A stretch of 64,000 nucleotides of DNA, taken from positions 19,552-83,551 of the IMG/VR virus record IMGVR_UViG_3300020180_000015, one strand, 5' to 3'. Shown here in pieces: positions 1 through 64,000 of this stretch; the first letter of the stretch is position 1, and each line of letters begins with the position of its first letter. The notes beneath the pieces were generated by a model. It worked only from the letters and a program-made list of their open reading frames with translations, was not told the DNA's origin and ran no database searches. The DNA comes from a virus. Both the position numbers and the translations under genes were made by a program.

Positions 1-298
1 CGTTTTTCACCCCATTGCCGTCTTGCCGGATGTCGCGTAGGCTGCGGCGCACCAGTCGGCGAAACTGCCTATCGTCGATGCTGAAGACCTTGCACAGCTT
101 TTCGCGGTTGATCTTTCCCGGCTTCGTCCACCCTTCTTCCCACGCATACACGACGCTGTTACTCGTGCCGATGGCTTTCGCCAGATCGCGCTGGGACCAA
201 CGGCGGCTCTTATGGGCGCGCAGTTCGTAGATCGTATCGCCGTAGGCTTTAGCGATGATTATCACGGGACGCACCATCTTGCGGTCGCTGCGTCTCAT
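1..298 (-). CDS. XRE-type helix-turn-helix regulator, partial (3' end off the window)
   Basis: On the minus strand an open frame starts at ATG 298 and runs off the left edge (99 codons visible). The product begins MRRSDRKMVRPVI. Around residues 37-60 it reads WSQRDLAKAIGTSNSVVYAWE, the layout of an XRE/Cro helix-turn-helix with a scaffold helix and a recognition helix. It overlaps the end of the dUTPase gene by the 4-base ATGA, so it belongs to the same minus-strand operon and is probably translationally coupled. A DNA-binding role is inferred from the fold; the target is unknown. A plus-strand frame over the same bases is a shadow. Confidence 0.7.
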   Translation of the reverse strand, partial: MRRSDRKMVRPVIIIAKAYGDTIYELRAHKSRRWSQRDLAKAIGTSNSVVYAWEEGWTKPGKINREKLCKVFSIDDRQFRRLVRRSLRDIRQDGNGVKN

Positions 299-738
299 CG
301 CCCCGTCCTTTCGCCGAAGCCCTTCTCGCCCCTATCGCTCGACTCTAGGTCGGCGGCATCCGGCACGTATACGATCCCCGGAGTAATATTACTCACCAGC
401 AACAGTTGGACGATGCGTTCGCGGGCGCGAAACCGGATCGGCAGCCACGCCGTGTTGTAAAGGACGACCTTCAGTTCTCCGCGATAGGACTCATCGACAA
501 TGCCGCCCAAAACAACGATCCCGCGTTTGGCGGCACTGCTCCGAGCGCCGATAAAACCAACTGTCCCTTTCGGCAGTTGGACATATACTCCTGTTTCGAT
601 CAGTTTGCGGCGCTTCGGCAAGAGCCACACGTCATCCAGCAGGTGGATGTCGTAGCCTGCGTCTCCCGACTTCGGCGGTGTGATATTGTGCTGGTCTGCG
701 CAAACCGACATCGGCTGGTCATCTCGTGAATGTGCCAT
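295..738 (-). CDS. dut: dUTP diphosphatase (dUTPase)
   Basis: It hydrolyses dUTP to dUMP and pyrophosphate, keeping uracil out of phage DNA and feeding dTTP synthesis. All five motifs of the trimeric dUTPase family are visible in order: SGDAGYDIH near residue 24, GARSSAAKRG near 64, GGIVDESYRGELKV near 78, RERIVQLLLV near 104, and RGEKGFGERTG at the C-terminus, the flexible P-loop-like lid. At 147 aa it is normal length for the family. It lies between the methyltransferase chain and an HTH gene and overlaps the latter by 4 bases, suggesting an early nucleotide and DNA-modification operon. Family assignment is secure. Confidence 0.95.
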   Translation of the reverse strand: MAHSRDDQPMSVCADQHNITPPKSGDAGYDIHLLDDVWLLPKRRKLIETGVYVQLPKGTVGFIGARSSAAKRGIVVLGGIVDESYRGELKVVLYNTAWLPIRFRARERIVQLLLVSNITPGIVYVPDAADLESSDRGEKGFGERTGR

Positions 739-740
739 TG

Positions 741-1589
741 CTACTCCTGTGCTTGAATAAACTGAAACATCGGCAGATCGGGCAGATCGGAATCCGCCTC
801 AATGGGGTGTGGATCGAACGGCATTCGCAGTCGCCTTTGGGCGATGGCGACGTACTTTGGGTTAAGATCGCAGCCGACGTAGTGCCGTTTATGCCAACGT
901 GCGACGAGTGCTGTCGTTCCGCTACCCATAAACGGATCAAGAACAACATCCCCTTTGAAGCTGTAATAGCGGATGAGTTCGGCGGCGAGTTTGTCAGGGA
1001 AGATGGCGGGATGATCGGCACTGCTGCTCGGCGCAATGTCCCATATATTCGTTCTTTCGTACTCGCCTTCCACAAGTGACCCGGTGATAACTGCGCTGTC
1101 GTGTGAGCGGATATTCATGTCGATTAAGTGCGGACTCTTTTTGCGATAGACCATGAGGTACTCAGTGACAATGTTCGGCTTATACGCCATTGGTCGACGG
1201 TGACGGTTAAACCCTGCCGTCCGGTTAATCGCCGCCGGATCGGGTTTGCGCCAGATAATGTCGTCGATAAACCAGAAGCCCTGCCGCTCGGCGATGCTGT
1301 TGAGGTGAAACGGGATTGCCAAGCGCCGAGATTGATACTGGCGAGATTTACGCGGCACGATGACTGGCGATGTGTTCAATGCAAAGAAACAGCCCGCCTT
1401 GAGGACGCGGTTGATCTCGCCGATGATCTGCCGCATAAAACCGAGATACTCTTTGTACGTCGCCCATGTCGCATACTCAGGACGGGCGTTGAAGTACGGC
1501 GGCGAAGTGATGCAGAGATCAACGCACTCATCCGGTAGGGACCGCAAATAGGCGATGGCGTCGGCGCAGATGATCTGATCAACGTCCAT
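741..1589 (-). CDS. DNA methyltransferase, beta class (SPPY type, probably N4-cytosine or N6-adenine)
   Basis: S-adenosylmethionine-dependent DNA methyltransferase. The catalytic motif IV TSPPYF (residues 28-33) precedes the AdoMet-binding motif DPFMGSGTT (about 218-226), the beta-class order. SPPY favours N4-cytosine but does not exclude N6-adenine. I chose the ATG at 1589, not the longer frame to 1667, because GAGGAG lies 8 bases ahead and the start overlaps the TGA of the upstream gene (TGATG). The C-terminus has RLRMPFDP then DLPDLPMF, a tail shared with the two methyltransferases upstream. No restriction endonuclease adjoins it, so a self-protection or anti-restriction role is inferred. 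Confidence 0.88.
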   Translation of the reverse strand: MDVDQIICADAIAYLRSLPDECVDLCITSPPYFNARPEYATWATYKEYLGFMRQIIGEINRVLKAGCFFALNTSPVIVPRKSRQYQSRRLAIPFHLNSIAERQGFWFIDDIIWRKPDPAAINRTAGFNRHRRPMAYKPNIVTEYLMVYRKKSPHLIDMNIRSHDSAVITGSLVEGEYERTNIWDIAPSSSADHPAIFPDKLAAELIRYYSFKGDVVLDPFMGSGTTALVARWHKRHYVGCDLNPKYVAIAQRRLRMPFDPHPIEADSDLPDLPMFQFIQAQE

Positions 1590-2941
1590 CAGGTGGACTC
1601 CTCTTTGTAGGTTAAAATGCGGCGACCTATCCACTCCAGCACAGGTACGGCGCCGCCATTGCCGCACTGTGAATACCGCTGCGCGTCGCTCTGTTCCCTG
1701 CCGTCGCCGCGCCAGCGCGTCCAGTCATCCGGCAACCCCTGCAAACGTTCTGTCTCGACGGGCGTAAAGCGGCGGATACCGAGGGGCAAAATCACACCGG
1801 ATTTATTGAGAGTAGAACGCAGTGACAGTGCTTCGCCGTGCGCGAATTTGGTTGTCGCATCACCGTTGAAAGCGATTACGGGATTCTGGTAGTTCAGACT
1901 CCATCCCCCCGTTTTCTTGCTTTGCAGAGTGCCACTGATCTCGTCATTGGTGACCATGTTGCGGACATCCAGAGTCGCCGCGATCACATCGCGGTACATG
2001 GTCGTCCCGATTAGGGTACGCTTCGGGTCTTTCGCCTCCGATTCACGCAATGTCGCGGCAGAGTCGTCCTCTACATATGTTCCAATGTCAGTGCGGCGGT
2101 ACGTGGTCGTTACTAGGAATTCATTCGCTGTGTCTGAAGAGCCTGTTCGGGAACCGCTCGCCGCCAGTGTCGGCGCGACATCGTAAAATGCCACGGACGC
2201 GGCGGCGTCGGCGTGTACGTCTTGCCCTGAAACTCTGCGACCGCTCGTAGGAGCAGTTCCTCCAGCAGCGGCGGTAGTAACTTTTTTCGCCGTTTTGCGC
2301 GGCGGTAAATGCCAGCTAAGGCTCTCACACTCAAATAGTATTTCTGCAGGACTTCCTCCGGCGGCTGCAAGATGTCCGACAACGAAGATGCGACGGCGTC
2401 GCTGCGGGACTCCGAAGTAACGAGCGTCAAGAGTTCTCCATGCCACATTGTAGAAAAGTCCGTTGGCGATGCCGCTGTTTCGCCAACCGCCGCGAGGAAT
2501 TGTCTGAACGACTCCGGTAAATCCGCTGAGGACAATTGCGAAGTCGATCCCCTTTCGTTTGTTTCCTGTAGCCGTGTCAACGGGACCGCTTGAGAGTACG
2601 CCGGGGACGTTCTCCCAGATAAACCAAGTCGGGCGATGCTCGACAAGAAGGCGGTGATATTCGTACCAGAGTTGGCTCTCGCCCTCCATGCCTTCACGTC
2701 GTCCAGCGACAGAGAAGGATTGGCAGGGGCTTCCACCAACGAGAAGATCGAAAGGGTCATCAATGCTTTCTTTTTTGACATCGTGAATATCCTTAAATTT
2801 AGGTACGTCGGGGAACTGCCGCAGCAGCACGGATTGGCAGTGGGCGTCAATTTCAATCTGGGCGACGGGCGGTTCAAACCCGGCATCCATCAATCCCTTG
2901 TCGAACATGCCGACGCCGGTAAACGCTGATAAAAAGCGCAT
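1589..2941 (-). CDS. C5-cytosine DNA methyltransferase (Dcm-like)
   Basis: Transfers a methyl group to C5 of cytosine in DNA. The family motifs are all present: FTGVGMFDKGL (motif I, residues 7-17), the catalytic GGSPCQSFSVAG with Cys73, ENVPG (motif VI, about 110-114), QRRRRIFVVG (motif VIII, near 186), then a long target-recognition region and the C-terminal RFTPVETERLQGLPDDW and CGNGGAVPV (motifs IX-X). At 450 aa it is typical. ATG 2941 is preferred over the in-frame TTG at 2944; it follows GAGGAG and overlaps the previous stop as TGATG. The target sequence cannot be predicted here. Confidence 0.93.
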   Translation of the reverse strand: MRFLSAFTGVGMFDKGLMDAGFEPPVAQIEIDAHCQSVLLRQFPDVPKFKDIHDVKKESIDDPFDLLVGGSPCQSFSVAGRREGMEGESQLWYEYHRLLVEHRPTWFIWENVPGVLSSGPVDTATGNKRKGIDFAIVLSGFTGVVQTIPRGGWRNSGIANGLFYNVAWRTLDARYFGVPQRRRRIFVVGHLAAAGGSPAEILFECESLSWHLPPRKTAKKVTTAAAGGTAPTSGRRVSGQDVHADAAASVAFYDVAPTLAASGSRTGSSDTANEFLVTTTYRRTDIGTYVEDDSAATLRESEAKDPKRTLIGTTMYRDVIAATLDVRNMVTNDEISGTLQSKKTGGWSLNYQNPVIAFNGDATTKFAHGEALSLRSTLNKSGVILPLGIRRFTPVETERLQGLPDDWTRWRGDGREQSDAQRYSQCGNGGAVPVLEWIGRRILTYKEEST

Positions 2942-3723
2942 CAAGTGGACTCCTCTACTGCGCGAAACATCGGCAGATCGCCTACGTAGTCCGACATAAA
3001 CATTGACCGTGTGTCAAACGGCATCCGCAGTCGGTCCCGTGCGATGAGGACGTTTTTCTCCAGCATGTCGCAGCCGACAAAGTTCCGTTTCCAGTTCCGA
3101 GCCGCGATCAGTGTTGTGCCGCTGCCCGCAAACAAGTCGACAACGAGATCGCCTTCGTTGGTGATCAGACGGATGATCCTCTCCATGAGTCCGAGTGGTT
3201 TTTGGGTAGGATGAAAACGCTGCTCCCGCGTTTGACCGATGTTCCAGACATCGTGCAGGTTCGATCCGCCGTTCATGCGCTTTGCATCGTCGGTGTTGTA
3301 TGTCCACCCCGTACCGTCCGGGCAGTACCAGAAGAACTCCTCGGTGGAGAAGGTCATCATGCGTCCGCTGAAATTGGGCGCTGGATCGGTCTTATGCCAC
3401 ACGATCCGGTTTAACGCCCTCCACCCCATCCGCCGCGCTTCGGCGTGGATAATGCCCATCGAGTCCCACGACCCGAAGGCGACGACGCTGCCGCCCGGCT
3501 TCAGCTTAGGTCGGCACAACTCCATCCACTCAATCGGCACGAACCGATCCCACTCCTCGTTGACACGGTTGTAGCGCCCGCCGGAGTCGGGATCGATGAT
3601 AACTGGCACGTTGTTCGATATGCCGTAGGGAGGATCAACGACAAAGGCATCCACACTGCTGTCGTCGAGCGCCGCGATCAGTTCCAGATCGAGGCAATGA
3701 TGTACGGTGTTCAATTCAAGCAT
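2941..3723 (-). CDS. DNA methyltransferase, beta class (DPPY, probably N6-adenine)
   Basis: A 260-aa methyltransferase with motif IV DPPYG at residues 30-34 and the AdoMet motif DLFAGSGTT at about 196-204, in beta-class order. The region between them holds the target-recognition segment. It starts at ATG 3723, overlapping the upstream TGA as TGATG with a GGAGG-type ribosome site ahead; a GTG one codon earlier is the alternative. The C-terminus repeats the pattern seen in its neighbours, RLRMPFDT followed by VGDLPMF, suggesting recent common descent or a shared partner. The modification type is inferred from DPPY. Confidence 0.9.
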   Translation of the reverse strand: MLELNTVHHCLDLELIAALDDSSVDAFVVDPPYGISNNVPVIIDPDSGGRYNRVNEEWDRFVPIEWMELCRPKLKPGGSVVAFGSWDSMGIIHAEARRMGWRALNRIVWHKTDPAPNFSGRMMTFSTEEFFWYCPDGTGWTYNTDDAKRMNGGSNLHDVWNIGQTREQRFHPTQKPLGLMERIIRLITNEGDLVVDLFAGSGTTLIAARNWKRNFVGCDMLEKNVLIARDRLRMPFDTRSMFMSDYVGDLPMFRAVEEST

Positions 3724-4556
3724 CACCGTGCCTCCATGCTGAATAGTGGCAAATCGGATACATCGTCGTCTCCCGCCACGATGTGCGGATCGAACGGCAG
3801 CCGAAGGCGCTCCTGCCCGATCAACACATATGGCAGCGACGTATCCCCGCAGATGAACTCGCGTTTGGCGCTACGTGCTGCAACTGCTGTTGTGCCGCTG
3901 CCGCAGCACGGATCGAACACAAGATCACCCTCGCTCGTGTACGTGCGGATTAGATACTCGAATAGCGCGACGGGCTTCTGCGTCGGATGTAATCCGCGTT
4001 CGCACGCAAACTCTACGACGCTGCTCGGCACACGGTTATCTGGATCACCGTGCCTCATATGGGTTTCGGCAGCACCGCCGTAGACCTCGCGCTTTTTAGC
4101 GTAGGGATTAACGGCGTATCGACTCCGCGATGCTCCCGACTCGGTTCGCTTCTTGGGCTGCGGGAAATAGTGCAATGTCCCCTTTCCAAACACGCAAACA
4201 TCCTCATGCTCTTTCATCGGGACATAATCGGTGTTCAGGAAATTCGATCCCATGTTTTTCACCCAGACCCACGAATAACGAAACCAGTCCAAGTTGCTCA
4301 TGACAAGTGCCGCTGTGAAGGGCTGACTCGCCGTCAATACAATCGCGCAATTCGGTTTAATCACCCGCGAAAATGCCGACCACATCAGGTCAAATGGGAT
4401 CACCGTGTCCCACGAACACGCTGTTGTACCGTAGGGCAAATCGCAGAGGATCATGTCCACGGACTCCGGCGGCAGACTGTTGGCAAGTTCGAGTGCGTCG
4501 GCGCACACGATCTGGTTGAGAGGCATATTCGACAAATTGTCGATTTTGGCATCCAT
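3723..4556 (-). CDS. DNA methyltransferase, beta class (DLPY variant)
   Basis: A 277-aa methyltransferase with the motif IV variant CDLPYGTTACSWD (residues 38-50), seen in many phage adenine-N6 enzymes, and AdoMet motif DPCCGSGTTAVAAR near 215-228. The C-terminal tail is RLRLPFDP then VSDLPLF. Start ATG 4556 overlaps the previous TGA; a second ATG at codon 11 is possible. The first codons lie on a 25-bp palindrome (4524-4548) found at five other places in the window, so the N-terminal residues may be dictated by a DNA site. It sits in the five-methyltransferase chain with no restriction partner. Confidence 0.88.
   Translation of the reverse strand: MDAKIDNLSNMPLNQIVCADALELANSLPPESVDMILCDLPYGTTACSWDTVIPFDLMWSAFSRVIKPNCAIVLTASQPFTAALVMSNLDWFRYSWVWVKNMGSNFLNTDYVPMKEHEDVCVFGKGTLHYFPQPKKRTESGASRSRYAVNPYAKKREVYGGAAETHMRHGDPDNRVPSSVVEFACERGLHPTQKPVALFEYLIRTYTSEGDLVFDPCCGSGTTAVAARSAKREFICGDTSLPYVLIGQERLRLPFDPHIVAGDDDVSDLPLFSMEAR
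4524..4548. repeat. dispersed 25-bp palindrome, copy 1
   Basis: CATATTCGACAAATTGTCGATTTTG lies within the first codons of a methyltransferase gene on the minus strand. One of six copies in the window; arms slightly degenerate. Confidence 0.7.
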
Positions 4557-5356
4557 CACTTCACCCCCGCGAACATCGAGATCGTGGAGTCGGTTCGCGC
4601 TTTGTGCAGTGAGACCCCGGTTAATCGCTGGTTTGTCTGCGCGACGGCATCGGCATCCACGTCCCCGCCGATGTATCTACGTCCTAGTTCTTTCGCTGCA
4701 TACAGTGTTGTGCCGCTACCCGCAAATGGATCGCACACAAACCCGCCATCGTCGCTGCTGGCTTTGATCAGCATCTGCAGTAGTCGGATCGGCTTCTCAT
4801 ACGGATGTACGAGTTGAGTCGGATGCACCTTCTGCAGACGAACAATGTCCGGCAGGCGATTCCCGCGCAGCAAATGTCGCCCCTTGGATGAAAACACGAT
4901 CATCTCGTGCTGCGGAGCGTAGCTGCCCTGTAAATCACCACTGCCGTGCTGTCCTTTGTCCCAAACCAACCAATTTTTCACGTCAAAACCAGCGGCGCGA
5001 ATATGCCGCGTCCAGATGTCGATATTGACCCACTTGCAGAATACGTACAGCGCCCCACCCTCTTTGAGTGCGGCATACGCCGGGCGTATCCATGTCGCAT
5101 CGATCTGACTTGCGCCGACGATCTCGCGGAATTTCTCCTCGCGGTCGTTATGCTGGCTCACCTGAGTACCGACTCCATACGGGGGATCAGTGACAATCAG
5201 GTCGAGCGTGGCGGTACCGATCAGTTCAATCAGGCTCGTCGCGTCGTTGTGATGCACCGTATCATGCAGCGCGGACAGCGGCGGCGAGGCGCACCAGTCT
5301 GTATCCGAAGGAATGCCGAGTGAAGTGATCGGCAAACTGCCGCCCCAATCAGACAT
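4556..5356 (-). CDS. DNA methyltransferase, beta class (DPPY)
   Basis: A 266-aa enzyme with motif IV TDPPYGVGT (about residues 56-64) and AdoMet motif DPFAGSGTTLYAAKELGRR near 209-227. It is the first methyltransferase of the minus-strand chain. It has a longer N-terminus than its neighbours (about 45 residues before the HNDAT segment) and lacks the RLRMPFD tail, though it ends ISMFAGVK, a short hydrophobic tail of similar character. Start ATG 5356 overlaps the upstream small gene by 8 bases. Probable N6-adenine activity from DPPY; the target is unknown. Confidence 0.9.
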   Translation of the reverse strand: MSDWGGSLPITSLGIPSDTDWCASPPLSALHDTVHHNDATSLIELIGTATLDLIVTDPPYGVGTQVSQHNDREEKFREIVGASQIDATWIRPAYAALKEGGALYVFCKWVNIDIWTRHIRAAGFDVKNWLVWDKGQHGSGDLQGSYAPQHEMIVFSSKGRHLLRGNRLPDIVRLQKVHPTQLVHPYEKPIRLLQMLIKASSDDGGFVCDPFAGSGTTLYAAKELGRRYIGGDVDADAVAQTNQRLTGVSLHKARTDSTISMFAGVK

Positions 5357-5588
5357 GATTTCCGCCGATCAGTGCGCCGAAGGCGACTACGGCATCTTGA
5401 AAGCCGTAGACACGCTTCGGTTGACAGTTGACCGCGCCGAAAGTGAACATGTCGAGCGCATCGTTCACGCTGAAATTGAATTCGCGGTCGTCACAGGTTA
5501 GGGAGTCGAAGGCAATCGAGCATCCCTGTGCGCTGATAGTTTGACTTCTTAGCAGCGCGTTGAAAGCGATCATTTCAGGACTGCTCAT
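5349..5588 (-). CDS. hypothetical protein, 79 aa
   Basis: Unrecognised. The start is placed at ATG 5588 (MSSPEMIAFNALL), because it overlaps the upstream stop as ATGA; a longer form from 5600 is possible. It contains several Cys (GCSIAF, LTCDD, AVNCQP) but no clear metal motif, and a C-terminus rich in Gly and Ala. It is coupled to the methyltransferase downstream by an 8-base overlap, so it belongs to the same early operon. No function is assigned. Confidence 0.6.
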   Translation of the reverse strand: MSSPEMIAFNALLRSQTISAQGCSIAFDSLTCDDREFNFSVNDALDMFTFGAVNCQPKRVYGFQDAVVAFGALIGGNHV

Positions 5589-6061
5589 GCCCACCCCCAA
5601 CGCTTATTGAATTCCATCTCATCTTGGAGATAGGCGTTCTCGGCGGAAATCTTGCGGTCGCGCCGCGCCGCCATGCGGATCATGCCGTTCAAATTGGAGT
5701 CGAGTCTGTAGTCGGGGATGCTGCCGAGTCGATAAACCGTGTTGTGCCAGTACCCGTCCGCGCCGGGTTGTTCCTGACTAAAGTACGGCTTCTGTCGCCA
5801 GTAGCAGATTTCCGATGCCAGCGTCGGTAAATGCGCCGTTGAGTTGCGCCGGAGTTGCTCGACGCTGATGCGCCAAAACATGCGGAATGTATGCTTGATA
5901 TAGCTCGGTGCGTGGATGCTGCCGGGTGCAGCGAGGATGATCCGTGCGGTTTCGGGTGTGCCGATCACGTCGCCGGGACGTAGGTCGATAACCCGCACGG
6001 TTTGAATCTTGTTAGCTTCGATCACTTGCAGTAATGTGTTTGGAAATGTACAATTATTCAT
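5585..6061 (-). CDS. hypothetical protein, 158 aa
   Basis: Unrecognised soluble protein starting at ATG 6061 (MNNCTFPNTLLQVI); a GTG three codons earlier is less likely. It carries a short RPGDVIGTPE stretch near residue 28 that resembles small beta-barrel turns, and a basic, Arg-rich C-terminal half (IRMAARRDRKI). It is the first well-supported gene of the minus-strand methyltransferase operon, whose likely promoter lies about 270 bases upstream at 6334-6363. No function can be assigned from the sequence. Confidence 0.65.
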   Translation of the reverse strand: MNNCTFPNTLLQVIEANKIQTVRVIDLRPGDVIGTPETARIILAAPGSIHAPSYIKHTFRMFWRISVEQLRRNSTAHLPTLASEICYWRQKPYFSQEQPGADGYWHNTVYRLGSIPDYRLDSNLNGMIRMAARRDRKISAENAYLQDEMEFNKRWGWA

Positions 6062-6236
6062 TGGATGCACTCGCCTGCCAGCTACTGCATTCTACAGGAA
6101 ACGTATCGTCGTTTTCTCCACCGTGCGAAGGACTGTCGGGTCTTAGCACATGCGGGTAACCGCACAGAGGGGAGCGGTTAAACCCGCTCTCTCTCTTTTT
6201 GTACACCCCACTGTAGAACAAGTTTGCGATAAACAC
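6054..6236 (-). CDS. possible small protein, 60 aa, in the operon leader
   Basis: A GTG-initiated frame preceded by GGAG at a good distance lies within the long leader downstream of the minus-strand promoter (6334-6363). Its TAA overlaps the ATG of the next gene, the coupling style used through this operon. The product has two Cys and a polar C-terminus (SHGGENDDTFPVECSSW) and no recognised domain. Plus-strand and other minus-strand frames overlap the same bases, so this may simply be untranslated leader. Confidence 0.35.
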   Translation of the reverse strand: MFIANLFYSGVYKKRESGFNRSPLCGYPHVLRPDSPSHGGENDDTFPVECSSWQASASNE

Positions 6237-6333
6237 AACTCCACTACGCTATTTTTGGACATATGGACAAATCTGCGCGGGCTGCCGGGAGTTGTTCGTT
6301 TGCCGCCGCGTCGATTTGTCCTCGATTGCTTCC

Positions 6334-6363
6334 ATCTTACCACGATAGATTATAAACTGTCAA
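6334..6363 (-). promoter_or_regulatory. sigma70-like promoter for the methyltransferase operon
   Basis: On the minus strand TTGACA (6358-6363) is followed after 18 bases by TAAGAT (6334-6339). The spacer contains TTTATAATCTATCG, a member of the TATAATCTTT-type element found near most promoters in this window. Transcription would start near 6327 and leave a leader of about 265 bases. Confidence 0.7.
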
Positions 6364-6408
6364 GCATCGTTCTCGCTCAATCTACGCCGATTCCAGCGTC
6401 ATCGTGCC

Positions 6409-6436
6409 TTGCGCCAAATACCAGACCGTATATGCT
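6409..6436 (+). promoter_or_regulatory. putative sigma70-like promoter for the winged-helix/parM operon
   Basis: TTGCGC (6409-6414), 16-base spacer, TATGCT (6431-6436), 35 bases before the first gene. It is a moderate match to consensus and lacks the recurring operator motif. Confidence 0.45.
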
Positions 6437-6470
6437 GTAAACACGGTAATTACGGTGATGGAGAGAAAGT

Positions 6471-6701
6471 ATGGATGAGCAGCAGAGTTTATTCGGTTTT
6501 ATTTTGGGAATTGTCGCTGCCGCCAACGGCGAGTGGATGACGAGGCAGCAGATCGGCGAGAAGATCGGGCGACCGAAGAATCAGCTTGTGCCGCACGACG
6601 TGAAGGTGCTAGAGGAACTTATCGCCTCTGGTTTGATCATTGGCGACCGCCGCAAAGTGGGAGCCGTCCGCACTGAATATGTTTACCGGGTGGAGGTGTA
6701 G
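6471..6701 (+). CDS. small winged-helix DNA-binding protein, 76 aa
   Basis: A compact protein with the helix pattern of a winged helix: GEWMTRQQIGEKIGRPKNQ (residues 21-39) as helix-turn-helix, a helix VKVLEELIASGLI, and a C-terminal wing RKVGAVRTEYVYRVEV. It starts at ATG 6471 behind GGAGAG and ends two bases before parM, so the two are cotranscribed. In plasmid partition operons a small regulator often accompanies the motor; that role is inferred by position only. It could equally be an early phage regulator. Confidence 0.6.
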   Translation: MDEQQSLFGFILGIVAAANGEWMTRQQIGEKIGRPKNQLVPHDVKVLEELIASGLIIGDRRKVGAVRTEYVYRVEV

Positions 6702-6703
6702 CG

Positions 6704-7777
6704 ATGACTATTTCCAAACGTAAATCCGTAGTCGACGAACGCGAAACGGAGCCTGCGGCGTTCGTGTTAGGTTTGGATATTGGTTTCGGCGTCACCAAGG
6801 TTTATGACGGACGGAGTTCGATCATGTTCCCGTCAGTTTGGGGACCGCGCCGAGTGCTAAAGTTTCAGGAGTCCGAAATCAAAGGTCGCTATCCCGGCGA
6901 CTGGATTGTCGATGACGACGGCGAATGGTTTGTTGGTGATCTTGCGGCGAGTCAGTTGCCCACCGGGGCGCAGCGTCGCTTACGTGGACGTACTGCGGAC
7001 GATGCGGCTCTGAGTAACGCCGCACGGGTGCGATTGGCGAAAGTTGCGCTCGGCAAGTTATTCCCCAACATCCAGAACGGCGACGTTGTTCAAGTCCGAA
7101 TTGCAACGGGGCTTCCAGTCGATCACATGCGCGGGACGGGGGACTTAAAAGCAGCACTTTTGGGGCAGCACCGCATTAGTACAGATCGCGCCGATTTTGT
7201 TGCCAATGTGACCGATGTTATGGTCATGCCGCAGCCTTACGGCACGATCTACGCAAACACTCTGTTGCCGACCGGTCGATTGAATCCGCATCACGTCGCA
7301 AAGCGCACAGGCGTTTGCGACATCGGGACGTATACGATTGATGTGGCTCTCGATGATGATGGCGAATTTATCGATGCAGCCAGCGGCAGCACCGAAGCGG
7401 GCATGTATATGGCGCAGGATATGATCGCTACCCTGTACGAGCAGGAATACCGCGAGAAGCCATCGTACAAGATCATCAGCGAAGCAATGACGAAGGGTTA
7501 TCTCCGCATCAGAGGCGAAAACGAGAATATCGAGGATGACCTAGAGAGCGCGTTGGACCCGGTTCGCCAAGCCGCGATTGAATTGATGACTGATAAGTGG
7601 GGGTCGGGCGTCAGTGTGGATACCATTTACTGCAGCGGCGGCGGCGCTTCTCGTGCATTTAGAGCCATTGGCGCGGCTTTTAAACACGCCATCCTCATGG
7701 ACAACGCGCAGATGGCGAACGCGATAGGGTATCGTAATTACGCTATGAAACGCGAACTGGATCGCAACCCGCGCTAA
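6704..7777 (+). CDS. parM: ParM-like actin-family segregation ATPase
   Basis: An actin-fold nucleotide-binding protein of the ParM/StbA type, 357 aa, which polymerises into filaments that push plasmid copies apart. The phosphate-1 loop LGLDIGFGVTKV (residues 22-33), phosphate-2 loop GVCDIGTYTIDVAL (around 203-216) and adenosine motif IYCSGGGA (around 307-314) are visible. So is the C-terminal AQMANAIGYRNYA, close to the ANARGF segment of ParM proteins. It is followed by an operator and a ribbon-helix-helix-like gene, the expected motor-centromere-adaptor set. Some phages use related actins to place virions or DNA in the cell, so segregation is likely but not proven. Confidence 0.8.
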   Translation: MTISKRKSVVDERETEPAAFVLGLDIGFGVTKVYDGRSSIMFPSVWGPRRVLKFQESEIKGRYPGDWIVDDDGEWFVGDLAASQLPTGAQRRLRGRTADDAALSNAARVRLAKVALGKLFPNIQNGDVVQVRIATGLPVDHMRGTGDLKAALLGQHRISTDRADFVANVTDVMVMPQPYGTIYANTLLPTGRLNPHHVAKRTGVCDIGTYTIDVALDDDGEFIDAASGSTEAGMYMAQDMIATLYEQEYREKPSYKIISEAMTKGYLRIRGENENIEDDLESALDPVRQAAIELMTDKWGSGVSVDTIYCSGGGASRAFRAIGAAFKHAILMDNAQMANAIGYRNYAMKRELDRNPR

Positions 7778-7783
7778 TCGTGG

Positions 7784-7818
7784 TAGAATGTCTTACAGCT
7801 GTAAGACACCTGTAAGAC
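7784..7818 (+). promoter_or_regulatory. operator / parC-like site between parM and parR-like gene
   Basis: A perfect 18-bp palindrome GTCTTACAGCTGTAAGAC (7790-7807) is followed by a further half-site CTGTAAGAC (810-818), the GTAAGAC units being 11 bp apart, one helical turn. An extended -10 (TGG then TAGAAT, 7784-7789) abuts it. This is the form expected for a ribbon-helix-helix repressor site and, in type II partition systems, for a centromere. The binding protein is inferred to be the next gene product. Confidence 0.6.
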
Positions 7819-7835
7819 ATATATGCGGGGCAGAT

Positions 7836-8393
7836 ATGGCAAAGGATAAGCGAGTCACTCTAACGATCAAACTACTGCCAGACGCAGACTCGGACATCAT
7901 TAAATGGTGGTCGAGTCTGCCGCTTGGCAGTAACAAAAACACCACTGGTAGTCGCAATACCTATGCCAAGACCGTGCTGCGGTATGCGATCAAAGAAGAG
8001 GATCATATCCGTGAATTAGAGGCTGAAAAGGTGGAGCTTGCGTCTCAACTCCAGCTTGAGCAGACACGGGTACACGATCTGCAAGGCGACATTGATCTGC
8101 TGCGTCGGCAGGCGACTAAGGCTTATGATCAACAGGATCGTGACATTAATGAGTTAAGAACGATATTGTCCCGACTCCCTATTATTGCCGAGAAAGCCGT
8201 GCAGCAATTTGTGCCAACGCAGTCCGACGCCGGGCGTTTAGACGATATTCAGCAGCAGCTAAATGAACTTATGGAACGTATCGAGGAAGTAGCAAAGACG
8301 CGCGGGACGGCTGAAAAGCCCACAAAAAAGCGGACACTTTCAGAGGAGGAACTTGCTGATCGTGATCGCCGGATGCAAAGAACGAACTGGTGA
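7836..8393 (+). CDS. ParR-like DNA-binding adaptor (ribbon-helix-helix plus coiled coil)
   Basis: The start at ATG 7836 is behind GGGGCAG; an upstream ATG at 7788 would read through the palindrome. The N-terminus KRVTLTIKLLPDADSDI followed by NTYAKTVLRYAI resembles the strand-helix-helix of ribbon-helix-helix proteins. Residues about 60-150 form a heptad-rich coiled coil (ELEAEKVELASQLQLEQTR), and the C-terminus is basic. Directly after parM and its operator, it is the expected ParR partner that binds the centromere and caps ParM filaments. ParR proteins diverge greatly, so this rests on context and fold pattern. The gene ends before a bidirectional terminator. Confidence 0.6.
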   Translation: MAKDKRVTLTIKLLPDADSDIIKWWSSLPLGSNKNTTGSRNTYAKTVLRYAIKEEDHIRELEAEKVELASQLQLEQTRVHDLQGDIDLLRRQATKAYDQQDRDINELRTILSRLPIIAEKAVQQFVPTQSDAGRLDDIQQQLNELMERIEEVAKTRGTAEKPTKKRTLSEEELADRDRRMQRTNW

Positions 8394-8409
8394 CGCCGGA
8401 ATGCTATAA

Positions 8410-8447
8410 AAAACGCGCCGCCCGGCATACACCGGGCGGCGCGTTTT
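8410..8447. terminator. bidirectional rho-independent terminator
   Basis: A 16-bp stem AAAACGCGCCGCCCGG / CCGGGCGGCGCGTTTT with a 6-base loop lies between convergent genes. The A and T runs at its ends let it work on both strands. Confidence 0.9.
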
Positions 8448-8462
8448 CGTTTCGGTCGGCAG

Positions 8463-8771
8463 TTATTTCCTGCCGAGCAGCCGTTTCATCGCCAATCCCT
8501 CCGGCGTAATCTGGTAGGCGGCGTCGCTCCGTTCGCCTCGCTTCTCCAGCGCACCAGACATATGAAGCGCTTGGAATTGTTCGCTCAACGCACGGCTGCC
8601 GAACTCGGCAAAGCGCGGATCGCGGCTCATGTTCATAGACGGCTTGAAATCGTCCTTATTTAGATACTCAAAGATGGCACGGCGCAGCTTCCGCCGGGCA
8701 TCCTCTGGCAAGTCGATCAGCGTCGGCTTGAACTGTCCCTGTTTTTGCTCGGTTATCACCATTTTACCCAT
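8463..8771 (-). CDS. small winged-helix-like protein, 102 aa
   Basis: The C-terminal half, FQALHMSGALEKRGERSDAAYQITPEGLAMKRLL, has the recognition-helix, beta-wing and 'T(P/E)EG' end typical of winged-helix regulators. The N-terminal part holds helices RRKLRRAIFEYLN. It lies 7 bases after the upstream gene in a two-gene minus-strand operon. A start at 8762 (MVITEQ) is an alternative. Role unknown. Confidence 0.6.
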   Translation of the reverse strand: MGKMVITEQKQGQFKPTLIDLPEDARRKLRRAIFEYLNKDDFKPSMNMSRDPRFAEFGSRALSEQFQALHMSGALEKRGERSDAAYQITPEGLAMKRLLGRK

Positions 8772-8778
8772 CCCTTTG

Positions 8779-9567
8779 TTATCCTCCCACTGCGACTAGC
8801 TCGACGACGTGAAGGTACTCCTTCACCTTGCCATCGGGTTGGGGTGCGTGCTGAACTTGTGCGGTAAAACGCCACTGCCCGTGTGCCTCAACCTTGCCCT
8901 CATCGACGCTCAGTCCGAGCGCCTTGAGCAGTTCTCCTGCGACACTCCAGTCTTTCGAGTCGCCGCCGCTTTTCCCCTTCACGTAAACCGTGTGAAGCGG
9001 ATACTTGACCCCGGCGGGTCCCCAAAACTGATAAGTCGGCGATCCGGCGTTCGTGCTTTTGACGATCTTATTGACTAGCCAACTCACGGTATCGCCGTTT
9101 TTGAACTGCGGGTTGTTGAGTGCCGACGCTCTTATCGAGTACTGACTGCCGTTCGGCGATTGCTGCGCCGCTGGGGGCTGCTGTGGCGTATTTACCACTG
9201 GCGGCTCACCAACGTCCCCCAACGGCGTTCCCGTCGCCAACAGCATGGCTGCGGTCATTAGCTGCTGCGGTGTGGTCGTTTCGGTTGCGATGAGCGTTAT
9301 AGATCGCCCATCGATAACCGTCGTCATTTTTGCCACGATGCTCGGCATATCCGACGGCGGCGTGATCTGACATGCGACGTTCTTCTCGTCACTCTTTTTA
9401 CCCGCCTGCAGCAATTTATCCACGTAGCGCACAACTCGCAACGTCTCTCTCAGTATCTCCGTCGTACAAAGCGGCATGACCCACACGGCATATCGCGTCT
9501 TACCTTCTGTCCACACACGTTCCCCGATGACCGCCTGCCCGGTCGCCAGTGTCGGCTGACTTTCCAT
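8779..9567 (-). CDS. hypothetical protein, 262 aa
   Basis: Unrecognised. An alpha/beta N-terminal part (residues 1-125) is joined by a Pro/Gln-rich linker (PPVVNTPQQPPAAQQSPNG) to a C-terminal part that reads like a small beta domain (YQFWGPAGVKYPLHTVYVKG, QWRFTAQVQHAPQPDGKVKEY). Such two-part layouts occur in single-strand-binding and recombination proteins, but no diagnostic motif is visible. The start at ATG 9567 has GGAGGG ahead of it. Confidence 0.65.
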   Translation of the reverse strand: MESQPTLATGQAVIGERVWTEGKTRYAVWVMPLCTTEILRETLRVVRYVDKLLQAGKKSDEKNVACQITPPSDMPSIVAKMTTVIDGRSITLIATETTTPQQLMTAAMLLATGTPLGDVGEPPVVNTPQQPPAAQQSPNGSQYSIRASALNNPQFKNGDTVSWLVNKIVKSTNAGSPTYQFWGPAGVKYPLHTVYVKGKSGGDSKDWSVAGELLKALGLSVDEGKVEAHGQWRFTAQVQHAPQPDGKVKEYLHVVELVAVGG

Positions 9568-9584
9568 TACGCTAAGCCCTCCAT

Positions 9585-9618
9585 CCTTTATATCCTAGAT
9601 TATAAAGCTGTTACACGT
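9585..9618 (-). promoter_or_regulatory. putative promoter and operator-like element
   Basis: On the minus strand TTGACG (about 9613-9618), 18 bases, TAGGAT precede the 8779-9567 gene. The spacer holds TTTATAATCTAGGATATAAAGG, a member of the recurring TATAATCT family with CTTTATA/TATAAAG symmetry. Confidence 0.45.
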
Positions 9619-9779
9619 CAAGAGGCGGATATTAATTCGTCGATCTCTCGGATCGCTTGTTTGCGTCCGTCTCTCTCGACACGGGTTTGAAACGGCATCG
9701 ACTCAAGGATCACCAGCGCAAGTCGTGCGATGCGTAACGACTGCCGCCGTATCAAATTCGTCAATTTGTCGAATTTCAC
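9618..9779 (-). CDS. possible small basic protein, 53 aa
   Basis: A GTG-initiated frame (MKFDKLTNLIRRQSLR...) on the minus strand with GGGGAT ahead. It is helical and Arg-rich, with a C-terminus RKQAIREIDELISAS. The first eight codons lie on a copy of the dispersed 25-bp palindrome (9753-9777). It would be the first gene of the minus-strand group, but the promoter of the next gene sits at its end. Support is only moderate. Confidence 0.4.
   Translation of the reverse strand: MKFDKLTNLIRRQSLRIARLALVILESMPFQTRVERDGRKQAIREIDELISAS
9753..9777. repeat. dispersed 25-bp palindrome, copy 2
   Basis: CAAATTCGTCAATTTGTCGAATTTC has 11-bp near-perfect arms. It is the same element as at 4524, 17415, 27419, 37576 and 63656. 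Confidence 0.75.
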
Positions 9780-9789
9780 CCTATCCCCC

Positions 9790-9818
9790 TTGACTTCATA
9801 TTCTTTCCATTATACATT
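9790..9818 (+). promoter_or_regulatory. sigma70-like promoter with TATTCTTT element
   Basis: TTGACT (9790-9795), 17 bases, TACATT (9813-9818). The spacer CATATTCTTTCC matches the motif found in the other members of this promoter family. It serves the membrane-protein gene at 9857. Confidence 0.65.
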
Positions 9819-9856
9819 ATAACCATTGTAGGCGGGCGAGTAAAGGGACGAACGAA

Positions 9857-10198
9857 ATGAAAGCAGTTACAGCGGTAGGCGGATCGGTTATAAAGTTCTT
9901 CTGGTTCATGATTTCATCGGTTATCTACGTGGTCGCACTCGCAGCATATCACGCGCTGCGAATCGCCTTCCGGTTCTTGCAGTCGGTGCTGGTCGCCATC
10001 GCTTTCGCATTTTTAGCCTTCGCTTATTTTAACGCGACGCCAGACGGCAAGTCAAAGATCGGGCGGATCATGCAGTGGGTGGTGGGCGAGGCACCGAAGC
10101 AGGATGCCGACTCCAAGCGGAAGCTGATGGCTACCCGTGTCCGCGCTGGCGGCAAGAATAAACGCACGAAGGTTTACGACAAAGCCTTTGGGCGTTAA
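9857..10198 (+). CDS. small membrane protein, 113 aa
   Basis: It has two hydrophobic segments, about residues 10-30 (VIKFFWFMISSVIYVVALAA) and 37-58 (FLQSVLVAIAFAFLAFAYF), then a basic cytoplasmic-looking tail ending RAGGKNKRTKVYDKAFGR. It has its own promoter at 9790. It resembles no enzyme family. Small two-helix membrane proteins expressed early can act in host takeover or exclusion, but nothing here shows that. A GC-rich hairpin with a short T stretch follows at 10218-10245. Confidence 0.65.
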   Translation: MKAVTAVGGSVIKFFWFMISSVIYVVALAAYHALRIAFRFLQSVLVAIAFAFLAFAYFNATPDGKSKIGRIMQWVVGEAPKQDADSKRKLMATRVRAGGKNKRTKVYDKAFGR

Positions 10199-10217
10199 GA
10201 TTATCAAGACGCGAATC

Positions 10218-10245
10218 GACGCGCCGCAGCAATGCGGCGCTTTAT
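10218..10245 (+). terminator. putative rho-independent terminator
   Basis: GCGCCGC-AGCAAT-GCGGCGC followed by TTTATC, between the membrane-protein gene and the next gene. The T-run is short. Confidence 0.5.
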
Positions 10246-10259
10246 CATGGGGGGTCACG

Positions 10260-10622
10260 ATGTCAGAGGGGAAAGAGGTGCTGCGAACATTGATCACATT
10301 AAAGGTGATGGCGCAGTTTTTACAGGACACTGGGAAACATCCAAGACCCCGTGATCTGTTATCGCCGGGATTTACTATCCGTGCGGAATGGGAGCGGCTC
10401 GGCATCCACAAGGAATACCCGCACCAGATGCATCTGCCGCACTTGTACGCGGCATTCTGGGATCTCAAGGGGCTTGGGTTGATCGACGACGTGGGTGATG
10501 GTCGTGTGGATCGGAACGTGCCGCAGTTTCAATTGAGTGAGCGCGGCGTGCAAGCCGCCGCGATGTTGGGTAACGATTGGCGGCAATGGAAAACGCCGGA
10601 GGAACTAGCCAATGCTGTTTAA
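10260..10622 (+). CDS. hypothetical protein with winged-helix-like layout, 120 aa
   Basis: The start is set at ATG 10260 (MSEGKEVLRTL) behind a GGGG site rather than at the much longer frame from 10137, which crosses a terminator. The protein has helices LITLKVMAQFLQ and YAAFWDLKGLGLIDDVGDG, then QFQLSERGVQAAAML, resembling winged-helix domains that end 'L(T/S)ERG'. Unrecognised otherwise. It overlaps the next gene by 11 bases. Confidence 0.6.
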   Translation: MSEGKEVLRTLITLKVMAQFLQDTGKHPRPRDLLSPGFTIRAEWERLGIHKEYPHQMHLPHLYAAFWDLKGLGLIDDVGDGRVDRNVPQFQLSERGVQAAAMLGNDWRQWKTPEELANAV

Positions 10623-10773
10623 ACCGGAACATATTCTGCCGATCATTGAGGATCGGAAAACTCAGACGCGCCGCGAGTACCGGGAAGGGGAACACCTCGA
10701 TTCGTATTGGGGCGGGAAAGTCCGCGCATGGAAGATCGACTTTAAACGCCTGAAGGTTTCGGAGTCGACGTGA
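10612..10773 (+). CDS. truncated ASCH/YqfB-like domain protein, 53 aa
   Basis: It begins MLFKPEHILPIIEDRKTQTRR, matching the N-terminal strand-helix and the K-T-x-T-R-R signature of ASCH-domain proteins, which bind or modify RNA or nucleosides. Full-length members have about 100-150 residues; this frame stops after 53, so it is a minimal or truncated copy. The ATG overlaps the previous gene and has CGGAGG ahead, so it is probably translated. Function is uncertain because half the fold is missing. Confidence 0.55.
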   Translation: MLFKPEHILPIIEDRKTQTRREYREGEHLDSYWGGKVRAWKIDFKRLKVSEST

Positions 10774-10790
10774 AGAGCTATAGTTAAAAC

Positions 10791-10849
10791 AGGTCGGTGT
10801 GGCAGCCGACCTATCATCGTTAATTAATGCCTCCGCCGAACACGGAGGC
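10791..10849 (+). promoter_or_regulatory. two leader hairpins before the DUF3102-like gene
   Basis: AGGTCGG...CCGACCT (10791-10812) and GCCTCCG-CCGAACA-CGGAGGC (10829-10849) lie between the ASCH-like gene and 10873. The second hairpin shares its loop CCGAACA with a hairpin before 13110. Confidence 0.45.
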
Positions 10850-10872
10850 ACAAGAAAGGTGCTGGCAGGCAG

Positions 10873-11772
10873 ATGGTTTTCGATTCTCTATCCCCCGAAC
10901 AACAGAAGCAAGTTCAAGACATTTTAGGTGAACTCAGAGTCAATAGCGGTAGGCTAGTGCGGATACGTATTGAGCAAGGGCAGCGTTTGCTGCGTCTTAA
11001 GGCAGTCGTCGGTCACGGCGGTTGGTTGTCGTGGTTGATCTCCTGCGACACAAATAGCGGCTACAAGTCGATTAAGACTGTTGAACGCGACATGATGCTG
11101 GCGGAAGCCCTGACGCCACACCTTATTGGTCTGACCGACGATATGCTCTCCGATCTAACCAACCTCACGGCGATGCGTGAACTCAGCGGCGACGAGAACG
11201 CCGATGCGCTCGACACGGCGATCCACCTGATGAAACAGGGGATCAGAGTCAACGGCGGTGCGGCGACGAAATTATCTGCCATTCACGCTGTGTCACCGGA
11301 ACTCGGCATCCGGGTGCGTGATGGCAAGATCACGGTCGACGACGCCTACGCGGTTGCTCGGCGTATTGACGAAGTGAAACCCGCGCAGAAAGTGGTCGAT
11401 CTGATTGTGCAATCGGGCGTCAAGTCGGGCGGGGTAGTGGATGCGCTGTCGTTGATGCATGATGAGCAGCGCGTGAAGTTTGAGGAAGTCGTCGCCAGTG
11501 GATCGATCTACAATGCCGCAACGGGGCAGGAAGTGCCGCTCGGCGAGGCATCCCTTGCTGACGCGACCTTAGCCGTCAACGACGAGGACGCCGAACGCGA
11601 ACGCCGCCGCCGGGAGTACATTCAGGCGTGGCGTGATGAGCAACCGGAACGCATCGCCGTGATCAGCGGTACTCGCGCCGAAGTGATCGCCCAGCTTGCC
11701 AAAGTCATCACCGCCGAAGAGTCGGTGAAGATTTATGTCTATCCCCAAGCGGTTTCGATCCCAACTGAATAG
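10873..11772 (+). CDS. DUF3102-like phage/plasmid protein, 299 aa
   Basis: The N-terminal third has the pattern of DUF3102 proteins: an initial helix, QRLLRLKAVVGHGGWLSWL (residues 36-54), then YKSIKTVERDMMLAEAL. This family is common on phages and plasmids near partition or replication genes; its biochemical role is not established. The middle has helical segments and the C-terminus has ERERRRREYIQAW then a small alpha/beta end. Start ATG 10873 follows a leader with two hairpins. It may bind DNA through the 'TVERDM' helix, by analogy only. Confidence 0.6.
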   Translation: MVFDSLSPEQQKQVQDILGELRVNSGRLVRIRIEQGQRLLRLKAVVGHGGWLSWLISCDTNSGYKSIKTVERDMMLAEALTPHLIGLTDDMLSDLTNLTAMRELSGDENADALDTAIHLMKQGIRVNGGAATKLSAIHAVSPELGIRVRDGKITVDDAYAVARRIDEVKPAQKVVDLIVQSGVKSGGVVDALSLMHDEQRVKFEEVVASGSIYNAATGQEVPLGEASLADATLAVNDEDAERERRRREYIQAWRDEQPERIAVISGTRAEVIAQLAKVITAEESVKIYVYPQAVSIPTE

Positions 11773-11781
11773 GAAGTGCAG

Positions 11782-11820
11782 ATGGATAAGCGCATTGCCG
11801 AAATGGATCGACTGCTTTAA
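11782..11820 (+). CDS. possible 12-codon mini-ORF
   Basis: ATG GAT AAG ... TAA encodes MDKRIAEMDRLL, with GGAAGTG ahead and a terminator hairpin just after. It may be a relic or a small peptide; no function can be proposed. Confidence 0.2.
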   Translation: MDKRIAEMDRLL

Positions 11821-11825
11821 AACCG

Positions 11826-11862
11826 ACGCGGGCGGCGGGGCAAGACTCGCAACCCGCGTTTT
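11826..11862 (+). terminator. putative rho-independent terminator
   Basis: ACGCGGG ... CCCGCGT followed by TTT ends the DUF3102-like unit. The loop is long (20 bases). Confidence 0.45.
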
Positions 11863-11888
11863 GATTGCTATTTGATCAACGCAAATGC

Positions 11889-11939
11889 TTGACTTCGATC
11901 TCTGTTTAGCTTATACTCTTTACTGTAAAGATTATAAAA
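11889..11939 (+). promoter_or_regulatory. strong sigma70-like promoter with downstream operator
   Basis: TTGACT (11889-11894), 17 bases, TATACT (11912-11917). Immediately downstream lies CTTTACTGTAAAGATTATAAA, the reverse complement of the TTTATAATCTTT..GTAAAG element, covering the expected transcription start. The geometry matches the minus-strand promoter at 21381-21409. Confidence 0.75.
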
Positions 11940-11952
11940 AGGCAGGCGGGAA

Positions 11953-13038
11953 ATGGCACACGGGATTTTAGGTCAACGCTTTTTCAACAACCGGACTCAA
12001 CCAGCGTGGCACGAACTCGGCGTCAACACGGAAGAGGCACACACGGCGGAAGAGGCACTACGACGGCTTGGGCTTTACGCGGTCACCAAGCGCCCGATGT
12101 TTACACACTACGACGGCGCGATGCGTAAGACGGGTTGGTACTCGCTGATGCGCGAACCGATCCCTGAAGACCCGGAATGGCGAGCCTTCGGCACTCCGGT
12201 GAGCGAGGACTACGAACTGGTGGATCCGATGTCTTGCGTGAAAGCGTGGGACGGCGCGGTCAAGGACGCGCACGGAAAGCCTGTCTCAATTGAGACGTTC
12301 GGAGTGCTGGGGAAGGGCGAACAGATTTTCATCAGCGTCAAGCTGCCCAAGACAATCGTCGTGCGCGGCGACGAAATAGACACTTATTTGCTTTATAACA
12401 ACCCGATGTCAAACGGGTTCACCTGCGGTGGTTACACGACAGGCGTGAGGGTGGTCTGTCAGAATACGCTGAACGCGGCGCTACGTGGCACGATTCAAAG
12501 TTTCGCGGTGACACACACCAGCGGGGCGATTGAGCGATTGAGCAAGTGGCTCGGACAGATTTACGCGACTGCAATCGCCTCAACCGAAGTGCTGCAGGCG
12601 GGGTACGAAGCCCTCGCCGACAAGCGGATCAGTAACGATGCGGCGCGCTGGGTCATTGAAAAGACCTACGAACTGCCGAGGATGCCGGATCAGACTGATC
12701 CAGAGGATCGGGGGACGCTCGACATCGAAGAGCGTATGAAGCGGTACGACCGCGAACGTGACCTTATCCGCCGACTGCGGCAGAAAGCCTACAGCTTTTG
12801 GGAAGGCGAAGGCACGGGGATGGATACGCCAGCGGTTCAGGGGACCGCGTTCGGAGTGTGGAACGCGGTCACCGAACTCGAAACGTACCGCAAAGGGGAC
12901 TTGAGCAAGGCGACTGCCCAACTGCTGAATGGCGCACGGGCGGATCGCATCCGAAACTCCTACACCTTGGCGCTGCACGCGGATCGTTGGCAAACGATCA
13001 GCGACAGCGAACTGAAGCTGAAGAAAGTCCGCGTCTAA
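11953..13038 (+). CDS. DUF932 / phage-plasmid-like protein, 361 aa
   Basis: It matches the DUF932 family of phages and plasmids: an N-terminal AWHELGVNTEEAHTAEEAL, the middle VLGKGEQIFISVKLP, and the hallmark GVRVVCQNTLNAAL (around residues 168-181). The C-terminal half is helical and charged. Members are abundant in phage genomes next to replication or partition genes; no enzymatic activity is established. It has its own promoter and operator, so it may be controlled separately from its neighbours. Confidence 0.75.
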   Translation: MAHGILGQRFFNNRTQPAWHELGVNTEEAHTAEEALRRLGLYAVTKRPMFTHYDGAMRKTGWYSLMREPIPEDPEWRAFGTPVSEDYELVDPMSCVKAWDGAVKDAHGKPVSIETFGVLGKGEQIFISVKLPKTIVVRGDEIDTYLLYNNPMSNGFTCGGYTTGVRVVCQNTLNAALRGTIQSFAVTHTSGAIERLSKWLGQIYATAIASTEVLQAGYEALADKRISNDAARWVIEKTYELPRMPDQTDPEDRGTLDIEERMKRYDRERDLIRRLRQKAYSFWEGEGTGMDTPAVQGTAFGVWNAVTELETYRKGDLSKATAQLLNGARADRIRNSYTLALHADRWQTISDSELKLKKVRV

Positions 13039-13049
13039 CAAAGTTACCC

Positions 13050-13082
13050 GGTGCGCCGCCTGCCGAACACAGGCAGCGCACC
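13050..13082 (+). promoter_or_regulatory. leader hairpin with CCGAACA loop
   Basis: GGTGCGC...GCGCACC encloses GCCTG-CCGAACA-CAGGC, between the DUF932-like gene and 13110. The loop is identical to that at 10836-10842. Confidence 0.45.
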
Positions 13083-13109
13083 TTCGCAGAGATTAGTGGA
13101 GGAACGAAG

Positions 13110-13502
13110 ATGCCTTACGACAAACAAATCCCGGAAGATGAGTATGTTCTAACGGGGCGGCAAGCACCGCACATGGGGGAAGTCATCGCGCCGATGCGTT
13201 TGCTGCGCGGCGTGGCAGGGGCGTATGGCACGCTCTTCTATGATGCTGATACCGACGAATGGGGGGGGGTAGTTGAATCCCACATCAGTGACACGTATGT
13301 CCCTTGCCGCATCCGGCGAGGCGAGGACGGTAAAGCCGAAACGGTGTTTGATTTTTGCGACGAAGGTGCCGTGCCGATCCACAGCATGATCGGGGTGGAT
13401 AATACGCTGCTCGGCGCAATGTCCCGGATGGTCGCTTACCTCAATCCGCCGGATGACGATAACAGTGGCGGGAATATGCCCGTCAAAACGGAGGCGCACT
13501 GA
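13110..13502 (+). CDS. hypothetical protein, 130 aa
   Basis: The start is ATG 13110 behind GGAGGAACGAAG; the longer frame upstream is a shadow of the DUF932-like gene. The protein is acidic with beta-rich stretches (GTLFYDADTDEWGGVVESH). A run of nine G at 13261-13269 encodes the W-G-G codons and could slip, which would shift the frame. It overlaps the next start as TGATG. Unrecognised. Confidence 0.6.
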   Translation: MPYDKQIPEDEYVLTGRQAPHMGEVIAPMRLLRGVAGAYGTLFYDADTDEWGGVVESHISDTYVPCRIRRGEDGKAETVFDFCDEGAVPIHSMIGVDNTLLGAMSRMVAYLNPPDDDNSGGNMPVKTEAH

Positions 13503-13750
13503 TGCGCCAACTAAGCCCAAAGGAGGCGGCGGCACTGCGCCGCCTCCAAGATGAGCTAATCGAAGCAGGGGTGCAGTTCGGTTGGCGACCCCATGTGCCG
13601 ATCAGCGCGGAACTGCCGCCCCATGTCACCTTAAGCTACTTAAAGAGTCAGCTTGTGCCGGAATATGCTGGCGAGTTTCGCAGTATCGTGAATACGTTGT
13701 GCGGATTCAACCCCGCCGACCTGCCAACCGAGGAGATTATCCGTGGATAA
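13502..13750 (+). CDS. hypothetical protein, 82 aa
   Basis: Small protein MRQLSPKEAAALRRLQDEL..., coupled to its neighbours by TGATG at the start and an 8-base overlap at the end. The N-terminal helix is followed by a Pro-rich middle (HVPISAELPPHVTLSYL). The single H-V-T-L-S is reminiscent of half of a 2H phosphoesterase motif, but only one is present. No function assigned. Confidence 0.55.
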   Translation: MRQLSPKEAAALRRLQDELIEAGVQFGWRPHVPISAELPPHVTLSYLKSQLVPEYAGEFRSIVNTLCGFNPADLPTEEIIRG

Positions 13751-14171
13751 CAAGAAGCTGAAGGCACTCCGCGAGATGGCGGGATGCCGCGCCGCCATCG
13801 GTACGCTGCAAGAAACCGTGCCGCGCCGTACCTCGGAGTTTAGTGACCTGACGGCACAGGCGCTGGCGCTTGATTCTGAACTTGCCAAGTCTGTGTCCGA
13901 ACTGCTCAATCATATAGACAGCACGGATGCGGCGCACTCGAAACTGATCTTTATGTTGGTGATGCGGCAGGGCGAACTGCGGATGGTCATCGACGATCTT
14001 GCGCCGGATCATCCGATCCTAACTCGCGTCCCTCGTTTATGGATCAACCAACTGGTCGACCACCTGCGAGAAGGGCTGATCGAGATTGCCGAACTCGACG
14101 GCAATGCGGCTGCTATAGCACGAGCGCGGTTGGATACACAGCCGCTGCCAGAGGACGCCGACGAGTCTTAA
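13743..14171 (+). CDS. hypothetical helical protein, 142 aa
   Basis: It starts at GTG 13743 inside the end of the preceding gene. It is predicted mostly helical (KSVSELLNHIDSTDAAH, RLWINQLVDHLREGLIEI) and ends in an acidic tail PLPEDADES. Unrecognised; part of the 13.1-14.2 kb coupled trio. Confidence 0.55.
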   Translation: MDNKKLKALREMAGCRAAIGTLQETVPRRTSEFSDLTAQALALDSELAKSVSELLNHIDSTDAAHSKLIFMLVMRQGELRMVIDDLAPDHPILTRVPRLWINQLVDHLREGLIEIAELDGNAAAIARARLDTQPLPEDADES

Positions 14172-14189
14172 GTGCCGCTGGGTCGTGTG

Positions 14190-14218
14190 TTGACCGACGC
14201 GCACGACCAGCCCATAAT
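14190..14218 (+). promoter_or_regulatory. sigma70-like promoter
   Basis: TTGACC (14190-14195), 17 bases, CATAAT (14213-14218), followed by TATCGTATAAAGAGTACAAAG, a distant reverse-strand member of the operator family. It serves the gene at 14254. Confidence 0.6.
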
Positions 14219-14253
14219 GTATCGTATAAAGAGTACAAAGCAACGAGGCGCAG

Positions 14254-14622
14254 ATGTTTAAGTATTATACGCCACAGAATATCCCGCACTTCGGCGAACG
14301 TCGCAGTGATCGGATCGTCGTAATCCCGATCAACAGCGGCAATGTCGTCGGCAAATGCTGGATTGCGGAATGGGCGCATATTCAGACTGAAATAGCACGA
14401 CGCGGGCAAGACGATCTCGGACTCGTCGTGATGGATGCAAAGGCGGCACTGATCGCCGCGACCTACGATGACGCAGCTGCAATGTGGGAACCAATTGTTA
14501 TCAAGTCCGACAGTGGGGCAGTGGTCGCGGTGGTGATGACGCTCGACTGCTTCACGGTCGGACTTGATTGGTTGAAATATCGACTCGAAGAAACGGGCGA
14601 ATGGGGTATCGCAGTCAAGTAG
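14254..14622 (+). CDS. hypothetical protein, 122 aa
   Basis: Alpha/beta-looking protein (RIVVIPINSGNVVGKCWIAE, VMDAKAALIAATYDDAA). It has its own promoter at 14190 and is separated from the next gene by about 75 bases. No domain recognised. Confidence 0.55.
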   Translation: MFKYYTPQNIPHFGERRSDRIVVIPINSGNVVGKCWIAEWAHIQTEIARRGQDDLGLVVMDAKAALIAATYDDAAAMWEPIVIKSDSGAVVAVVMTLDCFTVGLDWLKYRLEETGEWGIAVK

Positions 14623-14696
14623 CAGTACCGCCCACAGCGAAGCGCCGATACGCCGAGCGGGGCAATAACACATCGATGGCTTAAGCAATTGAGGAC

Positions 14697-14966
14697 ATGG
14701 CAGTGTCACAGATCACGATTCAATACTCCCAAACAGAAACAGAACAACCAGAAAAATGCTGTCAGGATTGCGGTGCGCCGCTGCGGATGGATTGGTTTCC
14801 ATCCTTCTTGGGTCGACACGGATATTGGTCGGCTACGTGCGATACGACGACGTGCGAACTCGAAGGAGTCACGCTGTCTGTTCATCGCTTCCCTCTGCCT
14901 GAAGAAACGGCAGAGAGCTACCGCCGCCCGTTTCGCAACCGAAAGGACAACCACAGCGCCGGGTAG
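14697..14966 (+). CDS. small Cys-rich, possible zinc-ribbon protein, 89 aa
   Basis: The N-terminal half contains CCQDCGAPLRMDWF (around residues 21-34) and later TCDTTTCELEG, giving two Cys pairs spaced like a zinc ribbon. The start ATG 14697 follows TTGAGGAC. Such small ribbons often bind nucleic acid or partner proteins. Nothing further can be said. Confidence 0.55.
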   Translation: MAVSQITIQYSQTETEQPEKCCQDCGAPLRMDWFPSFLGRHGYWSATCDTTTCELEGVTLSVHRFPLPEETAESYRRPFRNRKDNHSAG

Positions 14967-14984
14967 TCTGTTAGCTCTTTCACC

Positions 14985-15016
14985 CGACCAATTTACCCTG
15001 ACCGGTAAATTGGTCG
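14985..15016. promoter_or_regulatory. 13-bp inverted repeat, probable MarR-type operator
   Basis: CGACCAATTTACC-CTGACC-GGTAAATTGGTCG has perfect 13-bp arms and lies 65 bases before the MarR-family gene. MarR proteins usually bind such palindromes in their own promoter region, so autoregulation is inferred. With no T-run after it, a terminator is less likely. Confidence 0.6.
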
Positions 15017-15081
15017 ACCATGGGGAACGCCCGCCGCAAGGCGTCGTGCTTGGACAAATTAACTAGGGAAAGGGGATCGCC

Positions 15082-15510
15082 GTGAAATCGTTGTTCGCAC
15101 AGGTTGTGCAGTTAGATCGTCTGGTTGCCATCGTCGCCGACCAGCACATCGCTACGGCAGGGGTCGATTTGAAAGTCGTCCACGTCATTATTCTCGCCGC
15201 GTTGTATGAGCGCAACGGACGCCGCGCCAAAGACTTGGCAGCCGCCATCGGGTTTCCGGCAACATCGTTCACGCCGAGTCTTGATAGTGCTGAATCCGAC
15301 GGATTGGTTGAGCGACGCGCAGATAAACTGGATCGCCGCGCCGTCAATATTTATCTGACGCCGAAAGCCGAAGCGATGCGCGATCAGGTGCTGGCGGCGT
15401 ATGCCGCCATGGAGCATGGCATCCGTATCCAGATCGACGACTTCGTGTCGAGACTGCCCGAAATGACCGACCACGAGCTCGCCATTGCACTTGCGCGAGT
15501 GCTGGCATAA
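15082..15510 (+). CDS. MarR-family transcriptional regulator, 142 aa
   Basis: It starts at GTG 15082 behind GGAAAGGGG. The winged-helix core is clear: VHVIILAALYERNGRRAKDLAAAIG, FTPSLDSAESDGLVERRADKLDRRAVNIYLTPKAEAM, the last being the wing plus the 'LT..G/A' end typical of MarR. Length and layout match the family, with dimerisation helices at both ends. A perfect palindrome upstream is a candidate self-operator. Target genes and ligand are unknown. Confidence 0.8.
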   Translation: MKSLFAQVVQLDRLVAIVADQHIATAGVDLKVVHVIILAALYERNGRRAKDLAAAIGFPATSFTPSLDSAESDGLVERRADKLDRRAVNIYLTPKAEAMRDQVLAAYAAMEHGIRIQIDDFVSRLPEMTDHELAIALARVLA

Positions 15511-15666
15511 GCATCGGCAAACCCGTCGCGCTGTGGCGGGTTGTGTGGAAGGAATAGGCAAGCGCCGATCCTAATGCCGTACCGACGCGGCGTTGCCCGT
15601 CGTGCGGCGATTTCGGCACATCGTTCAATTTAGCGGCGGGTACTGCGGAAACCACAGGAGAGCTTG

Positions 15667-16167
15667 ATGGCACTTTATATTTTCGATCTGGACGGCACAT
15701 TGGTACGCGGCGTGAATGGGGTGAAAGTCCCTAAACGTCACGAGCAGCAGGAAATAATCCCCGGCGTCATCGAGAAGTGCGCCACACTTCTCGCCGAAGG
15801 ACATCTACTTGCGATTGCTTCAAATCAGGGCGGAGTCGCCCATGCGCTGTGCAGTGTGCCGGACTCGGTTGATCGGGTGCGGGCTGCAAGTGAAGCGATA
15901 GGCGGCGCATCGGGTTGGATGATTTCGCTCTATCATGTGGATGGTCACGACGTGAGTCCTCTGCACATGCCGCGACACGGAATCGCCGCGACCCCATTCT
16001 ATCGCAAACCCCAGCCGGGGATGTTGCTGCATCTGATGCTCACTCTTGGGTCGACTGCGCCGAACACAGTCTTTGTCGGCGACATGCAAAGCGATGCGGA
16101 TGCGGCGCGAAACGCGGGTATCGCGTTTGAGTGGGCGGAAAAGTTTTTCGCTAGAGGGGCGACATGA
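15667..16167 (+). CDS. HAD-superfamily phosphatase (histidinol-phosphatase / PNK 3'-phosphatase-like), 166 aa
   Basis: The four HAD motifs are visible: FDLDGTL with nucleophile Asp (residues 5-11), AIASNQGG (motif II), the Lys in FYRKPQPGMLL (motif III) and FVGDMQSDADAARNAG (motif IV). The 'SNQGG' and 'RKP.PGML' segments place it with the D,D-heptose-phosphate / histidinol-phosphate phosphatase and DNA 3'-phosphatase group. In phages the latter would repair nicked ends, but no kinase domain is attached here. ATG 15667 follows GGAGAG. Confidence 0.75.
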   Translation: MALYIFDLDGTLVRGVNGVKVPKRHEQQEIIPGVIEKCATLLAEGHLLAIASNQGGVAHALCSVPDSVDRVRAASEAIGGASGWMISLYHVDGHDVSPLHMPRHGIAATPFYRKPQPGMLLHLMLTLGSTAPNTVFVGDMQSDADAARNAGIAFEWAEKFFARGAT

Positions 16168-16391
16168 GCGAAAATACAGAAGAAAAACAAGAATATACCT
16201 ATCTTGATGGTACGAGCGCGGGGTTGCTGAGTGAGAGTGAGGCTGCTGATGCGGGTTTTTGTCCCGGCTGCGGCTGCTTTGTCGCGGGAACTGAACGTGA
16301 GAGTTACTCAATGCTGGTTTACGGTTTATGTGACGAGTGCGTTTACTCTTTCGACGATCACGATCAAGGCGACTTGATTGGCGAGGGATGA
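16164..16391 (+). CDS. small zinc-ribbon protein, 75 aa
   Basis: It overlaps the HAD gene by ATGA. It carries GFCPGCGCFV and GLCDECVYSF, two CxxC pairs about 30 residues apart, a classic small zinc ribbon. Acidic overall. Probable metal-binding accessory protein; partner unknown. Confidence 0.6.
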   Translation: MSENTEEKQEYTYLDGTSAGLLSESEAADAGFCPGCGCFVAGTERESYSMLVYGLCDECVYSFDDHDQGDLIGEG

Positions 16392-16400
16392 GGTGGGTCA

Positions 16401-16841
16401 ATGCTTGAATTGCAACCGATCAGTTATTTGGAAGCTTGTACCTTCATCAACAAAAACCATAGCCACCACCGTGCGCCGCAAGGGTGGAAGTTCGGCATTG
16501 CTGTTAATGACGGTGAAAAAGTTGTTGGTGTAATCACCGTTGGCCGTCCGGTGTCTCGGATACTTGATAACGGATGGACACTAGAGGTAACGAGGTGCTG
16601 TACCGACGGCACTAAGAACGCGGCAAGTAAACTTTATGGCGCGGCAGCGCGGGCAGCTTCCGCTTTGGGGTATAAGCGACTTATCACCTACACGCTTCAA
16701 TCGGAAACGGGTACTTCTCTATTGGCGGCGGGGTGGAAATCGCTTTATGTGACGCCGGGTCGACCATGGAATTCGGCGAGTCGTCCGCGTGTGGACACTC
16801 ACCCTTTAGGGCAAAAGACACTTTGGGAAGCTGTTCTGTAA
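16401..16841 (+). CDS. GNAT-like protein of the XF1762 phage family, 146 aa
   Basis: The pattern fits the XF1762-type family found in phages and mobile islands: FINKNHSHHRAPQGWKFGI, VVGVITVGRPVSR, LEVTRCCTDGTKNAASKLYGAAARAA, and ITYTLQSETGTSLLAAGW. The fold looks like an N-acetyltransferase core. Substrate is unknown. Start ATG 16401 has GAGGTGGG ahead. Some relatives lie next to DNA-modification genes, as here (a methyltransferase 600 bases on), but a joint role is only a guess. Confidence 0.7.
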   Translation: MLELQPISYLEACTFINKNHSHHRAPQGWKFGIAVNDGEKVVGVITVGRPVSRILDNGWTLEVTRCCTDGTKNAASKLYGAAARAASALGYKRLITYTLQSETGTSLLAAGWKSLYVTPGRPWNSASRPRVDTHPLGQKTLWEAVL

Positions 16842-16890
16842 GGCGGGCGAATACGACGACGAGCACGCCGACTTGTATGACTACTAAGCG

Positions 16891-16914
16891 GCGCGGGTCT
16901 GAACTATCAGACCC
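16891..16914. other. strong hairpin, possibly terminator-like
   Basis: GCGGGTCTGA-ACTA-TCAGACCCGC is a perfect 10-bp stem between the GNAT-like gene and 16931. No T-run follows, so it may be a processing or protection structure. Confidence 0.4.
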
Positions 16915-16930
16915 GCCAGTGCAGGGGGGC

Positions 16931-17350
16931 ATGATGAGTATGTTTGTTATCTGGCGTGTTGATCAAGCCTACGTTTGCGGACCCGGCATTGACGGCGATA
17001 TTTACGATTCAGAAGAATGGGCAAACGACGTGCGTTGGGCAACAGCACGCGAGACACCCGACTTCACCATCCTAGAATATGTCGATTGCGACCCGCCGCC
17101 CGCGCTCGATTACGCGGCGCTCTCAGACGGCGAACGCGCCGCCGTCGATATGCTCTACCACGGGGAGTTGCAGCAGTACGAACAGCGCCATATGCCCTGC
17201 ACTAAGCGCGAGATCGCCCGGCTTGTGAAGCAAGGGTGGATTGGCGAGGATAAGGAATGGTTTGACGAGCGTTGCTACCATGGAAGCGCCTATCATCCGG
17301 CGGTTTACTGGATCACGCTGGGGGGGATAGAGGCGATAAGTAGCGAGTAG
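16931..17350 (+). CDS. hypothetical protein, 139 aa
   Basis: The start ATG 16931 is directly behind GGGGGG; a longer form from 16877 would pass through the hairpin. The product has EEWANDVRWATARE and a winged-helix-like end (TKREIARLVKQGWIGEDKEWFD ... VYWITLGGIEAI). Unrecognised. It ends just before the late-type element at 17376. Confidence 0.55.
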   Translation: MMSMFVIWRVDQAYVCGPGIDGDIYDSEEWANDVRWATARETPDFTILEYVDCDPPPALDYAALSDGERAAVDMLYHGELQQYEQRHMPCTKREIARLVKQGWIGEDKEWFDERCYHGSAYHPAVYWITLGGIEAISSE

Positions 17351-17375
17351 CGGGAATGGGGTAGGGGTTGCTGCC

Positions 17376-17409
17376 GTGTCTGGTTTACGTGGCGGTTTTA
17401 TATTACGCT
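17376..17409 (+). promoter_or_regulatory. late-type promoter-like element 1 (GTGTCTGGTT ... TACGCT)
   Basis: GTGTCTGGTT starts exactly 28 bases before TACGCT (17404-17409), the spacing kept in nearly all ten copies of this element. It precedes the methyltransferase gene at 17447 and abuts a 25-bp palindrome. Confidence 0.55.
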
Positions 17410-17414
17410 AAAAT

Positions 17415-17439
17415 CAAATTCGACAATTTGACGATTTTG
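17415..17439. repeat. dispersed 25-bp palindrome, copy 3 (operator position)
   Basis: CAAATTCGACAATTTGACGATTTTG begins 6 bases after the TACGCT hexamer at 17404 and ends 7 bases before the ATG of the ParB-domain methyltransferase. Here it would cover the transcription start, the place of a repressor operator. Confidence 0.75.
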
Positions 17440-17446
17440 AGGTCAC

Positions 17447-18742
17447 ATGTCAGACGATCCACGCATCAAACATTCAAAGCTGAAGGACTTCACCCAAGAC
17501 CTTGAAAACGCGAATTTAGGCAGCGAACGCGGACAGCAAATGATCGAGGACTCCTTCCGAGAGTTAGGCGCGGCGCGTTCGATGGTCGCGGATAAGAACC
17601 GCACACTGATCGCCGGAAACAAGTCCGCCGAGGCAGCCATCGCCGCTGGACTTGAGGACGTGATCGAAGTTCACACGACGGGTAAAGAGGTGGTGATCGT
17701 CGTGCGTGACGACGTTGACTTGCTCGATGAAAGCGACTCGAAGGGTCGCCAGATCGCGTATCGAGATAATCGCTCCGCACAGGTATCCATGACGTGGGAC
17801 GCAGCGCGGTTGCTCGTCGACATGAAAACCCGTCCGGAAATCCTAGCAAAGATATTCACAGCCGATGAATTAAAGGTGTTGATCGCTCCGGCACTCGAAG
17901 CTGGCACAGGGGATGTGCCGGATGCCAAACTGGATCAGATCGAAGAAATTCATAAGAAGTGGGGCGCGAAAGAAGGCGACCTATGGCTCATCGAGTCAAA
18001 GTCGGGTTTCGGCGATCACCGGGTATTTTGCGGCGACTCGACCAAAGATGAGGATGTGCGCCTCGCCATCGGCGCACTGCATCCGAATCTGTGCATGACC
18101 GACCCGCCGTATGGAGTTGATTACGATCCGGCATGGCGCGAGGATATGGACATCGCACGCGGCGGCACGGGCGGCAACCACGCGATTGGCAAAGTACAGA
18201 ACGACGATATTGTCGACTGGAGCGCCGCGTATCGCCTGTTCCCCGGCAACGTGCTGTATGTGTGGCACGCCGGAGTATTCGCGCCGGAGGTCGGTATTAG
18301 CATCAAGGCGAGTGGATTTGATATTCGCGGTCAGATCATCTGGCGGAAACAAGCGCCTGTGATGAGCCGGGGCGCGTACCACTGGCAACATGAGCCAGCA
18401 TTCTACTCAGTCCGGCATGGGCAGACGGCGAACTGGAAAGGGGATCGCAAACAATCCACGATCTGGGACATCGCCAACATGAGCGCCGTGCAGGGCAGCG
18501 CCGAAGATAAACCGACGGGGCATTCTACCCAAAAACCCGCATCTGTTTTTACCCGATGCTTCCTGAACCACTCCCTTGCATCAGATGCAATCTACGATCC
18601 GTTTCTCGGATCGGGGACGGCGATTGCTGCGGCTGAGTCGTTGAGCCGCATCGGGTGCGGGTTGGAGATCGATCCTCGCTATGTTTCGTTGGTCATGGAA
18701 CGACTGTCGGATATGGGATTATCACCGAGGAGAGGCGAATGA
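17447..18742 (+). CDS. ParB-N-domain / DNA methyltransferase fusion, 431 aa
   Basis: The N-terminal 150 residues follow the ParB/sulfiredoxin-like domain seen in phage methyltransferases: NRTLIAGNKSAEAAIAAGL, then GRQIAYRDNRSAQVSMTWD. The C-terminal half is a beta-class methyltransferase with DPPYGVDYD (from residue 219) and DPFLGSGTAIAAAESL (from 384). DPPY suggests N6-adenine. These fusions often sit immediately upstream of the terminase, as here, which suggests modification of DNA about to be packaged. A palindrome at its start may control it. Confidence 0.88.
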   Translation: MSDDPRIKHSKLKDFTQDLENANLGSERGQQMIEDSFRELGAARSMVADKNRTLIAGNKSAEAAIAAGLEDVIEVHTTGKEVVIVVRDDVDLLDESDSKGRQIAYRDNRSAQVSMTWDAARLLVDMKTRPEILAKIFTADELKVLIAPALEAGTGDVPDAKLDQIEEIHKKWGAKEGDLWLIESKSGFGDHRVFCGDSTKDEDVRLAIGALHPNLCMTDPPYGVDYDPAWREDMDIARGGTGGNHAIGKVQNDDIVDWSAAYRLFPGNVLYVWHAGVFAPEVGISIKASGFDIRGQIIWRKQAPVMSRGAYHWQHEPAFYSVRHGQTANWKGDRKQSTIWDIANMSAVQGSAEDKPTGHSTQKPASVFTRCFLNHSLASDAIYDPFLGSGTAIAAAESLSRIGCGLEIDPRYVSLVMERLSDMGLSPRRGE

Positions 18743-18782
18743 ATAGCCTCATGAAATTAACGTCACCTTATGGATAATCGCC

Positions 18783-19430
18783 ATGCGCTGTGCAGCGAAG
18801 TCTAAGCAATCCGGCGAGCAATGTAAGCGCCACGCTACGCCGGGTAGAAACGTTTGCGTGATCCACGGCGGCAAGTCCCTCGCGGGACCGTTGTCGGCAA
18901 CGTATATCCACGGGCGCTATTCTAAGTACCTGCCACACGGACTCGCGGCGAAGTACGAAGAAGCCATAACCGATCCTGACTTACTGAACCTCTCCGGCGA
19001 GATCGCGCTCGTGGATGCGCGGGCGATGGAGTTGCTCTCTGCGGTGAATTCCGGCGACGCCCCGGCGCTGTGGGGCAAGTTACAAAAGGCATCGGGGGAA
19101 CTCACAGCCGCGCAACAGACGGGGGATGCGTTCAAACTAGCGATTGCGCTGAACGACATGCTCGACCTGATCCATCGGGGATCGGCGGAAGCGGCGCGTT
19201 GGCAGGAAATCTATAACCTATTTGAACGCCGCCGTAAGCTGGTGGACTCCGAGCGCCGCCGACGTGAAGCGATGCAAAACTCAGTGAACGCCGAAGGAAT
19301 GATGCTGCTTATTGCCGCAATAGCCGACTTGGTGAATCAGAATGTTACCGATCCTAAAGCCCGAACCGCCATTAGCGGAGGACTTGCTAACCTTATCTCT
19401 GCGCGAACTTCAACGACTCATCGATCCTGA
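18783..19430 (+). CDS. probable terminase small subunit / HGG-type zinc protein, 215 aa
   Basis: It opens with CAAKSKQSGEQCKRHATPG, CVIHGGKS and TYIHGRYSKY, the Cys/His and HG(G/R) signature found in phage proteins encoded just before the large terminase. The rest is helical. It overlaps the large terminase gene by about 90 bases. By position and signature it is the likely DNA-recognition subunit of the packaging motor, but a canonical small-terminase HTH is not obvious. Confidence 0.65.
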   Translation: MRCAAKSKQSGEQCKRHATPGRNVCVIHGGKSLAGPLSATYIHGRYSKYLPHGLAAKYEEAITDPDLLNLSGEIALVDARAMELLSAVNSGDAPALWGKLQKASGELTAAQQTGDAFKLAIALNDMLDLIHRGSAEAARWQEIYNLFERRRKLVDSERRRREAMQNSVNAEGMMLLIAAIADLVNQNVTDPKARTAISGGLANLISARTSTTHRS

Positions 19431-20856
19431 TGCCGAGCAGCCGGCAGCGCCGCTATGGACGCCGTTGCCGGGTCCGCAAACGGATGCATACAATTCCCTT
19501 GCCGATGAGTTGTTCTACGGCGGCGCGGCGGGCGGCGGTAAAAGTTGGCTCGTGTTGGGGTTGGCGCTCACGGCGCATCGCCGCTCGATCATCTTCCGCC
19601 GCGAACACACGCAGTTAAGGCAATTGATCGACGACTCCCGCAAACTGCTTACAGGCAGGGGAGCGCGGTACAACGGACAGGATCACGTTTGGCGCGGCAT
19701 CCCCGGTGCGCGGATATTGGAGTTCGGCGGTGTGCCACACGAAACAAACGTGGAGCGGTATCAGGGTCGCGGTCACGACTTCAAAGCATTTGATGAAATC
19801 CCAACGTTCACCGGGCGTCAGTTCCGATTCCTGAAAGGGTGGATGCGTACCGATATGCCGGGACAGCGAACGCGCACGGTATGCACTGGCAACCCGCCGA
19901 CTGATCCAGAGGGGGAGTGGGTCGTCAAGTATTGGGCACCGTGGCTCGATGCCGATCACCCTGACTACCCCGAAATCCCCGGCAAGCTGCGCTGGTTTGC
20001 CGTCATCGGCGAGAGCGACGTTGAGGTAGAGTCAGGGTCGCCGTTCATGCACGACGGCGAAGAAATCCAACCCCAATCGCGTACTTTTATCCCTGCACGC
20101 ATTGAGGACAATCCGATCTACATGCAGACGGGGTATAAGTCTGTGCTGCAGTCCCTGCCCGAACCACTCCGCAGCAAGTTCCTATTCGGCGACTTCTCGG
20201 CTGCCGCAAATGATAACCCTTGGCAGGTGATCCCGACTGAATGGATACGGGCTGCACAAAGGCGATGGGACGGGATGGAGAAGCCCGAACTAGAACTGCG
20301 CTGCCTGAGTGCCGATGTCGCACGGGGCGGCGATGACAGCACGGTGATCGCACGGATGTTTGGGAACTGGATCGCGCCGTTGGAGAAGTTTCCCGGCAAG
20401 GACACGCCGGATGGGATCGCGGTCGCTGACTTGATCGGCAGCCGCTTGAGCGGCGATGCGGTCGCATTTATCGACGTGATCGCCGTTGGTACATCGCCGT
20501 ATGACATTCTACGGATGCGTAAGAAGCGCGTCTACGGTGTGAACTTCAGTACCGCGTCAACAGTGAAGGATAAAACGAGGACGCTTGAATTTAGCAACCT
20601 ACGCGCCGAAGTGTACTGGCGTGCGCGGGAAATGCTCGACCCCGCAAGTGAGTGGCAGATCGCGCTGCCGCCGGATCGTGAACTGCTGGTCGATCTCGCC
20701 GCACCGCGCTATTCGGCGGACGGACGCAAGGTGAAGATTGAACTGAAGGACGAGATCAAGAAGCGTATCGGCAGATCACCAGACAAGGGCGACGCTGTTG
20801 TTATGCTGCTGTGGGGGGCGTATATGGGCGCAGGGCGTTCGGTCAGGATGGTGTAA
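19342..20856 (+). CDS. terL: terminase large subunit
   Basis: The ATPase-nuclease that packages DNA into the prohead. Walker A GGAAGGGKSW is at residues 60-69, the adenine/arginine region IIFRREHTQLRQL follows, and Walker B plus catalytic Glu is KAFDEIPTF (148-156). The coupling motif is VCTGNPP near 180. The RNase H-like nuclease begins SADVARGGDDSTVIAR near 323 with its first acidic residue at Asp325, and later aspartates follow (AFIDVIAVG, SPDKGDAVVMLLW). At 504 aa it is full length. Confidence 0.93.
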   Translation: MLPILKPEPPLAEDLLTLSLRELQRLIDPDAEQPAAPLWTPLPGPQTDAYNSLADELFYGGAAGGGKSWLVLGLALTAHRRSIIFRREHTQLRQLIDDSRKLLTGRGARYNGQDHVWRGIPGARILEFGGVPHETNVERYQGRGHDFKAFDEIPTFTGRQFRFLKGWMRTDMPGQRTRTVCTGNPPTDPEGEWVVKYWAPWLDADHPDYPEIPGKLRWFAVIGESDVEVESGSPFMHDGEEIQPQSRTFIPARIEDNPIYMQTGYKSVLQSLPEPLRSKFLFGDFSAAANDNPWQVIPTEWIRAAQRRWDGMEKPELELRCLSADVARGGDDSTVIARMFGNWIAPLEKFPGKDTPDGIAVADLIGSRLSGDAVAFIDVIAVGTSPYDILRMRKKRVYGVNFSTASTVKDKTRTLEFSNLRAEVYWRAREMLDPASEWQIALPPDRELLVDLAAPRYSADGRKVKIELKDEIKKRIGRSPDKGDAVVMLLWGAYMGAGRSVRMV

Positions 20857-20880
20857 CCAAAAACCCGCCGTGCGGCGGGT
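20857..20880. terminator. terminator between terL and the minus-strand gene
   Basis: ACCCGCCG-TG-CGGCGGGT; on the minus strand it is followed by TTTTT, so it ends the transcript of the 20912 gene. It may also stop plus-strand readthrough weakly. Confidence 0.7.
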
Positions 20881-20911
20881 GTGGGCGAACGTGGGGCGGC
20901 AGCGTCGGCGG

Positions 20912-21343
20912 CTAGTGTCCGGCGCAGATGTCGACGCGCCACACACTACCGGCAATTTGCCAGTCGATGTATCCGTCCCGTTCAAGCCGCCAGAGCGCCC
21001 ACTCGCGTTCTTTCCGATCCCGTTCTGTTGCCAAGTGATGCGATTCCGGGTAAACGTTCAGTGGCATGCCCCATTGCGGCGCATTGTTGATACTGTATCC
21101 GGAATGCGTCGCCAGTGCAGGACGCAGTATTTCAAACAAAACATCTGTCGGTAAATCGTAAACCGCAGTAAATTCCCGGCGATATTCATACTTCCCATCA
21201 ATGCGCGTCAGTATCCCGCACTCGACTGCACGTTTACGGTCTGCTTTCGATAACCGCCGCATGTCGAATGAAACGTTGTCGCGCCAAGCAGAGATCAGAT
21301 TAACAAGTGTGGTGCTCTTTAGCGGTGTGGTGACTTCAGGCAC
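20912..21343 (-). CDS. hypothetical protein, 143 aa, lone minus-strand gene in the packaging region
   Basis: It starts at GTG 21343. The sequence has SFDMRRLSKADRKRAVECGILTRIDGKYEYRREF, similar in shape to a winged helix (helix, helix, wing), and ends WALWRLERDGYIDWQIAGSVWRVD, another helix-wing pattern. It is flanked by its own promoter and operator (21358-21409) and its own terminator, so it is an independently expressed unit set against the surrounding operon. It could be a regulator active when late genes are off. No family recognised. Confidence 0.65.
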   Translation of the reverse strand: MPEVTTPLKSTTLVNLISAWRDNVSFDMRRLSKADRKRAVECGILTRIDGKYEYRREFTAVYDLPTDVLFEILRPALATHSGYSINNAPQWGMPLNVYPESHHLATERDRKEREWALWRLERDGYIDWQIAGSVWRVDICAGH

Positions 21344-21357
21344 GGCGGCTTACCCCA

Positions 21358-21409
21358 TTTATAATCTTTCACGTAAAGAAATGATAACTCTTGTTCGGTG
21401 TGAAGTCAA
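21358..21409 (-). promoter_or_regulatory. sigma70-like promoter with operator, minus strand
   Basis: On the minus strand TTGACT (21404-21409), 17 bases, TATCAT (21381-21386), then CTTTACGTGAAAGATTATAAA over the transcription start. The same layout is found at 11889-11939 on the plus strand. Confidence 0.75.
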
Positions 21410-21422
21410 GCGGCAAACGAGC

Positions 21423-21457
21423 GTGTCTTGTTCAAACCAAAAGCCTCCGCTTATCCT
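21423..21457 (+). promoter_or_regulatory. late-type promoter-like element 2
   Basis: GTGTCTTGTTC ... TATCCT (21452-21457), 29 bases from GTG to the hexamer. The middle AAACCAAAAGCCTCCGC is almost the same as in the copy at 43797. Confidence 0.55.
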
Positions 21458-21487
21458 ATAGGGCAACAAAACAAGGAGATCAATCTG

Positions 21488-22015
21488 GTGACCGATGCAG
21501 CAGGGTTATTCCACATTCAGGACTTATGGCAGGAAATACTCCGGGATGCGATGCCGGATGAGCGCCGGGCGCGTGTTCACGTCGTCGGCACTGACGGAGA
21601 CGTGATCAAGGCAACTGTGACCCTTCGCACCGGGCGGGTGAGTATCGGATTTGCAGTGCCGACAGAAAGTGCCGGCGATCCGACGACGGTTGTAGTGCTG
21701 TTTAACCGAGCCGTTGCCGATGCGGGGTACGCCGGGAATATCAACGTGCGCGTGCCGCCCGTTTCGCAACTAGAGGAGTCGCCGGCGTTGACCGACGACC
21801 AGCGGCAGCAGATCGCAGCAACGCTCGGATTGCCGCCGCTTCATATCGCCGCCAGTGGCACTGTCACTGGTACTATGTTTGGCGTAGCCTACCCGTTGCC
21901 GATTGCGAATGGGGCGGTTGCTACGGCGATCTTCGAGATTGGTGACACAGACGTTAGCTCGACGCCCGATCCGGCAGTTAATCCACCCGTTGCCAAGCGG
22001 ACGCCGAAGAAATAG
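21488..22015 (+). CDS. hypothetical protein, 175 aa
   Basis: The start is GTG 21488, 9 bases after AAGGAG; the longer frame from 21428 lies in the promoter-like element. Beta-rich N-terminal half (KATVTLRTGRVSIGFAVP, TVVVLFNRAVADAGY), then a helix and a Gly/Pro-rich C-terminus ending PVAKRTPKK. Its place between terminase and portal suggests a head-related or accessory protein, but no fold is recognised. Confidence 0.55.
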   Translation: MTDAAGLFHIQDLWQEILRDAMPDERRARVHVVGTDGDVIKATVTLRTGRVSIGFAVPTESAGDPTTVVVLFNRAVADAGYAGNINVRVPPVSQLEESPALTDDQRQQIAATLGLPPLHIAASGTVTGTMFGVAYPLPIANGAVATAIFEIGDTDVSSTPDPAVNPPVAKRTPKK

Positions 22016-22030
22016 CGACACTCTACAGCG

Positions 22031-22061
22031 GCTAAAGGCGGGGGTATCCCGCGCCGACTTG
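22031..22061 (+). mobile_element. remnant end of an IscB/HEARO-type element
   Basis: GCTAAAGGCGGGGGTATCCC then GCGCCGACTTG is followed by ATGA. It is nearly identical to the right end of the element at 54608-54974 (GGCAGGGGGTATCCCGCGCC, then GATTTG|ATGA). Only this end remains. Confidence 0.55.
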
Positions 22062-22129
22062 ATGATTTATGCACACCACTCGTTCTCGACGGTTGCAAAG
22101 TCGCTCTCTTGGTTAGGGCTATTCGTCGC

Positions 22130-22157
22130 TTGTTAGAACAGCGTTTCGGCGTATAAT
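22130..22157 (+). promoter_or_regulatory. promoter for the 22160-22358 transcript
   Basis: TTGTTA (22130-22135), 16 bases, TATAAT (22152-22157), followed by CTTGATCATACGG. No gene follows within 270 bases. Confidence 0.5.
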
Positions 22158-22159
22158 CT

Positions 22160-22358
22160 TGATCATACGGTACTCGCCCGACTTCGCGGGTATCGTTGGC
22201 GGCAGCGCACAGATAGCCCTACCGTGATGCCGTGTCGGGCAGTTGGACTTGCCGCAGTTTATGTCTGCTGCGCCCGGTTTGATAAAGACAATAGCCCCGT
22301 GCGAGCGAGCGCTCCCCCGGTTTCACTACGGGATAGCACTCTGCTTGTCGGGGTTTTT
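22160..22358 (+). ncRNA. candidate structured small RNA
   Basis: It is bounded by a good -35/-10 pair on the left and CGGGGTTTTTAT on the right. Possible stems include CCCG-ACTTCG-CGGG (22170s), an outer CCCCG (about 22293) ... CGGGG (22349-22353) pair, and inner CCCG-GTTTCACTA-CGGG. No tRNA T-loop signature (GTTCRA) is present. No protein frame with a ribosome site spans it. Confidence 0.4.
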
Positions 22359-22371
22359 ATTTACCGATGAC

Positions 22372-22400
22372 TTGCTATTCATATTCTTTCACGTTAAAAT
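22372..22400 (+). promoter_or_regulatory. sigma70-like promoter with TATTCTTTCACGT element
   Basis: TTGCTA (22372-22377), 17 bases, TAAAAT (22395-22400). The spacer contains TATTCTTTCACGT, the recurring operator motif. It rules out the far-upstream start for the next gene. Confidence 0.7.
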
Positions 22401-22434
22401 TATGGGTATCGAATTAAGTAGGACAGGGGTTGAA

Positions 22435-23325
22435 ATGGCGAACAAATCGGCGGCACTCGCTGCGGCGATCAATGGGAAATTAGCGGCGTGGCGTTTGAAC
22501 GCACCAGCGAAAGCGGACGCGGTCAAGTCGCTCGACGGATGGATACGGGACGCCGGGATTATCGGCGATGCTGCTGCAGTGGAGTATTTGAGGCAAGCCG
22601 TCGCAGCCGCCGAGAAGGTCGGCGCGGTGAAATCAGCATCGCCTTGGGGTAAAGTGATTAAGAGCGCCGCCGCCGCCGTGAAAGTACTCAAGGGCGCGAC
22701 TGTGAAAGCTGACGCGGTTACCGAGGGTCGTCGCATTGTGGGGCGGTTCCTAGCACGAAATCGCGGCACGGTACAGACGCCGGGCGACGTTGACGATCTG
22801 GTATCCAACATGCGCCGCTTGTTCGGCGGGACGCCGACGATGGTCGCATTGGGGCAGCCGCTTCAGTATCTGGATACGGTTGGCGACGATGCCGCCGCAA
22901 TCCCATATGTAGAGCGGGTACTACGCATTCTTAACCGTCTAGCGGTGAAAGCTGCGAAGGCTGAACCGACTGATGTTGACTTCTTGGTGATGTACGTGTC
23001 CAATGCGTCGGGGCAACGCCGCCAGTTAGTCGAGATAGTCAATGAAGGTGCGGAGGAGGGTGATATTCCTAAGCTACAAAGGATCGCCGACAGGGTTACG
23101 CAGAGCGCAGGGAAATTGCAGGGCGATGCTCGTGTGCAATCCGAGGGCATGGTACAGCAGATCAATGCGGCGATCACGCTTCTTCAGCGAGGGGATAAAC
23201 GCAGCGCGGAACTGCCGCTCGTGAGCGCCGAGACGTATGCCAATCGAATGCTTCTCGCGCTTGAACGACAGTTGACCGTAGCGAAGCTTGAGGCAGTGTT
23301 ACGGCGAAATCCAAGTCGCCGTTAG
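22435..23325 (+). CDS. hypothetical helical protein, 296 aa
   Basis: The start is ATG 22435 (MANKSAALAAAINGK) behind AGGACAGGGG; earlier starts lie upstream of the promoter. The protein is Ala-rich and almost wholly helical (VEYLRQAVAAAEKVG, YVERVLRILNRLAVKAAKA, LVSAETYANRMLLALERQL), with little sign of an enzyme. It stands with its own promoter ahead of the portal group. It might be a structural or scaffold-like protein, or an accessory cassette; no assignment. Confidence 0.6.
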   Translation: MANKSAALAAAINGKLAAWRLNAPAKADAVKSLDGWIRDAGIIGDAAAVEYLRQAVAAAEKVGAVKSASPWGKVIKSAAAAVKVLKGATVKADAVTEGRRIVGRFLARNRGTVQTPGDVDDLVSNMRRLFGGTPTMVALGQPLQYLDTVGDDAAAIPYVERVLRILNRLAVKAAKAEPTDVDFLVMYVSNASGQRRQLVEIVNEGAEEGDIPKLQRIADRVTQSAGKLQGDARVQSEGMVQQINAAITLLQRGDKRSAELPLVSAETYANRMLLALERQLTVAKLEAVLRRNPSRR

Positions 23326-23411
23326 GCGAAAGCTAGTCGATCAATCCGATTCGGTGCGATTGCGATCATGACGACCATCGCTGCCGAGTTAAAAAAATAA
23401 GGGAGTCAGCG

Positions 23412-25667
23412 ATGCCATATATGGCAATTGAACGAGACGGTAAATTTATGGTGTATGTGAGGGGCGCCGACAACAAACCCAAAGGGCGATCTCGCGGCAC
23501 TTACACAGGCGATGATGCAAAGGATCAGGCGGCGGAGCAGTTAGATAACCTACGGACTGTCGAACGCGGCGAACAGCAAAACCGCCGTCGCTACAATGGG
23601 CTTGATCTAGCTCCGCCTTCCGGCGTCCGTGCTGCGTGTCAGCGAGGATTAGATCAAGAAGGCGGCACGGCGCTTCAGCGGCAAGCTGCCGAACTGATCA
23701 CGTCCGGTTCGCAGTTATCCGTTCTCGCGATTCGCACTGTTGCGCGGCAGTTTAATAAGTCGCGCAAGTCGGGTGACGACCAACAGCATCTGCTGCGCGG
23801 CGGCGATGCTGGCGCGGTGTGGTTCAAGACCATGGCGGCGGCACTCGATAATATGGACAGCGGCGTGAAGTCGGCAAAAGAAGTTGGTGAAGGCACGGAA
23901 CGACGCCGTGAACGCGATGGGCCGTCCGGCATGGGCTTCGGCAGCGGCGGCGACTTTCGTCCGATTGATTATGACGCCTTGTCTCGTGAGTCATCGCGCC
24001 TGCAAAGGATGATGACAAGCGGTGATCTCGGACTCCCTGCGGCGTTGGGCGCGTTTGAACGAACCGTGCGCGAGGCGGCGAGTTTTGCAGGGGGTAGCAA
24101 ACGACAGGCACTGTCCCGCGCCGCTGATGACATCGAGAAAGGCATTCCCCTGTTCAAGTCGCCGATGCCGTCCGATGATAACTCATCAGCAATGTCGCCG
24201 CACGAACGCGGCATCGCAATGTTGAAGAATGCATTCGTGGCAATACGAATCGTGGCGAGTGCAAAGGCGATCACGGCATCCAACGCAAGCGGCGCGGGGT
24301 TTAGCATACCGCCGGATGACGACGGACTAGGAGCGACGGTGAGTATGCGTAAGGGCATGGAGGTTTACGTGAAGTCCACTGGCGAGATCGGCACGGTGCG
24401 CGGCGTGAAGCGAGTCGGCGACGGCGTGCGTTACAAGGTCGAGACGCCGAGCGGGTTTACGATCTGCAGCCGCAAGGGGATTATGTCGGCACGGGCGAAG
24501 GCGATCAAAGAAGCTGCCGTTGCATGTGACACGATCCAGAAGGCAGCGGACGCTGAAACAGTCGATGCCGAAACAGTGAAAGCGGCGCTCAAGGCACTGG
24601 CGACCAGTTGGAAGATCGCCGATATGTCGACCCGCGAGAAGATGCAAACATCCTATGATGCGCTGATCGCCGCCCGTGCGATCCTGACGGCGTCGCCGGA
24701 TGAATCAGACTTGGCGAAAAAGTATCTGGCGATGGCGAAAGCAGGACTCGATCCTATTGCCGAAGAAGGTGTGAAGGCATCTTACGACAATGGGGTGAAG
24801 CGGGCTGTCCAACTCCTGCAGATGGTTCGGGCGAGTTTGTCAGTCGATTCTCAACCGCAGCGATTGGGGAACGTGCGACTTTTAAACAAAGTCGACGGAC
24901 TCCTTTCCCGATTGCTCACGACGGCATCGCCGAACGGACAGCGCGTGTTTCGCGGCATCCAAGAAACGCTGTCGCGGTTCACGGATAACGAGGAGTCGTG
25001 GTACCCGGCACAGACGCCGATCAGCGAGTGGGAGCAGGGGATCAGTGATGCTTTGCGGCAGATGATAGCATTTGCCGGGGGGAGGGGCATTAAGGCGGAA
25101 GGTGAAGTCGAAAAGATGCGCGAAGTATTGATCAGCGCGTACAACGACAGGATCATCACCGGAGATGAAAGTAAACAGCTTGATCAACTGCGTCACCAGA
25201 CGAAAAACCCGATCGGCGACCTCGATTACTTTGATTATTCGATCAACGCATACGGCACGAAACCTGAATATCTCGCCAAACGTAAAAAGGTACTGCAGCG
25301 ACTCAACAGCATTATTCGGAAGCGCAATCGCCTAGTCGACGAGATCAATCAGCGGGCGGCAAAACCTCAGACAAAGAATACGGCGGAAGCGGCGCTGAAG
25401 GCACTGCAGGACGTGGTCGGCGAGATCACGACCGCTGGAGCATCAACCGATGACCAGCAGGAGCGAATGCTTGAAGCCGTCGATACGTTACATCTGTACG
25501 CCGCCGCCGCCGGAGAAAAGGCGATCAAGAGCCTTGAGCCACTCGAAGAGGCGTTATACGCAGAACCTGACGACGGACTGAGCGAGTGGCAGCAGCGGGT
25601 TGTCAGCATGATCGAAGATTACCAAGCGAAGATCGCCAGTGAACCAGAACCAGAAGCGGTGACCTAA
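23412..25667 (+). CDS. large hypothetical protein upstream of portal, 751 aa
   Basis: It begins MPYMAIERDGKFMVYVRGADNKPKG..., with a short beta N-terminus resembling the 'FCV...G' openings of some phage morphogenesis proteins. A long helical body rich in Ala, Lys and Asp follows. Around residue 300-355 lies a small beta segment (GATVSMRKGMEVYVKSTGEIGTVRGVKRVGDGVRYKV) that looks like an SH3/KOW-type barrel. It abuts the portal gene (TAATG). Position suggests a head or injected protein; function not recognised. Confidence 0.6.
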   Translation: MPYMAIERDGKFMVYVRGADNKPKGRSRGTYTGDDAKDQAAEQLDNLRTVERGEQQNRRRYNGLDLAPPSGVRAACQRGLDQEGGTALQRQAAELITSGSQLSVLAIRTVARQFNKSRKSGDDQQHLLRGGDAGAVWFKTMAAALDNMDSGVKSAKEVGEGTERRRERDGPSGMGFGSGGDFRPIDYDALSRESSRLQRMMTSGDLGLPAALGAFERTVREAASFAGGSKRQALSRAADDIEKGIPLFKSPMPSDDNSSAMSPHERGIAMLKNAFVAIRIVASAKAITASNASGAGFSIPPDDDGLGATVSMRKGMEVYVKSTGEIGTVRGVKRVGDGVRYKVETPSGFTICSRKGIMSARAKAIKEAAVACDTIQKAADAETVDAETVKAALKALATSWKIADMSTREKMQTSYDALIAARAILTASPDESDLAKKYLAMAKAGLDPIAEEGVKASYDNGVKRAVQLLQMVRASLSVDSQPQRLGNVRLLNKVDGLLSRLLTTASPNGQRVFRGIQETLSRFTDNEESWYPAQTPISEWEQGISDALRQMIAFAGGRGIKAEGEVEKMREVLISAYNDRIITGDESKQLDQLRHQTKNPIGDLDYFDYSINAYGTKPEYLAKRKKVLQRLNSIIRKRNRLVDEINQRAAKPQTKNTAEAALKALQDVVGEITTAGASTDDQQERMLEAVDTLHLYAAAAGEKAIKSLEPLEEALYAEPDDGLSEWQQRVVSMIEDYQAKIASEPEPEAVT

Positions 25668-28636
25668 TGGGGTTGTTAAACGAGATAGGGCAAGTTTACG
25701 GCGACGGCGTGAAGGCTGCTGTGAAGTCGCTGAGTAATCTACCGCGCCGTCCGGCGGCGACACGCTACCAGCGTCAAGCGCCGTTTGTGCGCGGCGCTCC
25801 TGCTCGGCGGCAGCAGTCGTTGATCATCAATGACGAACTGCAGCACGCGGTCAAGTCCGTCTCGTATAGCGATTTCATAAACGACTTCATAAATGCCGAA
25901 GGTACGAACTGGCGGAACAATTACTCCGAACAGCAGATCGAGTCGGCGTATGCCACGTCGGTTTACCTGTTTGCGGCGATGCGCCGCGTGGCGAACCTGT
26001 TCTCCATGGTGCGCTTTGTCGCCGAAGTCGACAAGGGCGGCGATTGGCAGCGGCTGCCAGATACTCACCACTTAAATAAAATATTCACAGTCGCCGGCGC
26101 ACGGTTCATGTACCACCTGTATATGTATTACGCGCTCTACGGCACGACGCTTGTTTATAAACGCAAGACCCGTAAGGCACTCGCCGCCTACCAGCGTGGC
26201 AAACTAATCAGCGGGTATTTGGAGGGCGGGATCGCAGGATTATCGGTCATCCCTAATTCGCGCTGGGAGATATTCGAGGACGAGTATCAGGGCGAGATTC
26301 AGGGATTTAGCCTGAACGAGCCGATGGGCGAACTGAAGGCGGGGATGCGGGATCGGGACGAGTTCGTGTACATCCACGACTTTGACCCGCGCTTTTTGAA
26401 CAACGGCATCTCGATGGTAAGTCTAGCGATCAACAACGCGATCACCAATGCCGCCATCGCACGATGGGCGGCACACTACTTTATGTCCGGCGCTATGCCG
26501 CTGCTGCTCATCAGCACTGAAGAAGACCCGGCGATGCAGACCGAAGCGGACTTGATCCGGCAAAAGAATTTTATCGAGCGGGCGTGGCAAGGGTTGTTCG
26601 GCAAGTTTGCGATGCGTGCCGTATTCACGGATCGCAAACTGAACGTGCAGCAAGCCGGGATTGATGCCGAGAAAGTTCAAGCACCGGATTTGAACCGTGA
26701 CTCATTGAACGCCATCGCTTCGGTATTCCAGATCGCGCCGGATTTAATCGTCCCGCCCGAAGGCGGCAGCGACAACGCACGGCATAAGTTCCTCATGATG
26801 GATGCATTTCGTTCGGCGATCCTGCCTGTCGCATGGCAGATGACAGACGTATTCAATGCCGACATGGGGCTGCACGATGCGAACGTGCGGATCGTGGTCG
26901 CAGAAGATGAGATCACGGCGCTGGATGCAGATCGCGCCGACAATGCGACCACTGAAACAGGGCTGTTTACCTCCGGTATCCAGACGTTCGGGGAAACCCG
27001 TGACCAGATGCGCTTCAAGCCATCGCCGGGACTCAAGCTGCTGGAGAGCTTTATCAATATCAATGGGCGGCTTCAGTCGGTTGAGCGAGTCCTGCGGGAT
27101 GACCAACTGCCAAGCGACTTTATCATGCAGTACGCGCCGACTGCGTGGGATGCCGGGATCGTCAAGCGTTCCGAAGTGCGAAAGCTAATGTTTAATCTGC
27201 CGACGCCTGCCGCTGAGGACGGGTACAAGTATGAAGTAGTGCCAGACCCATCGGCGGGCGGCGGCTTCGGCGGAGGTGGTACGCCGTCACCAGAACCGCC
27301 TGAAAACGGCGGAGGTTCGCTTCCTGCGGGTGATCGTCCCCAACTGCCCGGCAAAACGCCACAGGGCGGCACGGTCGCGCCGACGGTCGCTCCGACGGAC
27401 GGTGACAAGGCAGTCGATCAAAATCGTCAAATTGTCGATTTTGCCGGGATCGAAAGCGCCGAGACGGATGGGCGGATCATCCCGGTGACTCCGGTTGCGC
27501 GTTTGACGGCGAGTGCCACACAGCAGCATTCGGCATGTGCGTTACTCATGATCGGCGACGACCCACTGATCCAGACGGTTGCCACGCAGTTAGAGATCAT
27601 GCTCGACGGCGTCCCTGCTATTTGGCAAGACCCTGAAACGTATCACTGTACCCTCGTTTACAGTGATCATGCGACGGACGACCAGATCGCGGCGGCGCAG
27701 AAACTTATGCCGGAATACATGCCGGACATCACTTTGCGCGTGGATGGGTTGATCACGTTTGAGACGCAGGATGGTTTGTGCATCGCGCTGCGTGTGGATA
27801 CGACGCAGGGATTGGAAGGGTTGCAGAGCCACACTCGCACGTCGTTCAGTAACGCGGCGCTGCCGATTTCGCCTTACTCTGCTTCGGGGGCGTATATGCC
27901 ACATATCACGCTGTGCTATGTGCCGGACGAGACTCCCGTGCCGGAATTCACCTGCGCGATCAGCGTCGTGCCGCAGTGTATCCAAGTCACCCGCGACGAG
28001 TACAAAGTGGTCTTTGAACTGCCGTCGATCCGCGAGGCAGCGGGGGACGACCCGAACCACGCGCACAACCGACAGATGCTGATCGACGACGCCGAGATTA
28101 CACGGCAGTTCGTGCAGTCGGCGCTGCGGACATGGCGCGATACGGGGGAGCCGGGTCCCGGCTTGAGCGACGCGGTCAAGAACGTGGTACGTGAAGCACT
28201 GGCGCAGGATGCGGCGATGGCGTGGGACGCCGCGCTGAAGGCGTGCGATGACGGGTACTTTGACGACAGCGCCGATTTGACGGACGGGCATAATCCGATA
28301 TTGGGTGTAATGGCAAAGGCGAAACTAGCGATGCAGGAAACACCTGAAGCCGAACTGGATGCGTGGGAACGCTCCGCGTTCCGTAATGGGGTATCGAAGG
28401 CGGCGAGTCGGTTTGAAGTGAACCTGCTACCATTGGCGCTTGAGCAGACGGTGAAGGCGAGACTTGCCGATGTCAAAACGAAAACGGAAATCAAACTCGT
28501 GTTCAATGACGCCCGTGCCGCACTCGCCGAGAGTGCGCCGAAGGCAGTGGACGAGGACTCGCTGATGGCATGGGCGGAACGGGTCGCCGGGATGGACGGG
28601 TTGGGCGACTTGCTCGACGATGACTTGACTTCCTAA
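25667..28636 (+). CDS. portal protein fused to a 2H phosphoesterase domain, 989 aa
   Basis: Residues 1 to about 525 read as an HK97/SPP1-type portal (YATSVYLFAAMRRVANLFS, YALYGTTLVYKRK, LNAIASVFQIAPDLIVPP, then ETRDQM), the 12-mer through which DNA enters the head. A Gly/Pro linker (about 525-590) follows; it contains a copy of the dispersed palindrome. Residues about 615-790 carry two H-x-T motifs, YHCTLVYS (His660) and PHITLCYV (His746), the signature of 2H phosphoesterases, which include the LigT-type RNA enzymes and the anti-CBASS nucleases that cut cyclic nucleotides. A helical tail of about 200 residues ends the protein. Portals are usually 400-550 aa. Confidence 0.85.
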   Translation: MGLLNEIGQVYGDGVKAAVKSLSNLPRRPAATRYQRQAPFVRGAPARRQQSLIINDELQHAVKSVSYSDFINDFINAEGTNWRNNYSEQQIESAYATSVYLFAAMRRVANLFSMVRFVAEVDKGGDWQRLPDTHHLNKIFTVAGARFMYHLYMYYALYGTTLVYKRKTRKALAAYQRGKLISGYLEGGIAGLSVIPNSRWEIFEDEYQGEIQGFSLNEPMGELKAGMRDRDEFVYIHDFDPRFLNNGISMVSLAINNAITNAAIARWAAHYFMSGAMPLLLISTEEDPAMQTEADLIRQKNFIERAWQGLFGKFAMRAVFTDRKLNVQQAGIDAEKVQAPDLNRDSLNAIASVFQIAPDLIVPPEGGSDNARHKFLMMDAFRSAILPVAWQMTDVFNADMGLHDANVRIVVAEDEITALDADRADNATTETGLFTSGIQTFGETRDQMRFKPSPGLKLLESFININGRLQSVERVLRDDQLPSDFIMQYAPTAWDAGIVKRSEVRKLMFNLPTPAAEDGYKYEVVPDPSAGGGFGGGGTPSPEPPENGGGSLPAGDRPQLPGKTPQGGTVAPTVAPTDGDKAVDQNRQIVDFAGIESAETDGRIIPVTPVARLTASATQQHSACALLMIGDDPLIQTVATQLEIMLDGVPAIWQDPETYHCTLVYSDHATDDQIAAAQKLMPEYMPDITLRVDGLITFETQDGLCIALRVDTTQGLEGLQSHTRTSFSNAALPISPYSASGAYMPHITLCYVPDETPVPEFTCAISVVPQCIQVTRDEYKVVFELPSIREAAGDDPNHAHNRQMLIDDAEITRQFVQSALRTWRDTGEPGPGLSDAVKNVVREALAQDAAMAWDAALKACDDGYFDDSADLTDGHNPILGVMAKAKLAMQETPEAELDAWERSAFRNGVSKAASRFEVNLLPLALEQTVKARLADVKTKTEIKLVFNDARAALAESAPKAVDEDSLMAWAERVAGMDGLGDLLDDDLTS
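27419..27443. repeat. dispersed 25-bp palindrome, copy 4 (inside portal fusion linker)
   Basis: CAAAATCGTCAAATTGTCGATTTTG is placed in frame in the linker between the portal and 2H phosphoesterase parts of the 989-aa protein. Confidence 0.75.
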
Positions 28637-28652
28637 TCTTTCGAGTTAAGAT
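28625..28652 (+). promoter_or_regulatory. cassette-type promoter (TTGACT-16-TAAGAT)
   Basis: TTGACT (28625-28630), 16 bases containing CCTAATCTTTCGAGT, TAAGAT (28647-28652). It is nearly the same as the promoters at 36137, 36636 and 38949. Confidence 0.75.
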
Positions 28653-28691
28653 GTGTATCAATAGTGTGCTGAAAAGCGAAAGGGAAATACG

Positions 28692-29093
28692 ATGGTCACA
28701 AAACGGCAATTGGCAATCAAGGCGGCACGAGTGCGTAGCCTGAAAACTGCGCCAGTCACGGCGGCATGGTTTAATCGTGCGGGCATCACGGTTGCGCGGA
28801 TGCAGCGCACATGGGGTGCGCGGCAGGGGCTGGTGTGGGCGGATTTCGTTAGTATCTGGTCTCCAATTAACGGATACAGAAACGACCTACCGCCGAGCAT
28901 CGTTCGTGCAGCCGGTCAACTGTACGACGTGGCTGCAAATCTGAACGGACATCGCGCAGAGACCCAACCGCAGGGTTGGATGCCGGGGATGGTATTCCCG
29001 GCGGAAACCAGAAACTGGAAGCGGGTAGACGGATTACTCGCTCGGTTGAAGGCGGAACTTGCCGATGCCGCCGACACACTATCAAGCGGTTAA
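28692..29093 (+). CDS. cassette protein, 133 aa
   Basis: It begins MVTKRQLAIKAARVRSL, similar to the MNRRQKVVIKAA start of the three cassette genes at 36-39 kb, and its promoter is of the same type. The rest (AAWFNRAGITVARMQRTWGARQ...) is different. Ribosome site AAAGGGA. A terminator follows at 29126-29155. So it is a self-contained promoter-gene-terminator unit between the portal and the head morphogenesis gene. Function unknown. Confidence 0.6.
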   Translation: MVTKRQLAIKAARVRSLKTAPVTAAWFNRAGITVARMQRTWGARQGLVWADFVSIWSPINGYRNDLPPSIVRAAGQLYDVAANLNGHRAETQPQGWMPGMVFPAETRNWKRVDGLLARLKAELADAADTLSSG

Positions 29094-29105
29094 ACCCCGC
29101 CGTTC

Positions 29106-29139
29106 GTGCCTGTCCCGTAACGTGAAGCCCTGCTACGCT
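29106..29139 (+). promoter_or_regulatory. late-type promoter-like element 3, in a terminator loop
   Basis: GTGCCTGTCC ... TACGCT (29134-29139), 28 bases apart. The hexamer lies in the loop of the terminator at 29126-29155. Confidence 0.55.
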
Positions 29140-29155
29140 ATCAGCAGGGCTTTTA
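29126..29155 (+). terminator. rho-independent terminator
   Basis: AGCCCTGCT-ACGCTATC-AGCAGGGCT followed by TTT ends the 28692 cassette. Confidence 0.8.
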
Positions 29156-29170
29156 TATTGGGGCGGCGGC

Positions 29171-29959
29171 ATGGACGACATAGCGGTCAAAGGCATCATC
29201 GGCGATAAGGTACGCGACATCATCCGGCGGTTGGGGCAGGGGCTGAGGAACATCCTTCCCCGCGAACCAACGCCAGAGGAGTCGGCGCGTTACCGCGAAA
29301 GTCGGCGACCCAGGTCGGAAGTCGAAGCCGAACAGCGGCAACAAGTCGCCATCGAAAAGATACGCCGATACCAAGTGGCGTTCAATGAGCAGGTGACGGC
29401 ACTCGCCGCCCAGCTTGCCGCGAAGGACATCTCGCCGCAGGAGTTTCGTGCCATGATGCTAATCGAGATTCGATTCAACCTACTCACGGCGGCGGCGGCA
29501 GCGGCGGGGAGTATCGGAAGTCTATCACCGATGGATTTAAACCGCGTCGATATGAGGGTGCGGGAACAGGCGCGGTTTCTCGACAACTGGATCGCGCAGA
29601 TCGAACGGCAGCCGGATAAAGACTGGTCGCCGGGTGCGCTCGGCGTTCGCGCGCGGATGTACGCGGGCAGCGCCGAAACCCTAGCCGCCGAAACAGTCGA
29701 CAAGAACGTGCATCGGGAGTTTCCCGATTTGCCGTTTTACCCGGCACAAAAAACGGCGTGCCGTGCGAACTGCCGCTGCCGCTGGGAGTGGCGGAGCGTG
29801 GATCGAGAGAAGGGCGACGCCGACGTGTACTGGCTGCTGGGAGTGGCGGAGCATTGCAAACAGTGCCTTGCCCGCGCCGATGTGTTCTCGCCGATGCAAA
29901 TTAGAAACTGGAAGATCGTCAACATGCCGGCGGATATTCGTGACTTAATCGTAGGGTAG
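29171..29959 (+). CDS. probable head morphogenesis protein (MuF-like C-terminus), 262 aa
   Basis: The N-terminus and middle are helical (EAEQRQQVAIEKIRRYQVAF). The C-terminal LPFYPAQKTACRANCRCRWEW and EHCKQCLARADVFS carry the Cys-rich pattern of phage minor head proteins of the MuF type. It lies between portal and capsid genes, where these occur. Probably a minor capsid or injected protein. The ribosome site is the G-rich GGGGCGGCGG. It is read from the late-type element whose hexamer lies in the preceding terminator. Confidence 0.65.
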   Translation: MDDIAVKGIIGDKVRDIIRRLGQGLRNILPREPTPEESARYRESRRPRSEVEAEQRQQVAIEKIRRYQVAFNEQVTALAAQLAAKDISPQEFRAMMLIEIRFNLLTAAAAAAGSIGSLSPMDLNRVDMRVREQARFLDNWIAQIERQPDKDWSPGALGVRARMYAGSAETLAAETVDKNVHREFPDLPFYPAQKTACRANCRCRWEWRSVDREKGDADVYWLLGVAEHCKQCLARADVFSPMQIRNWKIVNMPADIRDLIVG

Positions 29960-30054
29960 GGCGGCAGATTTTCGCGTCGCGTTTGTGATAAACTGTGACA
30001 AGCCTTAACGATTAAGCGGACGATTGAGAGTGATAATCAACGAGTTTTATTGCT

Positions 30055-30675
30055 ATGTCGCGTAACAAAAATGTTATCTCTAAAAACGTTCTTGAGGTCG
30101 GCAACCCCGACTCCCTGAAAAAGGCGGCGGATCGGGTCGGGCGGCAAGCGTCCGATTTGCGGCAGCATCTGCGTGTGGCTGTGCCGCAGACGGCGGGGGT
30201 GATTAGGACGCAAGTAGTGAAGCCCATGCTGGAGAAACTCGGCATTTACCCGCCGCGCTGGATCGGCATGAAGATGCGTTGGAAGTCGGCAAAGCAGCGG
30301 CGCTACGTCATGATGAAATTACGCGCCGAAGGAAACCTGCCGCGCAAACGGACGTTCAAACTGCGGCAGGGATGGGTATCGACCGTCGAGGTCGATACCA
30401 AAAACGGGGCAATTAAGGTGACGGTTGAGAATACGGCGACCTCGCCGGACTCGCGGGGACGGATGACAAGGTATCAGCCTTTTGTATCAGGGGACATTGG
30501 ACTCGGCGTGAGCCGCAGATCGATGCAGCGTTACGACAAACCGATACAGCCATTTCACAAGGATCGGGGTTGGAATCCCGCAGCACCGATCATTCAACAA
30601 TACTACGCCTTATCAATAGACAAGGCGGAGGAGTTTCTAGGCAAGATTATCATTCGCATCATCCGGAGGCAGTGA
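30055..30675 (+). CDS. hypothetical protein, possibly HK97 gp10-like, 206 aa
   Basis: Basic protein: KMRWKSAKQRRYVMMKLRAEG, then FKLRQGWVSTVEVDTKNGAIKV and a C-terminal FHKDRGWNPAAPIIQQYYAL. The last segment resembles tail-completion / gp10-type proteins that end in a beta-strand and helix. It lies between head genes, so a structural role is likely but not established. The ribosome site is weak. Confidence 0.5.
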   Translation: MSRNKNVISKNVLEVGNPDSLKKAADRVGRQASDLRQHLRVAVPQTAGVIRTQVVKPMLEKLGIYPPRWIGMKMRWKSAKQRRYVMMKLRAEGNLPRKRTFKLRQGWVSTVEVDTKNGAIKVTVENTATSPDSRGRMTRYQPFVSGDIGLGVSRRSMQRYDKPIQPFHKDRGWNPAAPIIQQYYALSIDKAEEFLGKIIIRIIRRQ

Positions 30676-30676
30676 C

Positions 30677-30898
30677 ATGCAGCACACCGTTGACGACATG
30701 GCTAAACTGCTCGATACCCTACGCCGATCAACATTGGGTGAGATCAGTGCCATTGAACAAATTGATAAAGCAAACTACCCCGGCGATCTAGCCAAGTTCC
30801 TAGACGCATCGCGCCGCTCCAAACTGCAAATAGTCGCGCAGATCGACAGGATGCTCTACGGCAAACGGAAGGAGCGCCGCAAAAAGTCGAAGAATTGA
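30677..30898 (+). CDS. hypothetical protein, 73 aa
   Basis: Small helical protein (DDMAKLLDTLRRSTLGEISAI ... KLQIVAQIDRMLYGK) with a very basic tail KRKERRKKSKN. GGAGG lies ahead of ATG 30677, two bases after the preceding gene. Possibly a nucleic-acid-binding accessory protein. Confidence 0.6.
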   Translation: MQHTVDDMAKLLDTLRRSTLGEISAIEQIDKANYPGDLAKFLDASRRSKLQIVAQIDRMLYGKRKERRKKSKN

Positions 30899-30900
30899 TC

Positions 30901-30935
30901 GTGCCTTGCTGTCTTGCCCTGAATTGTAGTACTCT
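30901..30935 (+). promoter_or_regulatory. late-type promoter-like element 4
   Basis: GTGCCTTGCTG ... TACTCT (30930-30935), 29 bases. It can also be read as TTGCTG-18-TACTCT. It precedes the capsid fusion gene. Confidence 0.55.
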
Positions 30936-30969
30936 GGCAGAGTAGGCTCACACGTAGTTAACGTCCCAG

Positions 30970-30999
30970 CCCGCATGGAAACTTCCATGCGGGTTTTTT
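30970..30999 (+). terminator. terminator hairpin between promoter-like element and capsid gene
   Basis: CCCGCATGGAA-AC-TTCCATGCGGG then TTTTTT. It stops readthrough from upstream. Because a promoter-like element lies before it, it could also act as an attenuator of capsid expression. Confidence 0.8.
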
Positions 31000-31016
31000 G
31001 TTTTAGTCGAGGTGTC

Positions 31017-33365
31017 GTGACCGGAATTCTGCTCCATAAGGCGGGCGGCGCAATCAAATCCGTACAGCGCGGTAACGGGCTAATCGAGGGGTATTTGATC
31101 TCCTTCGGCGGACCCGCGGATACCGATCTGGAGGGGCAGTGGTTCACGCCACGCACAGACATCCGTGAGGACTATTTCCGCGACTATCCGATGCTGTTTC
31201 ATCACGGCATGGATTCGGCAGTGGGGTTAGACCCCATTGGGCGGATTTTGCGGGTCGACAAAGACAACGTGGGATGGCACGCCAAAGCCCAGCTTGATCT
31301 TCACGATCAATACGGGCGGCAGGTGAGTGAACTGCTTGATCTTTACCCGTTGGGGTGGAGTAGCGGTTCAGTGGATCACCTTGTCGTAATTGCGGACACT
31401 GGCGAAATTCTGGTGTGGCCCCTCTTTGAGGGGACTGTCACGCCGACGCCGGCGCAGTCTCGCAAAACGTCGGTGCGGGCTTTGAAAGCGGTGTTAACTC
31501 GCGGTCAAACGGGAATTCCGAGAGGGCTTCGTGCTAGAGCGGATGCCGGGATCGCTGCCAATCTCGAAAGCAGTGGAGGAACGGTCATGGCGTTGAGCGC
31601 GCGTAGAAGCACGGCTCAGTACGTGAAGAGTGTACTTAAGAAGGCGGGGTTTAAACCGACCCCCGAAGAAGAGATGGCGATTGCTGCCGATCTCGAAAGC
31701 AGTGGAGGAACGGTCATGGCGTTGAGAGCGCGTAGAAGCACGGTTCAGTACGTGAAGAGCGTACTCAAGAAGATGGGGTTTAAAGCGACCCCCGAAGAAG
31801 AGATGGCGATTGCTGCCGATCTCGAAGTACAGGATGCGATGCTGTCGGATGATGAGTTTGGCGATGCAACGTTGGCGGATGATGAGTTTGACGATGCAAT
31901 GATGTCGGATGATGAGTTCGGCGACGCGATGCTGTCGGATGATGAGTTCGGCGACGCGATGATGTCGGATGATGAGTTCGGCGACGCGATGCTGTCGGAT
32001 GATGAGTTCGGCGACGCGATGCTGTCGGATGATGAGTTCGGCGACGCGATGCTGTCGGATGATGAGTTCGGCGACGCGATGCTGTCGGATGATGAGTTCG
32101 ATCCGGCGATGCTGAGTTACCGCAAGTCGCGCCGCCGGACAGCGCGTTCGCGTCAGAAGTCGATGACTGTGGATCAGTCGCAGGAGATCAACGCCATGAG
32201 GCGGCGCATCAATGCGTTGGAATTGCAAGAAGCGCCGGGGGAGCGGATGATCGGTATGAAATCACTGCGTGTGACACGAGATCGGGCGGATCAGCCCGGT
32301 GCGTACAAGTCGGTATTCACCAAGTACATACGCTTCGGTGAGTTCCGCATGAACGACGATGATCGCCGTACTCTGCGAAAAGGGCAGGTGGATTACGGTG
32401 CAGCCGACCGGGTGACGGGCGTCAAGGCTTTGACATCCAGCACATCGGGCAGCGTCGGGTTTTCCGTGCCGGACGACTTCATTGCGGAATTGAACCGCAA
32501 CATCATGGTTGATGCAGTGACGGCGAATGAGTGTAAGCGCCGCACCACGACCAGCGATACGGTCTTGATCCCCGATCTGCAGACGACTGATGCTCGCCGT
32601 GCGTATGCCGGGCGCACCACATGGATCGGCGAAACTGCCGCAAACCAAGCGGAGACGGATGTGACGCCGATCACAATGGGGCAGATTCAACTGCCGATTC
32701 ACGTCTTACTCGTCTCGACCGTCGCATCACTTTCCAGTCTCGAAGATAGCGCGTTCGATTTACAGGCGTACATCACTGAGGCGTTCAGCGAAATGATCGC
32801 CATCGAACACGAAGAATTGATCTGGTCGGGCAACGGGCAGGGGAAGATGCGCGGCATCGTCACCGATACTCGCGTGACTGGCAGCGCGTCGACGGGTGTG
32901 TCCAGCGTGAGCGGATTCATCGCCAGCGGCAGCGCGGCGTCCATTGCCGACGCCGACAAAATCCGGTCATTGACCATGCACTTGCCGCCTCAATACCGGG
33001 CGCGTGCCAAGTGGTACATGAACAGCAACACGGCAAACATCATCATGCAGTTGAAGGACGCGAACGGGCGTTATCTGTGGGGCGATGAACAGGGTTTGAA
33101 TCAGGGTGCGCCAACCACACTCCTGAACAAGCCGATTGTGTTCAATGAATGGGCATCGGACGTGGCGGCGGGAGCATTCCCGATCTTACTCGCCGATCTC
33201 AGTCGTGGGTACACCATCGCTAATCGTGTGGAATTCAGCGTCCGCCGCTTTGATGACAGCACCTATGCGGTACAAGACAACACGCTCGTGTTGGGGCGTG
33301 CGCGTATGGGCGGCATGGTCACACAGCCCATTGCTATCAAGGCACTGAAGATCGCCGTCAGCTAA
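31017..33365 (+). CDS. prohead protease / repeat linker / major capsid fusion, 782 aa
   Basis: The start is GTG 31017 behind GAGGTG; the ATG at 30975 lies in the terminator. Residues about 1-150 match HK97-type prohead proteases, with MLFHHGMD (His62) and LGWSSGS (Ser115). Residues about 179-265 are two 43-aa repeats, and about 272-362 are nine acidic 10-residue repeats (DAMLSDDEFG). From about residue 390 it is an HK97-fold major capsid protein (TGVKALTSSTSGSVGFSVP, ELIWSGNGQGKMRGIV, PIVFNEWASD). Protease, scaffold-like linker and shell in one chain is unusual; the protease would cut itself out during maturation. Gene order supports this: it is the only capsid candidate. Confidence 0.85.
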   Translation: MTGILLHKAGGAIKSVQRGNGLIEGYLISFGGPADTDLEGQWFTPRTDIREDYFRDYPMLFHHGMDSAVGLDPIGRILRVDKDNVGWHAKAQLDLHDQYGRQVSELLDLYPLGWSSGSVDHLVVIADTGEILVWPLFEGTVTPTPAQSRKTSVRALKAVLTRGQTGIPRGLRARADAGIAANLESSGGTVMALSARRSTAQYVKSVLKKAGFKPTPEEEMAIAADLESSGGTVMALRARRSTVQYVKSVLKKMGFKATPEEEMAIAADLEVQDAMLSDDEFGDATLADDEFDDAMMSDDEFGDAMLSDDEFGDAMMSDDEFGDAMLSDDEFGDAMLSDDEFGDAMLSDDEFGDAMLSDDEFDPAMLSYRKSRRRTARSRQKSMTVDQSQEINAMRRRINALELQEAPGERMIGMKSLRVTRDRADQPGAYKSVFTKYIRFGEFRMNDDDRRTLRKGQVDYGAADRVTGVKALTSSTSGSVGFSVPDDFIAELNRNIMVDAVTANECKRRTTTSDTVLIPDLQTTDARRAYAGRTTWIGETAANQAETDVTPITMGQIQLPIHVLLVSTVASLSSLEDSAFDLQAYITEAFSEMIAIEHEELIWSGNGQGKMRGIVTDTRVTGSASTGVSSVSGFIASGSAASIADADKIRSLTMHLPPQYRARAKWYMNSNTANIIMQLKDANGRYLWGDEQGLNQGAPTTLLNKPIVFNEWASDVAAGAFPILLADLSRGYTIANRVEFSVRRFDDSTYAVQDNTLVLGRARMGGMVTQPIAIKALKIAVS
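31554..31811 (+). repeat. 129-bp tandem repeat, two copies, coding
   Basis: Two consecutive 129-bp units (43 codons) starting near 31554 and 31683 encode AANLESSGGTVMALS... and AADLESSGGTVMALR.... A third copy begins at 31812 (AADLE) and breaks off. Confidence 0.8.
31833..32102 (+). repeat. 30-bp tandem repeat, nine units, coding
   Basis: Nine consecutive 30-bp units encode DAMLSDDEFG with small changes; the later units are identical in DNA, pointing to recent expansion. It forms an acidic, flexible arm next to the capsid domain. Confidence 0.9.
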
Positions 33366-33407
33366 GGCTGGGGTGATCTTCACCTTCCGAAAGGGGAGAG
33401 TAAAACA

Positions 33408-33812
33408 ATGCGAATGAGAACCTACAGTGACGAGGTCGCACCGAAGCTGCTGGCATCGGCATCCTCATCCACCTATACCCAAGTGTGGACAACCGTACTC
33501 GCCGACTGCGAACGAGTTGTCTATACCCTGATCGCACATGCGTCCTGTGACGTGGCGTTTAACGTCCAGATTGCATCGGACTCCAGCGGCACGGGCGCGG
33601 CGTCCGTGACGACGACTATCACCGCGAACGCGGCATCCAAAATCCACACCATCGAGATCAGTCCCGGCGCACTGACGACTGCCAAACAGCACGTCTCGGC
33701 GCTGGTGACCCGCACGGCGGGATCGTACACGCTGATCGAACAGCGATTCGATATGCGTATTTCGCCGCCGACTGCCGACTCGACAGTCGGGACTCAGTCC
33801 GAGGCGTACTAA
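33408..33812 (+). CDS. small structural protein, probably capsid decoration, 134 aa
   Basis: Beta-rich and Thr/Ala/Ser-rich (VYTLIAHASCDVAFNVQIASD, SVTTTITANAASKIHTIEI), placed directly after the capsid gene with AAAGGGGAG ahead. Composition and place fit a head decoration or cement protein. No family named with certainty. Confidence 0.55.
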   Translation: MRMRTYSDEVAPKLLASASSSTYTQVWTTVLADCERVVYTLIAHASCDVAFNVQIASDSSGTGAASVTTTITANAASKIHTIEISPGALTTAKQHVSALVTRTAGSYTLIEQRFDMRISPPTADSTVGTQSEAY

Positions 33813-33866
33813 AGCGACAGGGCAGGGGTGTAACAACCCCTACCCCGCTTAAGGGAGGAATAAAAG

Positions 33867-34634
33867 ATGGCGAACACAAATATTGCATGGAATCAGGGCG
33901 GCAATCATGCGCTCCTCGGTGACGCGGCAGGGTTTCCGTCCGAACACATTTGGAGCGATCAGCAGGGCGTCGCTGCGAACTCCGGTGCAGAGGGGTACGT
34001 CGGCTTCTGGGATGATTTTCTCGGTGACTTGATCGTTGACGAGTGGGCGGCGAACCTGAGCAGCAGCAGCACGGCGGCGATTAACGCGCAGACTCCCGGT
34101 GTGGCGCGTTTGACCACGCACACCGACGACAACGCCAATGCCACACTGGTACTTGGACTGCACTGGCTTGTCAGCAACGGATGGACGGTGTTTAAAGCGC
34201 GTGTGAAGAACGTCACGGCGATCACTGCCCGCGCCGTCGAGATCGGTCTGTCCGACGCGCTGTCGGATGCGAATGGGCAAGCCTTCACCAGTCACGATGA
34301 GACTCCGGTTGCAGTGGCGACCAATGCCGCTTTGTTCGGATTCAACGCAGACGACTCCATGACCACGTTCAGCGCCTGTTCGGTGAACGCCGATGTAGCC
34401 GCCGTGACGGTCAGTGCGGGGACTCCAGCGGCGACTTACACGAAGTACGAAATCCGCATCAGTGCGGCTGGGACGGCGTATTTCTTTGTGAACAATGTGA
34501 GAGTAGCGACTCATGCACTGGCTGTGGCGACAACCGCCGTGCTGACGCCGTGGATCAGTGTCACTAACTTGACTGCGGCAACCGCCCGAAGCATCGACGT
34601 GGATTACGTCGGCGTGTGGGGAGTGCGAGTCTAA
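33867..34634 (+). CDS. structural protein with lectin-like beta-sandwich, 255 aa
   Basis: Strong ribosome site AAGGGAGG. Residues about 45-255 read as alternating strands (FWDDFLGDLIVDEW, FKARVKNVTAITARAVEIGL, YTKYEIRISAAGTAYFFVNN, SIDVDYVGVWGVRV), like the concanavalin-type sandwich of virion surface proteins. Together with its neighbours it probably decorates the head or binds host sugars. Inference from composition and place. Confidence 0.55.
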   Translation: MANTNIAWNQGGNHALLGDAAGFPSEHIWSDQQGVAANSGAEGYVGFWDDFLGDLIVDEWAANLSSSSTAAINAQTPGVARLTTHTDDNANATLVLGLHWLVSNGWTVFKARVKNVTAITARAVEIGLSDALSDANGQAFTSHDETPVAVATNAALFGFNADDSMTTFSACSVNADVAAVTVSAGTPAATYTKYEIRISAAGTAYFFVNNVRVATHALAVATTAVLTPWISVTNLTAATARSIDVDYVGVWGVRV

Positions 34635-34982
34635 ATGGACGCCGTGACGCTGCAAGACGCAACTGCGTATAATGCGTCAACACTCACCGGAACGACATTG
34701 CCCACACGTTTGTTCAACACGGCGCTCGTCTGGTTTACGCTAGGTGCTTCCTACGACGGCACGGCGACCTTTGAGATCAGCCCCGATAACGGAACAACGT
34801 GGTTCGGTATTCAAGCCGAGGCGTTGTCTGCCATTGGGACGTATGTTTCCGCACTCGCCCCTCCGACTGCGACGCCGCTGTACCGTATCCGCGTTCCTGC
34901 GGCAAGCGTGCTGCGCGTTCGCATGAGCGGTGGGTCGGTCGGAACACTTACCGTGCAGGCATTGCTAACCTACGGACTCTAA
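34635..34982 (+). CDS. small beta-rich structural protein, 115 aa
   Basis: It starts at the ATG touching the previous stop. Ala/Thr-rich strands (FTLGASYDGTATFEISPDNGT, LYRIRVPAASVLRVRMSGGSV) suggest a small beta-sandwich, likely a decoration or head-tail joining part. No family named. Confidence 0.55.
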   Translation: MDAVTLQDATAYNASTLTGTTLPTRLFNTALVWFTLGASYDGTATFEISPDNGTTWFGIQAEALSAIGTYVSALAPPTATPLYRIRVPAASVLRVRMSGGSVGTLTVQALLTYGL

Positions 34983-34988
34983 CCCACC

Positions 34989-36140
34989 ATGCTGACCTAT
35001 GCTACGCTGCAGACATTTGCCAAAGTCAAAGGGATCAGCCTCGATCTATTATCTGACGAGGATGGCAGAATGCTGCGGGAATACCTGCGGCGTGGCACAC
35101 GCGAGATTGATCGGATCACGCGGCGGCGATTCTTTCCGTTTCACATGACTCGCCGTTACAGCATCCCGATGACTTATGCCGATCTACGTAACCGCGCACT
35201 GATCCACGAGGACTTACAACTCGACGCCGATCTCATGGAAGTCGTCCGGGTACAGGTGGGTACTGGCACCGTGATCGACTCCGGCGAGGATGTGCCGCTC
35301 GGCGGACTGACGGCGATTGCGACGACCTTCACTGCAACTGATGCCGATGGGCTTGACGATCAGAACATTGATCGCTTTGCCGTCGGGGTCGTACTGCAGA
35401 TCAAGAACGAGCAATGCGTTATCCGCGCACGGGATACTGGTACCAACGTCGTCACCTTAGAGCGCGGCGCATTCGGCACAATAGCCGCAGCCCACGCCGC
35501 CGGAGTGCAAATCTCCAAGAATGTCCTGACGACACTCGAACCGGGGATCGACTTTCATCTGCTCGACTTCAACATCAACCCGAAGTTTGCTATCCGGCTT
35601 GTGTTTCCGAACACGTGGGCGGGTCGCTATACAGGCGTGGCGTGGAGGTCGCGTTATCCTCAAATCTATGTCACAGGCTTTTGGGGGTTTCACGATCAGA
35701 TGCAGGAGGCGTGGGTCAATACCAACGACCCCATTCCTTCGGGCGGGATTACTGCCGTTGCGACGACATGGAATGCCCTCGCGGTGGATGGCACGGACGC
35801 CGCGAATGAGCTTCGCTTCCTTGTGGATCACCTGTACCGCGTCGAGAATGAATTGATGTGGTTGACGGCTGCCGACGATAACACTGGCGCGTTGACGGTG
35901 CTACGCGGGCAGCATGGCACACTCGTTGCCGCGCACGCCGCCGGAACACCAGTCTATCGATTCGCCGTGTTGGAGGATATTCGGAAGTCGTGCTTCAATA
36001 TCGCCAAGACGCTACGGGACTCTGACGACAGCGTTGGCGGGCGTCAGGGCGTGACCGAAGTGAGCGTTGGGGTGAAGATCACCTATGCCGCCGATGTTGC
36101 CGAAACATTGAAGCATTACATCCGGTCGTATATCGCTTGA
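34989..36140 (+). CDS. probable head-tail connector / adaptor, 383 aa
   Basis: The N-terminus (MLTYATLQTFAKVKGISLD, then REYLRRGTREIDRITRRRFFPF) matches phage head-tail adaptor proteins, which have an N-terminal helical bundle ('YATLADLK...L...A...ID..T.R.F'). The middle contains two related beta inserts (LTAIATTFTATDADGL and ITAVATTWNALAVDG). The C-terminus returns to helices (FNIAKTLRDSDDS, AETLKHYIRSYIA). Its place after the capsid group fits. Confidence 0.7.
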   Translation: MLTYATLQTFAKVKGISLDLLSDEDGRMLREYLRRGTREIDRITRRRFFPFHMTRRYSIPMTYADLRNRALIHEDLQLDADLMEVVRVQVGTGTVIDSGEDVPLGGLTAIATTFTATDADGLDDQNIDRFAVGVVLQIKNEQCVIRARDTGTNVVTLERGAFGTIAAAHAAGVQISKNVLTTLEPGIDFHLLDFNINPKFAIRLVFPNTWAGRYTGVAWRSRYPQIYVTGFWGFHDQMQEAWVNTNDPIPSGGITAVATTWNALAVDGTDAANELRFLVDHLYRVENELMWLTAADDNTGALTVLRGQHGTLVAAHAAGTPVYRFAVLEDIRKSCFNIAKTLRDSDDSVGGRQGVTEVSVGVKITYAADVAETLKHYIRSYIA

Positions 36141-36165
36141 CTTCCATAATCTTTTGAGTTAAGAT
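36137..36165 (+). promoter_or_regulatory. cassette promoter 1 (TTGACT-17-TAAGAT)
   Basis: TTGACT, 17 bases (TCCATAATCTTTTGAGT), TAAGAT. Identical to the copies at 36636 and 38949. Confidence 0.8.
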
Positions 36166-36220
36166 GGCGTTAGATTGAGTGCATAATTCCCCGCGTTGCG
36201 GGGGGGGGTGGTGGTTGGAA

Positions 36221-36583
36221 ATGAACAGACGGCAAAAAGTGGTAATCAAAGCGGCGGTCAAGCGGGGCGTAGCAAGAAGGTTAACTGATCCAGCAGTACG
36301 CTCGACACTAGTCGCTTTTATAACAAGAATTAGATCGTCGCTCCGACGTGGGTACGTGAATAGCGATGATTCAGAGGGGCTATACCTTTACATTATCAAA
36401 CAAGGAGATGATACACCCGAATTAGGTAGGATCTGGAGAGCGGCGTGGCGTATCCGTCTAATTGTCGCCGGCTCTCCGAGCGAGGGTCAAATGAAGGAAA
36501 TTAATGCCAAGTCGAAGGCGGTGATCGAGGCTTGGATGCGGACGTTGTTAGAGCATCTTCGCTCTACCAATATTCCTTCTTGA
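36221..36583 (+). CDS. cassette protein A, 120 aa
   Basis: The start is ATG 36221 (MNRRQKVVIKAAVKRGV), after a leader with hairpin CCCCGC-GTT-GCGGGG and a run of nine G. The body is basic and helical (RLTDPAVRSTLVAFITRIRSSLRRGYVNS...). It is paralogous to cassette protein B over its whole length. It has its own promoter in the middle of the structural operon, so it is a moron-like accessory gene; function unknown. Confidence 0.65.
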   Translation: MNRRQKVVIKAAVKRGVARRLTDPAVRSTLVAFITRIRSSLRRGYVNSDDSEGLYLYIIKQGDDTPELGRIWRAAWRIRLIVAGSPSEGQMKEINAKSKAVIEAWMRTLLEHLRSTNIPS

Positions 36584-36635
36584 TGCGCCGCAGCGGATTA
36601 CGGACATGGCTTATGACTCATCGTCGCTGATCCGC

Positions 36636-36664
36636 TTGACTTCCATAATCTTTTGAGTTAAGAT
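36636..36664 (+). promoter_or_regulatory. cassette promoter 2 (TTGACT-17-TAAGAT)
   Basis: Same bases as cassette promoter 1, in the second unit of the tandem duplication. Confidence 0.8.
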
Positions 36665-36717
36665 GGCGTTGGATTGAGTGTATAATTCCCCGCGTTGCGG
36701 GGGGGAAGTGGTTGGAA

Positions 36718-37062
36718 ATGAACAGACGGCAAAAAGTGGTAATCAAAGCGGCGATCAAATTGGGCGTAGAAAAAAGGTTAACTGATCCAGCAGTACGGTC
36801 AAGAATAGCCGCTTTTATAACAAGAATTAGATCATCACTTCAACGTGGTTACGTGAACAGCCAAGATTCAAATGGGTTGTTCGACTACGTTACCGCGCAA
36901 GCAGAAAATATTCCCGGAATGCGTGCGAGTTGGAAACCGGTGACACGTATTCAGCGAATTGTCGACGATCTTCCGGGTGATGGGCAGATGAAGGAGATTG
37001 ATGCCGAGTCGAAGGCGGGCATAGAAGTTGGGCTACGGGTGTTGTTAGAGTATCTTCGATAA
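36718..37062 (+). CDS. cassette protein B, 114 aa
   Basis: Begins MNRRQKVVIKAAIKLGV; shares RLTDPAVRS, FITRIRSSL and RGYVNS with protein A but differs at many positions, so the two have been kept while diverging. The leader has the same hairpin with a run of seven G. Helical, basic. Function unknown. Confidence 0.65.
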   Translation: MNRRQKVVIKAAIKLGVEKRLTDPAVRSRIAAFITRIRSSLQRGYVNSQDSNGLFDYVTAQAENIPGMRASWKPVTRIQRIVDDLPGDGQMKEIDAESKAGIEVGLRVLLEYLR

Positions 37063-37065
37063 CCA

Positions 37066-37572
37066 ATGTTACTTCTTGATGCGCCGCAGCGGATTGCGGA
37101 TATGGCTTATGACTCATCGTCGCTGATCCGCTTCACGGCGCACCTGCGGCAGTCGTCTCTCGACAGCCTCAAGCGTCCGGCGGTACTGGTGGAGGCGAAT
37201 GATGCCGAGTATCCGCCGACTGCGGCGGGGATCGAGAAACCGACTGAGACGTTTATCCTGTCGGTTGTCGGACAGAAATACGGCGTGGGTGCGCCGGGGG
37301 CAGCCGAACTCGAACTCCGGCAGGTCGCGCACGATTTGGCGGTGTACTTTTGGCGGCGGTCTCAGCTTCAATTCAGCAATCTGCGCGGCGCAAAGTCGAG
37401 CGAACTGCCGCCACTCACCGGAGTGGAGTCGAGCCGCCTAAGCCGCCGATCCTTTGTGACAACGGTCACACGAGGAGAGGACGGGGAGGGATCGTTTTGG
37501 GGGACAGAATTCACGCTCACGCTCACGCTGGCTGCGCGTGCGCTTGAAGTACTTGTGCCGAATAGGGGGTGA
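37066..37572 (+). CDS. tail-region structural protein (head-tail joining), 168 aa
   Basis: The frame opens at ATG 37066, which lies in the conserved 3' end of the cassettes; ATG 37102 (MAYDSSSLIRF) is probably the original start. The C-terminal half has LTGVESSRLSRRSFVTT and FTLTLTLAARALE, strands like those of phage tail terminators or gp10/gp17-type joining proteins. It is followed by a palindrome and small frame before the tail tube gene. Structural role inferred from place. Confidence 0.55.
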   Translation: MLLLDAPQRIADMAYDSSSLIRFTAHLRQSSLDSLKRPAVLVEANDAEYPPTAAGIEKPTETFILSVVGQKYGVGAPGAAELELRQVAHDLAVYFWRRSQLQFSNLRGAKSSELPPLTGVESSRLSRRSFVTTVTRGEDGEGSFWGTEFTLTLTLAARALEVLVPNRG

Positions 37573-37575
37573 AAT

Positions 37576-37600
37576 CAAATTCGTCAAATTGTCGAATTTG
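37576..37600. repeat. dispersed 25-bp palindrome, copy 5
   Basis: CAAATTCGTCAAATTGTCGAATTTG lies just after a tail gene stop and before a poly-G ribosome site for a 30-codon frame. Confidence 0.8.
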
Positions 37601-37611
37601 GGGGGGGCGGC

Positions 37612-37704
37612 ATGAAACAGGTCAAGTTTGTCCTTATCCGCATTGCCGACTGGATCGACGATAAGGTACGCAGTCGGCGTACCTTGTTTCCTATCGCAAT
37701 CTAA
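37612..37704 (+). CDS. possible small protein, 30 aa
   Basis: ATG 37612 has a very G-rich ribosome site (GGGGGGGCGGC). The product MKQVKFVLIRIADWIDD... is amphipathic and basic. It is followed by a strong terminator. Small but well placed; unrecognised. Confidence 0.4.
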   Translation: MKQVKFVLIRIADWIDDKVRSRRTLFPIAI

Positions 37705-37748
37705 TTCATACTGTGATCATATCATCTAATCGTCCGCACGATATGTCC

Positions 37749-37786
37749 CGGCGCACCAGAGAAGTTCTCTGGTGCGCCGTTTTTTT
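37749..37786 (+). terminator. strong rho-independent terminator
   Basis: CGGCGCACCAGAGAA-G-TTCTCTGGTGCGCCG then seven T, just before the tail tube gene. Confidence 0.9.
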
Positions 37787-37803
37787 GGGGAAAGGGAACA
37801 ACA

Positions 37804-38691
37804 ATGGCACAAATTGAAAGTGGTGGGCAGCACGGCTTGTATAAGATCGTCGCCCAACTCGTCGGCAGCGACGGCGTGAGCTATGGGGTTGCGGGCAGCG
37901 GCATTGCCGCCGGATCGACCAGTAACGCTTACGTGCTGGATCATCCGGTGAATGCGAATATCACCCTGCCGGACGGGGCGACGATAGATTTCACCGCGTC
38001 CGACCAATGGGTCACATCGTACCAGTATGGTCCCAGTTCGATGGGATCATTCGACTTCGAGTTAGAAAATCTTGACTCGAATTTCATCGCACTCTGCACA
38101 GGAACACTGTCAGATCAGACAACGAATGCGCTCTGGACTGAATACACACATAATGCCCACGCCGGCAATTTCCCGCAGATCAGTCTGATGTTCATTTATC
38201 GCATCCAGTCGTTTGAAGCGGCGACATTCGGCGCGACCAAGTACCTGCACACGATCTACCCGCGCAATTGGGTGCGCCCGAAGAAAAACGCGCAGCAGTA
38301 TCAGCAAAAATCGACATCGCCGTATCAGGTGACTCCGGCGGGCGGCGCTCGGCATATCAACGGTCACTTGTTCGGCACGAACTTAGCGTCGACGGATAAC
38401 CGGGTGGTGAGTTACAACATCATCACCGACAACCCGCTGCACATGGCGGTCTGTCATGTTGATGGCTCACCCGAAAGCATTATCACGGCGTATCAGCCTG
38501 TGAGCAGCGCAGTCGGCACATCGTCGAGTACCCGCAATCAACTCGTCAAGTGGATATCGCCGACGGCGACGCTCGGCGTGGCGGATACGATCACGACAGC
38601 CACTGGAACGTTTGCAGTCGGCACGGCGCTCACCGTCGCATCCGGCAACATCGTAACCGTGCTGTACGAAACAGCCTACGTGCCAGTGTAG
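37804..38691 (+). CDS. probable major tail tube protein, 295 aa
   Basis: Beta-rich protein with good ribosome site (AAAGGGAACAAC). Segments SFDFELENLDSNFIALCTG, QISLMFIYRIQSFEA and LHTIYPRNWVRPKKNAQQYQQ follow the pattern of siphovirus tail tube proteins. A C-terminal small domain (residues about 235-295) resembles an added Ig-like module. It precedes the chaperone pair and tape measure, as expected. Strong promoter of its own not found; high expression may come from the leader. Confidence 0.65.
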   Translation: MAQIESGGQHGLYKIVAQLVGSDGVSYGVAGSGIAAGSTSNAYVLDHPVNANITLPDGATIDFTASDQWVTSYQYGPSSMGSFDFELENLDSNFIALCTGTLSDQTTNALWTEYTHNAHAGNFPQISLMFIYRIQSFEAATFGATKYLHTIYPRNWVRPKKNAQQYQQKSTSPYQVTPAGGARHINGHLFGTNLASTDNRVVSYNIITDNPLHMAVCHVDGSPESIITAYQPVSSAVGTSSSTRNQLVKWISPTATLGVADTITTATGTFAVGTALTVASGNIVTVLYETAYVPV

Positions 38692-38697
38692 CCGCCG

Positions 38698-38952
38698 ATG
38701 GACGAGCGATTAGGGCAGCGAAATGAAACAGGGGCGGTGATCCAGTATCCCGCCCTGTACGCCAACGGTGCGCCGTTCACGCCGCGCACGGGCATCACAA
38801 CGGTAAAGGTGGGGCGGGGCTATTTTTACGCGCTGCAACCCGGCATTGCGGTCGCGCCGAACCACGCCGAACTGGGCGCGCTGGCTGCGCCGCCGCCGGA
38901 AGTGGACACCGATGAGGACGGGGATTATCCAGTCGCCGCCGAAATCGCTTGA
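38698..38952 (+). CDS. hypothetical structural protein, 84 aa
   Basis: Small protein ending in an acidic tail (PPPEVDTDEDGDYPVAAEIA). The stop overlaps cassette promoter 3. Likely tail-associated by position. Confidence 0.55.
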   Translation: MDERLGQRNETGAVIQYPALYANGAPFTPRTGITTVKVGRGYFYALQPGIAVAPNHAELGALAAPPPEVDTDEDGDYPVAAEIA

Positions 38953-38977
38953 CTTCCATAATCTTTTGAGTTAAGAT
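38949..38977 (+). promoter_or_regulatory. cassette promoter 3 (TTGACT-17-TAAGAT)
   Basis: Same as cassette promoters 1 and 2; it begins inside the stop codon region of the preceding gene. Confidence 0.8.
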
Positions 38978-39028
38978 AGCGTTAGATTGAGTGCATAATT
39001 CCCCGCGTTGCGGGGGGGGTGGTTGGAA

Positions 39029-39475
39029 ATGAACAGTCGGCAAAAAGTGGTAATCAAAGCGGCGATCAAGCGGGGCGTGCCGCGCACGAAAGACATCACC
39101 AGCGGAATACAAGAGGGCGTCGGCTCGTTGATGAGACAGGTTAGTCGCGCATCCGAACAGGGCGGTAATCCTAATTCCCCGGCGACAGATGTTTACAACG
39201 CTGCCGATCTCTACAAATTGGCGCAGGGATCGCGGTCATTACTCATGCGAGTACAGAACCTCCCCGATGGGTTTCTCAAGGACAAGGTAGGCGGCTCTTT
39301 AAACAGAGCAAACGCCGGTTTGAATAAGCTGAGTGCCAAGCTCGGACAGCGAACTGCGGGCGAGGCGAGATGGCAGTTACAAAGTATCAGCTTGACTCTT
39401 GAGGATGCCGATAAATGGCTGGCTAATCACCGCGTTATAATTGAACGGCGGCGGCTAACCAATGTTACTTCTTGA
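39029..39475 (+). CDS. cassette protein C, 148 aa
   Basis: It begins MNSRQKVVIKAAIKRGV like A and B, then diverges completely (RTKDITSGIQEGVGSLMRQ, LYKLAQGSRSLLMRVQNLP). It ends with LTNVTS encoded by the shared 3' end, CTAACCAATGTTACTTCTTG. Conserved ends with a swapped centre suggest recombination between cassettes. The leader hairpin is followed by eight G. A terminator follows. Confidence 0.65.
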   Translation: MNSRQKVVIKAAIKRGVPRTKDITSGIQEGVGSLMRQVSRASEQGGNPNSPATDVYNAADLYKLAQGSRSLLMRVQNLPDGFLKDKVGGSLNRANAGLNKLSAKLGQRTAGEARWQLQSISLTLEDADKWLANHRVIIERRRLTNVTS

Positions 39476-39489
39476 TGCGCCGCTAACCC

Positions 39490-39513
39490 AACACCCCGCA
39501 CGGGGTGTTTTTT
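39490..39513 (+). terminator. rho-independent terminator after cassette C
   Basis: AACACCCCG-CA-CGGGGTGTT with TTTTTT. Confidence 0.85.
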
Positions 39514-39523
39514 GTTCCCCAGC

Positions 39524-39556
39524 GTGTCTTGCTGCGAGTGCCGCGTTGCGTAGACT
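39524..39556 (+). promoter_or_regulatory. late-type promoter-like element 5
   Basis: GTGTCTTGCTG ... TAGACT (39551-39556), 27 bases from GTG, one shorter than most copies. Confidence 0.5.
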
Positions 39557-39590
39557 GTAGGTATATTCAGCGTACAGGAGAAAACGGAAC

Positions 39591-39818
39591 ATGGTTCGCG
39601 TACCCGATGAAGACCTGATCCCTACCACACCCGATGACGAAGATACCCGTGATCCAGAAGCGCCGCCTGTCGAGGATCGAATCGGCATTACGGTGACGCT
39701 GGATGATGACCCTGATTTTGACGACGCCGCCGGATTCGAGGTGTCCTCCGGTTGGGTGACTACCCGTGAGCCGATGCGCGACCCTATGGTGACCGAATTT
39801 GATGGCGTGCCGTTCTAA
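39591..39818 (+). CDS. small acidic protein, 75 aa
   Basis: Very acidic (PDEDLIPTTPDDEDTRDPEAPP ... DDDPDFDDAAGFE). It starts at ATG 39591 behind AGGAG. Position between tail tube and chaperones suggests an assembly helper; unrecognised. Confidence 0.6.
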   Translation: MVRVPDEDLIPTTPDDEDTRDPEAPPVEDRIGITVTLDDDPDFDDAAGFEVSSGWVTTREPMRDPMVTEFDGVPF

Positions 39819-39826
39819 GTATCGGC

Positions 39827-39860
39827 GTGTCTGTTCAGTCACTTAGCATCCTGCTACATT
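39827..39860 (+). promoter_or_regulatory. late-type promoter-like element 6, in a terminator loop
   Basis: GTGTCTGTTC-N18-TACATT (39855-39860). The hexamer lies in the loop of the terminator at 39847-39878. Confidence 0.6.
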
Positions 39861-39878
39861 GTAAGCAGGATGTTTTTT
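39847..39878 (+). terminator. rho-independent terminator
   Basis: CATCCTGCT-ACATTGTA-AGCAGGATG then TTTTTT. Confidence 0.85.
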
Positions 39879-39901
39879 GTTTACGGGGGGGGGCAGAGAC
39901 A

Positions 39902-40414
39902 ATGGTAGGTACGAATCGGGTTTCATTCCTATACGACATGATCAGCGCAGATGTTTTCCGCAGCCGAACATATTCGCTCGACGAGCGAGTCCTAGTAACC
40001 GAGGCGGCGATCACTGCCATCGTCGGCAAAGAGGACGGCTACCACTACGCGCTGTCCGAATGCGTCACTTACACGAAGGATTTAACCTTCGCGTGGATCG
40101 ACGGCGTCCCCGACGAGTTCCGGGCATTTGAAGAGTTCTGGGCGCTGTACAAACGCGGCGTCGCAGTTGACGTGTGGTTTCCCTTCTACGCGGAGCAGGT
40201 CGACAACATCGTATTGATCGGGCAGCGCGAACAAACCCGCATCGAACCGACAGTTCCCGGCGACGAGCAGTCCGCAGTCAGTCATTCTTCTTTGCCGCGT
40301 GTGATGGGATGGCACGGCGCACTTGCCGCCGGGATGAAAACGTGGTCGCCGCCGACAGCGTGGAAGCTGTTTAGCGAACTGCCGGAGGATCAGCGCAGAG
40401 ACCCTTTGGAATAA
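39902..40414 (+). CDS. tail assembly chaperone (gpG-like), 170 aa
   Basis: Placed before the tape measure, like lambda gpG. The ATG 39902 follows a run of nine G. The end of the frame contains the slippery heptamer CCCTTTG at 40402-40408 two codons before TAA, so part of the translation would shift -1 and continue into the next frame, giving a gpGT-like fusion. The protein is alpha/beta (YHYALSECVTYTKDLTFAWI, GVAVDVWFPFYAEQVDNIV). The role is inferred from position and frameshift. Confidence 0.7.
   Translation: MVGTNRVSFLYDMISADVFRSRTYSLDERVLVTEAAITAIVGKEDGYHYALSECVTYTKDLTFAWIDGVPDEFRAFEEFWALYKRGVAVDVWFPFYAEQVDNIVLIGQREQTRIEPTVPGDEQSAVSHSSLPRVMGWHGALAAGMKTWSPPTAWKLFSELPEDQRRDPLE
40402..40408 (+). 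other. -1 programmed frameshift site (CCCTTTG)
   Basis: In frame, GAC CCT TTG GAA TAA contains C-CCT-TTG, the X-XXY-YYZ form. Slipping back one base continues as GGA ATA AAG GAG CAT and is open to 40728. AAGGAG 5 bases later could act as a stimulating internal Shine-Dalgarno. Confidence 0.7.
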
Positions 40415-40443
40415 AGGAGCATTGGCGAGTCCGGTTCGAATTC

Positions 40444-40728
40444 GTGGACTTGATCCGCCGCTCCGTCGTACAGAAAGATAACGGCAGGGTATTCGGCATC
40501 GGCAGCGACTGGAGACCAGACAGCCCACCCGCCAAGGCATATAAGGCGTGGGCAATCTGGCGATCTTCGGGGAAAACGCGCTACCCCACCCCGGAGGAGG
40601 TCGATGCGTTGCCCGACGACTGGATCAGTGATATTCACTTGATCGAGCAGATCGCCGAGTGGATCGGCAATAATTCGGCGCAGATGCAGTCGTTCAATAA
40701 TGATGCAAACAAAAATCCCGCCGAGTAA
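40444..40728 (+). CDS. tail assembly chaperone, T-part of the frameshift fusion
   Basis: The frame is open from the slippery site (40402) to 40728 with no good separate start: the first candidate GTG is at 40444, 25 bases after any Shine-Dalgarno. So it is probably made only as the C-terminal part of a -1 frameshift product with the preceding gene. It contains WAIWRSSGKTRYPTPEEVDALP and WISDIHLIEQIAEW. In lambda the T part links the tape measure to tube subunits. Confidence 0.65.
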   Translation: MDLIRRSVVQKDNGRVFGIGSDWRPDSPPAKAYKAWAIWRSSGKTRYPTPEEVDALPDDWISDIHLIEQIAEWIGNNSAQMQSFNNDANKNPAE

Positions 40729-40744
40729 CGCCGCATCGGATTCC

Positions 40745-40754
40745 ATGTTACACT
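40745..40754 (+). promoter_or_regulatory. extended -10 promoter
   Basis: TGTTACACT (TGN plus TACACT) lies about 20 bases before the membrane-protein gene at 40775; no good -35 is seen. Confidence 0.35.
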
Positions 40755-40774
40755 TTACCGAAAAAGGGTGTAGC

Positions 40775-41116
40775 ATGGATGCAGAGACAAAAGACCAGTT
40801 GTCGGCAGCAAAACTCCTGATTGCTCGTAAAGACTACCGCAAAGCGCGTCTCGTTCTTGAGGATGTCGATGATCCCATTGCCGACAAGTGGCTCGACAAA
40901 CTAGACCTGATCGCGCCGGAACGCCGCTCGATCTTCCTCGGTTGGACTCCGGCGTTCACCGCGTTCGTGATCGGCATGATCATCGTGGCGGTTATTGTTG
41001 CCGTCGTCGCACTCAACACTGCGACTGCTGGTAGTCGTGCGATCCGAGAGAACGCCTGTAGTGATCGCTATGATCGATACTCCGCCGAATGGCAAAACTG
41101 CACACGTGGGTACTAG
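40775..41116 (+). CDS. small single-span membrane protein, 113 aa
   Basis: The ATG 40775 follows GGGTG. A soluble helical N-terminus (KDQLSAAKLLIARKDYRKARLVLED) is followed by one long hydrophobic helix (residues about 60-85, FTAFVIGMIIVAVIVAVVAL) and a short tail with two Cys. It is inserted between tail chaperones and tape measure, an unusual place for a membrane protein. Function unknown. Confidence 0.6.
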   Translation: MDAETKDQLSAAKLLIARKDYRKARLVLEDVDDPIADKWLDKLDLIAPERRSIFLGWTPAFTAFVIGMIIVAVIVAVVALNTATAGSRAIRENACSDRYDRYSAEWQNCTRGY

Positions 41117-41120
41117 TACC

Positions 41121-41154
41121 GTGTCTGTTTTTTAAATCCTAAATCGAATAAGCT
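41121..41154 (+). promoter_or_regulatory. late-type promoter-like element 7
   Basis: GTGTCTGTTT-N18-TAAGCT (41149-41154), 28 bases, before the tape measure gene. Confidence 0.55.
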
Positions 41155-41170
41155 ATAAATGTCTACGCGA

Positions 41171-41207
41171 CAGCCCCGACACGAAATATCGTGTCGGGGC
41201 TGTTTTT
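41171..41207 (+). terminator. rho-independent terminator before tape measure
   Basis: CAGCCCCGACACGA-AATA-TCGTGTCGGGGCTG then TTTTT. It lies downstream of the promoter-like element, so transcripts from that element would meet it unless antitermination occurs. Confidence 0.9.
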
Positions 41208-41223
41208 ATTTGGAGATCATGAC

Positions 41224-43767
41224 TTGAGCGGCGTTTCGGTTTGGGAACTCAAAGCGACAGGTGGCGAGGCTACCGCAAAGACTCTTTCCGGGATCGGAAA
41301 AGAGTTAGTTGGCGTTTCCAAAGTCACCGCCAACCTCAAGAAAGGTGGCGGTGTTTCTGCGGCGCTTGGCGACGCCAAGAACATGTCGGCAGCGAAAAAA
41401 CTCCAGTCGCAATTGACAGCCGAGATCACAAAGCAGAAACAAGCCTACGCCGAGCTTCAAAAATCAATTGACGCTTCCGACAACATAAAAACATGGCGTC
41501 AATTAAAGGTTGAGGCGTCGGATGCCCGTGACGGCATCACTTCTCTCGAAAAAGAACTCGAAACTGTTCAAAAGCGTCTACGCGGCATCCGCGTTGACTC
41601 GGAAGATGCATTTGACAATTTCGGCGGCGGCAGCGCGGGGATGGCATTCACGTCCGGCGCGAGAACCATCGGGCAGGCAGTCGGCGGATCATCCTTCGAT
41701 GGTGCTGGCGCCAAGATCGCAGCATCGGCGAATAGCGTCGCCGAGTTTGCCGATAACGCCAGTCAGTTAAAAGAAACACTCCAGTCCCTCGCCCCGGTTG
41801 TTACTGAAACTGTAGCTTCTTTCCGACCCCTCGGCACTGGCTTAAAAGGCGTTTTTGACGGTTTGAAGGCTGGCACGGCGGGACTCGCAGCATCGCTAAC
41901 AGTTGTCGGCGTGGCGGCGGTTGGTATCACCATCGCGCTCGTCGCCGTCAGTAAGATTTTTGAAGCGCTACAGGCATCCACTGATCGTGCGCGGGTAGCA
42001 ACAGAGCAATACATCGAAGCCAGCCGCACGGCAATGGAACTTGACCTCCAGATTAATGCGTTGATCGCAGCGGGCGATGCCGAGTCATTGAGGCAGCAGA
42101 TCGCCGAGCAAACGGCGCAAAGGGCGGGCTTTCAGGCTTTAATCGATGACTACAATGTAATAATTGGAATGATCGATCAAGCATATGCGAATTCCAGTAA
42201 TTGGACTGATCGTAATGAACTCGCCGAGTCCGGCAGGTTGATACGCGAAGATCTCGCTGCGACAGAGCAGCAATTCCGTGCAGTCTCCGCAACATTAAAC
42301 ACGCTTCAGTTTTCGTACCCCAATGCACAGCGTGCCGAGATAGCACGCGCTGCGGCGGAGCGGGTCACGGACGCTGAATCGGAGTTAACGCAGACTCGGT
42401 TGCAAGCACGCGACTCGACGATCCAGTTTGCCAAGTCGCTGCAAGAATTCACCGAGAACGTTACCTACGAGCGCGGCAAACTTCTCGCCGAACGTGAACG
42501 AGAGGACACGCGCTCCACGCGCGATCATCTGCGCGATCTTGCGCGACTCAACAGCGATGGCGCAAAAGCCATCGCTGGGATCAACCGCGAGTACTGGAAG
42601 TCACTCGCCGGAATCGCAAAGGAAGAACTAAAAGCCCAAGCTAACGCGCTTAAAGAGTTCGGCAAGTCAAACATCAAGATCGAGTTCGACTACAATCGTT
42701 CGGTTGTCCGCGCATACGAACAGCGGAACAAGAACCTCGCCAAAGAGCAAAGACGCGCTGACAAGGAGGCGCTGCGGCAAAAGGAAGACCTCAACGATAC
42801 GCTCTTCGATGCCGAACTCGACAACAACGTCATCTCCTTCCTACAAGCGAAGCGGGACGCCGACAAGCAAGCGAAGCGGGACGCTGAGGACAAAGCTGAA
42901 TCGGCGGCGGAGGAGCGCGAGGCATTCCAAGAGAACCTCGACGATCTGCGGACTCAGCGCGATGAGGCACGCGCCGACCTACTTACATCGTTTCGAGAGG
43001 AAGCGGCGGATCGGCGTGAAGCACTGACGGAGCGTCTCGGCGAGGAACGCGAAAGCTACATGGCGCGGCTCACCGAGCAACGACAGTCGAACTCCGAAGC
43101 ACGCGCCGAAGCACGGGCGGCATACACGTCACAGCGTGCCGACCTGATCGAGCAACGGCAGTGGGAAGATGTCCAAACCGCCGAGGCGAATCGGCGGCAG
43201 CTTGAGCAAATGACCAGCGCACACGAGGAGCAGCTTGCCGAACTCGGCGCACGAGAAGCCAATCTACTGCGCGTCATTGAAACAGGCGGCGAATGGCAGA
43301 TCGCCGAAATCACCTACCAGCAACTGGAAATGGTCGAGGTGTATCGGCGCGGCGGCATGTTGGCGGCGGCGGCGGCACGCGATGCACTCGCTGGTAGTCG
43401 TGGCACACTGCCGCGCACGGGCGCAGGTAGCGGCGGGATGCGCGGCAGACGGGGGGATGAGATTGCGTTCCCCGGTCGCCCCGGTGTATTTGCCGACAGC
43501 GGCGGCGTGTTCAATCGTCCTACGTTCGCGCTACTGGGGGAGCGCCGTCCTGAAGCCGTGATCCCATTATCGCCGTCGGGCGGGTTGGCGAACGACGTGA
43601 TGCGGTTGCTCGGCGGGGTAGGGCAGCGCATGTCTTTTGATTTCAGCGGCATGTCCATTGGCAGCGGCGTCTCAGAAGAGACGATTAAATACAACCTTCA
43701 GCTATTGGCACACACGATAGTTAAAGCGATCAGTGACTCCCGGCAGGGTGTGCCGTTCAAATACTAA
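41224..43767 (+). CDS. tail tape measure protein, 847 aa
   Basis: Sets tail length. The start is TTG 41224 after GGAGAT; the earlier GTG lies in the terminator. Long coiled-coil stretches (residues about 50-120, 400-700: KLLAEREREDTRSTRDHLRD, EEAADRREALTERLGEE) flank a hydrophobic region near 225-265 (LAASLTVVGVAAVGITIALVA), the usual membrane-active part. A Gly-rich segment and a C-terminal structured end (PTFALLGERRPEAVIPL) follow. The last motif is common at the C-terminus of tape measures. Confidence 0.85.
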   Translation: MSGVSVWELKATGGEATAKTLSGIGKELVGVSKVTANLKKGGGVSAALGDAKNMSAAKKLQSQLTAEITKQKQAYAELQKSIDASDNIKTWRQLKVEASDARDGITSLEKELETVQKRLRGIRVDSEDAFDNFGGGSAGMAFTSGARTIGQAVGGSSFDGAGAKIAASANSVAEFADNASQLKETLQSLAPVVTETVASFRPLGTGLKGVFDGLKAGTAGLAASLTVVGVAAVGITIALVAVSKIFEALQASTDRARVATEQYIEASRTAMELDLQINALIAAGDAESLRQQIAEQTAQRAGFQALIDDYNVIIGMIDQAYANSSNWTDRNELAESGRLIREDLAATEQQFRAVSATLNTLQFSYPNAQRAEIARAAAERVTDAESELTQTRLQARDSTIQFAKSLQEFTENVTYERGKLLAEREREDTRSTRDHLRDLARLNSDGAKAIAGINREYWKSLAGIAKEELKAQANALKEFGKSNIKIEFDYNRSVVRAYEQRNKNLAKEQRRADKEALRQKEDLNDTLFDAELDNNVISFLQAKRDADKQAKRDAEDKAESAAEEREAFQENLDDLRTQRDEARADLLTSFREEAADRREALTERLGEERESYMARLTEQRQSNSEARAEARAAYTSQRADLIEQRQWEDVQTAEANRRQLEQMTSAHEEQLAELGAREANLLRVIETGGEWQIAEITYQQLEMVEVYRRGGMLAAAAARDALAGSRGTLPRTGAGSGGMRGRRGDEIAFPGRPGVFADSGGVFNRPTFALLGERRPEAVIPLSPSGGLANDVMRLLGGVGQRMSFDFSGMSIGSGVSEETIKYNLQLLAHTIVKAISDSRQGVPFKY

Positions 43768-43796
43768 CAACTTGACGGCGCCGCAAGCCATTCGGC

Positions 43797-43830
43797 GTGT
43801 CTGTTCAAACCCAAAGCCTCCGCGTACTCT
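43797..43830 (+). promoter_or_regulatory. late-type promoter-like element 8, in a terminator loop
   Basis: GTGTCTGTTC-N18-TACTCT (43825-43830); hexamer in the loop of the 43814-43850 terminator. The right arm of that hairpin holds the GGAGG of the next gene. Confidence 0.6.
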
Positions 43831-43850
43831 GAAGTAAACGGAGGCTTTTT
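43814..43850 (+). terminator. terminator whose stem holds the next gene's ribosome site
   Basis: AAGCCTCCG ... CGGAGGCTT then TTT. The GGAGG in the right arm lies 8 bases before ATG 43853. Confidence 0.8.
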
Positions 43851-43852
43851 GT

Positions 43853-44320
43853 ATGCCTGATACAGGATGGCTTTGGGCACCGACTCATATCAGTGCGACG
43901 ACGCTAGTCGGCACATCAACAAACGACATCGGCAACTATACGCGACAGTCGGATATGTCCGTCGGTAGGGATTGGCTACGCCCCGGCAACGCGGCGGACT
44001 TGATCGATGACGACGGCGAGGTTGTCGACGGCACGAACGGGTATCGGTTCGGTTACGGCGGGGCGGCGATCAAGTGGTCGCTTCACCTGCTCACGCCGAA
44101 GATGGTCGCGTATGTCTTAAGCACAAACTTTCCCGGCGGCGTGTGGTCACACCCTGCAACGATTGCCGTGCCGTTCAGTCGATCCATCGGCGCATCGGCT
44201 AAGTATTACCAGTGCATCGCCACACGCACAAAGTTCAGCGAAGCCGAACTCGTGGCGGGCGGTTTGGATGCGTGGGTTATCGAATTTAGCGACGTGGGTG
44301 AGATCGCAGCGCCGCCATAA
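43853..44320 (+). CDS. distal tail-associated protein, 155 aa
   Basis: Follows the tape measure, where siphovirus distal tail or hub-adaptor proteins lie. Beta-rich (YRFGYGGAAIKWSLHLLTPK, YYQCIATRTKFSEAEL). The ribosome site lies in a terminator stem. The Dit-like role is inferred from gene order alone. Confidence 0.55.
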   Translation: MPDTGWLWAPTHISATTLVGTSTNDIGNYTRQSDMSVGRDWLRPGNAADLIDDDGEVVDGTNGYRFGYGGAAIKWSLHLLTPKMVAYVLSTNFPGGVWSHPATIAVPFSRSIGASAKYYQCIATRTKFSEAELVAGGLDAWVIEFSDVGEIAAPP

Positions 44321-44373
44321 GCAGTTCTTATGTCGGGACGGCTGATTAAATTGGCGATTCTAGGGGGGTGATT

Positions 44374-44817
44374 ATGGAACAGGGCATCACAGACGCACTT
44401 CGACACGCAGCGGCGAATTTCAGGCGGGTACTGCCGCAGCACGGGCTATTTCCGGCGCTCACCACACTCCTAGAAACTCTGCGACTCTACCAACGCACCG
44501 CCATAATCGCCGTTGTCGATGTCGATGTCGAGACAACAGATCAGGCGGCGATGGAGATCGAGCAGCGCGTTCGGATGCTGGTTAGCGCGGCGGCACTCCT
44601 GCTACCAGAACCTCTGACCTCGTCCTTTATCACATACAACCTCGCCGACGACTGCGTGATTGTGATCGCCGAACAAAAGAGCCGATGCAAGGTCGCAGCG
44701 TTTTATTTCAGTGCCTACTCAATCAAGGGACAGTGCGATGCCGACGCCGCGAAGTTGATCGGGCGGCGGCTGTTCAAGATGCTCTACGGTGAAACAGAGG
44801 TTGCGAGTCTAAACTGA
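44374..44817 (+). CDS. hypothetical tail protein, 147 aa
   Basis: ATG 44374 behind GGGGGGTG. Alpha/beta protein with helices FPALTTLLETLRLYQRT and a segment IAEQKSRCKVAAFYFSAY. It overlaps the hub gene by one base. Unrecognised; tail role by position. Confidence 0.55.
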   Translation: MEQGITDALRHAAANFRRVLPQHGLFPALTTLLETLRLYQRTAIIAVVDVDVETTDQAAMEIEQRVRMLVSAAALLLPEPLTSSFITYNLADDCVIVIAEQKSRCKVAAFYFSAYSIKGQCDADAAKLIGRRLFKMLYGETEVASLN

Positions 44818-47800
44818 TGACTTATGTCGTAGACAGTACCAATTTAGCGCGGCTACGTGCGGCGTCCCACTCCTCGCCGATCTCTGATCTGTTGGCATGG
44901 CCACTCCGAATCGTCGCAACGGCGCTCGTCAATCAGGCGTCCTTTGCCTACCCCCTAGCGCATTTCACTGTCGACAACACATCGGCGGGGTGGGGTGATA
45001 TTCGCGTCGGGCAGATGGCGCGGGTCACCAGCGGATCAAACGTCGTCACTACAGGGATCGTCCGTAAAGCGGCGACTTCAAATACCCTGTACATTTCGGC
45101 AATGGGGCGCGGAGACCCCGGTACGGCGCAGTCAATTCACCGCGACCTCGCCGATAACCAGACGGTAACGGTTTATGATTACCTGCCGATCTGGACGCTG
45201 TTCTCGCGCATCTCCGGCGGCATATTCTACAAGCGGCACGACGAAGCCTACACGGATCAAGGCACCAGCCCTGCGCCCGTGTGTAACATCGGTGCGTGGC
45301 GGCACGCTCGATCCGTATCCGGCGTCGCGCAGTTTGCGTTCACGGCGGCGGCGGCGTTTGCGTGGGCGGGGAAAACGATCACGAATTATCTGTGGACACT
45401 GCCGAGCGGCGGCACGCTGATCAGCGGCACGTTGATCAGCGTCGCTTGTACGATTGAACTCCCTGAAGGGTTTCACCTGATCCACTGTCTCGTTACGGAC
45501 TCCGGCGGCAAGACGCGCTCGGCGACCCGTCCGATCTGGGTGACGGCATGGGATGACAGCGCCTCCGCGCCGATCTCGCACCAACGGGCAGTGAAGCAGG
45601 GCAGTGATCGGCAGGACTTGACCGGGCGCGGCGTCAGTTTTGAAATCTCCGGCGATCATGACATCTTGCAGTCGGTGATCTACGATGGCGGCGCGGTGAT
45701 GACAGTGGATCGTGCGACGCATGGCAGTAACGTGCTTGACGATGGGGTGTACATCAACCAGTACGTCGGCTTCGGCAGTGTCACCAGTCGGCGCGGCAAT
45801 CTGGAAGTTACGACCCTGAGCTATGAAACGAAGTCGCTCGTCGGCACGCTGGCGGATGTGCCGAACTCACCGCAGGCGATCATCGAAACAGCATCCCCCG
45901 GCAATTGGACTGAAGTGAGTCAAGGACTTGCTGATCCGAACTTTGTCGCATGGTATCTACTAGAGTATCACTGCCCGAACGCACTCACGCTGTTTGACTT
46001 CAACAAACTGCCGGATGCGACCCCGCCGCGCAAAAAGCGATGGGGTATCAACGCTGCGACGCTGGGCGGGCAGCTTGAAGAAGTGGCGAAAATTGCGGCA
46101 GGTGCCAACATCGGTAGCGCGTCGGACGGGTCGATCTTCTTTCATCGCAATCCTAGTGTCGAGGGTGATTCCTACCGCGCAGCAATGGAAACGCGGATTA
46201 CGCTGTCCGTTGGCGGCGGCGATACGCTGGGCGATGTCGAGTATCCGGTCAATTACCGTCCGACAGTCGGGCAGTTGAAACTCTCCGGTTTTACCGTCGA
46301 CAGCGGCACGGATGAGACAGATGCCTTCGTCGTCATCGCACACGATGTAACTCAGGGGCAGGGTGCGGGCAAGCAGGAGGAACCTGCCATCGTCGTCACC
46401 AGTCTTACCGACCTGAGAGAGCGAGTCGGCAGGTTGATCGCTATTTACAATAATCCAACGCCGGAGATCACGCTGTTGCTCAACCGGAACATGGACATCT
46501 TTGATCCGGCACGGCATTACGGAACATGGGTTAGTCTTGTGGTCCCGGCACGCTATGATCCGCGTGGCGAAGGCTTGACAATCCGCTGCTCGGTGAAGGC
46601 AGTTGAACGTGAATGGCGGGATCGGGAAGGCGGCGCGGCGAATAAACACATCCGTGTAACGTTGGTCCCAGAAACGGATGGGAAACCCGGTGTGGACATC
46701 ACTCCAGTGCGCGGCGCAGGTGAGAACGTGCCGAATGATCCAGACATTATTCCGCCAGACGATGACTGGCTCAACGTTGCATGGGCGGCAGATGATCAGG
46801 GGGGACTCGGCGGCACGGCAAACTGGCGTGACGCTTCCCCGCGCTGGCGCTCGATCAAAGGCAGCATCACAGGCACTGTCACCGATATGGCACTCGATTG
46901 GCACTCGCCCCTGCCGCGCTCCGGTTGGCGCTTCGGCGAACTTGGTGCGTGGTGCGTGTCAGTCAACGGCACGGCGCTCAAGGTCTGGTACTCGGACGAT
47001 ATTCTGCCGCGCGGGGTCGGGTGGACGGAGTCGGCGTCGATTACGATGACTGACTCAACCGTGCTGACATCGGCACGGATCGTTGCCAGCGAAAAGACCG
47101 ACGGGATCGTGTGGGCATTCTGGAGGACACGCACCGGGTCATGGTTCATTCGTACCAGTAACGGCGGCGGGACGTGGACAGCGGCGACGCTGATCGGACT
47201 GTCCTTCAGTGACTCCACGAACGACGATGCACCGCTGGGCGCGTGTATCGAGGGCGATTACGTGTTCGCCTGCGGGTATACAGGCGGCAAGTACAATCCT
47301 TATTGGGCGGCGGCATCCGTTGGCACGTTCACGCTTGCCACGACCCTCTCTGTGGTAAGCGGGAAGTATGCCGATCACCCCATTGCGTCGATCACCCGTG
47401 CAACCGATGAGGTGGTGTATATGAGCCGCGATGCGAATGCCGTCTCGGTGACGCAGACTTACGCCGCCACTGGATCAACTGCTGCGACGCTGGAGAGTTT
47501 TACCTTCGATCCGTTTGGGGCGTTCGCGTGGCCGTTCGGGCATGGGGCTGCCGCGCCGACGATCTTTGGGGTCGACGTATCCTATGCAGTCGATACCTAT
47601 TTATGCTCAATGGAGTTGAGGTACGCGCTCGGCGATCAGGCATGGCATGTCACCTCACTCGCAGCGACGTTTGAATTGCAAGACTGGAACAACAACAGCG
47701 GCGTAGGGCAGGGCATGTCATACACCGTTGATCTGCTCGACGCCGACGATAACGTGCTGCATACGCACAGCGACTCGTTCGGGTATCTACGCCCGAACTC

Positions 47801-48353
47801 GAATGTTTTATACAGCGAAGATGATTCATTTTCAGATACAGGACTCGACCTCGACGATGTGCGCTATATCCTGATCACCTGCACCATGACGGCAGACAAG
47901 ACCGACATCGATCAGCAAATCTTCGGCGGACTCTCGTCATTTGCCGTCACTGTGGATGGATCACTGATCCTTCGGAACGAGTATCGGGTTGAGAGCTACA
48001 TCAGCAGTACCCTGCGGGATTACAACATCATCACGCCGGCAGCCGATTATATTGCGCGGCGACCTTATGCAGTTGCGGCGGACTCGCAGTCGCTGGTCAT
48101 GTCGGCGCTGCTGTCAAATGGATCAACCACGAAGCTATACGAGAGCGACGATGGCGGCGAAACCCTGACGCTGGTGGATGCCAATGTGCCATATGAAGGG
48201 TTACTGCGCGGCGGCGACCGCCTGATCGCGTGGGGGGATGAGGTGATGGGATCGAGCGACGATGGCGGCGAAACGTGGGACAACAAGATCGGTAATTGGG
48301 CTGCCGCAGTCGGCACGGTAGGGCGCTTCCTGCGCGTTATGGCGGCGTTATAG
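44817..48353 (+). CDS. large tail hub / receptor-binding protein with Asp-box repeats, 1178 aa
   Basis: The N-terminal third reads as a tail hub (MTYVVDSTNLARLRAAS, then beta segments and a PKD-like module with AGKTITNYLWTLPSGGT). A middle region (residues about 330-620) is globular. The C-terminal part contains Asp-box motifs of beta-propellers (RTSNGGGTWTAAT, ESDDGGETLTLVD, SSDDGGETWDNK), as in sialidase-like or BNR-type sugar-binding modules. It probably forms the tail tip that contacts a surface glycan. Whether it cuts the glycan cannot be told. Confidence 0.7.
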   Translation: MTYVVDSTNLARLRAASHSSPISDLLAWPLRIVATALVNQASFAYPLAHFTVDNTSAGWGDIRVGQMARVTSGSNVVTTGIVRKAATSNTLYISAMGRGDPGTAQSIHRDLADNQTVTVYDYLPIWTLFSRISGGIFYKRHDEAYTDQGTSPAPVCNIGAWRHARSVSGVAQFAFTAAAAFAWAGKTITNYLWTLPSGGTLISGTLISVACTIELPEGFHLIHCLVTDSGGKTRSATRPIWVTAWDDSASAPISHQRAVKQGSDRQDLTGRGVSFEISGDHDILQSVIYDGGAVMTVDRATHGSNVLDDGVYINQYVGFGSVTSRRGNLEVTTLSYETKSLVGTLADVPNSPQAIIETASPGNWTEVSQGLADPNFVAWYLLEYHCPNALTLFDFNKLPDATPPRKKRWGINAATLGGQLEEVAKIAAGANIGSASDGSIFFHRNPSVEGDSYRAAMETRITLSVGGGDTLGDVEYPVNYRPTVGQLKLSGFTVDSGTDETDAFVVIAHDVTQGQGAGKQEEPAIVVTSLTDLRERVGRLIAIYNNPTPEITLLLNRNMDIFDPARHYGTWVSLVVPARYDPRGEGLTIRCSVKAVEREWRDREGGAANKHIRVTLVPETDGKPGVDITPVRGAGENVPNDPDIIPPDDDWLNVAWAADDQGGLGGTANWRDASPRWRSIKGSITGTVTDMALDWHSPLPRSGWRFGELGAWCVSVNGTALKVWYSDDILPRGVGWTESASITMTDSTVLTSARIVASEKTDGIVWAFWRTRTGSWFIRTSNGGGTWTAATLIGLSFSDSTNDDAPLGACIEGDYVFACGYTGGKYNPYWAAASVGTFTLATTLSVVSGKYADHPIASITRATDEVVYMSRDANAVSVTQTYAATGSTAATLESFTFDPFGAFAWPFGHGAAAPTIFGVDVSYAVDTYLCSMELRYALGDQAWHVTSLAATFELQDWNNNSGVGQGMSYTVDLLDADDNVLHTHSDSFGYLRPNSNVLYSEDDSFSDTGLDLDDVRYILITCTMTADKTDIDQQIFGGLSSFAVTVDGSLILRNEYRVESYISSTLRDYNIITPAADYIARRPYAVAADSQSLVMSALLSNGSTTKLYESDDGGETLTLVDANVPYEGLLRGGDRLIAWGDEVMGSSDDGGETWDNKIGNWAAAVGTVGRFLRVMAAL

Positions 48354-49192
48354 TGCCTACAGACCTGTTTGGCTCGGAATTGCTTTATACAGGCGTCCGT
48401 GCGGCAATCGGCGGGGCTTTGGAAGAGGGTATCCCCGTCACATTGGGATGGATTGACTCCAGCGACGCAATTCAGTTGAAGGTCGATCCCAATACCAATG
48501 ATGGGGTACAGAAATTCTATTACACGATCGGCGATCAGCCTCCCGGCGAAGCGCATAACATGGGTCCTAACCCGCTCGATCCGAAGTTCCTGAAAGTGGG
48601 CGCTCCGGTGTATGTCAGCCGAGCTAAGACAGGTCGGCGCGAATGGTACATCGACGGGCTGCAGCCGGGACTCGCCGAGGAGTTCTTTGGCGGGCGGGAC
48701 GCACAAGCGCCGACGCCAATTTACCTCAATCAATTCGTGCCGGGTCTTGTGAACGAGACTGCGCCGCCATCTATGCGTGTGGTTGTATTCGGCGCTCCGT
48801 ATTCACTGAACGGCGAGTTTAAATGGATTGGCACAAAATACAGCGCCGACTTCACCGCCGAAGTGCCAGCAACAGCAGGACAAGCATTGTACGCGCTGGT
48901 CGAGGTGGATTTTACCAACGACGCGATCAGTATCCAATACGGCGAGGAGTTTGACGCCGGATTGACTCACCAGCAGACGTGGGCTGCCGACGGCGGCAGC
49001 GGGACATTGTTTCCGCAGCCGGATCGGGCGAAATTTCGCGCCGGGTATGTGAAACTGGTGAGCGGCATGACGGCGATACGCCGAGCGCATATCTGGGCGG
49101 TGCAGGAAATCTATACCAAGATCGATTACACCGACATCCTGATCGCGTGCGGGGAAGTGGTGACCGTCGATGGGGAAGTGGCAACCGTCTGA
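48353..49192 (+). CDS. tail tip or fibre protein, 279 aa
   Basis: GTG 48353 overlaps the previous TAG (TAGTG). Beta-rich (TLGWIDSSDAIQLKVDPN, FKWIGTKYSADFTAEVPA). It lies in the hub-fibre block. Ends at a terminator. No enzymatic motif. Confidence 0.55.
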   Translation: MPTDLFGSELLYTGVRAAIGGALEEGIPVTLGWIDSSDAIQLKVDPNTNDGVQKFYYTIGDQPPGEAHNMGPNPLDPKFLKVGAPVYVSRAKTGRREWYIDGLQPGLAEEFFGGRDAQAPTPIYLNQFVPGLVNETAPPSMRVVVFGAPYSLNGEFKWIGTKYSADFTAEVPATAGQALYALVEVDFTNDAISIQYGEEFDAGLTHQQTWAADGGSGTLFPQPDRAKFRAGYVKLVSGMTAIRRAHIWAVQEIYTKIDYTDILIACGEVVTVDGEVATV

Positions 49193-49199
49193 TTTGCCA

Positions 49200-49226
49200 A
49201 AAGCCTCGCGCTATGCGGGGCTTTTT
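49200..49226 (+). terminator. rho-independent terminator
   Basis: AAGCCTCGC-GCTAT-GCGGGGCTT with a T-run; one G-T pair in the stem. Confidence 0.8.
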
Positions 49227-49230
49227 AGTC

Positions 49231-49264
49231 GTGCCTGTTCTCTTGTTTCGCAACCCCATACACT
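49231..49264 (+). promoter_or_regulatory. late-type promoter-like element 9
   Basis: GTGCCTGTTC-N18-TACACT (49259-49264) directly after a terminator; the segment CAACCCC.TACACT.TAAACAACG is shared with the copy at 51199. Confidence 0.65.
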
Positions 49265-49294
49265 GTAAACAACGGATCATAGTTTGGCGACTCC

Positions 49295-50245
49295 ATGCAA
49301 ATTAGCGATGTTCCATTTCTAAAGCGTTTTTTTGCCCGCTTCCGCATCGGCACTCGTCCGTCGACGCCGGAAGGCACTGGCGATACACACTGGGACGCGG
49401 CGGGTACAACCCTCTCGGTGAGTAATGCCGCTGGCGCAGGTTGGCTTGAGTACGATTTAAGTGACATCGGTACGTCCGGCATCTCCGGCGGCGGGACGGG
49501 CTTTAGCTCGTATACGCAAGGCGATTTACTGGTCGGCAATGCGTCGACAAATTTAGGTAAACTCGGCGTGAGCGGCGTGCCGGATGACTACGTTTTGACG
49601 AAGGATTCAGCGCAGCCGCTCAAGGTCGCATGGCAGCCGTCGGCGGTCGGGGTTGGCGGCGGCGGCACGGGGCAGAGTACCTACGCCGCAGGTGATCTCC
49701 TCGTCGGCAATGCCAGTAACGGACTAGACAAACTCGGCGTCGGCAGCGCCGGCAATGTACTCACCATTAACGCTGGCGTACCAGTCTGGGCGGCAGTTGG
49801 CGGGAGCGGGTTTACTCAAGGTTGTCATCTCATTCGTACTTCTAGTTTCTCGCTTACATCGGGTACCCAGACTGATGTGGAGTGGCATGAAGATTATGAT
49901 ACCGACACTATGTTTGACGCGGGGGTCAACGATATAGATGTCGTGATTCAGACAACCGGAAAGTATCGCTTTTTTTGTGCAATTTCGACTCAGAGATCTC
50001 CTGCTACTACTAACGTAGTCGAGTTACGTCTGTATAAAAACGGATCAATCCTCGCGTATCGCAACACTAGTTACATGGCAGGCAATTTCAGTACGTCCAT
50101 CAACCAAGTGGTGATTGAGACAGTTTCTAATTGTGTTGCCACGGATGTATTCAAGATCAGCATCCAAACAATCGGCAGTAGTTTAGTTTTAACAACCACT
50201 GCATCTCTCGGAACTACAGAGTTCGCCGTATATCGAGTTGGTTGA
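49295..50245 (+). CDS. tail fibre with GGGTG-type repeats, 316 aa
   Basis: It contains two repeats of the fibre motif GGGTG(F/Q)S(S/T)Y..GDLLVGNAS..L.KLGV (residues about 67-97 and 126-156), found in many tail fibres. A C-terminal domain of about 130 residues follows (LTSGTQTDVEWHEDYD, KYRFFCAISTQRS, LRLYKNGSILAYRN) that looks like a C1q/TNF-type jelly roll. Such tips bind host receptors. Start ATG 49295; ribosome site weak. Confidence 0.75.
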   Translation: MQISDVPFLKRFFARFRIGTRPSTPEGTGDTHWDAAGTTLSVSNAAGAGWLEYDLSDIGTSGISGGGTGFSSYTQGDLLVGNASTNLGKLGVSGVPDDYVLTKDSAQPLKVAWQPSAVGVGGGGTGQSTYAAGDLLVGNASNGLDKLGVGSAGNVLTINAGVPVWAAVGGSGFTQGCHLIRTSSFSLTSGTQTDVEWHEDYDTDTMFDAGVNDIDVVIQTTGKYRFFCAISTQRSPATTNVVELRLYKNGSILAYRNTSYMAGNFSTSINQVVIETVSNCVATDVFKISIQTIGSSLVLTTTASLGTTEFAVYRVG

Positions 50246-50484
50246 TGACTGACTTCTGCGATCTGCCCAAAGCGATCATCAAGACGGGGGCGGCGGCGGA
50301 TGTGCCGGATGCTCCGCCGGATCGACAGTCGCTGATGTGGGATTGGGGATCGCGTAAGCTATACGGCGCGACCGAAAGCGTAGGGTGGGCGGAACTGCTG
50401 TCCCTTGCAGTGGATCGCATCATGCTCGACGAGGATGGCACGATCATGATCGACGAAGCTGGTTATCTAATGCAAACGGAGTAG
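50245..50484 (+). CDS. hypothetical fibre-linked protein, 79 aa
   Basis: The ATG 50245 overlaps the fibre stop. It contains MLDEDGTIMIDEAGYLM at its end, a short acidic repeat often found in fibre-associated proteins. Function unknown. Confidence 0.5.
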   Translation: MTDFCDLPKAIIKTGAAADVPDAPPDRQSLMWDWGSRKLYGATESVGWAELLSLAVDRIMLDEDGTIMIDEAGYLMQTE

Positions 50485-50489
50485 GGTTG

Positions 50490-51188
50490 ATGGCTTACGC
50501 GAAAGATGCTGCGAATACCAGCTATGGTTTTGCCGTTCAGTCGGCAAATGTATCCACTCCGGGGAGTGGATTGGCACGGGTGTTCCTCAAGGAAGTGGCG
50601 GGGGTTACTGCGCCTTACATTATCCTAGACGACGCTACTGTGCTGGGTCCCTATCAGCCTGTCAGCAGCAGTTTAACTCCGGCGGGGGTGATCTACTCTC
50701 AGACTTCAAGCGGGGTCATCGGAAACACGGCACTGCAGTTGTCTCTGTGCGGCACAGGTGAAGGCACGCTAACACTGCCCGTAAATTTCCTTGTAGATGG
50801 TCGGGTGATCCGGTTAACGGCAGGCGGATTTTACTCATCGGCGGCGGCGGCAACCGATGTCACAATTCGGTTTCTAGCGGGTGCGACGGTGCTTGTGAAT
50901 ACAGGCACGTTGACGCTCCCGGTAAGCGAAGTCGATCAAATGTGGGAAGCAAGTATGGTGCTGGTTTGCCGGGTCGCCGGGGTAAGTGCGACAACGGTTG
51001 CACACGGCTCTTACGCATACAAGAGTGTCGCATCCGGCAACTTGATCACCGCGCCAATGATCGCCACAGGCGGCATCACACTGAACACGACAACCAGTCT
51101 TGCCGTTAATCTAACTGCACAGTGGGTGACTGCCGATGTCAGCAACACCATCACCGGATTCTGGGCGATAGTCGAAGTATTGAACTGA
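50490..51188 (+). CDS. tail fibre / tip protein, 232 aa
   Basis: The start is ATG 50490 (MAYAKDAANTSYGFAVQ). Beta-rich with small hydrophobic residues (GTLTLPVNFLVDGRVIRLTAGGFYSS, DVTIRFLAGATVLVNTGTLTLP, AVNLTAQWVTADVSNTITGF). The C-terminal half resembles the fold of receptor-binding tips. It has no separate promoter. Confidence 0.6.
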   Translation: MAYAKDAANTSYGFAVQSANVSTPGSGLARVFLKEVAGVTAPYIILDDATVLGPYQPVSSSLTPAGVIYSQTSSGVIGNTALQLSLCGTGEGTLTLPVNFLVDGRVIRLTAGGFYSSAAAATDVTIRFLAGATVLVNTGTLTLPVSEVDQMWEASMVLVCRVAGVSATTVAHGSYAYKSVASGNLITAPMIATGGITLNTTTSLAVNLTAQWVTADVSNTITGFWAIVEVLN

Positions 51189-51198
51189 CGCGCCGCCG

Positions 51199-51232
51199 TG
51201 TCTGTTCTCGCGTAGCGCAACCCCGTACACTA
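51199..51232 (+). promoter_or_regulatory. late-type promoter-like element 10
   Basis: GTGTCTGTTC-N18-TACACT (51227-51232), then ATAAACAACG; ahead of the gene at 51265. Confidence 0.65.
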
Positions 51233-51264
51233 TAAACAACGATCTACTGTTTGAGGTCAACTCG

Positions 51265-52350
51265 ATGAGCCAACCGAATAGCTTAATCGACCAGTTCTAT
51301 GCCGAATGGACGGCACGGGGCGCGGCGCTCGATGCTGAAACCAAACGCGCCGATAGCCTTGCCGTGCAACTTGCGGAAGCACTCGCACGCACACCGAAGC
51401 CTGTCCCGCCGCGAAAGCCGTTCGAGATTGACCGTCTCTTTACACCAAGCACGCTCTCACCAGATCGCCATCAGCGGTATATCCAGACATGGAGCGCAAT
51501 CTACAGCCCGCGTCCTTCCCCCAACCCGCGTGTTATTGCCGCGTCTGGTGCTGCTGATTCCGTAGGGTTTGCCGTGAAAGATTACGTGGTCGCGGTTGCT
51601 TCCGCGCTCGATGCGACGGGGGATTGCGGTTTCCTGCGCGAAATCGTATCGGTCATGGGCGTGCTGCGTGAGCGCATGGCGACGTTCGTCCTCACGCTCA
51701 CGCTCGGCAAAGACAAAGCGTTTGTTGCCAGCTTGTTCGCCTTCACCGCTTACCTATGTCATGTGAACCGCGCACACGATCCGGTGTTTGCGGCGGCGGC
51801 GGATTATTGGCTGTCGCAGTACAGGGCAATCTTCGGGGAGAGCGTGCCGACTGACGATTTGATGCACTCCTACGCGGCAAGTGTCGAAACCGCGTGGTGT
51901 CTGTGGTTGCTCACGGGCGAGGAACGCTATCAGGTAGACGCAGAGACTAAACGAATCGAACTGTTCAAGAGCATCCTTGTCGCAGAGGACGGATGCGCCA
52001 CATGGCATCACCGCCCGTTCTTCGCACGAGGGAAGCAAGAGGATACCCCAAACCCGCGCACGACTTACGCCAGTTACATCGTGCAAACGATGGTGATGCT
52101 CAATCGAGCGGGGCTGGACACCGTGCCGTTGGGGAGACTCGCCAAAACTGTGCTGAGGATCATTCGCGCCAACGGCACGATCTCCTATGCCCTCGACGGC
52201 ACGGGAGATGAAGCGCCGAGCAAGATCGCAACCCGCAATTGGGCGCTGCTCGTCCCGTATGATCCGAGCGGCGAATTGGCGAAGCGACTGGCTGCCGCGT
52301 GGACAGCGAACAGCGTTTACATTCCGGCGGGCTTATTGGGAACAGGATAG
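51265..52350 (+). CDS. putative alpha-toroid protein, possible polysaccharide-active tail enzyme, 361 aa
   Basis: Helical pattern across residues 80-361 with repeated hairpins (VGFAVKDYVVAVASALD, FAFTAYLCHVNRAHDP, SYAASVETAWCLWLLTGEERY, TTYASYIVQTMVMLNRAG, IATRNWALLVPYDP), like the (alpha/alpha) toroid of glycoside hydrolases and lyases. The N-terminus has a short coiled coil and a Pro-rich linker (RTPKPVPPRKPFE). It lies among fibre genes and may be a depolymerase, but catalytic residues cannot be assigned by eye. Confidence 0.5.
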   Translation: MSQPNSLIDQFYAEWTARGAALDAETKRADSLAVQLAEALARTPKPVPPRKPFEIDRLFTPSTLSPDRHQRYIQTWSAIYSPRPSPNPRVIAASGAADSVGFAVKDYVVAVASALDATGDCGFLREIVSVMGVLRERMATFVLTLTLGKDKAFVASLFAFTAYLCHVNRAHDPVFAAAADYWLSQYRAIFGESVPTDDLMHSYAASVETAWCLWLLTGEERYQVDAETKRIELFKSILVAEDGCATWHHRPFFARGKQEDTPNPRTTYASYIVQTMVMLNRAGLDTVPLGRLAKTVLRIIRANGTISYALDGTGDEAPSKIATRNWALLVPYDPSGELAKRLAAAWTANSVYIPAGLLGTG

Positions 52351-52353
52351 CTC

Positions 52354-54135
52354 ATGCCAGCATCTACCGGATTTCCCGGACTAACCCAGACGCAAATTAA
52401 TGCGCTGATTGTCGCCTATGCTGCGCCGTCGTCGCACAACCATGCGGCAAGCGCAATCACGAGCGGGCTACTCGCACTGGCGCGGGGTGGGACGGCTGCG
52501 GATTTGGCAGCGACGGGTGGGGCAACTCACTTCTTGCGCCAAGCATCAGTGGGGGCGGCGCTCACTGTAGGCGGGATTGTCAGCGCCGATTTGACAACGG
52601 CACTCACGACGCCGCCCGCGATTGGCGGGGGGACGCCAGCGGCGATTAGTGGGACGGTGATCACGGCGACCAGTAGCCTAGTCGGCGGCACTGCCATCGC
52701 TGACATCCTCAAACTTCAAGGCACAGTAGGCAACGGCACTTTAACCGCCGCAGCTATCCAAGCATTGGTTGGCAACAATGGTGCTACGATTGCGACAACG
52801 ATATTAAATAATGGGAATGTGGGGATTGGGACGATTGCTCCCGGCGCCAGACTAGAAGTAGCTGGAAGCACTGATGCTACTCAATTTATCCTTCGAGCGA
52901 ACAGTGCCCAGAGCAATTCCAATCCACTTATCAAACTACTCAGCAGTGGTGGCACAGAACTACTCAGACTCCATAGTGATAACACAAACAATGTGTTCTT
53001 AGGCACAAATGCTGGACGGGTGAACAATGTCTCGGGAGTTGCAAGTGAGGGGTTATATAACACTTTTATTGGCTCAGGTGCAGGGTATTCCAATACTACG
53101 GGAAGCTCTAACTCTGCACAGGGATGGAATGCTCTCTACTCCAACACCACCGGGAGCAACAACAATGCACAGGGAGTGAATGCCCTCCTATCCAACACCA
53201 CAGGGAGCAGCAACTCTGCACAGGGAGCGAATGCCCTCCGCTCCAACACCACAGGGAACGACAACAATGCACAGGGATTGTATGCCCTCCTATCCAACAC
53301 CACAGGGAGCAGCAACTCTGCACAGGGAAGGGATGCCCTCGCCTTCAATACCACCGGGGGCAGCAACTCTGCACAGGGAGTGAATGCCCTCCTATCCAAC
53401 ACCACAGGGAGCAGCAACTCTGCACAGGGAGCGAATGCCCTCCGCTCCAACACCACAGGGAGCAACAACTCTGCACAGGGAGTGAATGCGGGTAGATACA
53501 TCTCAGATGGCACAACTGCCAACGCCACCAGCGGAACTTCTCTCTATCTTGGAGCAGATACCAAAGCCCTTGCGAATGGCGGTGCTAATGAAATCGTCAT
53601 TGGGTACAACGCTATAGGGGTAGGGAGTAATAGCGCGGTATTTGGCAATGACAGTATTACCAAGACAGTCCTGAAAGGCAGCGTCGGGTTGGGAACGACG
53701 ACTCCTGCCGCACGGTTGCACGTCCTCGACACGACTGCGGGTTCACTTTCATCCGTCGTCAACGCCGCCGTCATCGGACGCAATGACACGGGTACGCCGT
53801 TAGCGGGATTTGGCAGCGGACTGGCGCTGCAACTGGAAAGCAGTACGACGCCAGATACCTCGATTGGTTCAATCGATTGGCTGTGGAACGTGGCGACTCA
53901 TGCCAGCCGTGCGCCCGATATGGTGTTCAATCTGACGGACAGCGCGGCGACGCGGGAAATTATGCGGATGCGGGCGAACGGGAGCGCGGGGGCGATTGGG
54001 TTTTTCGGCGCGACTCCGATTGCGCGTCCGACACTGGCGGCGAACGCGACAGATTTAGCGACCGCAATTACGCTGGTCAATGACATCAAGGCGAAATTAT
54101 CCGCCGCCGCAAGCGGCTTAGGTCTAGTGGCGTAG
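52354..54135 (+). CDS. trimeric tail fibre with YadA-like repeats and pyramidal end, 593 aa
   Basis: The N-terminus LTQTQINALIVAYAAPSSHNH and a Gly/Thr-rich region are followed by eight 17-residue repeats (NTTGSSNSAQG.NALRS), resembling the head repeats of YadA-type adhesins and of long fibres (about residues 247-382). Next come a GADTKALANGGANEIVIG segment of the same class and a C-terminal bundle (DLATAITLVNDIKAKLSAA). A long thin trimeric fibre that touches host sugars is inferred. Confidence 0.7.
   Translation: MPASTGFPGLTQTQINALIVAYAAPSSHNHAASAITSGLLALARGGTAADLAATGGATHFLRQASVGAALTVGGIVSADLTTALTTPPAIGGGTPAAISGTVITATSSLVGGTAIADILKLQGTVGNGTLTAAAIQALVGNNGATIATTILNNGNVGIGTIAPGARLEVAGSTDATQFILRANSAQSNSNPLIKLLSSGGTELLRLHSDNTNNVFLGTNAGRVNNVSGVASEGLYNTFIGSGAGYSNTTGSSNSAQGWNALYSNTTGSNNNAQGVNALLSNTTGSSNSAQGANALRSNTTGNDNNAQGLYALLSNTTGSSNSAQGRDALAFNTTGGSNSAQGVNALLSNTTGSSNSAQGANALRSNTTGSNNSAQGVNAGRYISDGTTANATSGTSLYLGADTKALANGGANEIVIGYNAIGVGSNSAVFGNDSITKTVLKGSVGLGTTTPAARLHVLDTTAGSLSSVVNAAVIGRNDTGTPLAGFGSGLALQLESSTTPDTSIGSIDWLWNVATHASRAPDMVFNLTDSAATREIMRMRANGSAGAIGFFGATPIARPTLAANATDLATAITLVNDIKAKLSAAASGLGLVA
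53092..53499 (+). repeat. 51-bp tandem repeat, eight units, coding
   Basis: Eight in-frame units encode NTTGSSNSAQGxNALxS. Two pairs of units are almost identical in DNA, indicating recent duplication. The repeats keep other frames open on both strands, which is a side-effect. Confidence 0.85.
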
Positions 54136-54155
54136 TCCACAGAAGGAGTTTCACA

Positions 54156-54437
54156 ATGGCTTTAACGGCACAACAACAGAATTTTATCGGAGAATTAATG
54201 GCGTGGGCGGAAATCGAATTGCGTCAGCGTGCTACTGGACAAAACTTGGCAGCACGGTGGGAACTGAACGGTGTGCTGGCGAAACTGGATGATGCTAGTA
54301 TTCAAGCTCTGCCGTCGTTCGCTCATCTGGACGCGCAGAAGATCATTGATGGTGTGTCAGCATTACTCACCGTTAATACTGCGCTTGGTAATGATGTGAG
54401 CGGGCAAGCGGTCAACCTAATCAAGCTAAAGGGATAG
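54156..54437 (+). CDS. hypothetical protein, 93 aa
   Basis: Good ribosome site (GAAGGAG). Helical: QQNFIGELMAWAEIELRQRA, ASIQALPSFAHLDAQKIIDGVSALL. Small helical proteins after fibres can be assembly chaperones; not established. Confidence 0.55.
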   Translation: MALTAQQQNFIGELMAWAEIELRQRATGQNLAARWELNGVLAKLDDASIQALPSFAHLDAQKIIDGVSALLTVNTALGNDVSGQAVNLIKLKG

Positions 54438-54442
54438 AGACC

Positions 54443-54607
54443 ATGACACGCGCCGAAATCATCGCTCGTAGAGACCAATTGCAACAGCAAGCGGCAACGC
54501 TCAACAATCAGTTCCATGAGACACTTGGAGCGATTGCTGTCTATGAAGATTTCCTGAAACAATTGCCCGAAGAACCCGTTCAGGCGGAACTCCCTGCAAA
54601 GGACTAA
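54443..54607 (+). CDS. small coiled-coil protein, 54 aa
   Basis: ATG 54443 lies 5 bases after the previous stop. The product MTRAEIIARRDQLQQQAATL... is a helical, Gln-rich coiled coil ending EEPVQAELPAKD. This layout is seen in small proteins downstream of fibre genes. It ends just before the mobile RNA element. Confidence 0.55.
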   Translation: MTRAEIIARRDQLQQQAATLNNQFHETLGAIAVYEDFLKQLPEEPVQAELPAKD

Positions 54608-54974
54608 TCGTAAGCATCCCCACGCCTAAAGGCGGGGGCTTTTAGCCCTAATGCTTACCAGACTCAGCCCGCAAGGGCTACGTTAGCGGTAAATATATAG
54701 GCACTTCGGAATACCTCACCAGTTCCGAACTCTGCGGTGAACGATTAAACAGGACGCTTGGGAAAAGCCAGTGTCGTTCACATCAAACTACCGCATAACT
54801 TTGTCGAGGTGAACGTGACACCCGCAAGGGTAGCAGGTTTGGCAGTTTTCCAGAGGTAACTCAAAAAACTGCCTCCCTTCGGGGAACTATCATTCCGACG
54901 GCTACAATTATAAGAAAGGACAAGGCGCTATCCCTCCCCATGCCTAAAGGCAGGGGGTATCCCGCGCCGATTTG
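54608..54974 (+). mobile_element. IscB-associated (HEARO / omega RNA-type) element without its ORF
   Basis: The left end AAGCATCCCCACGCC-TAAA-GGCGGGGGCTT and right end CCCTCCCCATGCC-TAAA-GGCAGGGGG are the hairpin ends typical of IS200/IS605-type units. Between them about 300 bases have several hairpins (GTGTCGTTCAC ... GTGAACGTGACAC; ACCCGCAAGGGT; CTCCCTTCGGGGA) and the GTTCCGAACTC segment, the look of a HEARO RNA. No IscB or TnpB frame is present. The right end abuts ATGA, the insertion site reported for HEARO elements. Family assignment is from memory and needs a covariance search. Confidence 0.6.
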
Positions 54975-55946
54975 ATGACAGGTCAGCTTGGGCAACCCAT
55001 AGATTTCTCCGCCGTGTTCTACGATCTTGACGGGCAGCCGCGCACGGATTTGACCGTGAACGTGATTGTCGAGAACACAGACGGCACGATACTGATCCCG
55101 TCTACCAGTGCGCCACGTCTCGGAATTCGCTACACGTACCCGCTTCCGGGCGCGTCTGTAGTTACGTATGGGTATTACACAGCGAAATTCACGCCGACGG
55201 ACATCACGAATGTCACGCCCCCAATAGGGATCGTCACTGAGAATGTCGTGCAGTGGGTTGGCAATCTCGATGTTGCTGTCAGTTCACGACTTGCGACAGC
55301 GGGGTATACCGCGCCGGACAACACGACCATCGGCACAATCAATACGAACCTGACGGCACTAATTAACCGTGTCGGGGCGTTTACTGGTACGGGCGTCAAC
55401 ACTATTCTAGGATTTTTCAAAGCGTTGATGGGAAGTGCCGCGTCTACTCCTTCGGATGTGGGCGGGACATTCAGCGCGGCAACAGATAGCACAGAGGCGA
55501 TCCGAGATGAGGTTTCGGCAATCCGCAGTCGAACAGATCTGTTCACTAGTAATACGATCCCCGCGATAAGTTCGCCCTTCGTGGATGAGACAAGCACCAT
55601 ATACGTTGCTTGGGGCGGCGATTACGTGAATGGGTCACCGCTCGGTGCGTTTGACATTGGTTCGGTTGTCGATGATCTTGATCTTGTGGGTATTTTGTCG
55701 ATTACCCTGAGTGTGAAACGGCAAGACGCACGGCAGGGAAGTAAACCATTGCTGCAAATCGAAGGCGCGGCAATCAGCGCAACTAGTGCGCGGTTTGCGC
55801 CAACCGCCGCCGCGAGTCAGACAACGGCGCTGCCGCCGGGGACGTATCTTTTCGATTGCTGGGCGTGGAACGGCACATATAACACGCCGTTCCGAACCGG
55901 GACGTATGTCGTTACAGGGACGGTTACGCCGCCGACAACTACCTAA
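54975..55946 (+). CDS. tail fibre or structural protein, 323 aa
   Basis: The ATG 54975 touches the right end of the RNA element, so its native ribosome site was probably lost or replaced. The N-terminal part is a small beta domain (PIDFSAVFYDLDGQPRTDLTVNV, TYGYYTAKFTPTD). The middle is Ser/Thr-rich helical (GTINTNLTALINRVGAFTG). The C-terminal domain has strands DLVGILSITLSVKRQ and YLFDCWAWNG. A structural role fits the place. Confidence 0.55.
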   Translation: MTGQLGQPIDFSAVFYDLDGQPRTDLTVNVIVENTDGTILIPSTSAPRLGIRYTYPLPGASVVTYGYYTAKFTPTDITNVTPPIGIVTENVVQWVGNLDVAVSSRLATAGYTAPDNTTIGTINTNLTALINRVGAFTGTGVNTILGFFKALMGSAASTPSDVGGTFSAATDSTEAIRDEVSAIRSRTDLFTSNTIPAISSPFVDETSTIYVAWGGDYVNGSPLGAFDIGSVVDDLDLVGILSITLSVKRQDARQGSKPLLQIEGAAISATSARFAPTAAASQTTALPPGTYLFDCWAWNGTYNTPFRTGTYVVTGTVTPPTTT

Positions 55947-56104
55947 ACTGGAGAGGGACATCACGCCGCGCCGATTGGGAAGCCGTCGGCGGGATTGAGG
56001 TCTGGCATGTTAAAAATGGGTTCCATTCTGAAACGCCGATCTTCGTTAGTGCCAGCTATGTGGCATGTGTCGAGTGGGCGTTGGCGTGGTCGCCGTCGGA
56101 GTAG
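55882..56104 (+). pseudogene. open frame continuing the 54975 gene in the -1 frame
   Basis: From about 55882 to TAG 56104 the -1 frame reads TYRDGYAADNYLNW... then WRGTSRRADWEAVGGIEV, and ends SYVACVEWALAWSPSE with ordinary codon use. It has no ATG, GTG or TTG start in its open part. It is either made by frameshift from the gene before it or is a broken C-terminal domain. Confidence 0.35.
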
Positions 56105-56167
56105 ATATTCTTATTAGTAGCTTGCTTACTGGACTACTAGTGATAATGAAGTTTATCACCGAGTTAT

Positions 56168-56202
56168 CCCTTTAGGGCGCGAGAAACCCGCGCCCTAAAG
56201 GG
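56168..56202. terminator. large hairpin between convergent operons
   Basis: CCCTTTAGGGCGCG-AGAAACC-CGCGCCCTAAAGGG; perfect 14-bp stem between the plus-strand tail genes and the minus-strand operon. T-runs are weak. Confidence 0.6.
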
Positions 56203-56856
56203 CTAGTTAGGTGACTCGCCGGGTGTACTACTAATAACGGTTTGTCCCTTGCCTGAACTGAACGCCTGCTCGAATTCCAATACAACACGTCCGATTTGCC
56301 AATCCCAATCAAAAACTCGATGGAGCGGCATCTCGAAAAAGATGCGCTCGGCCCGTATCGTGATTTCTCCGTTCGACCCGGTCGCCGAAATATCTCCATT
56401 GATCTGCGGTTTATAGAATTCCGGCTGGAGTGTGATGCGATCCGATTGAGTGGCATACTTTCTCCCGTTGTGCGTGATGTATGCTGGCAGAGCCGATCCA
56501 CGCAGCTTGAAATGGAACAGCGCAAACACGCCTTCGAAGTCCGGGATATGAACATTCGAGTCAAAAGCCAGCACGTCAACATCGTCGATGACGCAGTGGT
56601 GATACAGCGAGACATCGAGCGCCGGATACCATAGGCAAATTTCAAGCGCGGTGTTTCTGATGATATCTTTACCCTTGTCGATCAGTGCGTCTCGCGCAGC
56701 CATCGAGTTGTCGTGCAGCAGCAGTCGGATTTCGCTAATCGCAGCGGTCAGCGAGTTTTTGCCTCCAATCTTACAAAGTGTAGCAGCGACATTTTCCGGC
56801 ACCGGAAAGAAGAATATACCCGGCATCCCCACTTCTTCGACAGGTTTATTCGCCAT
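56203..56856 (-). CDS. hypothetical protein, 217 aa
   Basis: Last gene of the minus-strand operon. The start is ATG 56856 (MANKPVEEVG), behind GGGG, rather than GTG 56865. Alpha/beta protein with LEICLWYPALDVSLYHHC, DDVDVLAFDSNVHIPDF and a basic-acidic C-terminus. No domain recognised. Confidence 0.6.
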   Translation of the reverse strand: MANKPVEEVGMPGIFFFPVPENVAATLCKIGGKNSLTAAISEIRLLLHDNSMAARDALIDKGKDIIRNTALEICLWYPALDVSLYHHCVIDDVDVLAFDSNVHIPDFEGVFALFHFKLRGSALPAYITHNGRKYATQSDRITLQPEFYKPQINGDISATGSNGEITIRAERIFFEMPLHRVFDWDWQIGRVVLEFEQAFSSGKGQTVISSTPGESPN

Positions 56857-57004
56857 CGTCTTCACCCCATTCCCTAAACGCCGACAACTGGTATCCGTTT
56901 TTGGTCGTTATTGCAGTACCTCCAATACGCGCCGGAAGCCCCGGCGCTGCTTCCACACATGGGCGAAAATCGGCGCTACGTGGCTCGTGGTGCGATTCGC
57001 ACAC
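56846..57004 (-). CDS. possible small protein, 52 aa
   Basis: GTG 57004 frame just after the stop of the upstream gene, ending TAA inside the start of the next (11-base overlap). It contains GGTAITTKNGYQLSAFREW. It fills an otherwise empty 150 bases in a dense operon. Moderate support. Confidence 0.45.
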   Translation of the reverse strand: MCESHHEPRSADFRPCVEAAPGLPARIGGTAITTKNGYQLSAFREWGEDDGE

Positions 57005-57007
57005 TGA

Positions 57008-57232
57008 TCACCCACTCATCGGCGTTTTTATACGTTCGGCGGAGCAGGTCGCGCAGTCCGTCAATTTCGCGTCTTCGGTGATCCGCCAATAATAATCCTC
57101 GTACAGGACATAGGCGTTTAGTATCGGCAGTTGCACCATCGCTTTTGTGCCAACCGTCTGGATTTCAATGCCGCCGCCATCCCCTACCTGCGCGATGCGA
57201 ATCTTAGAAAGCCCTACGCTATCCTGAGCCAT
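57008..57232 (-). CDS. small protein with duplicated segment, 74 aa
   Basis: It contains NAYVLYEDYYWRITEDAKL, nearly the same as NAYILYEDYCWRITEDAKL in the next gene upstream; the DNA for this part is a 55-bp near-identical direct repeat. The C-terminus TDCATCSAERI has a CxxC. Probably a partial duplicate of the neighbour. Confidence 0.55.
   Translation of the reverse strand: MAQDSVGLSKIRIAQVGDGGGIEIQTVGTKAMVQLPILNAYVLYEDYYWRITEDAKLTDCATCSAERIKTPMSG
57066..57120. repeat. 55-bp direct repeat (copy 1; copy 2 at 57479-57533)
   Basis: The two copies differ at about three bases and encode LYEDY.WRITEDAKL in two neighbouring genes, so one gene took the segment from the other. Confidence 0.75.
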
Positions 57233-57240
57233 ACTGTCCC

Positions 57241-57696
57241 CTAGAAAGTCGGTTTAATCGACTGTACCCGCTGCCCGTTATGGACACGCGATAGGTTTCG
57301 CGCCATCCCCTGAAAATACTCTTTGTTGATTTCCTTCCAACCGTCCTGCTGGAGCAGTTGATCGGCGAGTGCCTTATCTTGAGTCTGCAAAATAGACACG
57401 ACGCCTTCCCCGTTCCACTGCCGCAGGTAACGCCACGCTGGGAATACAAAGTGTGCTTTTGCGTGCGTCACCAGCAGCTTCGCATCTTCGGTGATCCGCC
57501 AACAATAATCCTCGTACAGGATATAGGCGTTTAGTGCCTTGCTTTGTGCGACGTTGGCGGGGAAACCCACCTTATAGGGACGGACACGGTTCTCGTCATC
57601 CGCCGCCGCGACCGCGCTCACCAGACAATCGCGCTGCGCCGGCGATAGGTTTAACCACTCTGAGTTTTTGAATGCCTCATCAAATGGGTCGCTCAT
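57241..57696 (-). CDS. hypothetical protein, 151 aa
   Basis: Starts at ATG 57696, overlapping the upstream stop as ATGA. It contains EWLNLSPAQRDCLVSAVAAADDENR and the LYEDYCWRITEDAKLLVTHA segment. The C-terminus is basic. Unrecognised; member of the minus-strand operon. Confidence 0.6.
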   Translation of the reverse strand: MSDPFDEAFKNSEWLNLSPAQRDCLVSAVAAADDENRVRPYKVGFPANVAQSKALNAYILYEDYCWRITEDAKLLVTHAKAHFVFPAWRYLRQWNGEGVVSILQTQDKALADQLLQQDGWKEINKEYFQGMARNLSRVHNGQRVQSIKPTF

Positions 57697-58211
57697 GGCA
57701 AAACCTCCCCATCAATAATTCCCTCCGGCAGTAGATTCACCGACGGCAGTTGGCGCGTCTCAGCGATATACTGTCCGACCGTGCGATCGCCATCTACCAG
57801 CAGAAACTGCGTCAACGAGTCCGTTCCGGGCGCAAATACTCGCGCCGTCACCTGCGCCTTGAGCCAGTCGGCAAGGATAAGCAGTGCTTGAACGCGAACC
57901 GCCCCTATTTTAATTTCGGTTTCGGAGCGCATAGGCAATCCTGCGACCTGCATCTTTGCACGTTGCCCCATATACAGAAACCGCACGACATATCCGTAAC
58001 GGCGAGACTGCTTCGCGCCGAACCATCCGTCCTTGATTTGCACGTTGATCGCGTCTAGTTTGTCAAATTCAACCAAAACCCGTTTCCGAGCTTCTTTTAC
58101 CGACAAACTCGAACGGTAGTAAGGCGCATAATCCGCCCGTGCATCCTCAAAATAAGGAATAGGTATTTGTTCAGACTGCCCTTCACTCGGCGTAAAAACA
58201 AATCCGCTCAC
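57693..58211 (-). CDS. hypothetical protein, 172 aa
   Basis: GTG 58211 overlaps the previous stop (GTGA). Alpha/beta protein with KEARKRVLVEFDKLDAINVQI and IGAVRVQALLILADWLKAQV. No domain recognised. Confidence 0.6.
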   Translation of the reverse strand: MSGFVFTPSEGQSEQIPIPYFEDARADYAPYYRSSLSVKEARKRVLVEFDKLDAINVQIKDGWFGAKQSRRYGYVVRFLYMGQRAKMQVAGLPMRSETEIKIGAVRVQALLILADWLKAQVTARVFAPGTDSLTQFLLVDGDRTVGQYIAETRQLPSVNLLPEGIIDGEVLP

Positions 58212-58561
58212 GGCGAAACCTCCCCTTTTTGCTTTAAAGCCTCTTCGAGTGCCTCTTCAAGTTCGGCGCGAATGTCGCCGTGTATCACGCCAGCAAGTCC
58301 GGCATTCGCGCACTCAATCGCATCCTCGTACCGCTCGGCAACAATCGCCAAGCACGCCGCCGAACGATACAAGATCGAGCGAGTCGGCTCAACGTTGGCG
58401 CTCAATGGTATATTTTGCGCGGCACATCGTTCAAGCCAAAAGGCACGGGTCGCTATCCGCCGGATCGCCGCTGGAGTCCCTTTGCGACGCAGGAGTATTT
58501 GCAAGTCCTGCGCGTGTTCCATTGCGCGATTATGGAGCAGCCGCACTGATATGCCGTTCAC
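58208..58561 (-). CDS. hypothetical helical protein, 117 aa
   Basis: GTG 58561 overlaps the upstream TGA. Helical, TPR-like spacing in LYRSAACLAIVAERYEDAIECANAGL. Acidic end (ELEEALEEALKQKGEVSP). Could be a protein-protein adaptor; not established. Confidence 0.55.
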   Translation of the reverse strand: MNGISVRLLHNRAMEHAQDLQILLRRKGTPAAIRRIATRAFWLERCAAQNIPLSANVEPTRSILYRSAACLAIVAERYEDAIECANAGLAGVIHGDIRAELEEALEEALKQKGEVSP

Positions 58562-58941
58562 TGCCCGTCTAAACCGAAGCGGGCTTGATCAGCGATTCCG
58601 GCGATGCGCTCCTCTGCCGTCATGTCCCCGGCGTTCACGACGGGTCCCGCCGGATTTTCGCAGTACTCAAGAACTGCACGGAGTGCGGCGTGTGCTTTTC
58701 CACACTTGCCCTCCAAGACTGCCCAGCGATGTATTAACGCCTGCCGCTCCTCTTCGCGCCAACTGCTTATGAGATCGCGGGAAGCGAAACGAGACTTTGC
58801 TACAAGTTCCGACCACTGTGATACAGCCCGTAGTCGCTCGTTGGTGTCTGTTCGATCCGGCAGTGTGATTTGGTACGGGTAAGGCAATATAGACGAGTCC
58901 TTCGTATAACCGTTGGTGTATTCGGGATAAATATCGATCAT
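58558..58941 (-). CDS. hypothetical protein, 127 aa
   Basis: First gene of the operon. The start is ATG 58941 (MIDIYPEYTNGY), 8 bases after AAGGAG; the longer frame to 58995 begins in the promoter. Helical C-terminal half with WREEERQALIHRWAVLEGKCGKAHAAL. Unrecognised. Confidence 0.6.
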   Translation of the reverse strand: MIDIYPEYTNGYTKDSSILPYPYQITLPDRTDTNERLRAVSQWSELVAKSRFASRDLISSWREEERQALIHRWAVLEGKCGKAHAALRAVLEYCENPAGPVVNAGDMTAEERIAGIADQARFGLDGQ

Positions 58942-58960
58942 CGGGACGCTCCTTTTACTG

Positions 58961-58995
58961 TTTATAATCTTACTATCAAAGCCAAACGCCAGCAA
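58961..58995 (-). promoter_or_regulatory. sigma70-like promoter with operator element
   Basis: On the minus strand TTGCTG (58990-58995), 17 bases, TAAGAT (58967-58972). On the plus strand this region reads TTTATAATCTTACTATCAAAG, a member of the recurring element. It drives the minus-strand operon. Confidence 0.7.
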
Positions 58996-59057
58996 GGGAC
59001 GACCATGCCTTGTTAGGAGGCGGCGGTCATCGTAGTCTGTTGAAAACGGAGCGAACG

Positions 59058-59453
59058 ATGATCCTCACCCTGCCCTACCCTATTTCGGTCAATCGAATCC
59101 ATAAGCCCAACAGTCGCGGCGGCATCTCGTCGGCGAAAGGAGTCACTGATTATAAATGGCAGGTATTAGCTCTTGCCCGGCTGCAGGGAGCGCGGGTGTT
59201 GACAGGTGAAGTGGTTGCGCGTGTGGACTTATACCGCGCACGCGATGCGGGGGACGCTGATAACGCATTAAAACTTCTCGCCGACTCGCTGATCGATGTC
59301 GCTTACGTGGATGACGATCAGATTGTCGAGTGGCAAGTGCGGCGCTTCACGCAGCCATCCAACCCGTGCGTCGTGATCGAGATCACCCCATTGGCGGGGA
59401 TACTGACGCCGCTGATCGTGCCTGTGATAATTAATTGGAGAGAGATAGAGTAG
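59058..59453 (+). CDS. rusA: RusA-like Holliday junction resolvase, 131 aa
   Basis: A small nuclease that resolves four-way junctions or trims branched DNA before packaging. It begins MILTLPYPISVNRIHKPN and has the key acidic cluster GDADNALKLLADSLIDVAYVDDDQI (residues 65-89), matching the D-x-D-N..K...D.L...Y.DD pattern of RusA. Length is typical. Start ATG 59058. Unusually it lies between the fibre region and lysis genes. Confidence 0.85.
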   Translation: MILTLPYPISVNRIHKPNSRGGISSAKGVTDYKWQVLALARLQGARVLTGEVVARVDLYRARDAGDADNALKLLADSLIDVAYVDDDQIVEWQVRRFTQPSNPCVVIEITPLAGILTPLIVPVIINWREIE

Positions 59454-59508
59454 TATAAACCCGCGCATCTCGCCCCGGTTGTGAATCCTAGAGTACTTAG
59501 GAATGTAC

Positions 59509-59598
59509 ATGCCGGACGAGATCATCCAACCCATAATTCAACAAATAATCGATATAGCACTCTCATCTCACCCTACGGTAGAGGAAGTGCGATGTTGA
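59509..59598 (+). CDS. possible small protein, 29 aa
   Basis: ATG 59509 follows TTAGGAATG. The product MPDEIIQPIIQQIIDIALSS... is helical and hydrophobic and ends inside the start of the next gene (overlap). It may be a leader peptide or small coupling frame. Confidence 0.35.
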   Translation: MPDEIIQPIIQQIIDIALSSHPTVEEVRC

Positions 59599-59975
59599 AA
59601 CGCCTATTTAGCGACGAATTTTTTGCTGCCATCATTATGGGTTTAATGGCTGTTGCCATTCTCGACGCTAGATCACGCGCAAGTGGCGTGACGCGATTTT
59701 TGATAGATGGGGGTTTTCCGATAGAGATACTGGTCATTGCGCTGGTTGTTTCGTCGGCGGGCTGCGTAGTGCTTGCATGGCATCCGCTCGCCCGATTTCG
59801 TCCGGTGCTGTTTACGTTACTGTCACTCCCCCTGCTGTTCTTCGTTGGTGCATCAGGCTTTTATGTTGCTGCAACACCGTCATCGCCGCGCACGACACTT
59901 GTGTTGTATTGCGGGATATATGCTTTGCTAATTGCACGGTCTTGGGAAGCGTTGATCGTCGGTGCGAGTAAATGA
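59592..59975 (+). CDS. multi-span membrane protein, holin-like, 127 aa
   Basis: The start is ATG 59592 (MLKRLFSDEFF) behind GAGGAAG. Four hydrophobic segments (about residues 9-26, 44-65, 73-97 and 103-121). It lies in the block with the lysin, so a holin or lysis-regulating membrane protein is likely. It overlaps the next gene by ATGA. Confidence 0.6.
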   Translation: MLKRLFSDEFFAAIIMGLMAVAILDARSRASGVTRFLIDGGFPIEILVIALVVSSAGCVVLAWHPLARFRPVLFTLLSLPLLFFVGASGFYVAATPSSPRTTLVLYCGIYALLIARSWEALIVGASK

Positions 59976-60709
59976 CGGCTGAACAGATCGTTGTGCTTAT
60001 CGGTGTCCTCTTCAGCGTTGGTGGTTCGGGCGGCGCAATTGTGTCTTTCGTTATCGGTGAACTGAAAACGAAGAGTGACGTGCGGCGGCGGGCATTGCAG
60101 CGACAAGAAGATAAACAACAAATAGAGGAATCTCGTGTTGAACGACAAGTGCAGGCGAAAGAAGAAGTGCGTTTGCAAATCGGCGACCTTGTAGATTCGT
60201 ATGGACTTGAGGCGATCAGGGGGTTGCGAGAGGAAGCACAACAGGCAGAATTGCGGCAAAAAGAACTGTTAGATCGCATAAATGATCTTGAAAAACAAGA
60301 TGCGGATAAAGGGCAGCGCCTTAGTGAACTAGACGTACTTGACACGTCAAAAGCAGCAAGGATTAAGGCACTAGAGGATGCTGAACAAGAGGGTATCCGG
60401 CAGATCGGCGAGCTACAGTTACAAATCACGGTGCTGCAACAGCAAGTAGGAACGCTTAAGAAAGAAAACATGGATGCAGTGACCGAGTCACAACGGTTGA
60501 TTGTCGCTCTGGCGGAAGCACGGCAACTGATCATCGAGAGAAATACTACTATAGAGGCTGATGGCAAAACACGCACGGCGGCAGAAACCGAGTGGGCGAA
60601 AATCAAAGAGGAGCGCGACAGTCTAGAAGCCGAACGGGACGCGCTCAAGGTAGAAATTGAAGAGCTAAAGAAACTAACACTCTCCTCCCGCGTCGATGAT
60701 TCGCAGTAG
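59972..60709 (+). CDS. membrane-anchored coiled-coil protein (spanin- or lysis-related), 245 aa
   Basis: It has one N-terminal membrane helix (residues about 5-28, VLIGVLFSVGGSGGAIVSFVIG), then a very long coiled coil (RALQRQEDKQQIEESRVERQ ... EEIEELKKLTL). This layout fits an envelope-spanning lysis protein. It lies between two holin-like genes and the lysin. The exact role is inferred. Confidence 0.6.
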   Translation: MTAEQIVVLIGVLFSVGGSGGAIVSFVIGELKTKSDVRRRALQRQEDKQQIEESRVERQVQAKEEVRLQIGDLVDSYGLEAIRGLREEAQQAELRQKELLDRINDLEKQDADKGQRLSELDVLDTSKAARIKALEDAEQEGIRQIGELQLQITVLQQQVGTLKKENMDAVTESQRLIVALAEARQLIIERNTTIEADGKTRTAAETEWAKIKEERDSLEAERDALKVEIEELKKLTLSSRVDDSQ

Positions 60710-60751
60710 TGGAGTCACATTGATTCACGAAATCACCCAAGGGGTTTTCCA

Positions 60752-62272
60752 ATGAGCGGCGTATTAGGACTCAACATCAGGGGACAGGGCATGTCCGCCG
60801 AGAACGTGGTCGCTTACCAGCGGCGCTTGAAAGCACACACACACCTCGTCCTCGATGAGCCGAAACTAGCGGCGCTGCTAGTGTCGGAATGTATGCGCGT
60901 TATCTACCGCCGCAGCGATGACGATCACGCGCATACAAAATTTAACCCGGTGCTGTTCGTGCGCGATCTTCATGCCGCCGCACCAGCGGGGTGCTACCTG
61001 AGTCTCGGCAATGAGCCGGGACGTGGCAGCCTCGGCGCTCTCGCTGATTGGACTGATAAAGCTCTGCGCGAATGCGAACGGTTGGGGCGTAAAGCCGTGA
61101 TCTTCAATTTCGAGACGGGCAACCCCAATCCCGACGATTGGAATACCCTCGCTCCCGTGCTTGACTATGCGAGGCGCGGCGGTCACCTACTCGGACTGCA
61201 CGCCTACTTTGACGGCAAAGTTGAGGATCAATACAAAGGCGTGCCGAACACACTCGTTCCACTTTCACGCTTCGGTGCAGCCTGTCCAGAGATCGTAATC
61301 ACCGAACTTGGCGCGGCGATAAGGATGGACCCGCATATCGGTTACGGCGGCTACATATCCTCCGAAGCCTATGCAGCGGAACTGGCAAAGTGCGCCCAAA
61401 TTTACTCGGCACTCGGCATCGCAGTCAATGTCTATATGTACGGCGTATGGCACAACTTCGGCATTCAGGACGATGAGGTTGTCAAAAACGCGCTCATCCT
61501 ATCAAACGAGCGGTATCAGGTGAAGGAGATCAGCGTGGAGTTTCGGAGCGGGATCGTCGAGTCTATGTCGGGATCATATGCGAATGTGCGTGCGGGCTAT
61601 ACGACGAGGTCGCCCGTTGTCGGCAAGCTGGTCGTAGGGGCTGCGGTTGTTTATCGCCCGACCGACATCAAACAGGATGGGTATACGTGGCTGCAGATCG
61701 ATCAGCCTGTGCGCGGCTACGTCGCGGCGGAGGTTTGCCGGATCAGGGACACGCCGCCAGCGGCGAAAGTCCTGCTCCCTGTGCCATATATGAGCCAACT
61801 TGCCGTCGATGCGGCGCAGATCAACAACGACTGTCCGGAGTCATGTGCGTGGATGCTCATCCAGTATGACCGGGTGCGGAAACAGCAACGGACGATGCCG
61901 ATGCTAACCGTCGACATGATGGTGCGGAAGCGGCAGGACGTGCCACAGCCACTGACTCACATCACAGCACTACTCGACGGCTTCGGCGTGGATGCGAAAT
62001 ATGCCCGCCCGATCACGCTCGACGTGATCGTCAAAGAACTGGATGCCGGACGCGCCGTGATCGCGCTCGTCGCCTATAAGCATATCAAGGCGGACTCTTT
62101 CACGGGCGGTCATTACGTGGTGTTTGTCGGTTACAGCGCCGACGGATATTACATCCACGATCCGTACAAAGGCGGCGCAAATTTCTACCTGCGGCGCGAA
62201 GCAGCAGAGCGGGCGCTCTCGGATGTGAGCGCGTTCGCGGCATTCTCTTATCAAGGTGTGGTTCTAGTCTAG
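60752..62272 (+). CDS. three-domain lysin: glycosidase-like + SH3b + C39-like peptidase, 506 aa
   Basis: Residues about 1-250 look like a TIM-barrel glycosidase (SLGNEPGRGS, FETGNPNPDDW, VITELGAAIRM, with candidate acid Glu residues). Residues about 255-335 are an SH3b-like wall-binding domain (YANVRAGYTTRSPVVGKLVVG, YTWLQIDQPVRGYVAAE). Residues 345-506 are a C39-type peptidase with Cys361 (NNDCPESCAWM), His454 (GGHYVVFVGY) and Asp470 (YIHDPYKGG). Two different cell-wall-cutting domains in one lysin suggest a thick or modified wall. No signal peptide, so a holin is needed. Confidence 0.82.
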   Translation: MSGVLGLNIRGQGMSAENVVAYQRRLKAHTHLVLDEPKLAALLVSECMRVIYRRSDDDHAHTKFNPVLFVRDLHAAAPAGCYLSLGNEPGRGSLGALADWTDKALRECERLGRKAVIFNFETGNPNPDDWNTLAPVLDYARRGGHLLGLHAYFDGKVEDQYKGVPNTLVPLSRFGAACPEIVITELGAAIRMDPHIGYGGYISSEAYAAELAKCAQIYSALGIAVNVYMYGVWHNFGIQDDEVVKNALILSNERYQVKEISVEFRSGIVESMSGSYANVRAGYTTRSPVVGKLVVGAAVVYRPTDIKQDGYTWLQIDQPVRGYVAAEVCRIRDTPPAAKVLLPVPYMSQLAVDAAQINNDCPESCAWMLIQYDRVRKQQRTMPMLTVDMMVRKRQDVPQPLTHITALLDGFGVDAKYARPITLDVIVKELDAGRAVIALVAYKHIKADSFTGGHYVVFVGYSADGYYIHDPYKGGANFYLRREAAERALSDVSAFAAFSYQGVVLV

Positions 62273-62281
62273 GAGGGTTAC

Positions 62282-62689
62282 ATGTGGGAACTAGCGTTCG
62301 GGTTAGCGGTCGCAGTCAATCGGGCGACTGAAGCAATCAAGAAAACATTGGCGGCAAATTTCCCTGATATGCCGCCCCAGCAGCAATCGCTAATTGTCTA
62401 TGCATCGTCGCTAGTCATCGGCGTCCTGTTTACGGTGCTGGCGCAGATCAATGTGTTTGTCAACATACCCTACTATGGGGAACGCATCCCGGAACTTGTC
62501 GGCACGATCATTACGGGTTTCGCAGTTGGACTCGGCGCAGATTGGCTGTTCCAGTTACAGGCGCTGGTACTCGGTTTTCGTCAGCGTGTGACGCCGTCCG
62601 AAGATGCGGAGGTTAGCGAACTCGTGGTCGATGACAATGTCATCAATGAGATTGCCGCGCAGGTTGTCGTCAAACTCAACCTCAAATAA
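62282..62689 (+). CDS. holin-like membrane protein, 135 aa
   Basis: Directly after the lysin with GGAGGG ahead. Two clear hydrophobic segments (QQQSLIVYASSLVIGVLFTVLA and LVGTIITGFAVGLGADWLF) and a charged tail (EDAEVSELVVDDNVI), the layout of a small holin. It makes pores that let the lysin reach the wall. Assignment by layout and place. Confidence 0.65.
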   Translation: MWELAFGLAVAVNRATEAIKKTLAANFPDMPPQQQSLIVYASSLVIGVLFTVLAQINVFVNIPYYGERIPELVGTIITGFAVGLGADWLFQLQALVLGFRQRVTPSEDAEVSELVVDDNVINEIAAQVVVKLNLK

Positions 62690-62691
62690 TC

Positions 62692-62722
62692 GAGAGCCGG
62701 GTCTTATTGACCCGGCTTCTCT
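62692..62722 (+). terminator. rho-independent terminator
   Basis: GAGAGCCGGGTC-TTATT-GACCCGGCTTCTC between holin and phosphoesterase genes; modest T content. Confidence 0.65.
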
Positions 62723-62735
62723 ATAGGGAGACTCT

Positions 62736-63644
62736 ATGCAAACCATCAATCAAACGCTCTACTACCCCAGCCGTCGCTCCGTATTCCGACTTTACTATCT
62801 AACCGACCTTCACCTCGGCGCAAAAGCCTGTGATGAAAAACAACTGAAACGCGACATTGATGTGATCAAGAATGACCCGTTCGCAGTATGGATCGGCGGC
62901 GGCGATTACATCGATGCGATCTGCCAAGTCGGGGACCGCCGTTATCGCCCATCGGCACTGGCGAAGTGGGCGTTGGGGTTTGACGACGTGATGGGTGTTC
63001 AAGCACAGAAAACTGTTGAACTGCTCTCCCCCATCGCGCATAAGTGCCTTGCACTGGTCAAAGGCAATCACGAGAACAGCGCCGAGACATTCTATGCGCG
63101 GCAGGTGTATTGGGAGATCGTGAAAGGTATCGCCGACGCAGCGGGTAAAGCACCGGAGGCTCTGGCGCTCGGCGTGAATGGGTTTGTGCGTGTGCTGTTC
63201 CGTCGCGGCGTCCCTGACTCATTTGGCGGCAGTTGGCTGATGACGATCTACTGTCATCACGGTTTCGGCGGTGGACGCCTGCCGGGGGGACACGCCTTAG
63301 CGTTGGGGCGCGTGCTGGGCGATTTTGATTGTGATCTGGCACTCATGGGGCATCGGCATATCGAGATCGCGCTGCCTAAGACTGTGACCCGTGCGGGTAG
63401 CGGCGGCGGCGCTGTAATCCAGAAGCGACTGGCGGCGTTCATTCCGGGCTACTTGAACGCCTACATCAAACCGTCCGACGACGGGCATCCTACGGACAGC
63501 TACAGCGAAAACATGGGGCTGCCGCCCGTGCCGATTGGTACTCGTCCGATCCCGATCTCGCCGGATAAACGACGGTACGGCGTCGTGGTACAGAATGGCG
63601 CAGGGATCGAGGACATGGATTACGAAGCGGCGACTGTGGTTTAG
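62736..63644 (+). CDS. calcineurin-like metallophosphoesterase, 302 aa
   Basis: All motifs of the family are visible: TDLHLGA (Asp24, His26), GGGDYID (Asp57), GNHEN (Asn111, His112), YCHHGFGGG and GHRHIE. These bind two metal ions and hydrolyse phosphodiesters or phosphomonoesters. In phages such enzymes act as DNA ends nucleases, RNA or nucleotide phosphatases. Its place after lysis genes and before a terminator-like palindrome suggests an accessory gene. Start ATG 62736 behind GGGAG. Confidence 0.88.
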   Translation: MQTINQTLYYPSRRSVFRLYYLTDLHLGAKACDEKQLKRDIDVIKNDPFAVWIGGGDYIDAICQVGDRRYRPSALAKWALGFDDVMGVQAQKTVELLSPIAHKCLALVKGNHENSAETFYARQVYWEIVKGIADAAGKAPEALALGVNGFVRVLFRRGVPDSFGGSWLMTIYCHHGFGGGRLPGGHALALGRVLGDFDCDLALMGHRHIEIALPKTVTRAGSGGGAVIQKRLAAFIPGYLNAYIKPSDDGHPTDSYSENMGLPPVPIGTRPIPISPDKRRYGVVVQNGAGIEDMDYEAATVV

Positions 63645-63655
63645 TCGCCGCTTTT

Positions 63656-63680
63656 CAAATTCGACAAATTGTCGAATTTG
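63656..63680. repeat. dispersed 25-bp palindrome, copy 6 (perfect)
   Basis: CAAATTCGACAA-A-TTGTCGAATTTG has perfect 12-bp arms around one base, in the convergent gap between the metallophosphoesterase gene and the minus-strand HTH gene. Confidence 0.85.
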
Positions 63681-63761
63681 CGGTTGGGTAGTCTCCACTT
63701 TCTAGCGCCGTACTCATTTGTAATCTCGCCAAAAGGTGGGACTACGATGCGGTCAAGGTAT

Positions 63762-63992
63762 CTACAGTGCGGACGACTCATCGAGTCTTTTCCCCCATTT
63801 GGGGTTGCCGACTTTGCGCGGCGGCGTGTCAATCCACGCCTGAAAGTCGTCCCGCGTAACTGCCCACGCAATCCCTATTTTAGTTCCGCGTAGCCGTCCT
63901 CTCTCAATCGCACGCTTAACTTGATTCGCTGAGACAGCGCGCCCCATCGAACCAGACAGCGCGGCAGCGGTCTTTACACTGAGTATTTCCAT
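63762..63992 (-). CDS. excisionase/MerR-type small DNA-binding protein, 76 aa
   Basis: On the minus strand from ATG 63992. It contains ILSVKTAAALSGSMGRAVSANQVKRAIERGRLRGTKIGIAWAVTRDDFQAWI, a helix-turn-helix with a short beta wing and the 'W.V...F..W' end typical of helix_turn_helix-17/excisionase-like proteins. Only 8 bases remain upstream, so its promoter is outside. It might be a phage regulator; no integrase is seen nearby. Confidence 0.65.
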   Translation of the reverse strand: MEILSVKTAAALSGSMGRAVSANQVKRAIERGRLRGTKIGIAWAVTRDDFQAWIDTPPRKVGNPKWGKRLDESSAL

Positions 63993-64000
63993 TTGTCCCC

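Follow-up and report, generated by a model that had tools for sequence, protein, structure and literature searches.

Why would a phage join its portal protein to a 2H phosphoesterase-type domain and, if that domain is an enzyme, where and on what might it act? These questions are raised by the window analyzed here, a stretch of 64,000 nucleotides that covers bases 19552-83551 of a virus record 83,551 bp long. A first-pass annotation, made from the letters of the sequence, had described a portal (residues 1-525) followed by two H-x-T motifs characteristic of the 2H superfamily, and had suggested a link to the anti-CBASS protein Acb1 or to LigT-like RNA enzymes.

A portal and a 2H domain in one reading frame

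Both parts are encoded in a single uninterrupted open reading frame (ORF) of 989 amino acids at 25667-28636 on the plus strand. The portal assignment is borne out by a match to the Pfam family Phage_portal (PF04860) over residues 102-446 (59.1 bits against a cut-off of 39.1, E = 5.6e-16) and by the PHROGs portal profile (E = 1.8e-14), and a profile search of the 83.5-kb record detects a PF04860 portal in this ORF alone. The genomic context is that of a head module: the ORF lies downstream of the terminase large subunit (19342-20856, plus strand; PHROG terminase, E = 3.5e-39) and upstream of the major capsid protein, an HK97-type domain that ends an ORF also containing a prohead-protease-like domain and acidic repeats (30975-33365, plus strand; PF05065, E = 9.3e-50). 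The latter protein, of 796 amino acids, carries about ten acidic repeats of the form DDEFGDAMLS between its protease-like N-terminus and the HK97 capsid domain.

The portal region proper (residues 1-526, 25667-27244, plus strand) is followed by a Gly/Pro-rich linker (residues 527-615, 27245-27511, plus strand) with 17 glycines and 13 prolines among its 89 residues and a GC content of 65%, compared to 56-57% for the flanking domains. Next comes the 2H phosphoesterase-type domain (residues 616-789, 27512-28033, plus strand), then a joining region (residues 790-884, 28034-28318, plus strand) that has no significant Pfam match and is mostly helical in a low-confidence model of residues 616-989 (built from two sequences only, pLDDT 37.7), and finally, a C-terminal element (residues 885-989, 28319-28633, plus strand) to which we return below.

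The same order of portal, Pro-rich linker, 2H domain and C-terminal region is found in a 1024-residue ORF of another metagenomic phage, the 86-kb contig IMGVR_UViG_3300024265_000039 (hereafter L002). The two proteins are 43% identical overall and 50% identical in the portal, both H-x-T motifs are retained, and the linker is poorly conserved. The phage that encodes this relative also has the same protease-capsid fusion, 57-59% identical to that of the window. Pattern scans of viral contigs and genomes for closer relatives yielded L002 alone, and among 50,697 phage records, there was no whole-protein match at E of 0.001. Thus, the window phage is highly diverged and represents a lineage of the portal-2H fusion that is new here.

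Because L002, on a different contig, has a single ORF in which portal and 2H domain are likewise joined and the two motifs are present, a sequencing error joining two frames, a concern raised in the first-pass annotation, is ruled out as the source of the arrangement. More generally, given that 2H and portal proteins are separate neighboring genes in other phages, an assembly artefact that merged such neighbors might be imagined, but its probability is virtually negligible: in addition to L002, a distinct portal-2H fusion exists in a prophage (see below), and the C-terminal portal element resumes past the 2H domain.

The 2H domain resembles LigT rather than Acb1

Members of the 2H superfamily have in common a pair of motifs of the form H-x-T-[hydrophobic], separated by about 80-100 residues, and the window domain conforms to this layout, with HCTL at residues 660-663 (27644-27655, plus strand) and HITL at residues 746-749 (27902-27913, plus strand). 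The spacing of 86 residues given in the first-pass annotation is correct, and the histidine and threonine of each motif do not vary in L002 or in any row of our two 2H alignments, A5 and A8. On its own, such a motif pair is weak, suggestive evidence of a 2H domain: when residues 601-800 are shuffled, it arises by chance in 0.44% of the sequences, and when the whole protein is shuffled, in 0.3%. The assignment is nevertheless firm because it is backed by profile matches, the predicted fold and conservation in L002. The Pfam profile 2_5_RNA_ligase2 (PF13563), a 2H family, matches residues 660-765 with 28.6 bits (cut-off 27, E = 1.7e-6) and the L002 domain with 34.2 bits; PHROGs assigns the same ORF to 'RNA ligase' (phrog_755, E = 1.4e-4). 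With the LigT_PEase profile, the window copy scores 14.1 bits, below the cut-off of 23.3, and the L002 copy, 24.2 bits, above it.

The structural comparison, which the first-pass annotation had proposed along with the profile search, points in the same direction. A PDB search with the single sequence returned nothing useful. An AlphaFold2 model of residues 616-789, for which the input was the A8 alignment of eight 2H sequences from the window and viral contigs, has a pLDDT of 80.9 and a pTM of 0.78, and the best Foldseek match in the PDB is Escherichia coli LigT (E = 2e-6, probability 1.00, TM-score 0.54). Other matches listed include CPDases, the Burkholderia phage phosphodiesterase 9q2y, MHV ns2, AKAP18, Usb1 and the poxvirus cGAMP PDE; the TM-scores of the listed PDB matches are moderate, 0.46-0.64, with CPDase/phosphoesterase entries other than LigT reaching 0.64. 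With regard to the first-pass expectation that both histidines face one cleft, the model agrees as far as fold and strands go: it has the two-lobed 2H fold, and each H-x-T motif opens a core strand (45-54 and 131-138 in model numbering), as in LigT. E. coli LigT (ThpR) and the 2',3'-CPDases (PF13563/PF02834) thus share the 2H fold and the two motifs with the window domain; however, LigT is a stand-alone cellular enzyme, whereas the window domain, about 16% identical to it, is fused to a portal.

The Acb1 connection fares differently. Acb1 (PF23474), the anti-CBASS nuclease of T4-like phages, belongs to the 2H superfamily and has the same H-x-T/H-x-T tetrad, so that a portal-borne nuclease of this type could be envisaged, all the more since some Acb1 proteins, along with the Cantare 'RNA ligase' and Lilbeanie proteins, are among the structural matches in viral models, and weak matches to the Acb1 profile are detectable (E = 0.15 for the window, E = 0.052 for L002). 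Yet these matches, with 12.2 and 13.7 bits, respectively, are far below the cut-off of 27, whereas PF13563 exceeds its own; LigT leads the PDB matches, and no solved Acb1 structure is named among the best 50 PDB matches listed. Acb1 itself is a free protein and is marked by aromatic base-stacking residues, E141 and a C-terminal lid (PMC9117128). Membership in the Acb1 family is, accordingly, rejected at the profile level, and an anti-CBASS nuclease of the Acb1 type appears highly improbable. By sequence, the window domain is closer to LigT, 2'-5' RNA ligases and CPDases than to Acb1. Since both H-x-T motifs are kept, it is probably an active, metal-independent phosphodiesterase.

The 2H domain appears to be inserted within the portal

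The C-terminal element offers a clue to how the fusion is built. It also ends a 618-residue portal frame (locus L057) of another phage (G003), in which no 2H domain is seen and which is related to the L002 portal (blastp E = 2.5e-10). Residues ~470-566 of this portal match residues 887-986 of the window protein (37% identity, E = 3.8e-5; blastp E = 9e-5), a modest similarity, and a profile of the element recovers three lineages only, those of the window, L002 and G003, among the loci examined. Because a distantly related portal without a 2H domain has the same C-terminal element, the comparison supports the inference that the 2H domain, together with about 95 further residues, was inserted between the portal core and this element rather than appended to the protein.

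The G003 phage does encode a 2H domain, but on a different head protein: it heads a 1048-residue ORF (L027 3749-6895, plus strand), where it is followed by a prohead-protease-like domain and an HK97 capsid domain. The protease-like part of this polyprotein is 39% identical to the N-terminal part of the window protease-capsid protein (E = 1.7e-31). The 2H domains of the window and of L027 show no special similarity to each other, and therefore, transfer and independent acquisition are equally likely.

2H domains on other head proteins

A search that started from the weak similarity of the window 2H domain led to phages with 2H genes in their head modules. The kinds of head protein now known to carry a 2H domain number at least five, and isolated phages have, in addition, stand-alone 2H genes next to their portals. 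The first-pass annotation had proposed looking for similar fusions, and in addition to L002, with the same architecture, there is one in a prophage of an Anaerolineae metagenome-assembled genome (JAHBVI010000029.1, locus L034). Its 913-residue ORF (3600-6341, plus strand) consists of a portal (E = 1.5e-50), a 2H domain (E = 1.8e-11) and a MuF domain, and the neighbors are terminase-, protease- and capsid-like, as read from the ORF sequences. As in the window, portal and 2H share one ORF but, unlike in the window, that ORF extends into MuF; the two portals have no significant blastp similarity. A tree of 21 2H sequences is too poorly resolved to discriminate between one and several origins of the portal-2H fusion.

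Other carriers are diverse. Brevibacterium phage Cantare encodes a stand-alone 2H protein (gp9) two genes past the portal-MuF gene, and Gordonia phages Gray and GMA6 carry, after the portal-MuF gene, a 2H gene directly followed by a gene for a VIP2-like ADP-ribosyltransferase; these two genes (L017 3797-5877; L019 3731-5820) resemble a cassette of head-borne effectors. Fusions of 2H to the XkdF prohead protease are present in Arthrobacter phages Salgado and Kovu, in Microbacterium phage ValentiniPuff and in IMG/VR contigs; the annotations of the Arthrobacter proteins (L011 6749-7870 and relatives) range from 'RNA ligase' and 'aldolase class I' to 'capsid maturation protease' but, in Pfam, these proteins consist of 2H and the XkdF protease. 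In Streptomyces phages Xkcd426 and Geonosis, the 2H domain stands behind MuF, and in loci of actinobacterial genomes, it is fused to an S78 protease (L030, L032) or a Mu-I-like protease (L038). Cantare gp9, Gray gp25, Salgado gp18 and Xkcd426 gp12 are 2H proteins that, like the window domain, either belong to the head module or are fused to its products, near portal, MuF or protease; they differ in the carrier, these being solo or linked to the XkdF protease or MuF where the window domain is carried by a portal.

Conservation of the motifs across these forms bears on whether the domain is an enzyme at all. 2H domains are known to serve as binding modules, as in AKAP18, which is among the Foldseek matches, and a simple motif scan picked up only one H-x-T in 2H domains of the MuF type and of proteins annotated 'head maturation protease' (L014, L015, L018, L021), Phinally and Lilbeanie being among the head-borne cases. 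Some head 2H domains may therefore be inactive, not enzymes, and by extension, the window domain could have a structural or an RNA- or nucleotide-binding part to play in the head, being either devoid of catalysis or incidental. For the window phage, we consider this improbable, given that the window, L002, L034 and those solo, XkdF-linked and S78-linked forms that were examined all retain both motifs, even though the A5 and A8 sequences are just 18-39% identical to the window domain.

The range of carriers invites a broader, tentative proposal, which we regard as possible but less probable than its negation, namely, that phage heads have in 2H phosphodiesterases a general-purpose cargo, mobile among portals, MuF proteins, prohead proteases and capsid polyproteins. 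What would be under selection is the location in the head rather than any particular carrier, and the cargo would be freed at infection, erasing RNA-damage ends or defense nucleotides before phage genes are expressed.

A possible head-carried counter-defense enzyme

Portals are dodecamers with the C-termini facing the head interior, and they are not injected but stay with the head. Because of this architecture, we infer that about twelve copies of the 2H domain would be present per head, on the side of the portal that faces inward, each predicted to follow the portal core and a flexible linker and to precede the C-terminal portal element. The domain would open 2',3'-cyclic or 2'-5' phosphodiester bonds, either at RNA ends or in small nucleotides. 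That the portal carries, inside the head, a LigT-type enzyme directed at RNA ends or nucleotide signals, most likely in counter-defense, is the reading that we favor and to which we would give an even chance.

Placement and action have to be considered separately. The first-pass annotation positioned the domain at the vertex from which DNA leaves and suggested that it could act at infection; it is indeed portal-linked, but portal C-termini lie inside the head, so that entry into the host cell would require the domain to be cut loose. An uncut 2H domain could not be injected because the portal stays behind. The head-carried domain might, then, be freed with the DNA by cleavage in the linker, or else it might act in the cytosol during head assembly. 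The 89-residue Gly/Pro-rich linker would permit cutting, and the prohead-protease-like domain of the same phage is a candidate context for it. Counting against release, a single cut in the linker would free the C-terminal portal element as well.

The difficulty of release lends some appeal to an explanation in which the domain works late, in the infected cell, at the stage of head assembly, degrading alarm nucleotides or healing damaged RNA near the heads while tethered to the portal. The carrier is a late structural protein that is kept in the head and not injected, both motifs are conserved, and the window copy revealed no internal start accompanied by a ribosome-binding site, from which a free 2H domain could be made (weak ones are present in L002 only). 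Nonetheless, we deem this explanation unlikely, since by itself it leaves unexplained the repeated placement of 2H domains on proteins of the head interior, and a free gene would do as well.

Under the favored counter-defense reading, a phage-encoded RNA-repair pathway is disfavored as the setting, since neither the RNA ligase PF09414 nor KptA (PF01885) was found in records G000 and G001, which may be incomplete; PF09511 likewise had no match, nor did its control, in these possibly fragmentary records.

Other genes of the record

Several other genes of the phage merit mention. The 83.5-kb genome encodes seven DNA methyltransferases, five of them consecutive (four N6/N4-type, one C5-type), located at 741-5356 (minus strand) and 17447-18742 (plus strand) in the window and at 13823-15289 (minus strand) in locus L004 of the same record; the group is possibly an anti-restriction cassette. 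L004 also contains a sliding clamp (DNA polymerase III beta subunit) and a DnaB helicase (11621-12751 and 16718-18172). An actin-like protein (ALP_N, MreB-like_C; window 6704-7777, plus strand) possibly functions in plasmid-type segregation or as a phage cytoskeleton. Finally, an 82-residue ORF (window 13502-13750, plus strand) resembles the second half only of a 2H domain (PPHVTLSYL; 19.1 bits, below the Pfam cut-off), and no first H-x-T was seen in the neighboring ORF.

Relation to previous work and implications

Both the fusion and the functional idea have been published before, in 2017 and in 2022. In Fig. 5B of their article, Iyer et al. depicted fusions of 2H domains with MuF or portal proteins, and they proposed that such domains act as RNases or break down defense nucleotides (PMC5512222); section 3.4.5 of a 2022 article (PMC9503650) restated the proposal for SMODS, cyclic-mononucleotide and CRISPR signaling. 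The published fusions, with 2H on the portal and a predicted packaged activity of the RNase or anti-defense-nucleotide kind, agree in these respects with the window protein, in which the 2H domain lies between the portal core and the C-terminal element; this comparison is with the published architecture rather than with the individual proteins of Fig. 5B. New here are the diverged lineage, a further portal fusion besides it (L034), the putative insertion of the domain within the portal and the inventory of carriers, of which the protease- and capsid-linked forms were not found in the passages of these two articles that were covered. In the part of the literature covered, we found no test of the 2017 prediction of a packaged counter-defense 2H domain.

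Culturable phages with 2H domains on or beside head proteins, namely, Cantare, Gray, Salgado and Kovu, now put this prediction within reach of bench experiments. If it is true, phages of this kind would carry in their heads pre-made enzymes directed against RNA-based or nucleotide-based immunity.

Follow-up and report, generated by a model that had tools for sequence, protein, structure and literature searches.

Results

Four cassettes in the late region of a tailed-phage genome

The window analysed here comprises 64,000 nucleotides and spans bases 19552 to 83551 of a virus record (an IMG/VR contig) that is 83,551 bases long. Four small genes, each preceded by a promoter-like site and termed cassettes A to D hereafter, are located in the late region of this tailed-phage genome, amid head and tail genes (Table 1). 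Judging by their position, the genes after the capsid gene are probably head-tail connector and tail genes, most of them having no family match. The TGA of the promoter-like site doubles as the stop codon of the upstream gene at both A (gene 34989-36140) and C (gene 38698-38952), and a terminator-like hairpin with a T-run follows C and D, with none found directly after A or B. GC content is 47-49% in A/B, 54% in C and 59% in D, compared with 57-60% in the surroundings, and the reading frames of A, B and C are intact.

Table 1. Coordinates (window numbering) of the cassettes, their neighbours and the promoter-like sites of the same class
Feature	Position	Strand	Remark
Same-class promoter	9790..9817	+	4 mismatches; upstream of gene 9857
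Same-class promoter	11905..11932	+	6 mismatches; upstream of gene 11953
Same-class promoter	22372..22400	+	5 mismatches; upstream of gene/likely start
Portal-type protein	25667-28636		2'-5' RNA ligase domain; upstream of D
D promoter-like site	28625..28652	+	16-nt spacer; contains the stop of the upstream portal-type ORF
D gene	28692..29093	+	133 aa
Terminator-like hairpin after D	29125..29152	+	z = -3.5
Capsid protein	30975-33365		Between D and A-C
A promoter-like site	36137..36165	+	TTGACT-17-TAAGAT
A leader	36166..36220	+	G-run; hairpin CCCCGC/GCGGGG
A gene	36221..36583	+	120 aa; GC ~49%
Relic of gene-37066 head after A	36566..36636	+	67/71 identical to 37062-37132
B promoter-like site	36636..36664	+	TTGACT-17-TAAGAT
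B gene	36718..37062	+	114 aa; GC ~47%
Neighbour gene	37066..37572	+	168 aa; directly after B
C promoter-like site	38949..38977	+	TTGACT-17-TAAGAT
C gene	39029..39475	+	148 aa; codons 1-17 like A/B, rest unrelated
Gene-37066 head segment at C	39456..39483	+	28 nt identical to 37060-37087; overlaps C gene end
Terminator-like hairpin after C	39490..39509	+	

A DnaB-type helicase, a sliding clamp, DNA methylases and an actin-like protein are also encoded by the phage. The methylase-like genes lie at window positions 741-5356 and 17447-18742, and most of them match the same stretches of other phages. The presence of the actin-like gene (ALP_N, MreB-like) at 6704-7777 suggests a plasmid-like partition of the phage genome. 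In addition, the palindrome ATTCGACAAATTGTCGAAT is dispersed in seven copies (window positions 4527, 9756, 17418, 27422, 37579 and 63659, and record base 16241) that are ~5-26 kb apart, with 0.03 matches being expected by chance in the window; these copies could possibly be repressor or partition sites. Finally, one 796-aa ORF contains tandem 129-nt and 30-nt repeats (DDEFGDAMLS) at 31550-32144, with a long N-terminal part before them and the capsid domain after them.

A shared 5' block with a promoter class of the phage

The promoter-like sequence TTGACT-17-TAAGAT had been described in the initial annotation as common to A, B and C, together with the first 16-17 codons of their genes, and both observations hold. 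Its 29 nucleotides are matched exactly at the three cassettes, with no other match within 3 mismatches and none in 100 shuffles, while codons 1-17 differ at 4 of 51 nucleotides between A and B, 3 between A and C and 5 between B and C. As a whole, the shared 5' block of promoter, leader and gene start extends over 139 nt at 95% identity between A and C and over 135 nt at 93% between B and C. The leader hairpin, claimed as a further shared element, folds no better than shuffled sequence (z -0.6 to -1.1) and was dropped as a structured element.

Four further sites of the same promoter class are found elsewhere in the genome, three of them listed in Table 1 and the fourth at -9896, to the left of the window. 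With a pattern built on A-C, D and the -9896 site, 6 sites with at most 4 mismatches were obtained versus 0 in 60 shuffles, a count that takes in three sites from which the pattern had been derived. Because this class is used elsewhere in the phage, it is not a cassette-specific mark, and A-D are predicted from their promoter-like sites to be transcribed from copies of it.

Cassette D had been regarded as a diverged fourth member. In addition to a promoter of the same type, its start shares with A-C a 27-nt DNA similarity ~11-35 nt from the ATG, which is equalled or exceeded at 7 of 2484 ATG sites, a count including A-D themselves. By contrast, its first 20 residues score 26 versus 30 for another phage gene, so that its kinship rests on DNA, and D as a protein-level N-terminal relative was not supported. 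D is probably an older relative of A-C, tied to them mainly by the promoter and those 27 nt. In PHROGs, D weakly matches phrog_337, a tail protein (E = 0.0012), and this match serves as a lead only.

The common 3' end is the start of a neighbouring gene

The 3' sequence TAACCAATGTTACTTCTTGATGCGCCGC was taken initially for a constant tail of the cassettes. Instead, the start codon and opening codons of gene 37066-37572 lie within it, the shared 3' end consisting of the first 22 nt of this gene (first seven codons) and 6 nt upstream; it is therefore the head of the neighbour gene. The 28 nt recur exactly after C and at 86% after A. The relic after A runs for 71 nt, with its start codon changed from ATG to ATA (36570-36572), and stops at CGCTT, right at the start of the B promoter. 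Such a continuation up to CGCTT is characteristic of a tandem duplication, with a unit of ~497 bp, a 5-bp joint and the relic forming its right end. The chance of a microhomology of at least 5 at the A/B joint is 0.006. These data indicate that A and B arose by tandem duplication of a cassette plus gene head at the 5-bp microhomology CGCTT.

Given that C ends with 28 nt of the gene-37066 head and has ATCGC upstream of its promoter in common with A, the simplest reading is that C would be an ectopic copy of the A/B locus, and this is the most likely origin; we infer the direction of copying. As a relic of the neighbour gene, the 3' end marks the origin of the copy, not a designed exchange site.

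Predicted products and searches for relatives

With moderate confidence, AlphaFold2 modelled B as a helical protein (mean pLDDT 75, two sequences) and C as a predicted four-helix bundle (mean pLDDT 70, one sequence), and fold searches of both against viral and PDB libraries returned generic helical bundles that were functionally uninformative. The A-D products would be small, mostly helical proteins. PADLOC, Pfam and PHROGs gave no defence-system or firm phage-family match for A-D, the phrog_337 hit of D being weak. The initial annotation suggested looking for the constant ends in other phages; however, exact DNA, back-translated peptide and tblastn searches of viral, genome and phage collections returned no relative of A-D, and near relatives may be masked in these searches. 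Used as single queries, the MCP and a 751-aa protein assigned as terminase by position found no kin in viral contigs, and an MCP profile recovered distant kin only (at most 38% identity), which are without cassettes, so that no close late-region relative was found. The role of A-D would be an accessory one, e.g. in host takeover, counter-defence or superinfection exclusion.

Centres of different origin and age between the shared ends

As proposed, the A and B proteins are full paralogues, with 62% amino-acid identity. From residue 18 onward, alignment of C with A or B is no better than with shuffles (p = 0.11 and 0.64), and the similarity breaks off abruptly at codon 17-18. The centre of C is therefore unrelated to A/B, as had been noticed, and homology throughout its length was not seen.

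We compared the divergence of A and B along their length. From codon 18 onward, the centres show differences at ~25 out of 72 synonymous sites (35%), versus 4 of 71 positions (6%) in the relic and 3 of 69 in promoter plus leader. By Fisher test, the difference is significant against the relic (p = 1.6e-5) and against the pooled ends (p = 3e-8), in a comparison of few sites that sets synonymous against non-coding sites, on which constraint may differ. The relic after A has been freed of its gene-37066 coding role since the duplication, and promoter/RBS function may have slowed change in the 5' block. The A/B centres appear older than the ends because protein selection does not explain high synonymous divergence. 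These results support reading A versus B as a mosaic in which the centres are significantly older than the ends. Either the centres were exchanged or the ends were homogenised by gene conversion, for which the same A/B pattern is expected. The different ages lend support to a replacement of centres between homologous ends.

If A, B and C all derived from one ancestral gene solely through duplication, selection could have held promoter, leader and start while diversifying selection drove the bodies apart, that of C beyond recognition. Helical models for both B and C, a faint LY motif aligning across members and plausible constraint on promoter and RBS would agree with this. However, the relic has diverged far less than the synonymous sites of the centres despite having no start codon, and C shows an abrupt break with no residual similarity above shuffles, making constraint with fast divergence an unlikely explanation.

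It is more doubtful still that the first 17 residues, which are basic, form a selected functional module targeting the bodies, e.g. into the virion. Retention of the same start with two non-homologous bodies, the predicted N-terminal helix and the RQ..IKAA kept in D are what such a module would predict. However, the A/B and A/C changes in codons 1-17, small in number, are mostly amino-acid changing, so that the shared start looks recently copied and not protein-constrained. In addition, identity is equally strong through the untranslated leader and promoter, and the protein start of D scores no better than that of an unrelated phage gene.

A different gene-start module in the left arm

Bases 1-8400 of the record, a left arm lying outside the window, contain nine copies of a different gene-start module, placed before mostly unrelated genes. 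It consists of a variable hairpin followed by AATCAGCCCC-loop-GGGGCAGAARGAA and then ATG, and an alignment of nine related copies showed that pairing in the first hairpin is kept through two-sided changes at three pairs. An Ala-rich paralogue family with similar ends and variable centres is also present in this arm, and a further mosaic pair is found at window 57008-57696, where two neighbouring minus-strand genes have a 57-nt internal segment in common (95%) and are otherwise different.

Two IMG/VR records, G001 and G002, share the left-arm module and some accessory genes with this phage at 80-95% DNA identity. A tail-region gene in them is 78-92% identical to that of the phage, with no capsid gene match, and the two records are 97-98% identical to each other over long stretches. 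In G001, a 241-aa-type Ala-rich gene lies directly behind one module and is fused in frame to a gene that is free-standing in G002, which shows that sequence was inserted or deleted precisely at such a module in phages sharing genes with this one. Separately, counts of GAGAGGGGNCGGGGGTGAG are 24 for 43.5 kb of G001 and 8 for 19.9 kb of G002, but two for this phage. The left-arm module and the G001/G002 boundary concern loci other than A-D and provide indirect support for the general exchange idea. That the lineage uses gene-start modules as a regular exchange system, joining a constant expressed start to a swappable body at a boundary within the coding sequence and with the help of a phage recombinase, is a speculative extension and rather improbable.

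Discussion

Taken together, these results lead us to favour, with a probability of roughly 0.6, A-D as moron-like cassettes, A-C having been copied by duplication and their bodies then replaced between shared ends. For A-C, the duplication of a moron-like cassette is well resolved, and body replacement is probable. The starting point would be one cassette flanked by the present genes 34989-36140 and 37066-37572. Ectopic copying to 38949 of a segment that begins in the final codons of the upstream gene (ATCGC) and reaches codon 7 of the downstream one would have given rise to C, and separately the cassette and gene head would have been duplicated in tandem at the CGCTT microhomology to yield A and B. 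Recombination within the shared promoter, leader and start to the left of the gene bodies, and within the shared downstream segment to their right, would then have replaced these bodies. This would have left C with an unrelated body, and A and B with bodies that predate their ends. Its own promoter would drive transcription of each gene, and the product would be a small, mostly helical protein. The recombination between constant ends put forward in the initial annotation is upheld in part: the non-homologous centre of C and the A/B mosaic agree with it, but the 3' end is a neighbour-gene relic.

Three copies at two sites (A/B in tandem and C apart) and a small size would also suit a discrete, MPME-like mobile element moving the cassette. 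This is very improbable, since the cassettes, unlike MPME, have no terminal inverted repeats (no inverted repeat pairs both ends of any cassette), C terminates on its right in a piece of gene 37066, and tandem duplication accounts for A/B. An assembly artefact from a mixed phage population is scarcely credible: such repeats can be misjoined in an IMG/VR virus contig like this record, but the copies carry substitutions in every part (3/69, 1/69 and 4/71) and their frames are intact.

The duplication and body replacement favoured here make A-D a small, well-traced example of phage accessory-gene reshuffling. The dead gene head, the microhomology joint and the copies of different age kept in this one genome allow the steps to be put in order, and through these cassettes exchange at short shared boundaries becomes a testable idea.

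Several known systems resemble the cassettes, the nearest being morons combined with the kind of boundary-sequence exchange proposed for T4 PeSLs. Morons of tailed phages (defined e.g. in PMC4378225 and PMC3029335) are, as A-D appear to be, single ORFs with their own promoter located between structural genes. Among other moron traits, a terminator after the gene may have its counterpart in the terminator-like hairpins of C and D, and a deviating base composition may have one in the GC content of A and B. A moron would also separate genes that are neighbours in kindred phages, and no close late-region relative turned up for this comparison. Unlike morons, several copies here share promoter, leader and 17 codons within one genome and have different bodies. 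How morons are acquired or replaced is largely unknown, the mechanism having been termed mysterious (PMC4378225).

In the account given in PMC4503421 (of Arbiol 2010 and Comeau 2014), promoter/stem-loop (PeSL) cassettes of T4-like phages are proposed to serve in shuffling. As there described, they place a repeated regulatory sequence beside different accessory genes as proposed shuffling homology, a layout that the repeated promoter here may parallel. Unlike PeSL as portrayed in that account, the present repeat enters the coding sequence, its leader hairpin is not significant and its right boundary is a neighbour-gene relic. The start-associated sequences (SAS/ESAS) of Cluster K mycobacteriophages (PMC3203893) are likewise repeats at the starts of different gene families, which the left-arm module resembles in its hairpins, RBS and ATG. 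The repeat sequence here is unrelated: the 13-bp SAS GGGATAGGAGCCC gave 1 match at 2 mismatches in the window versus 0.97 expected, which is chance level. Finally, the short conserved boundary sequences discussed in PMC3029335 involve module exchange via homologous recombination at flanking repeats, as proposed here for the cassette bodies; unlike them, the flanks of A-C are paralogous within one genome and reach 135-139 nt at the 5' side.
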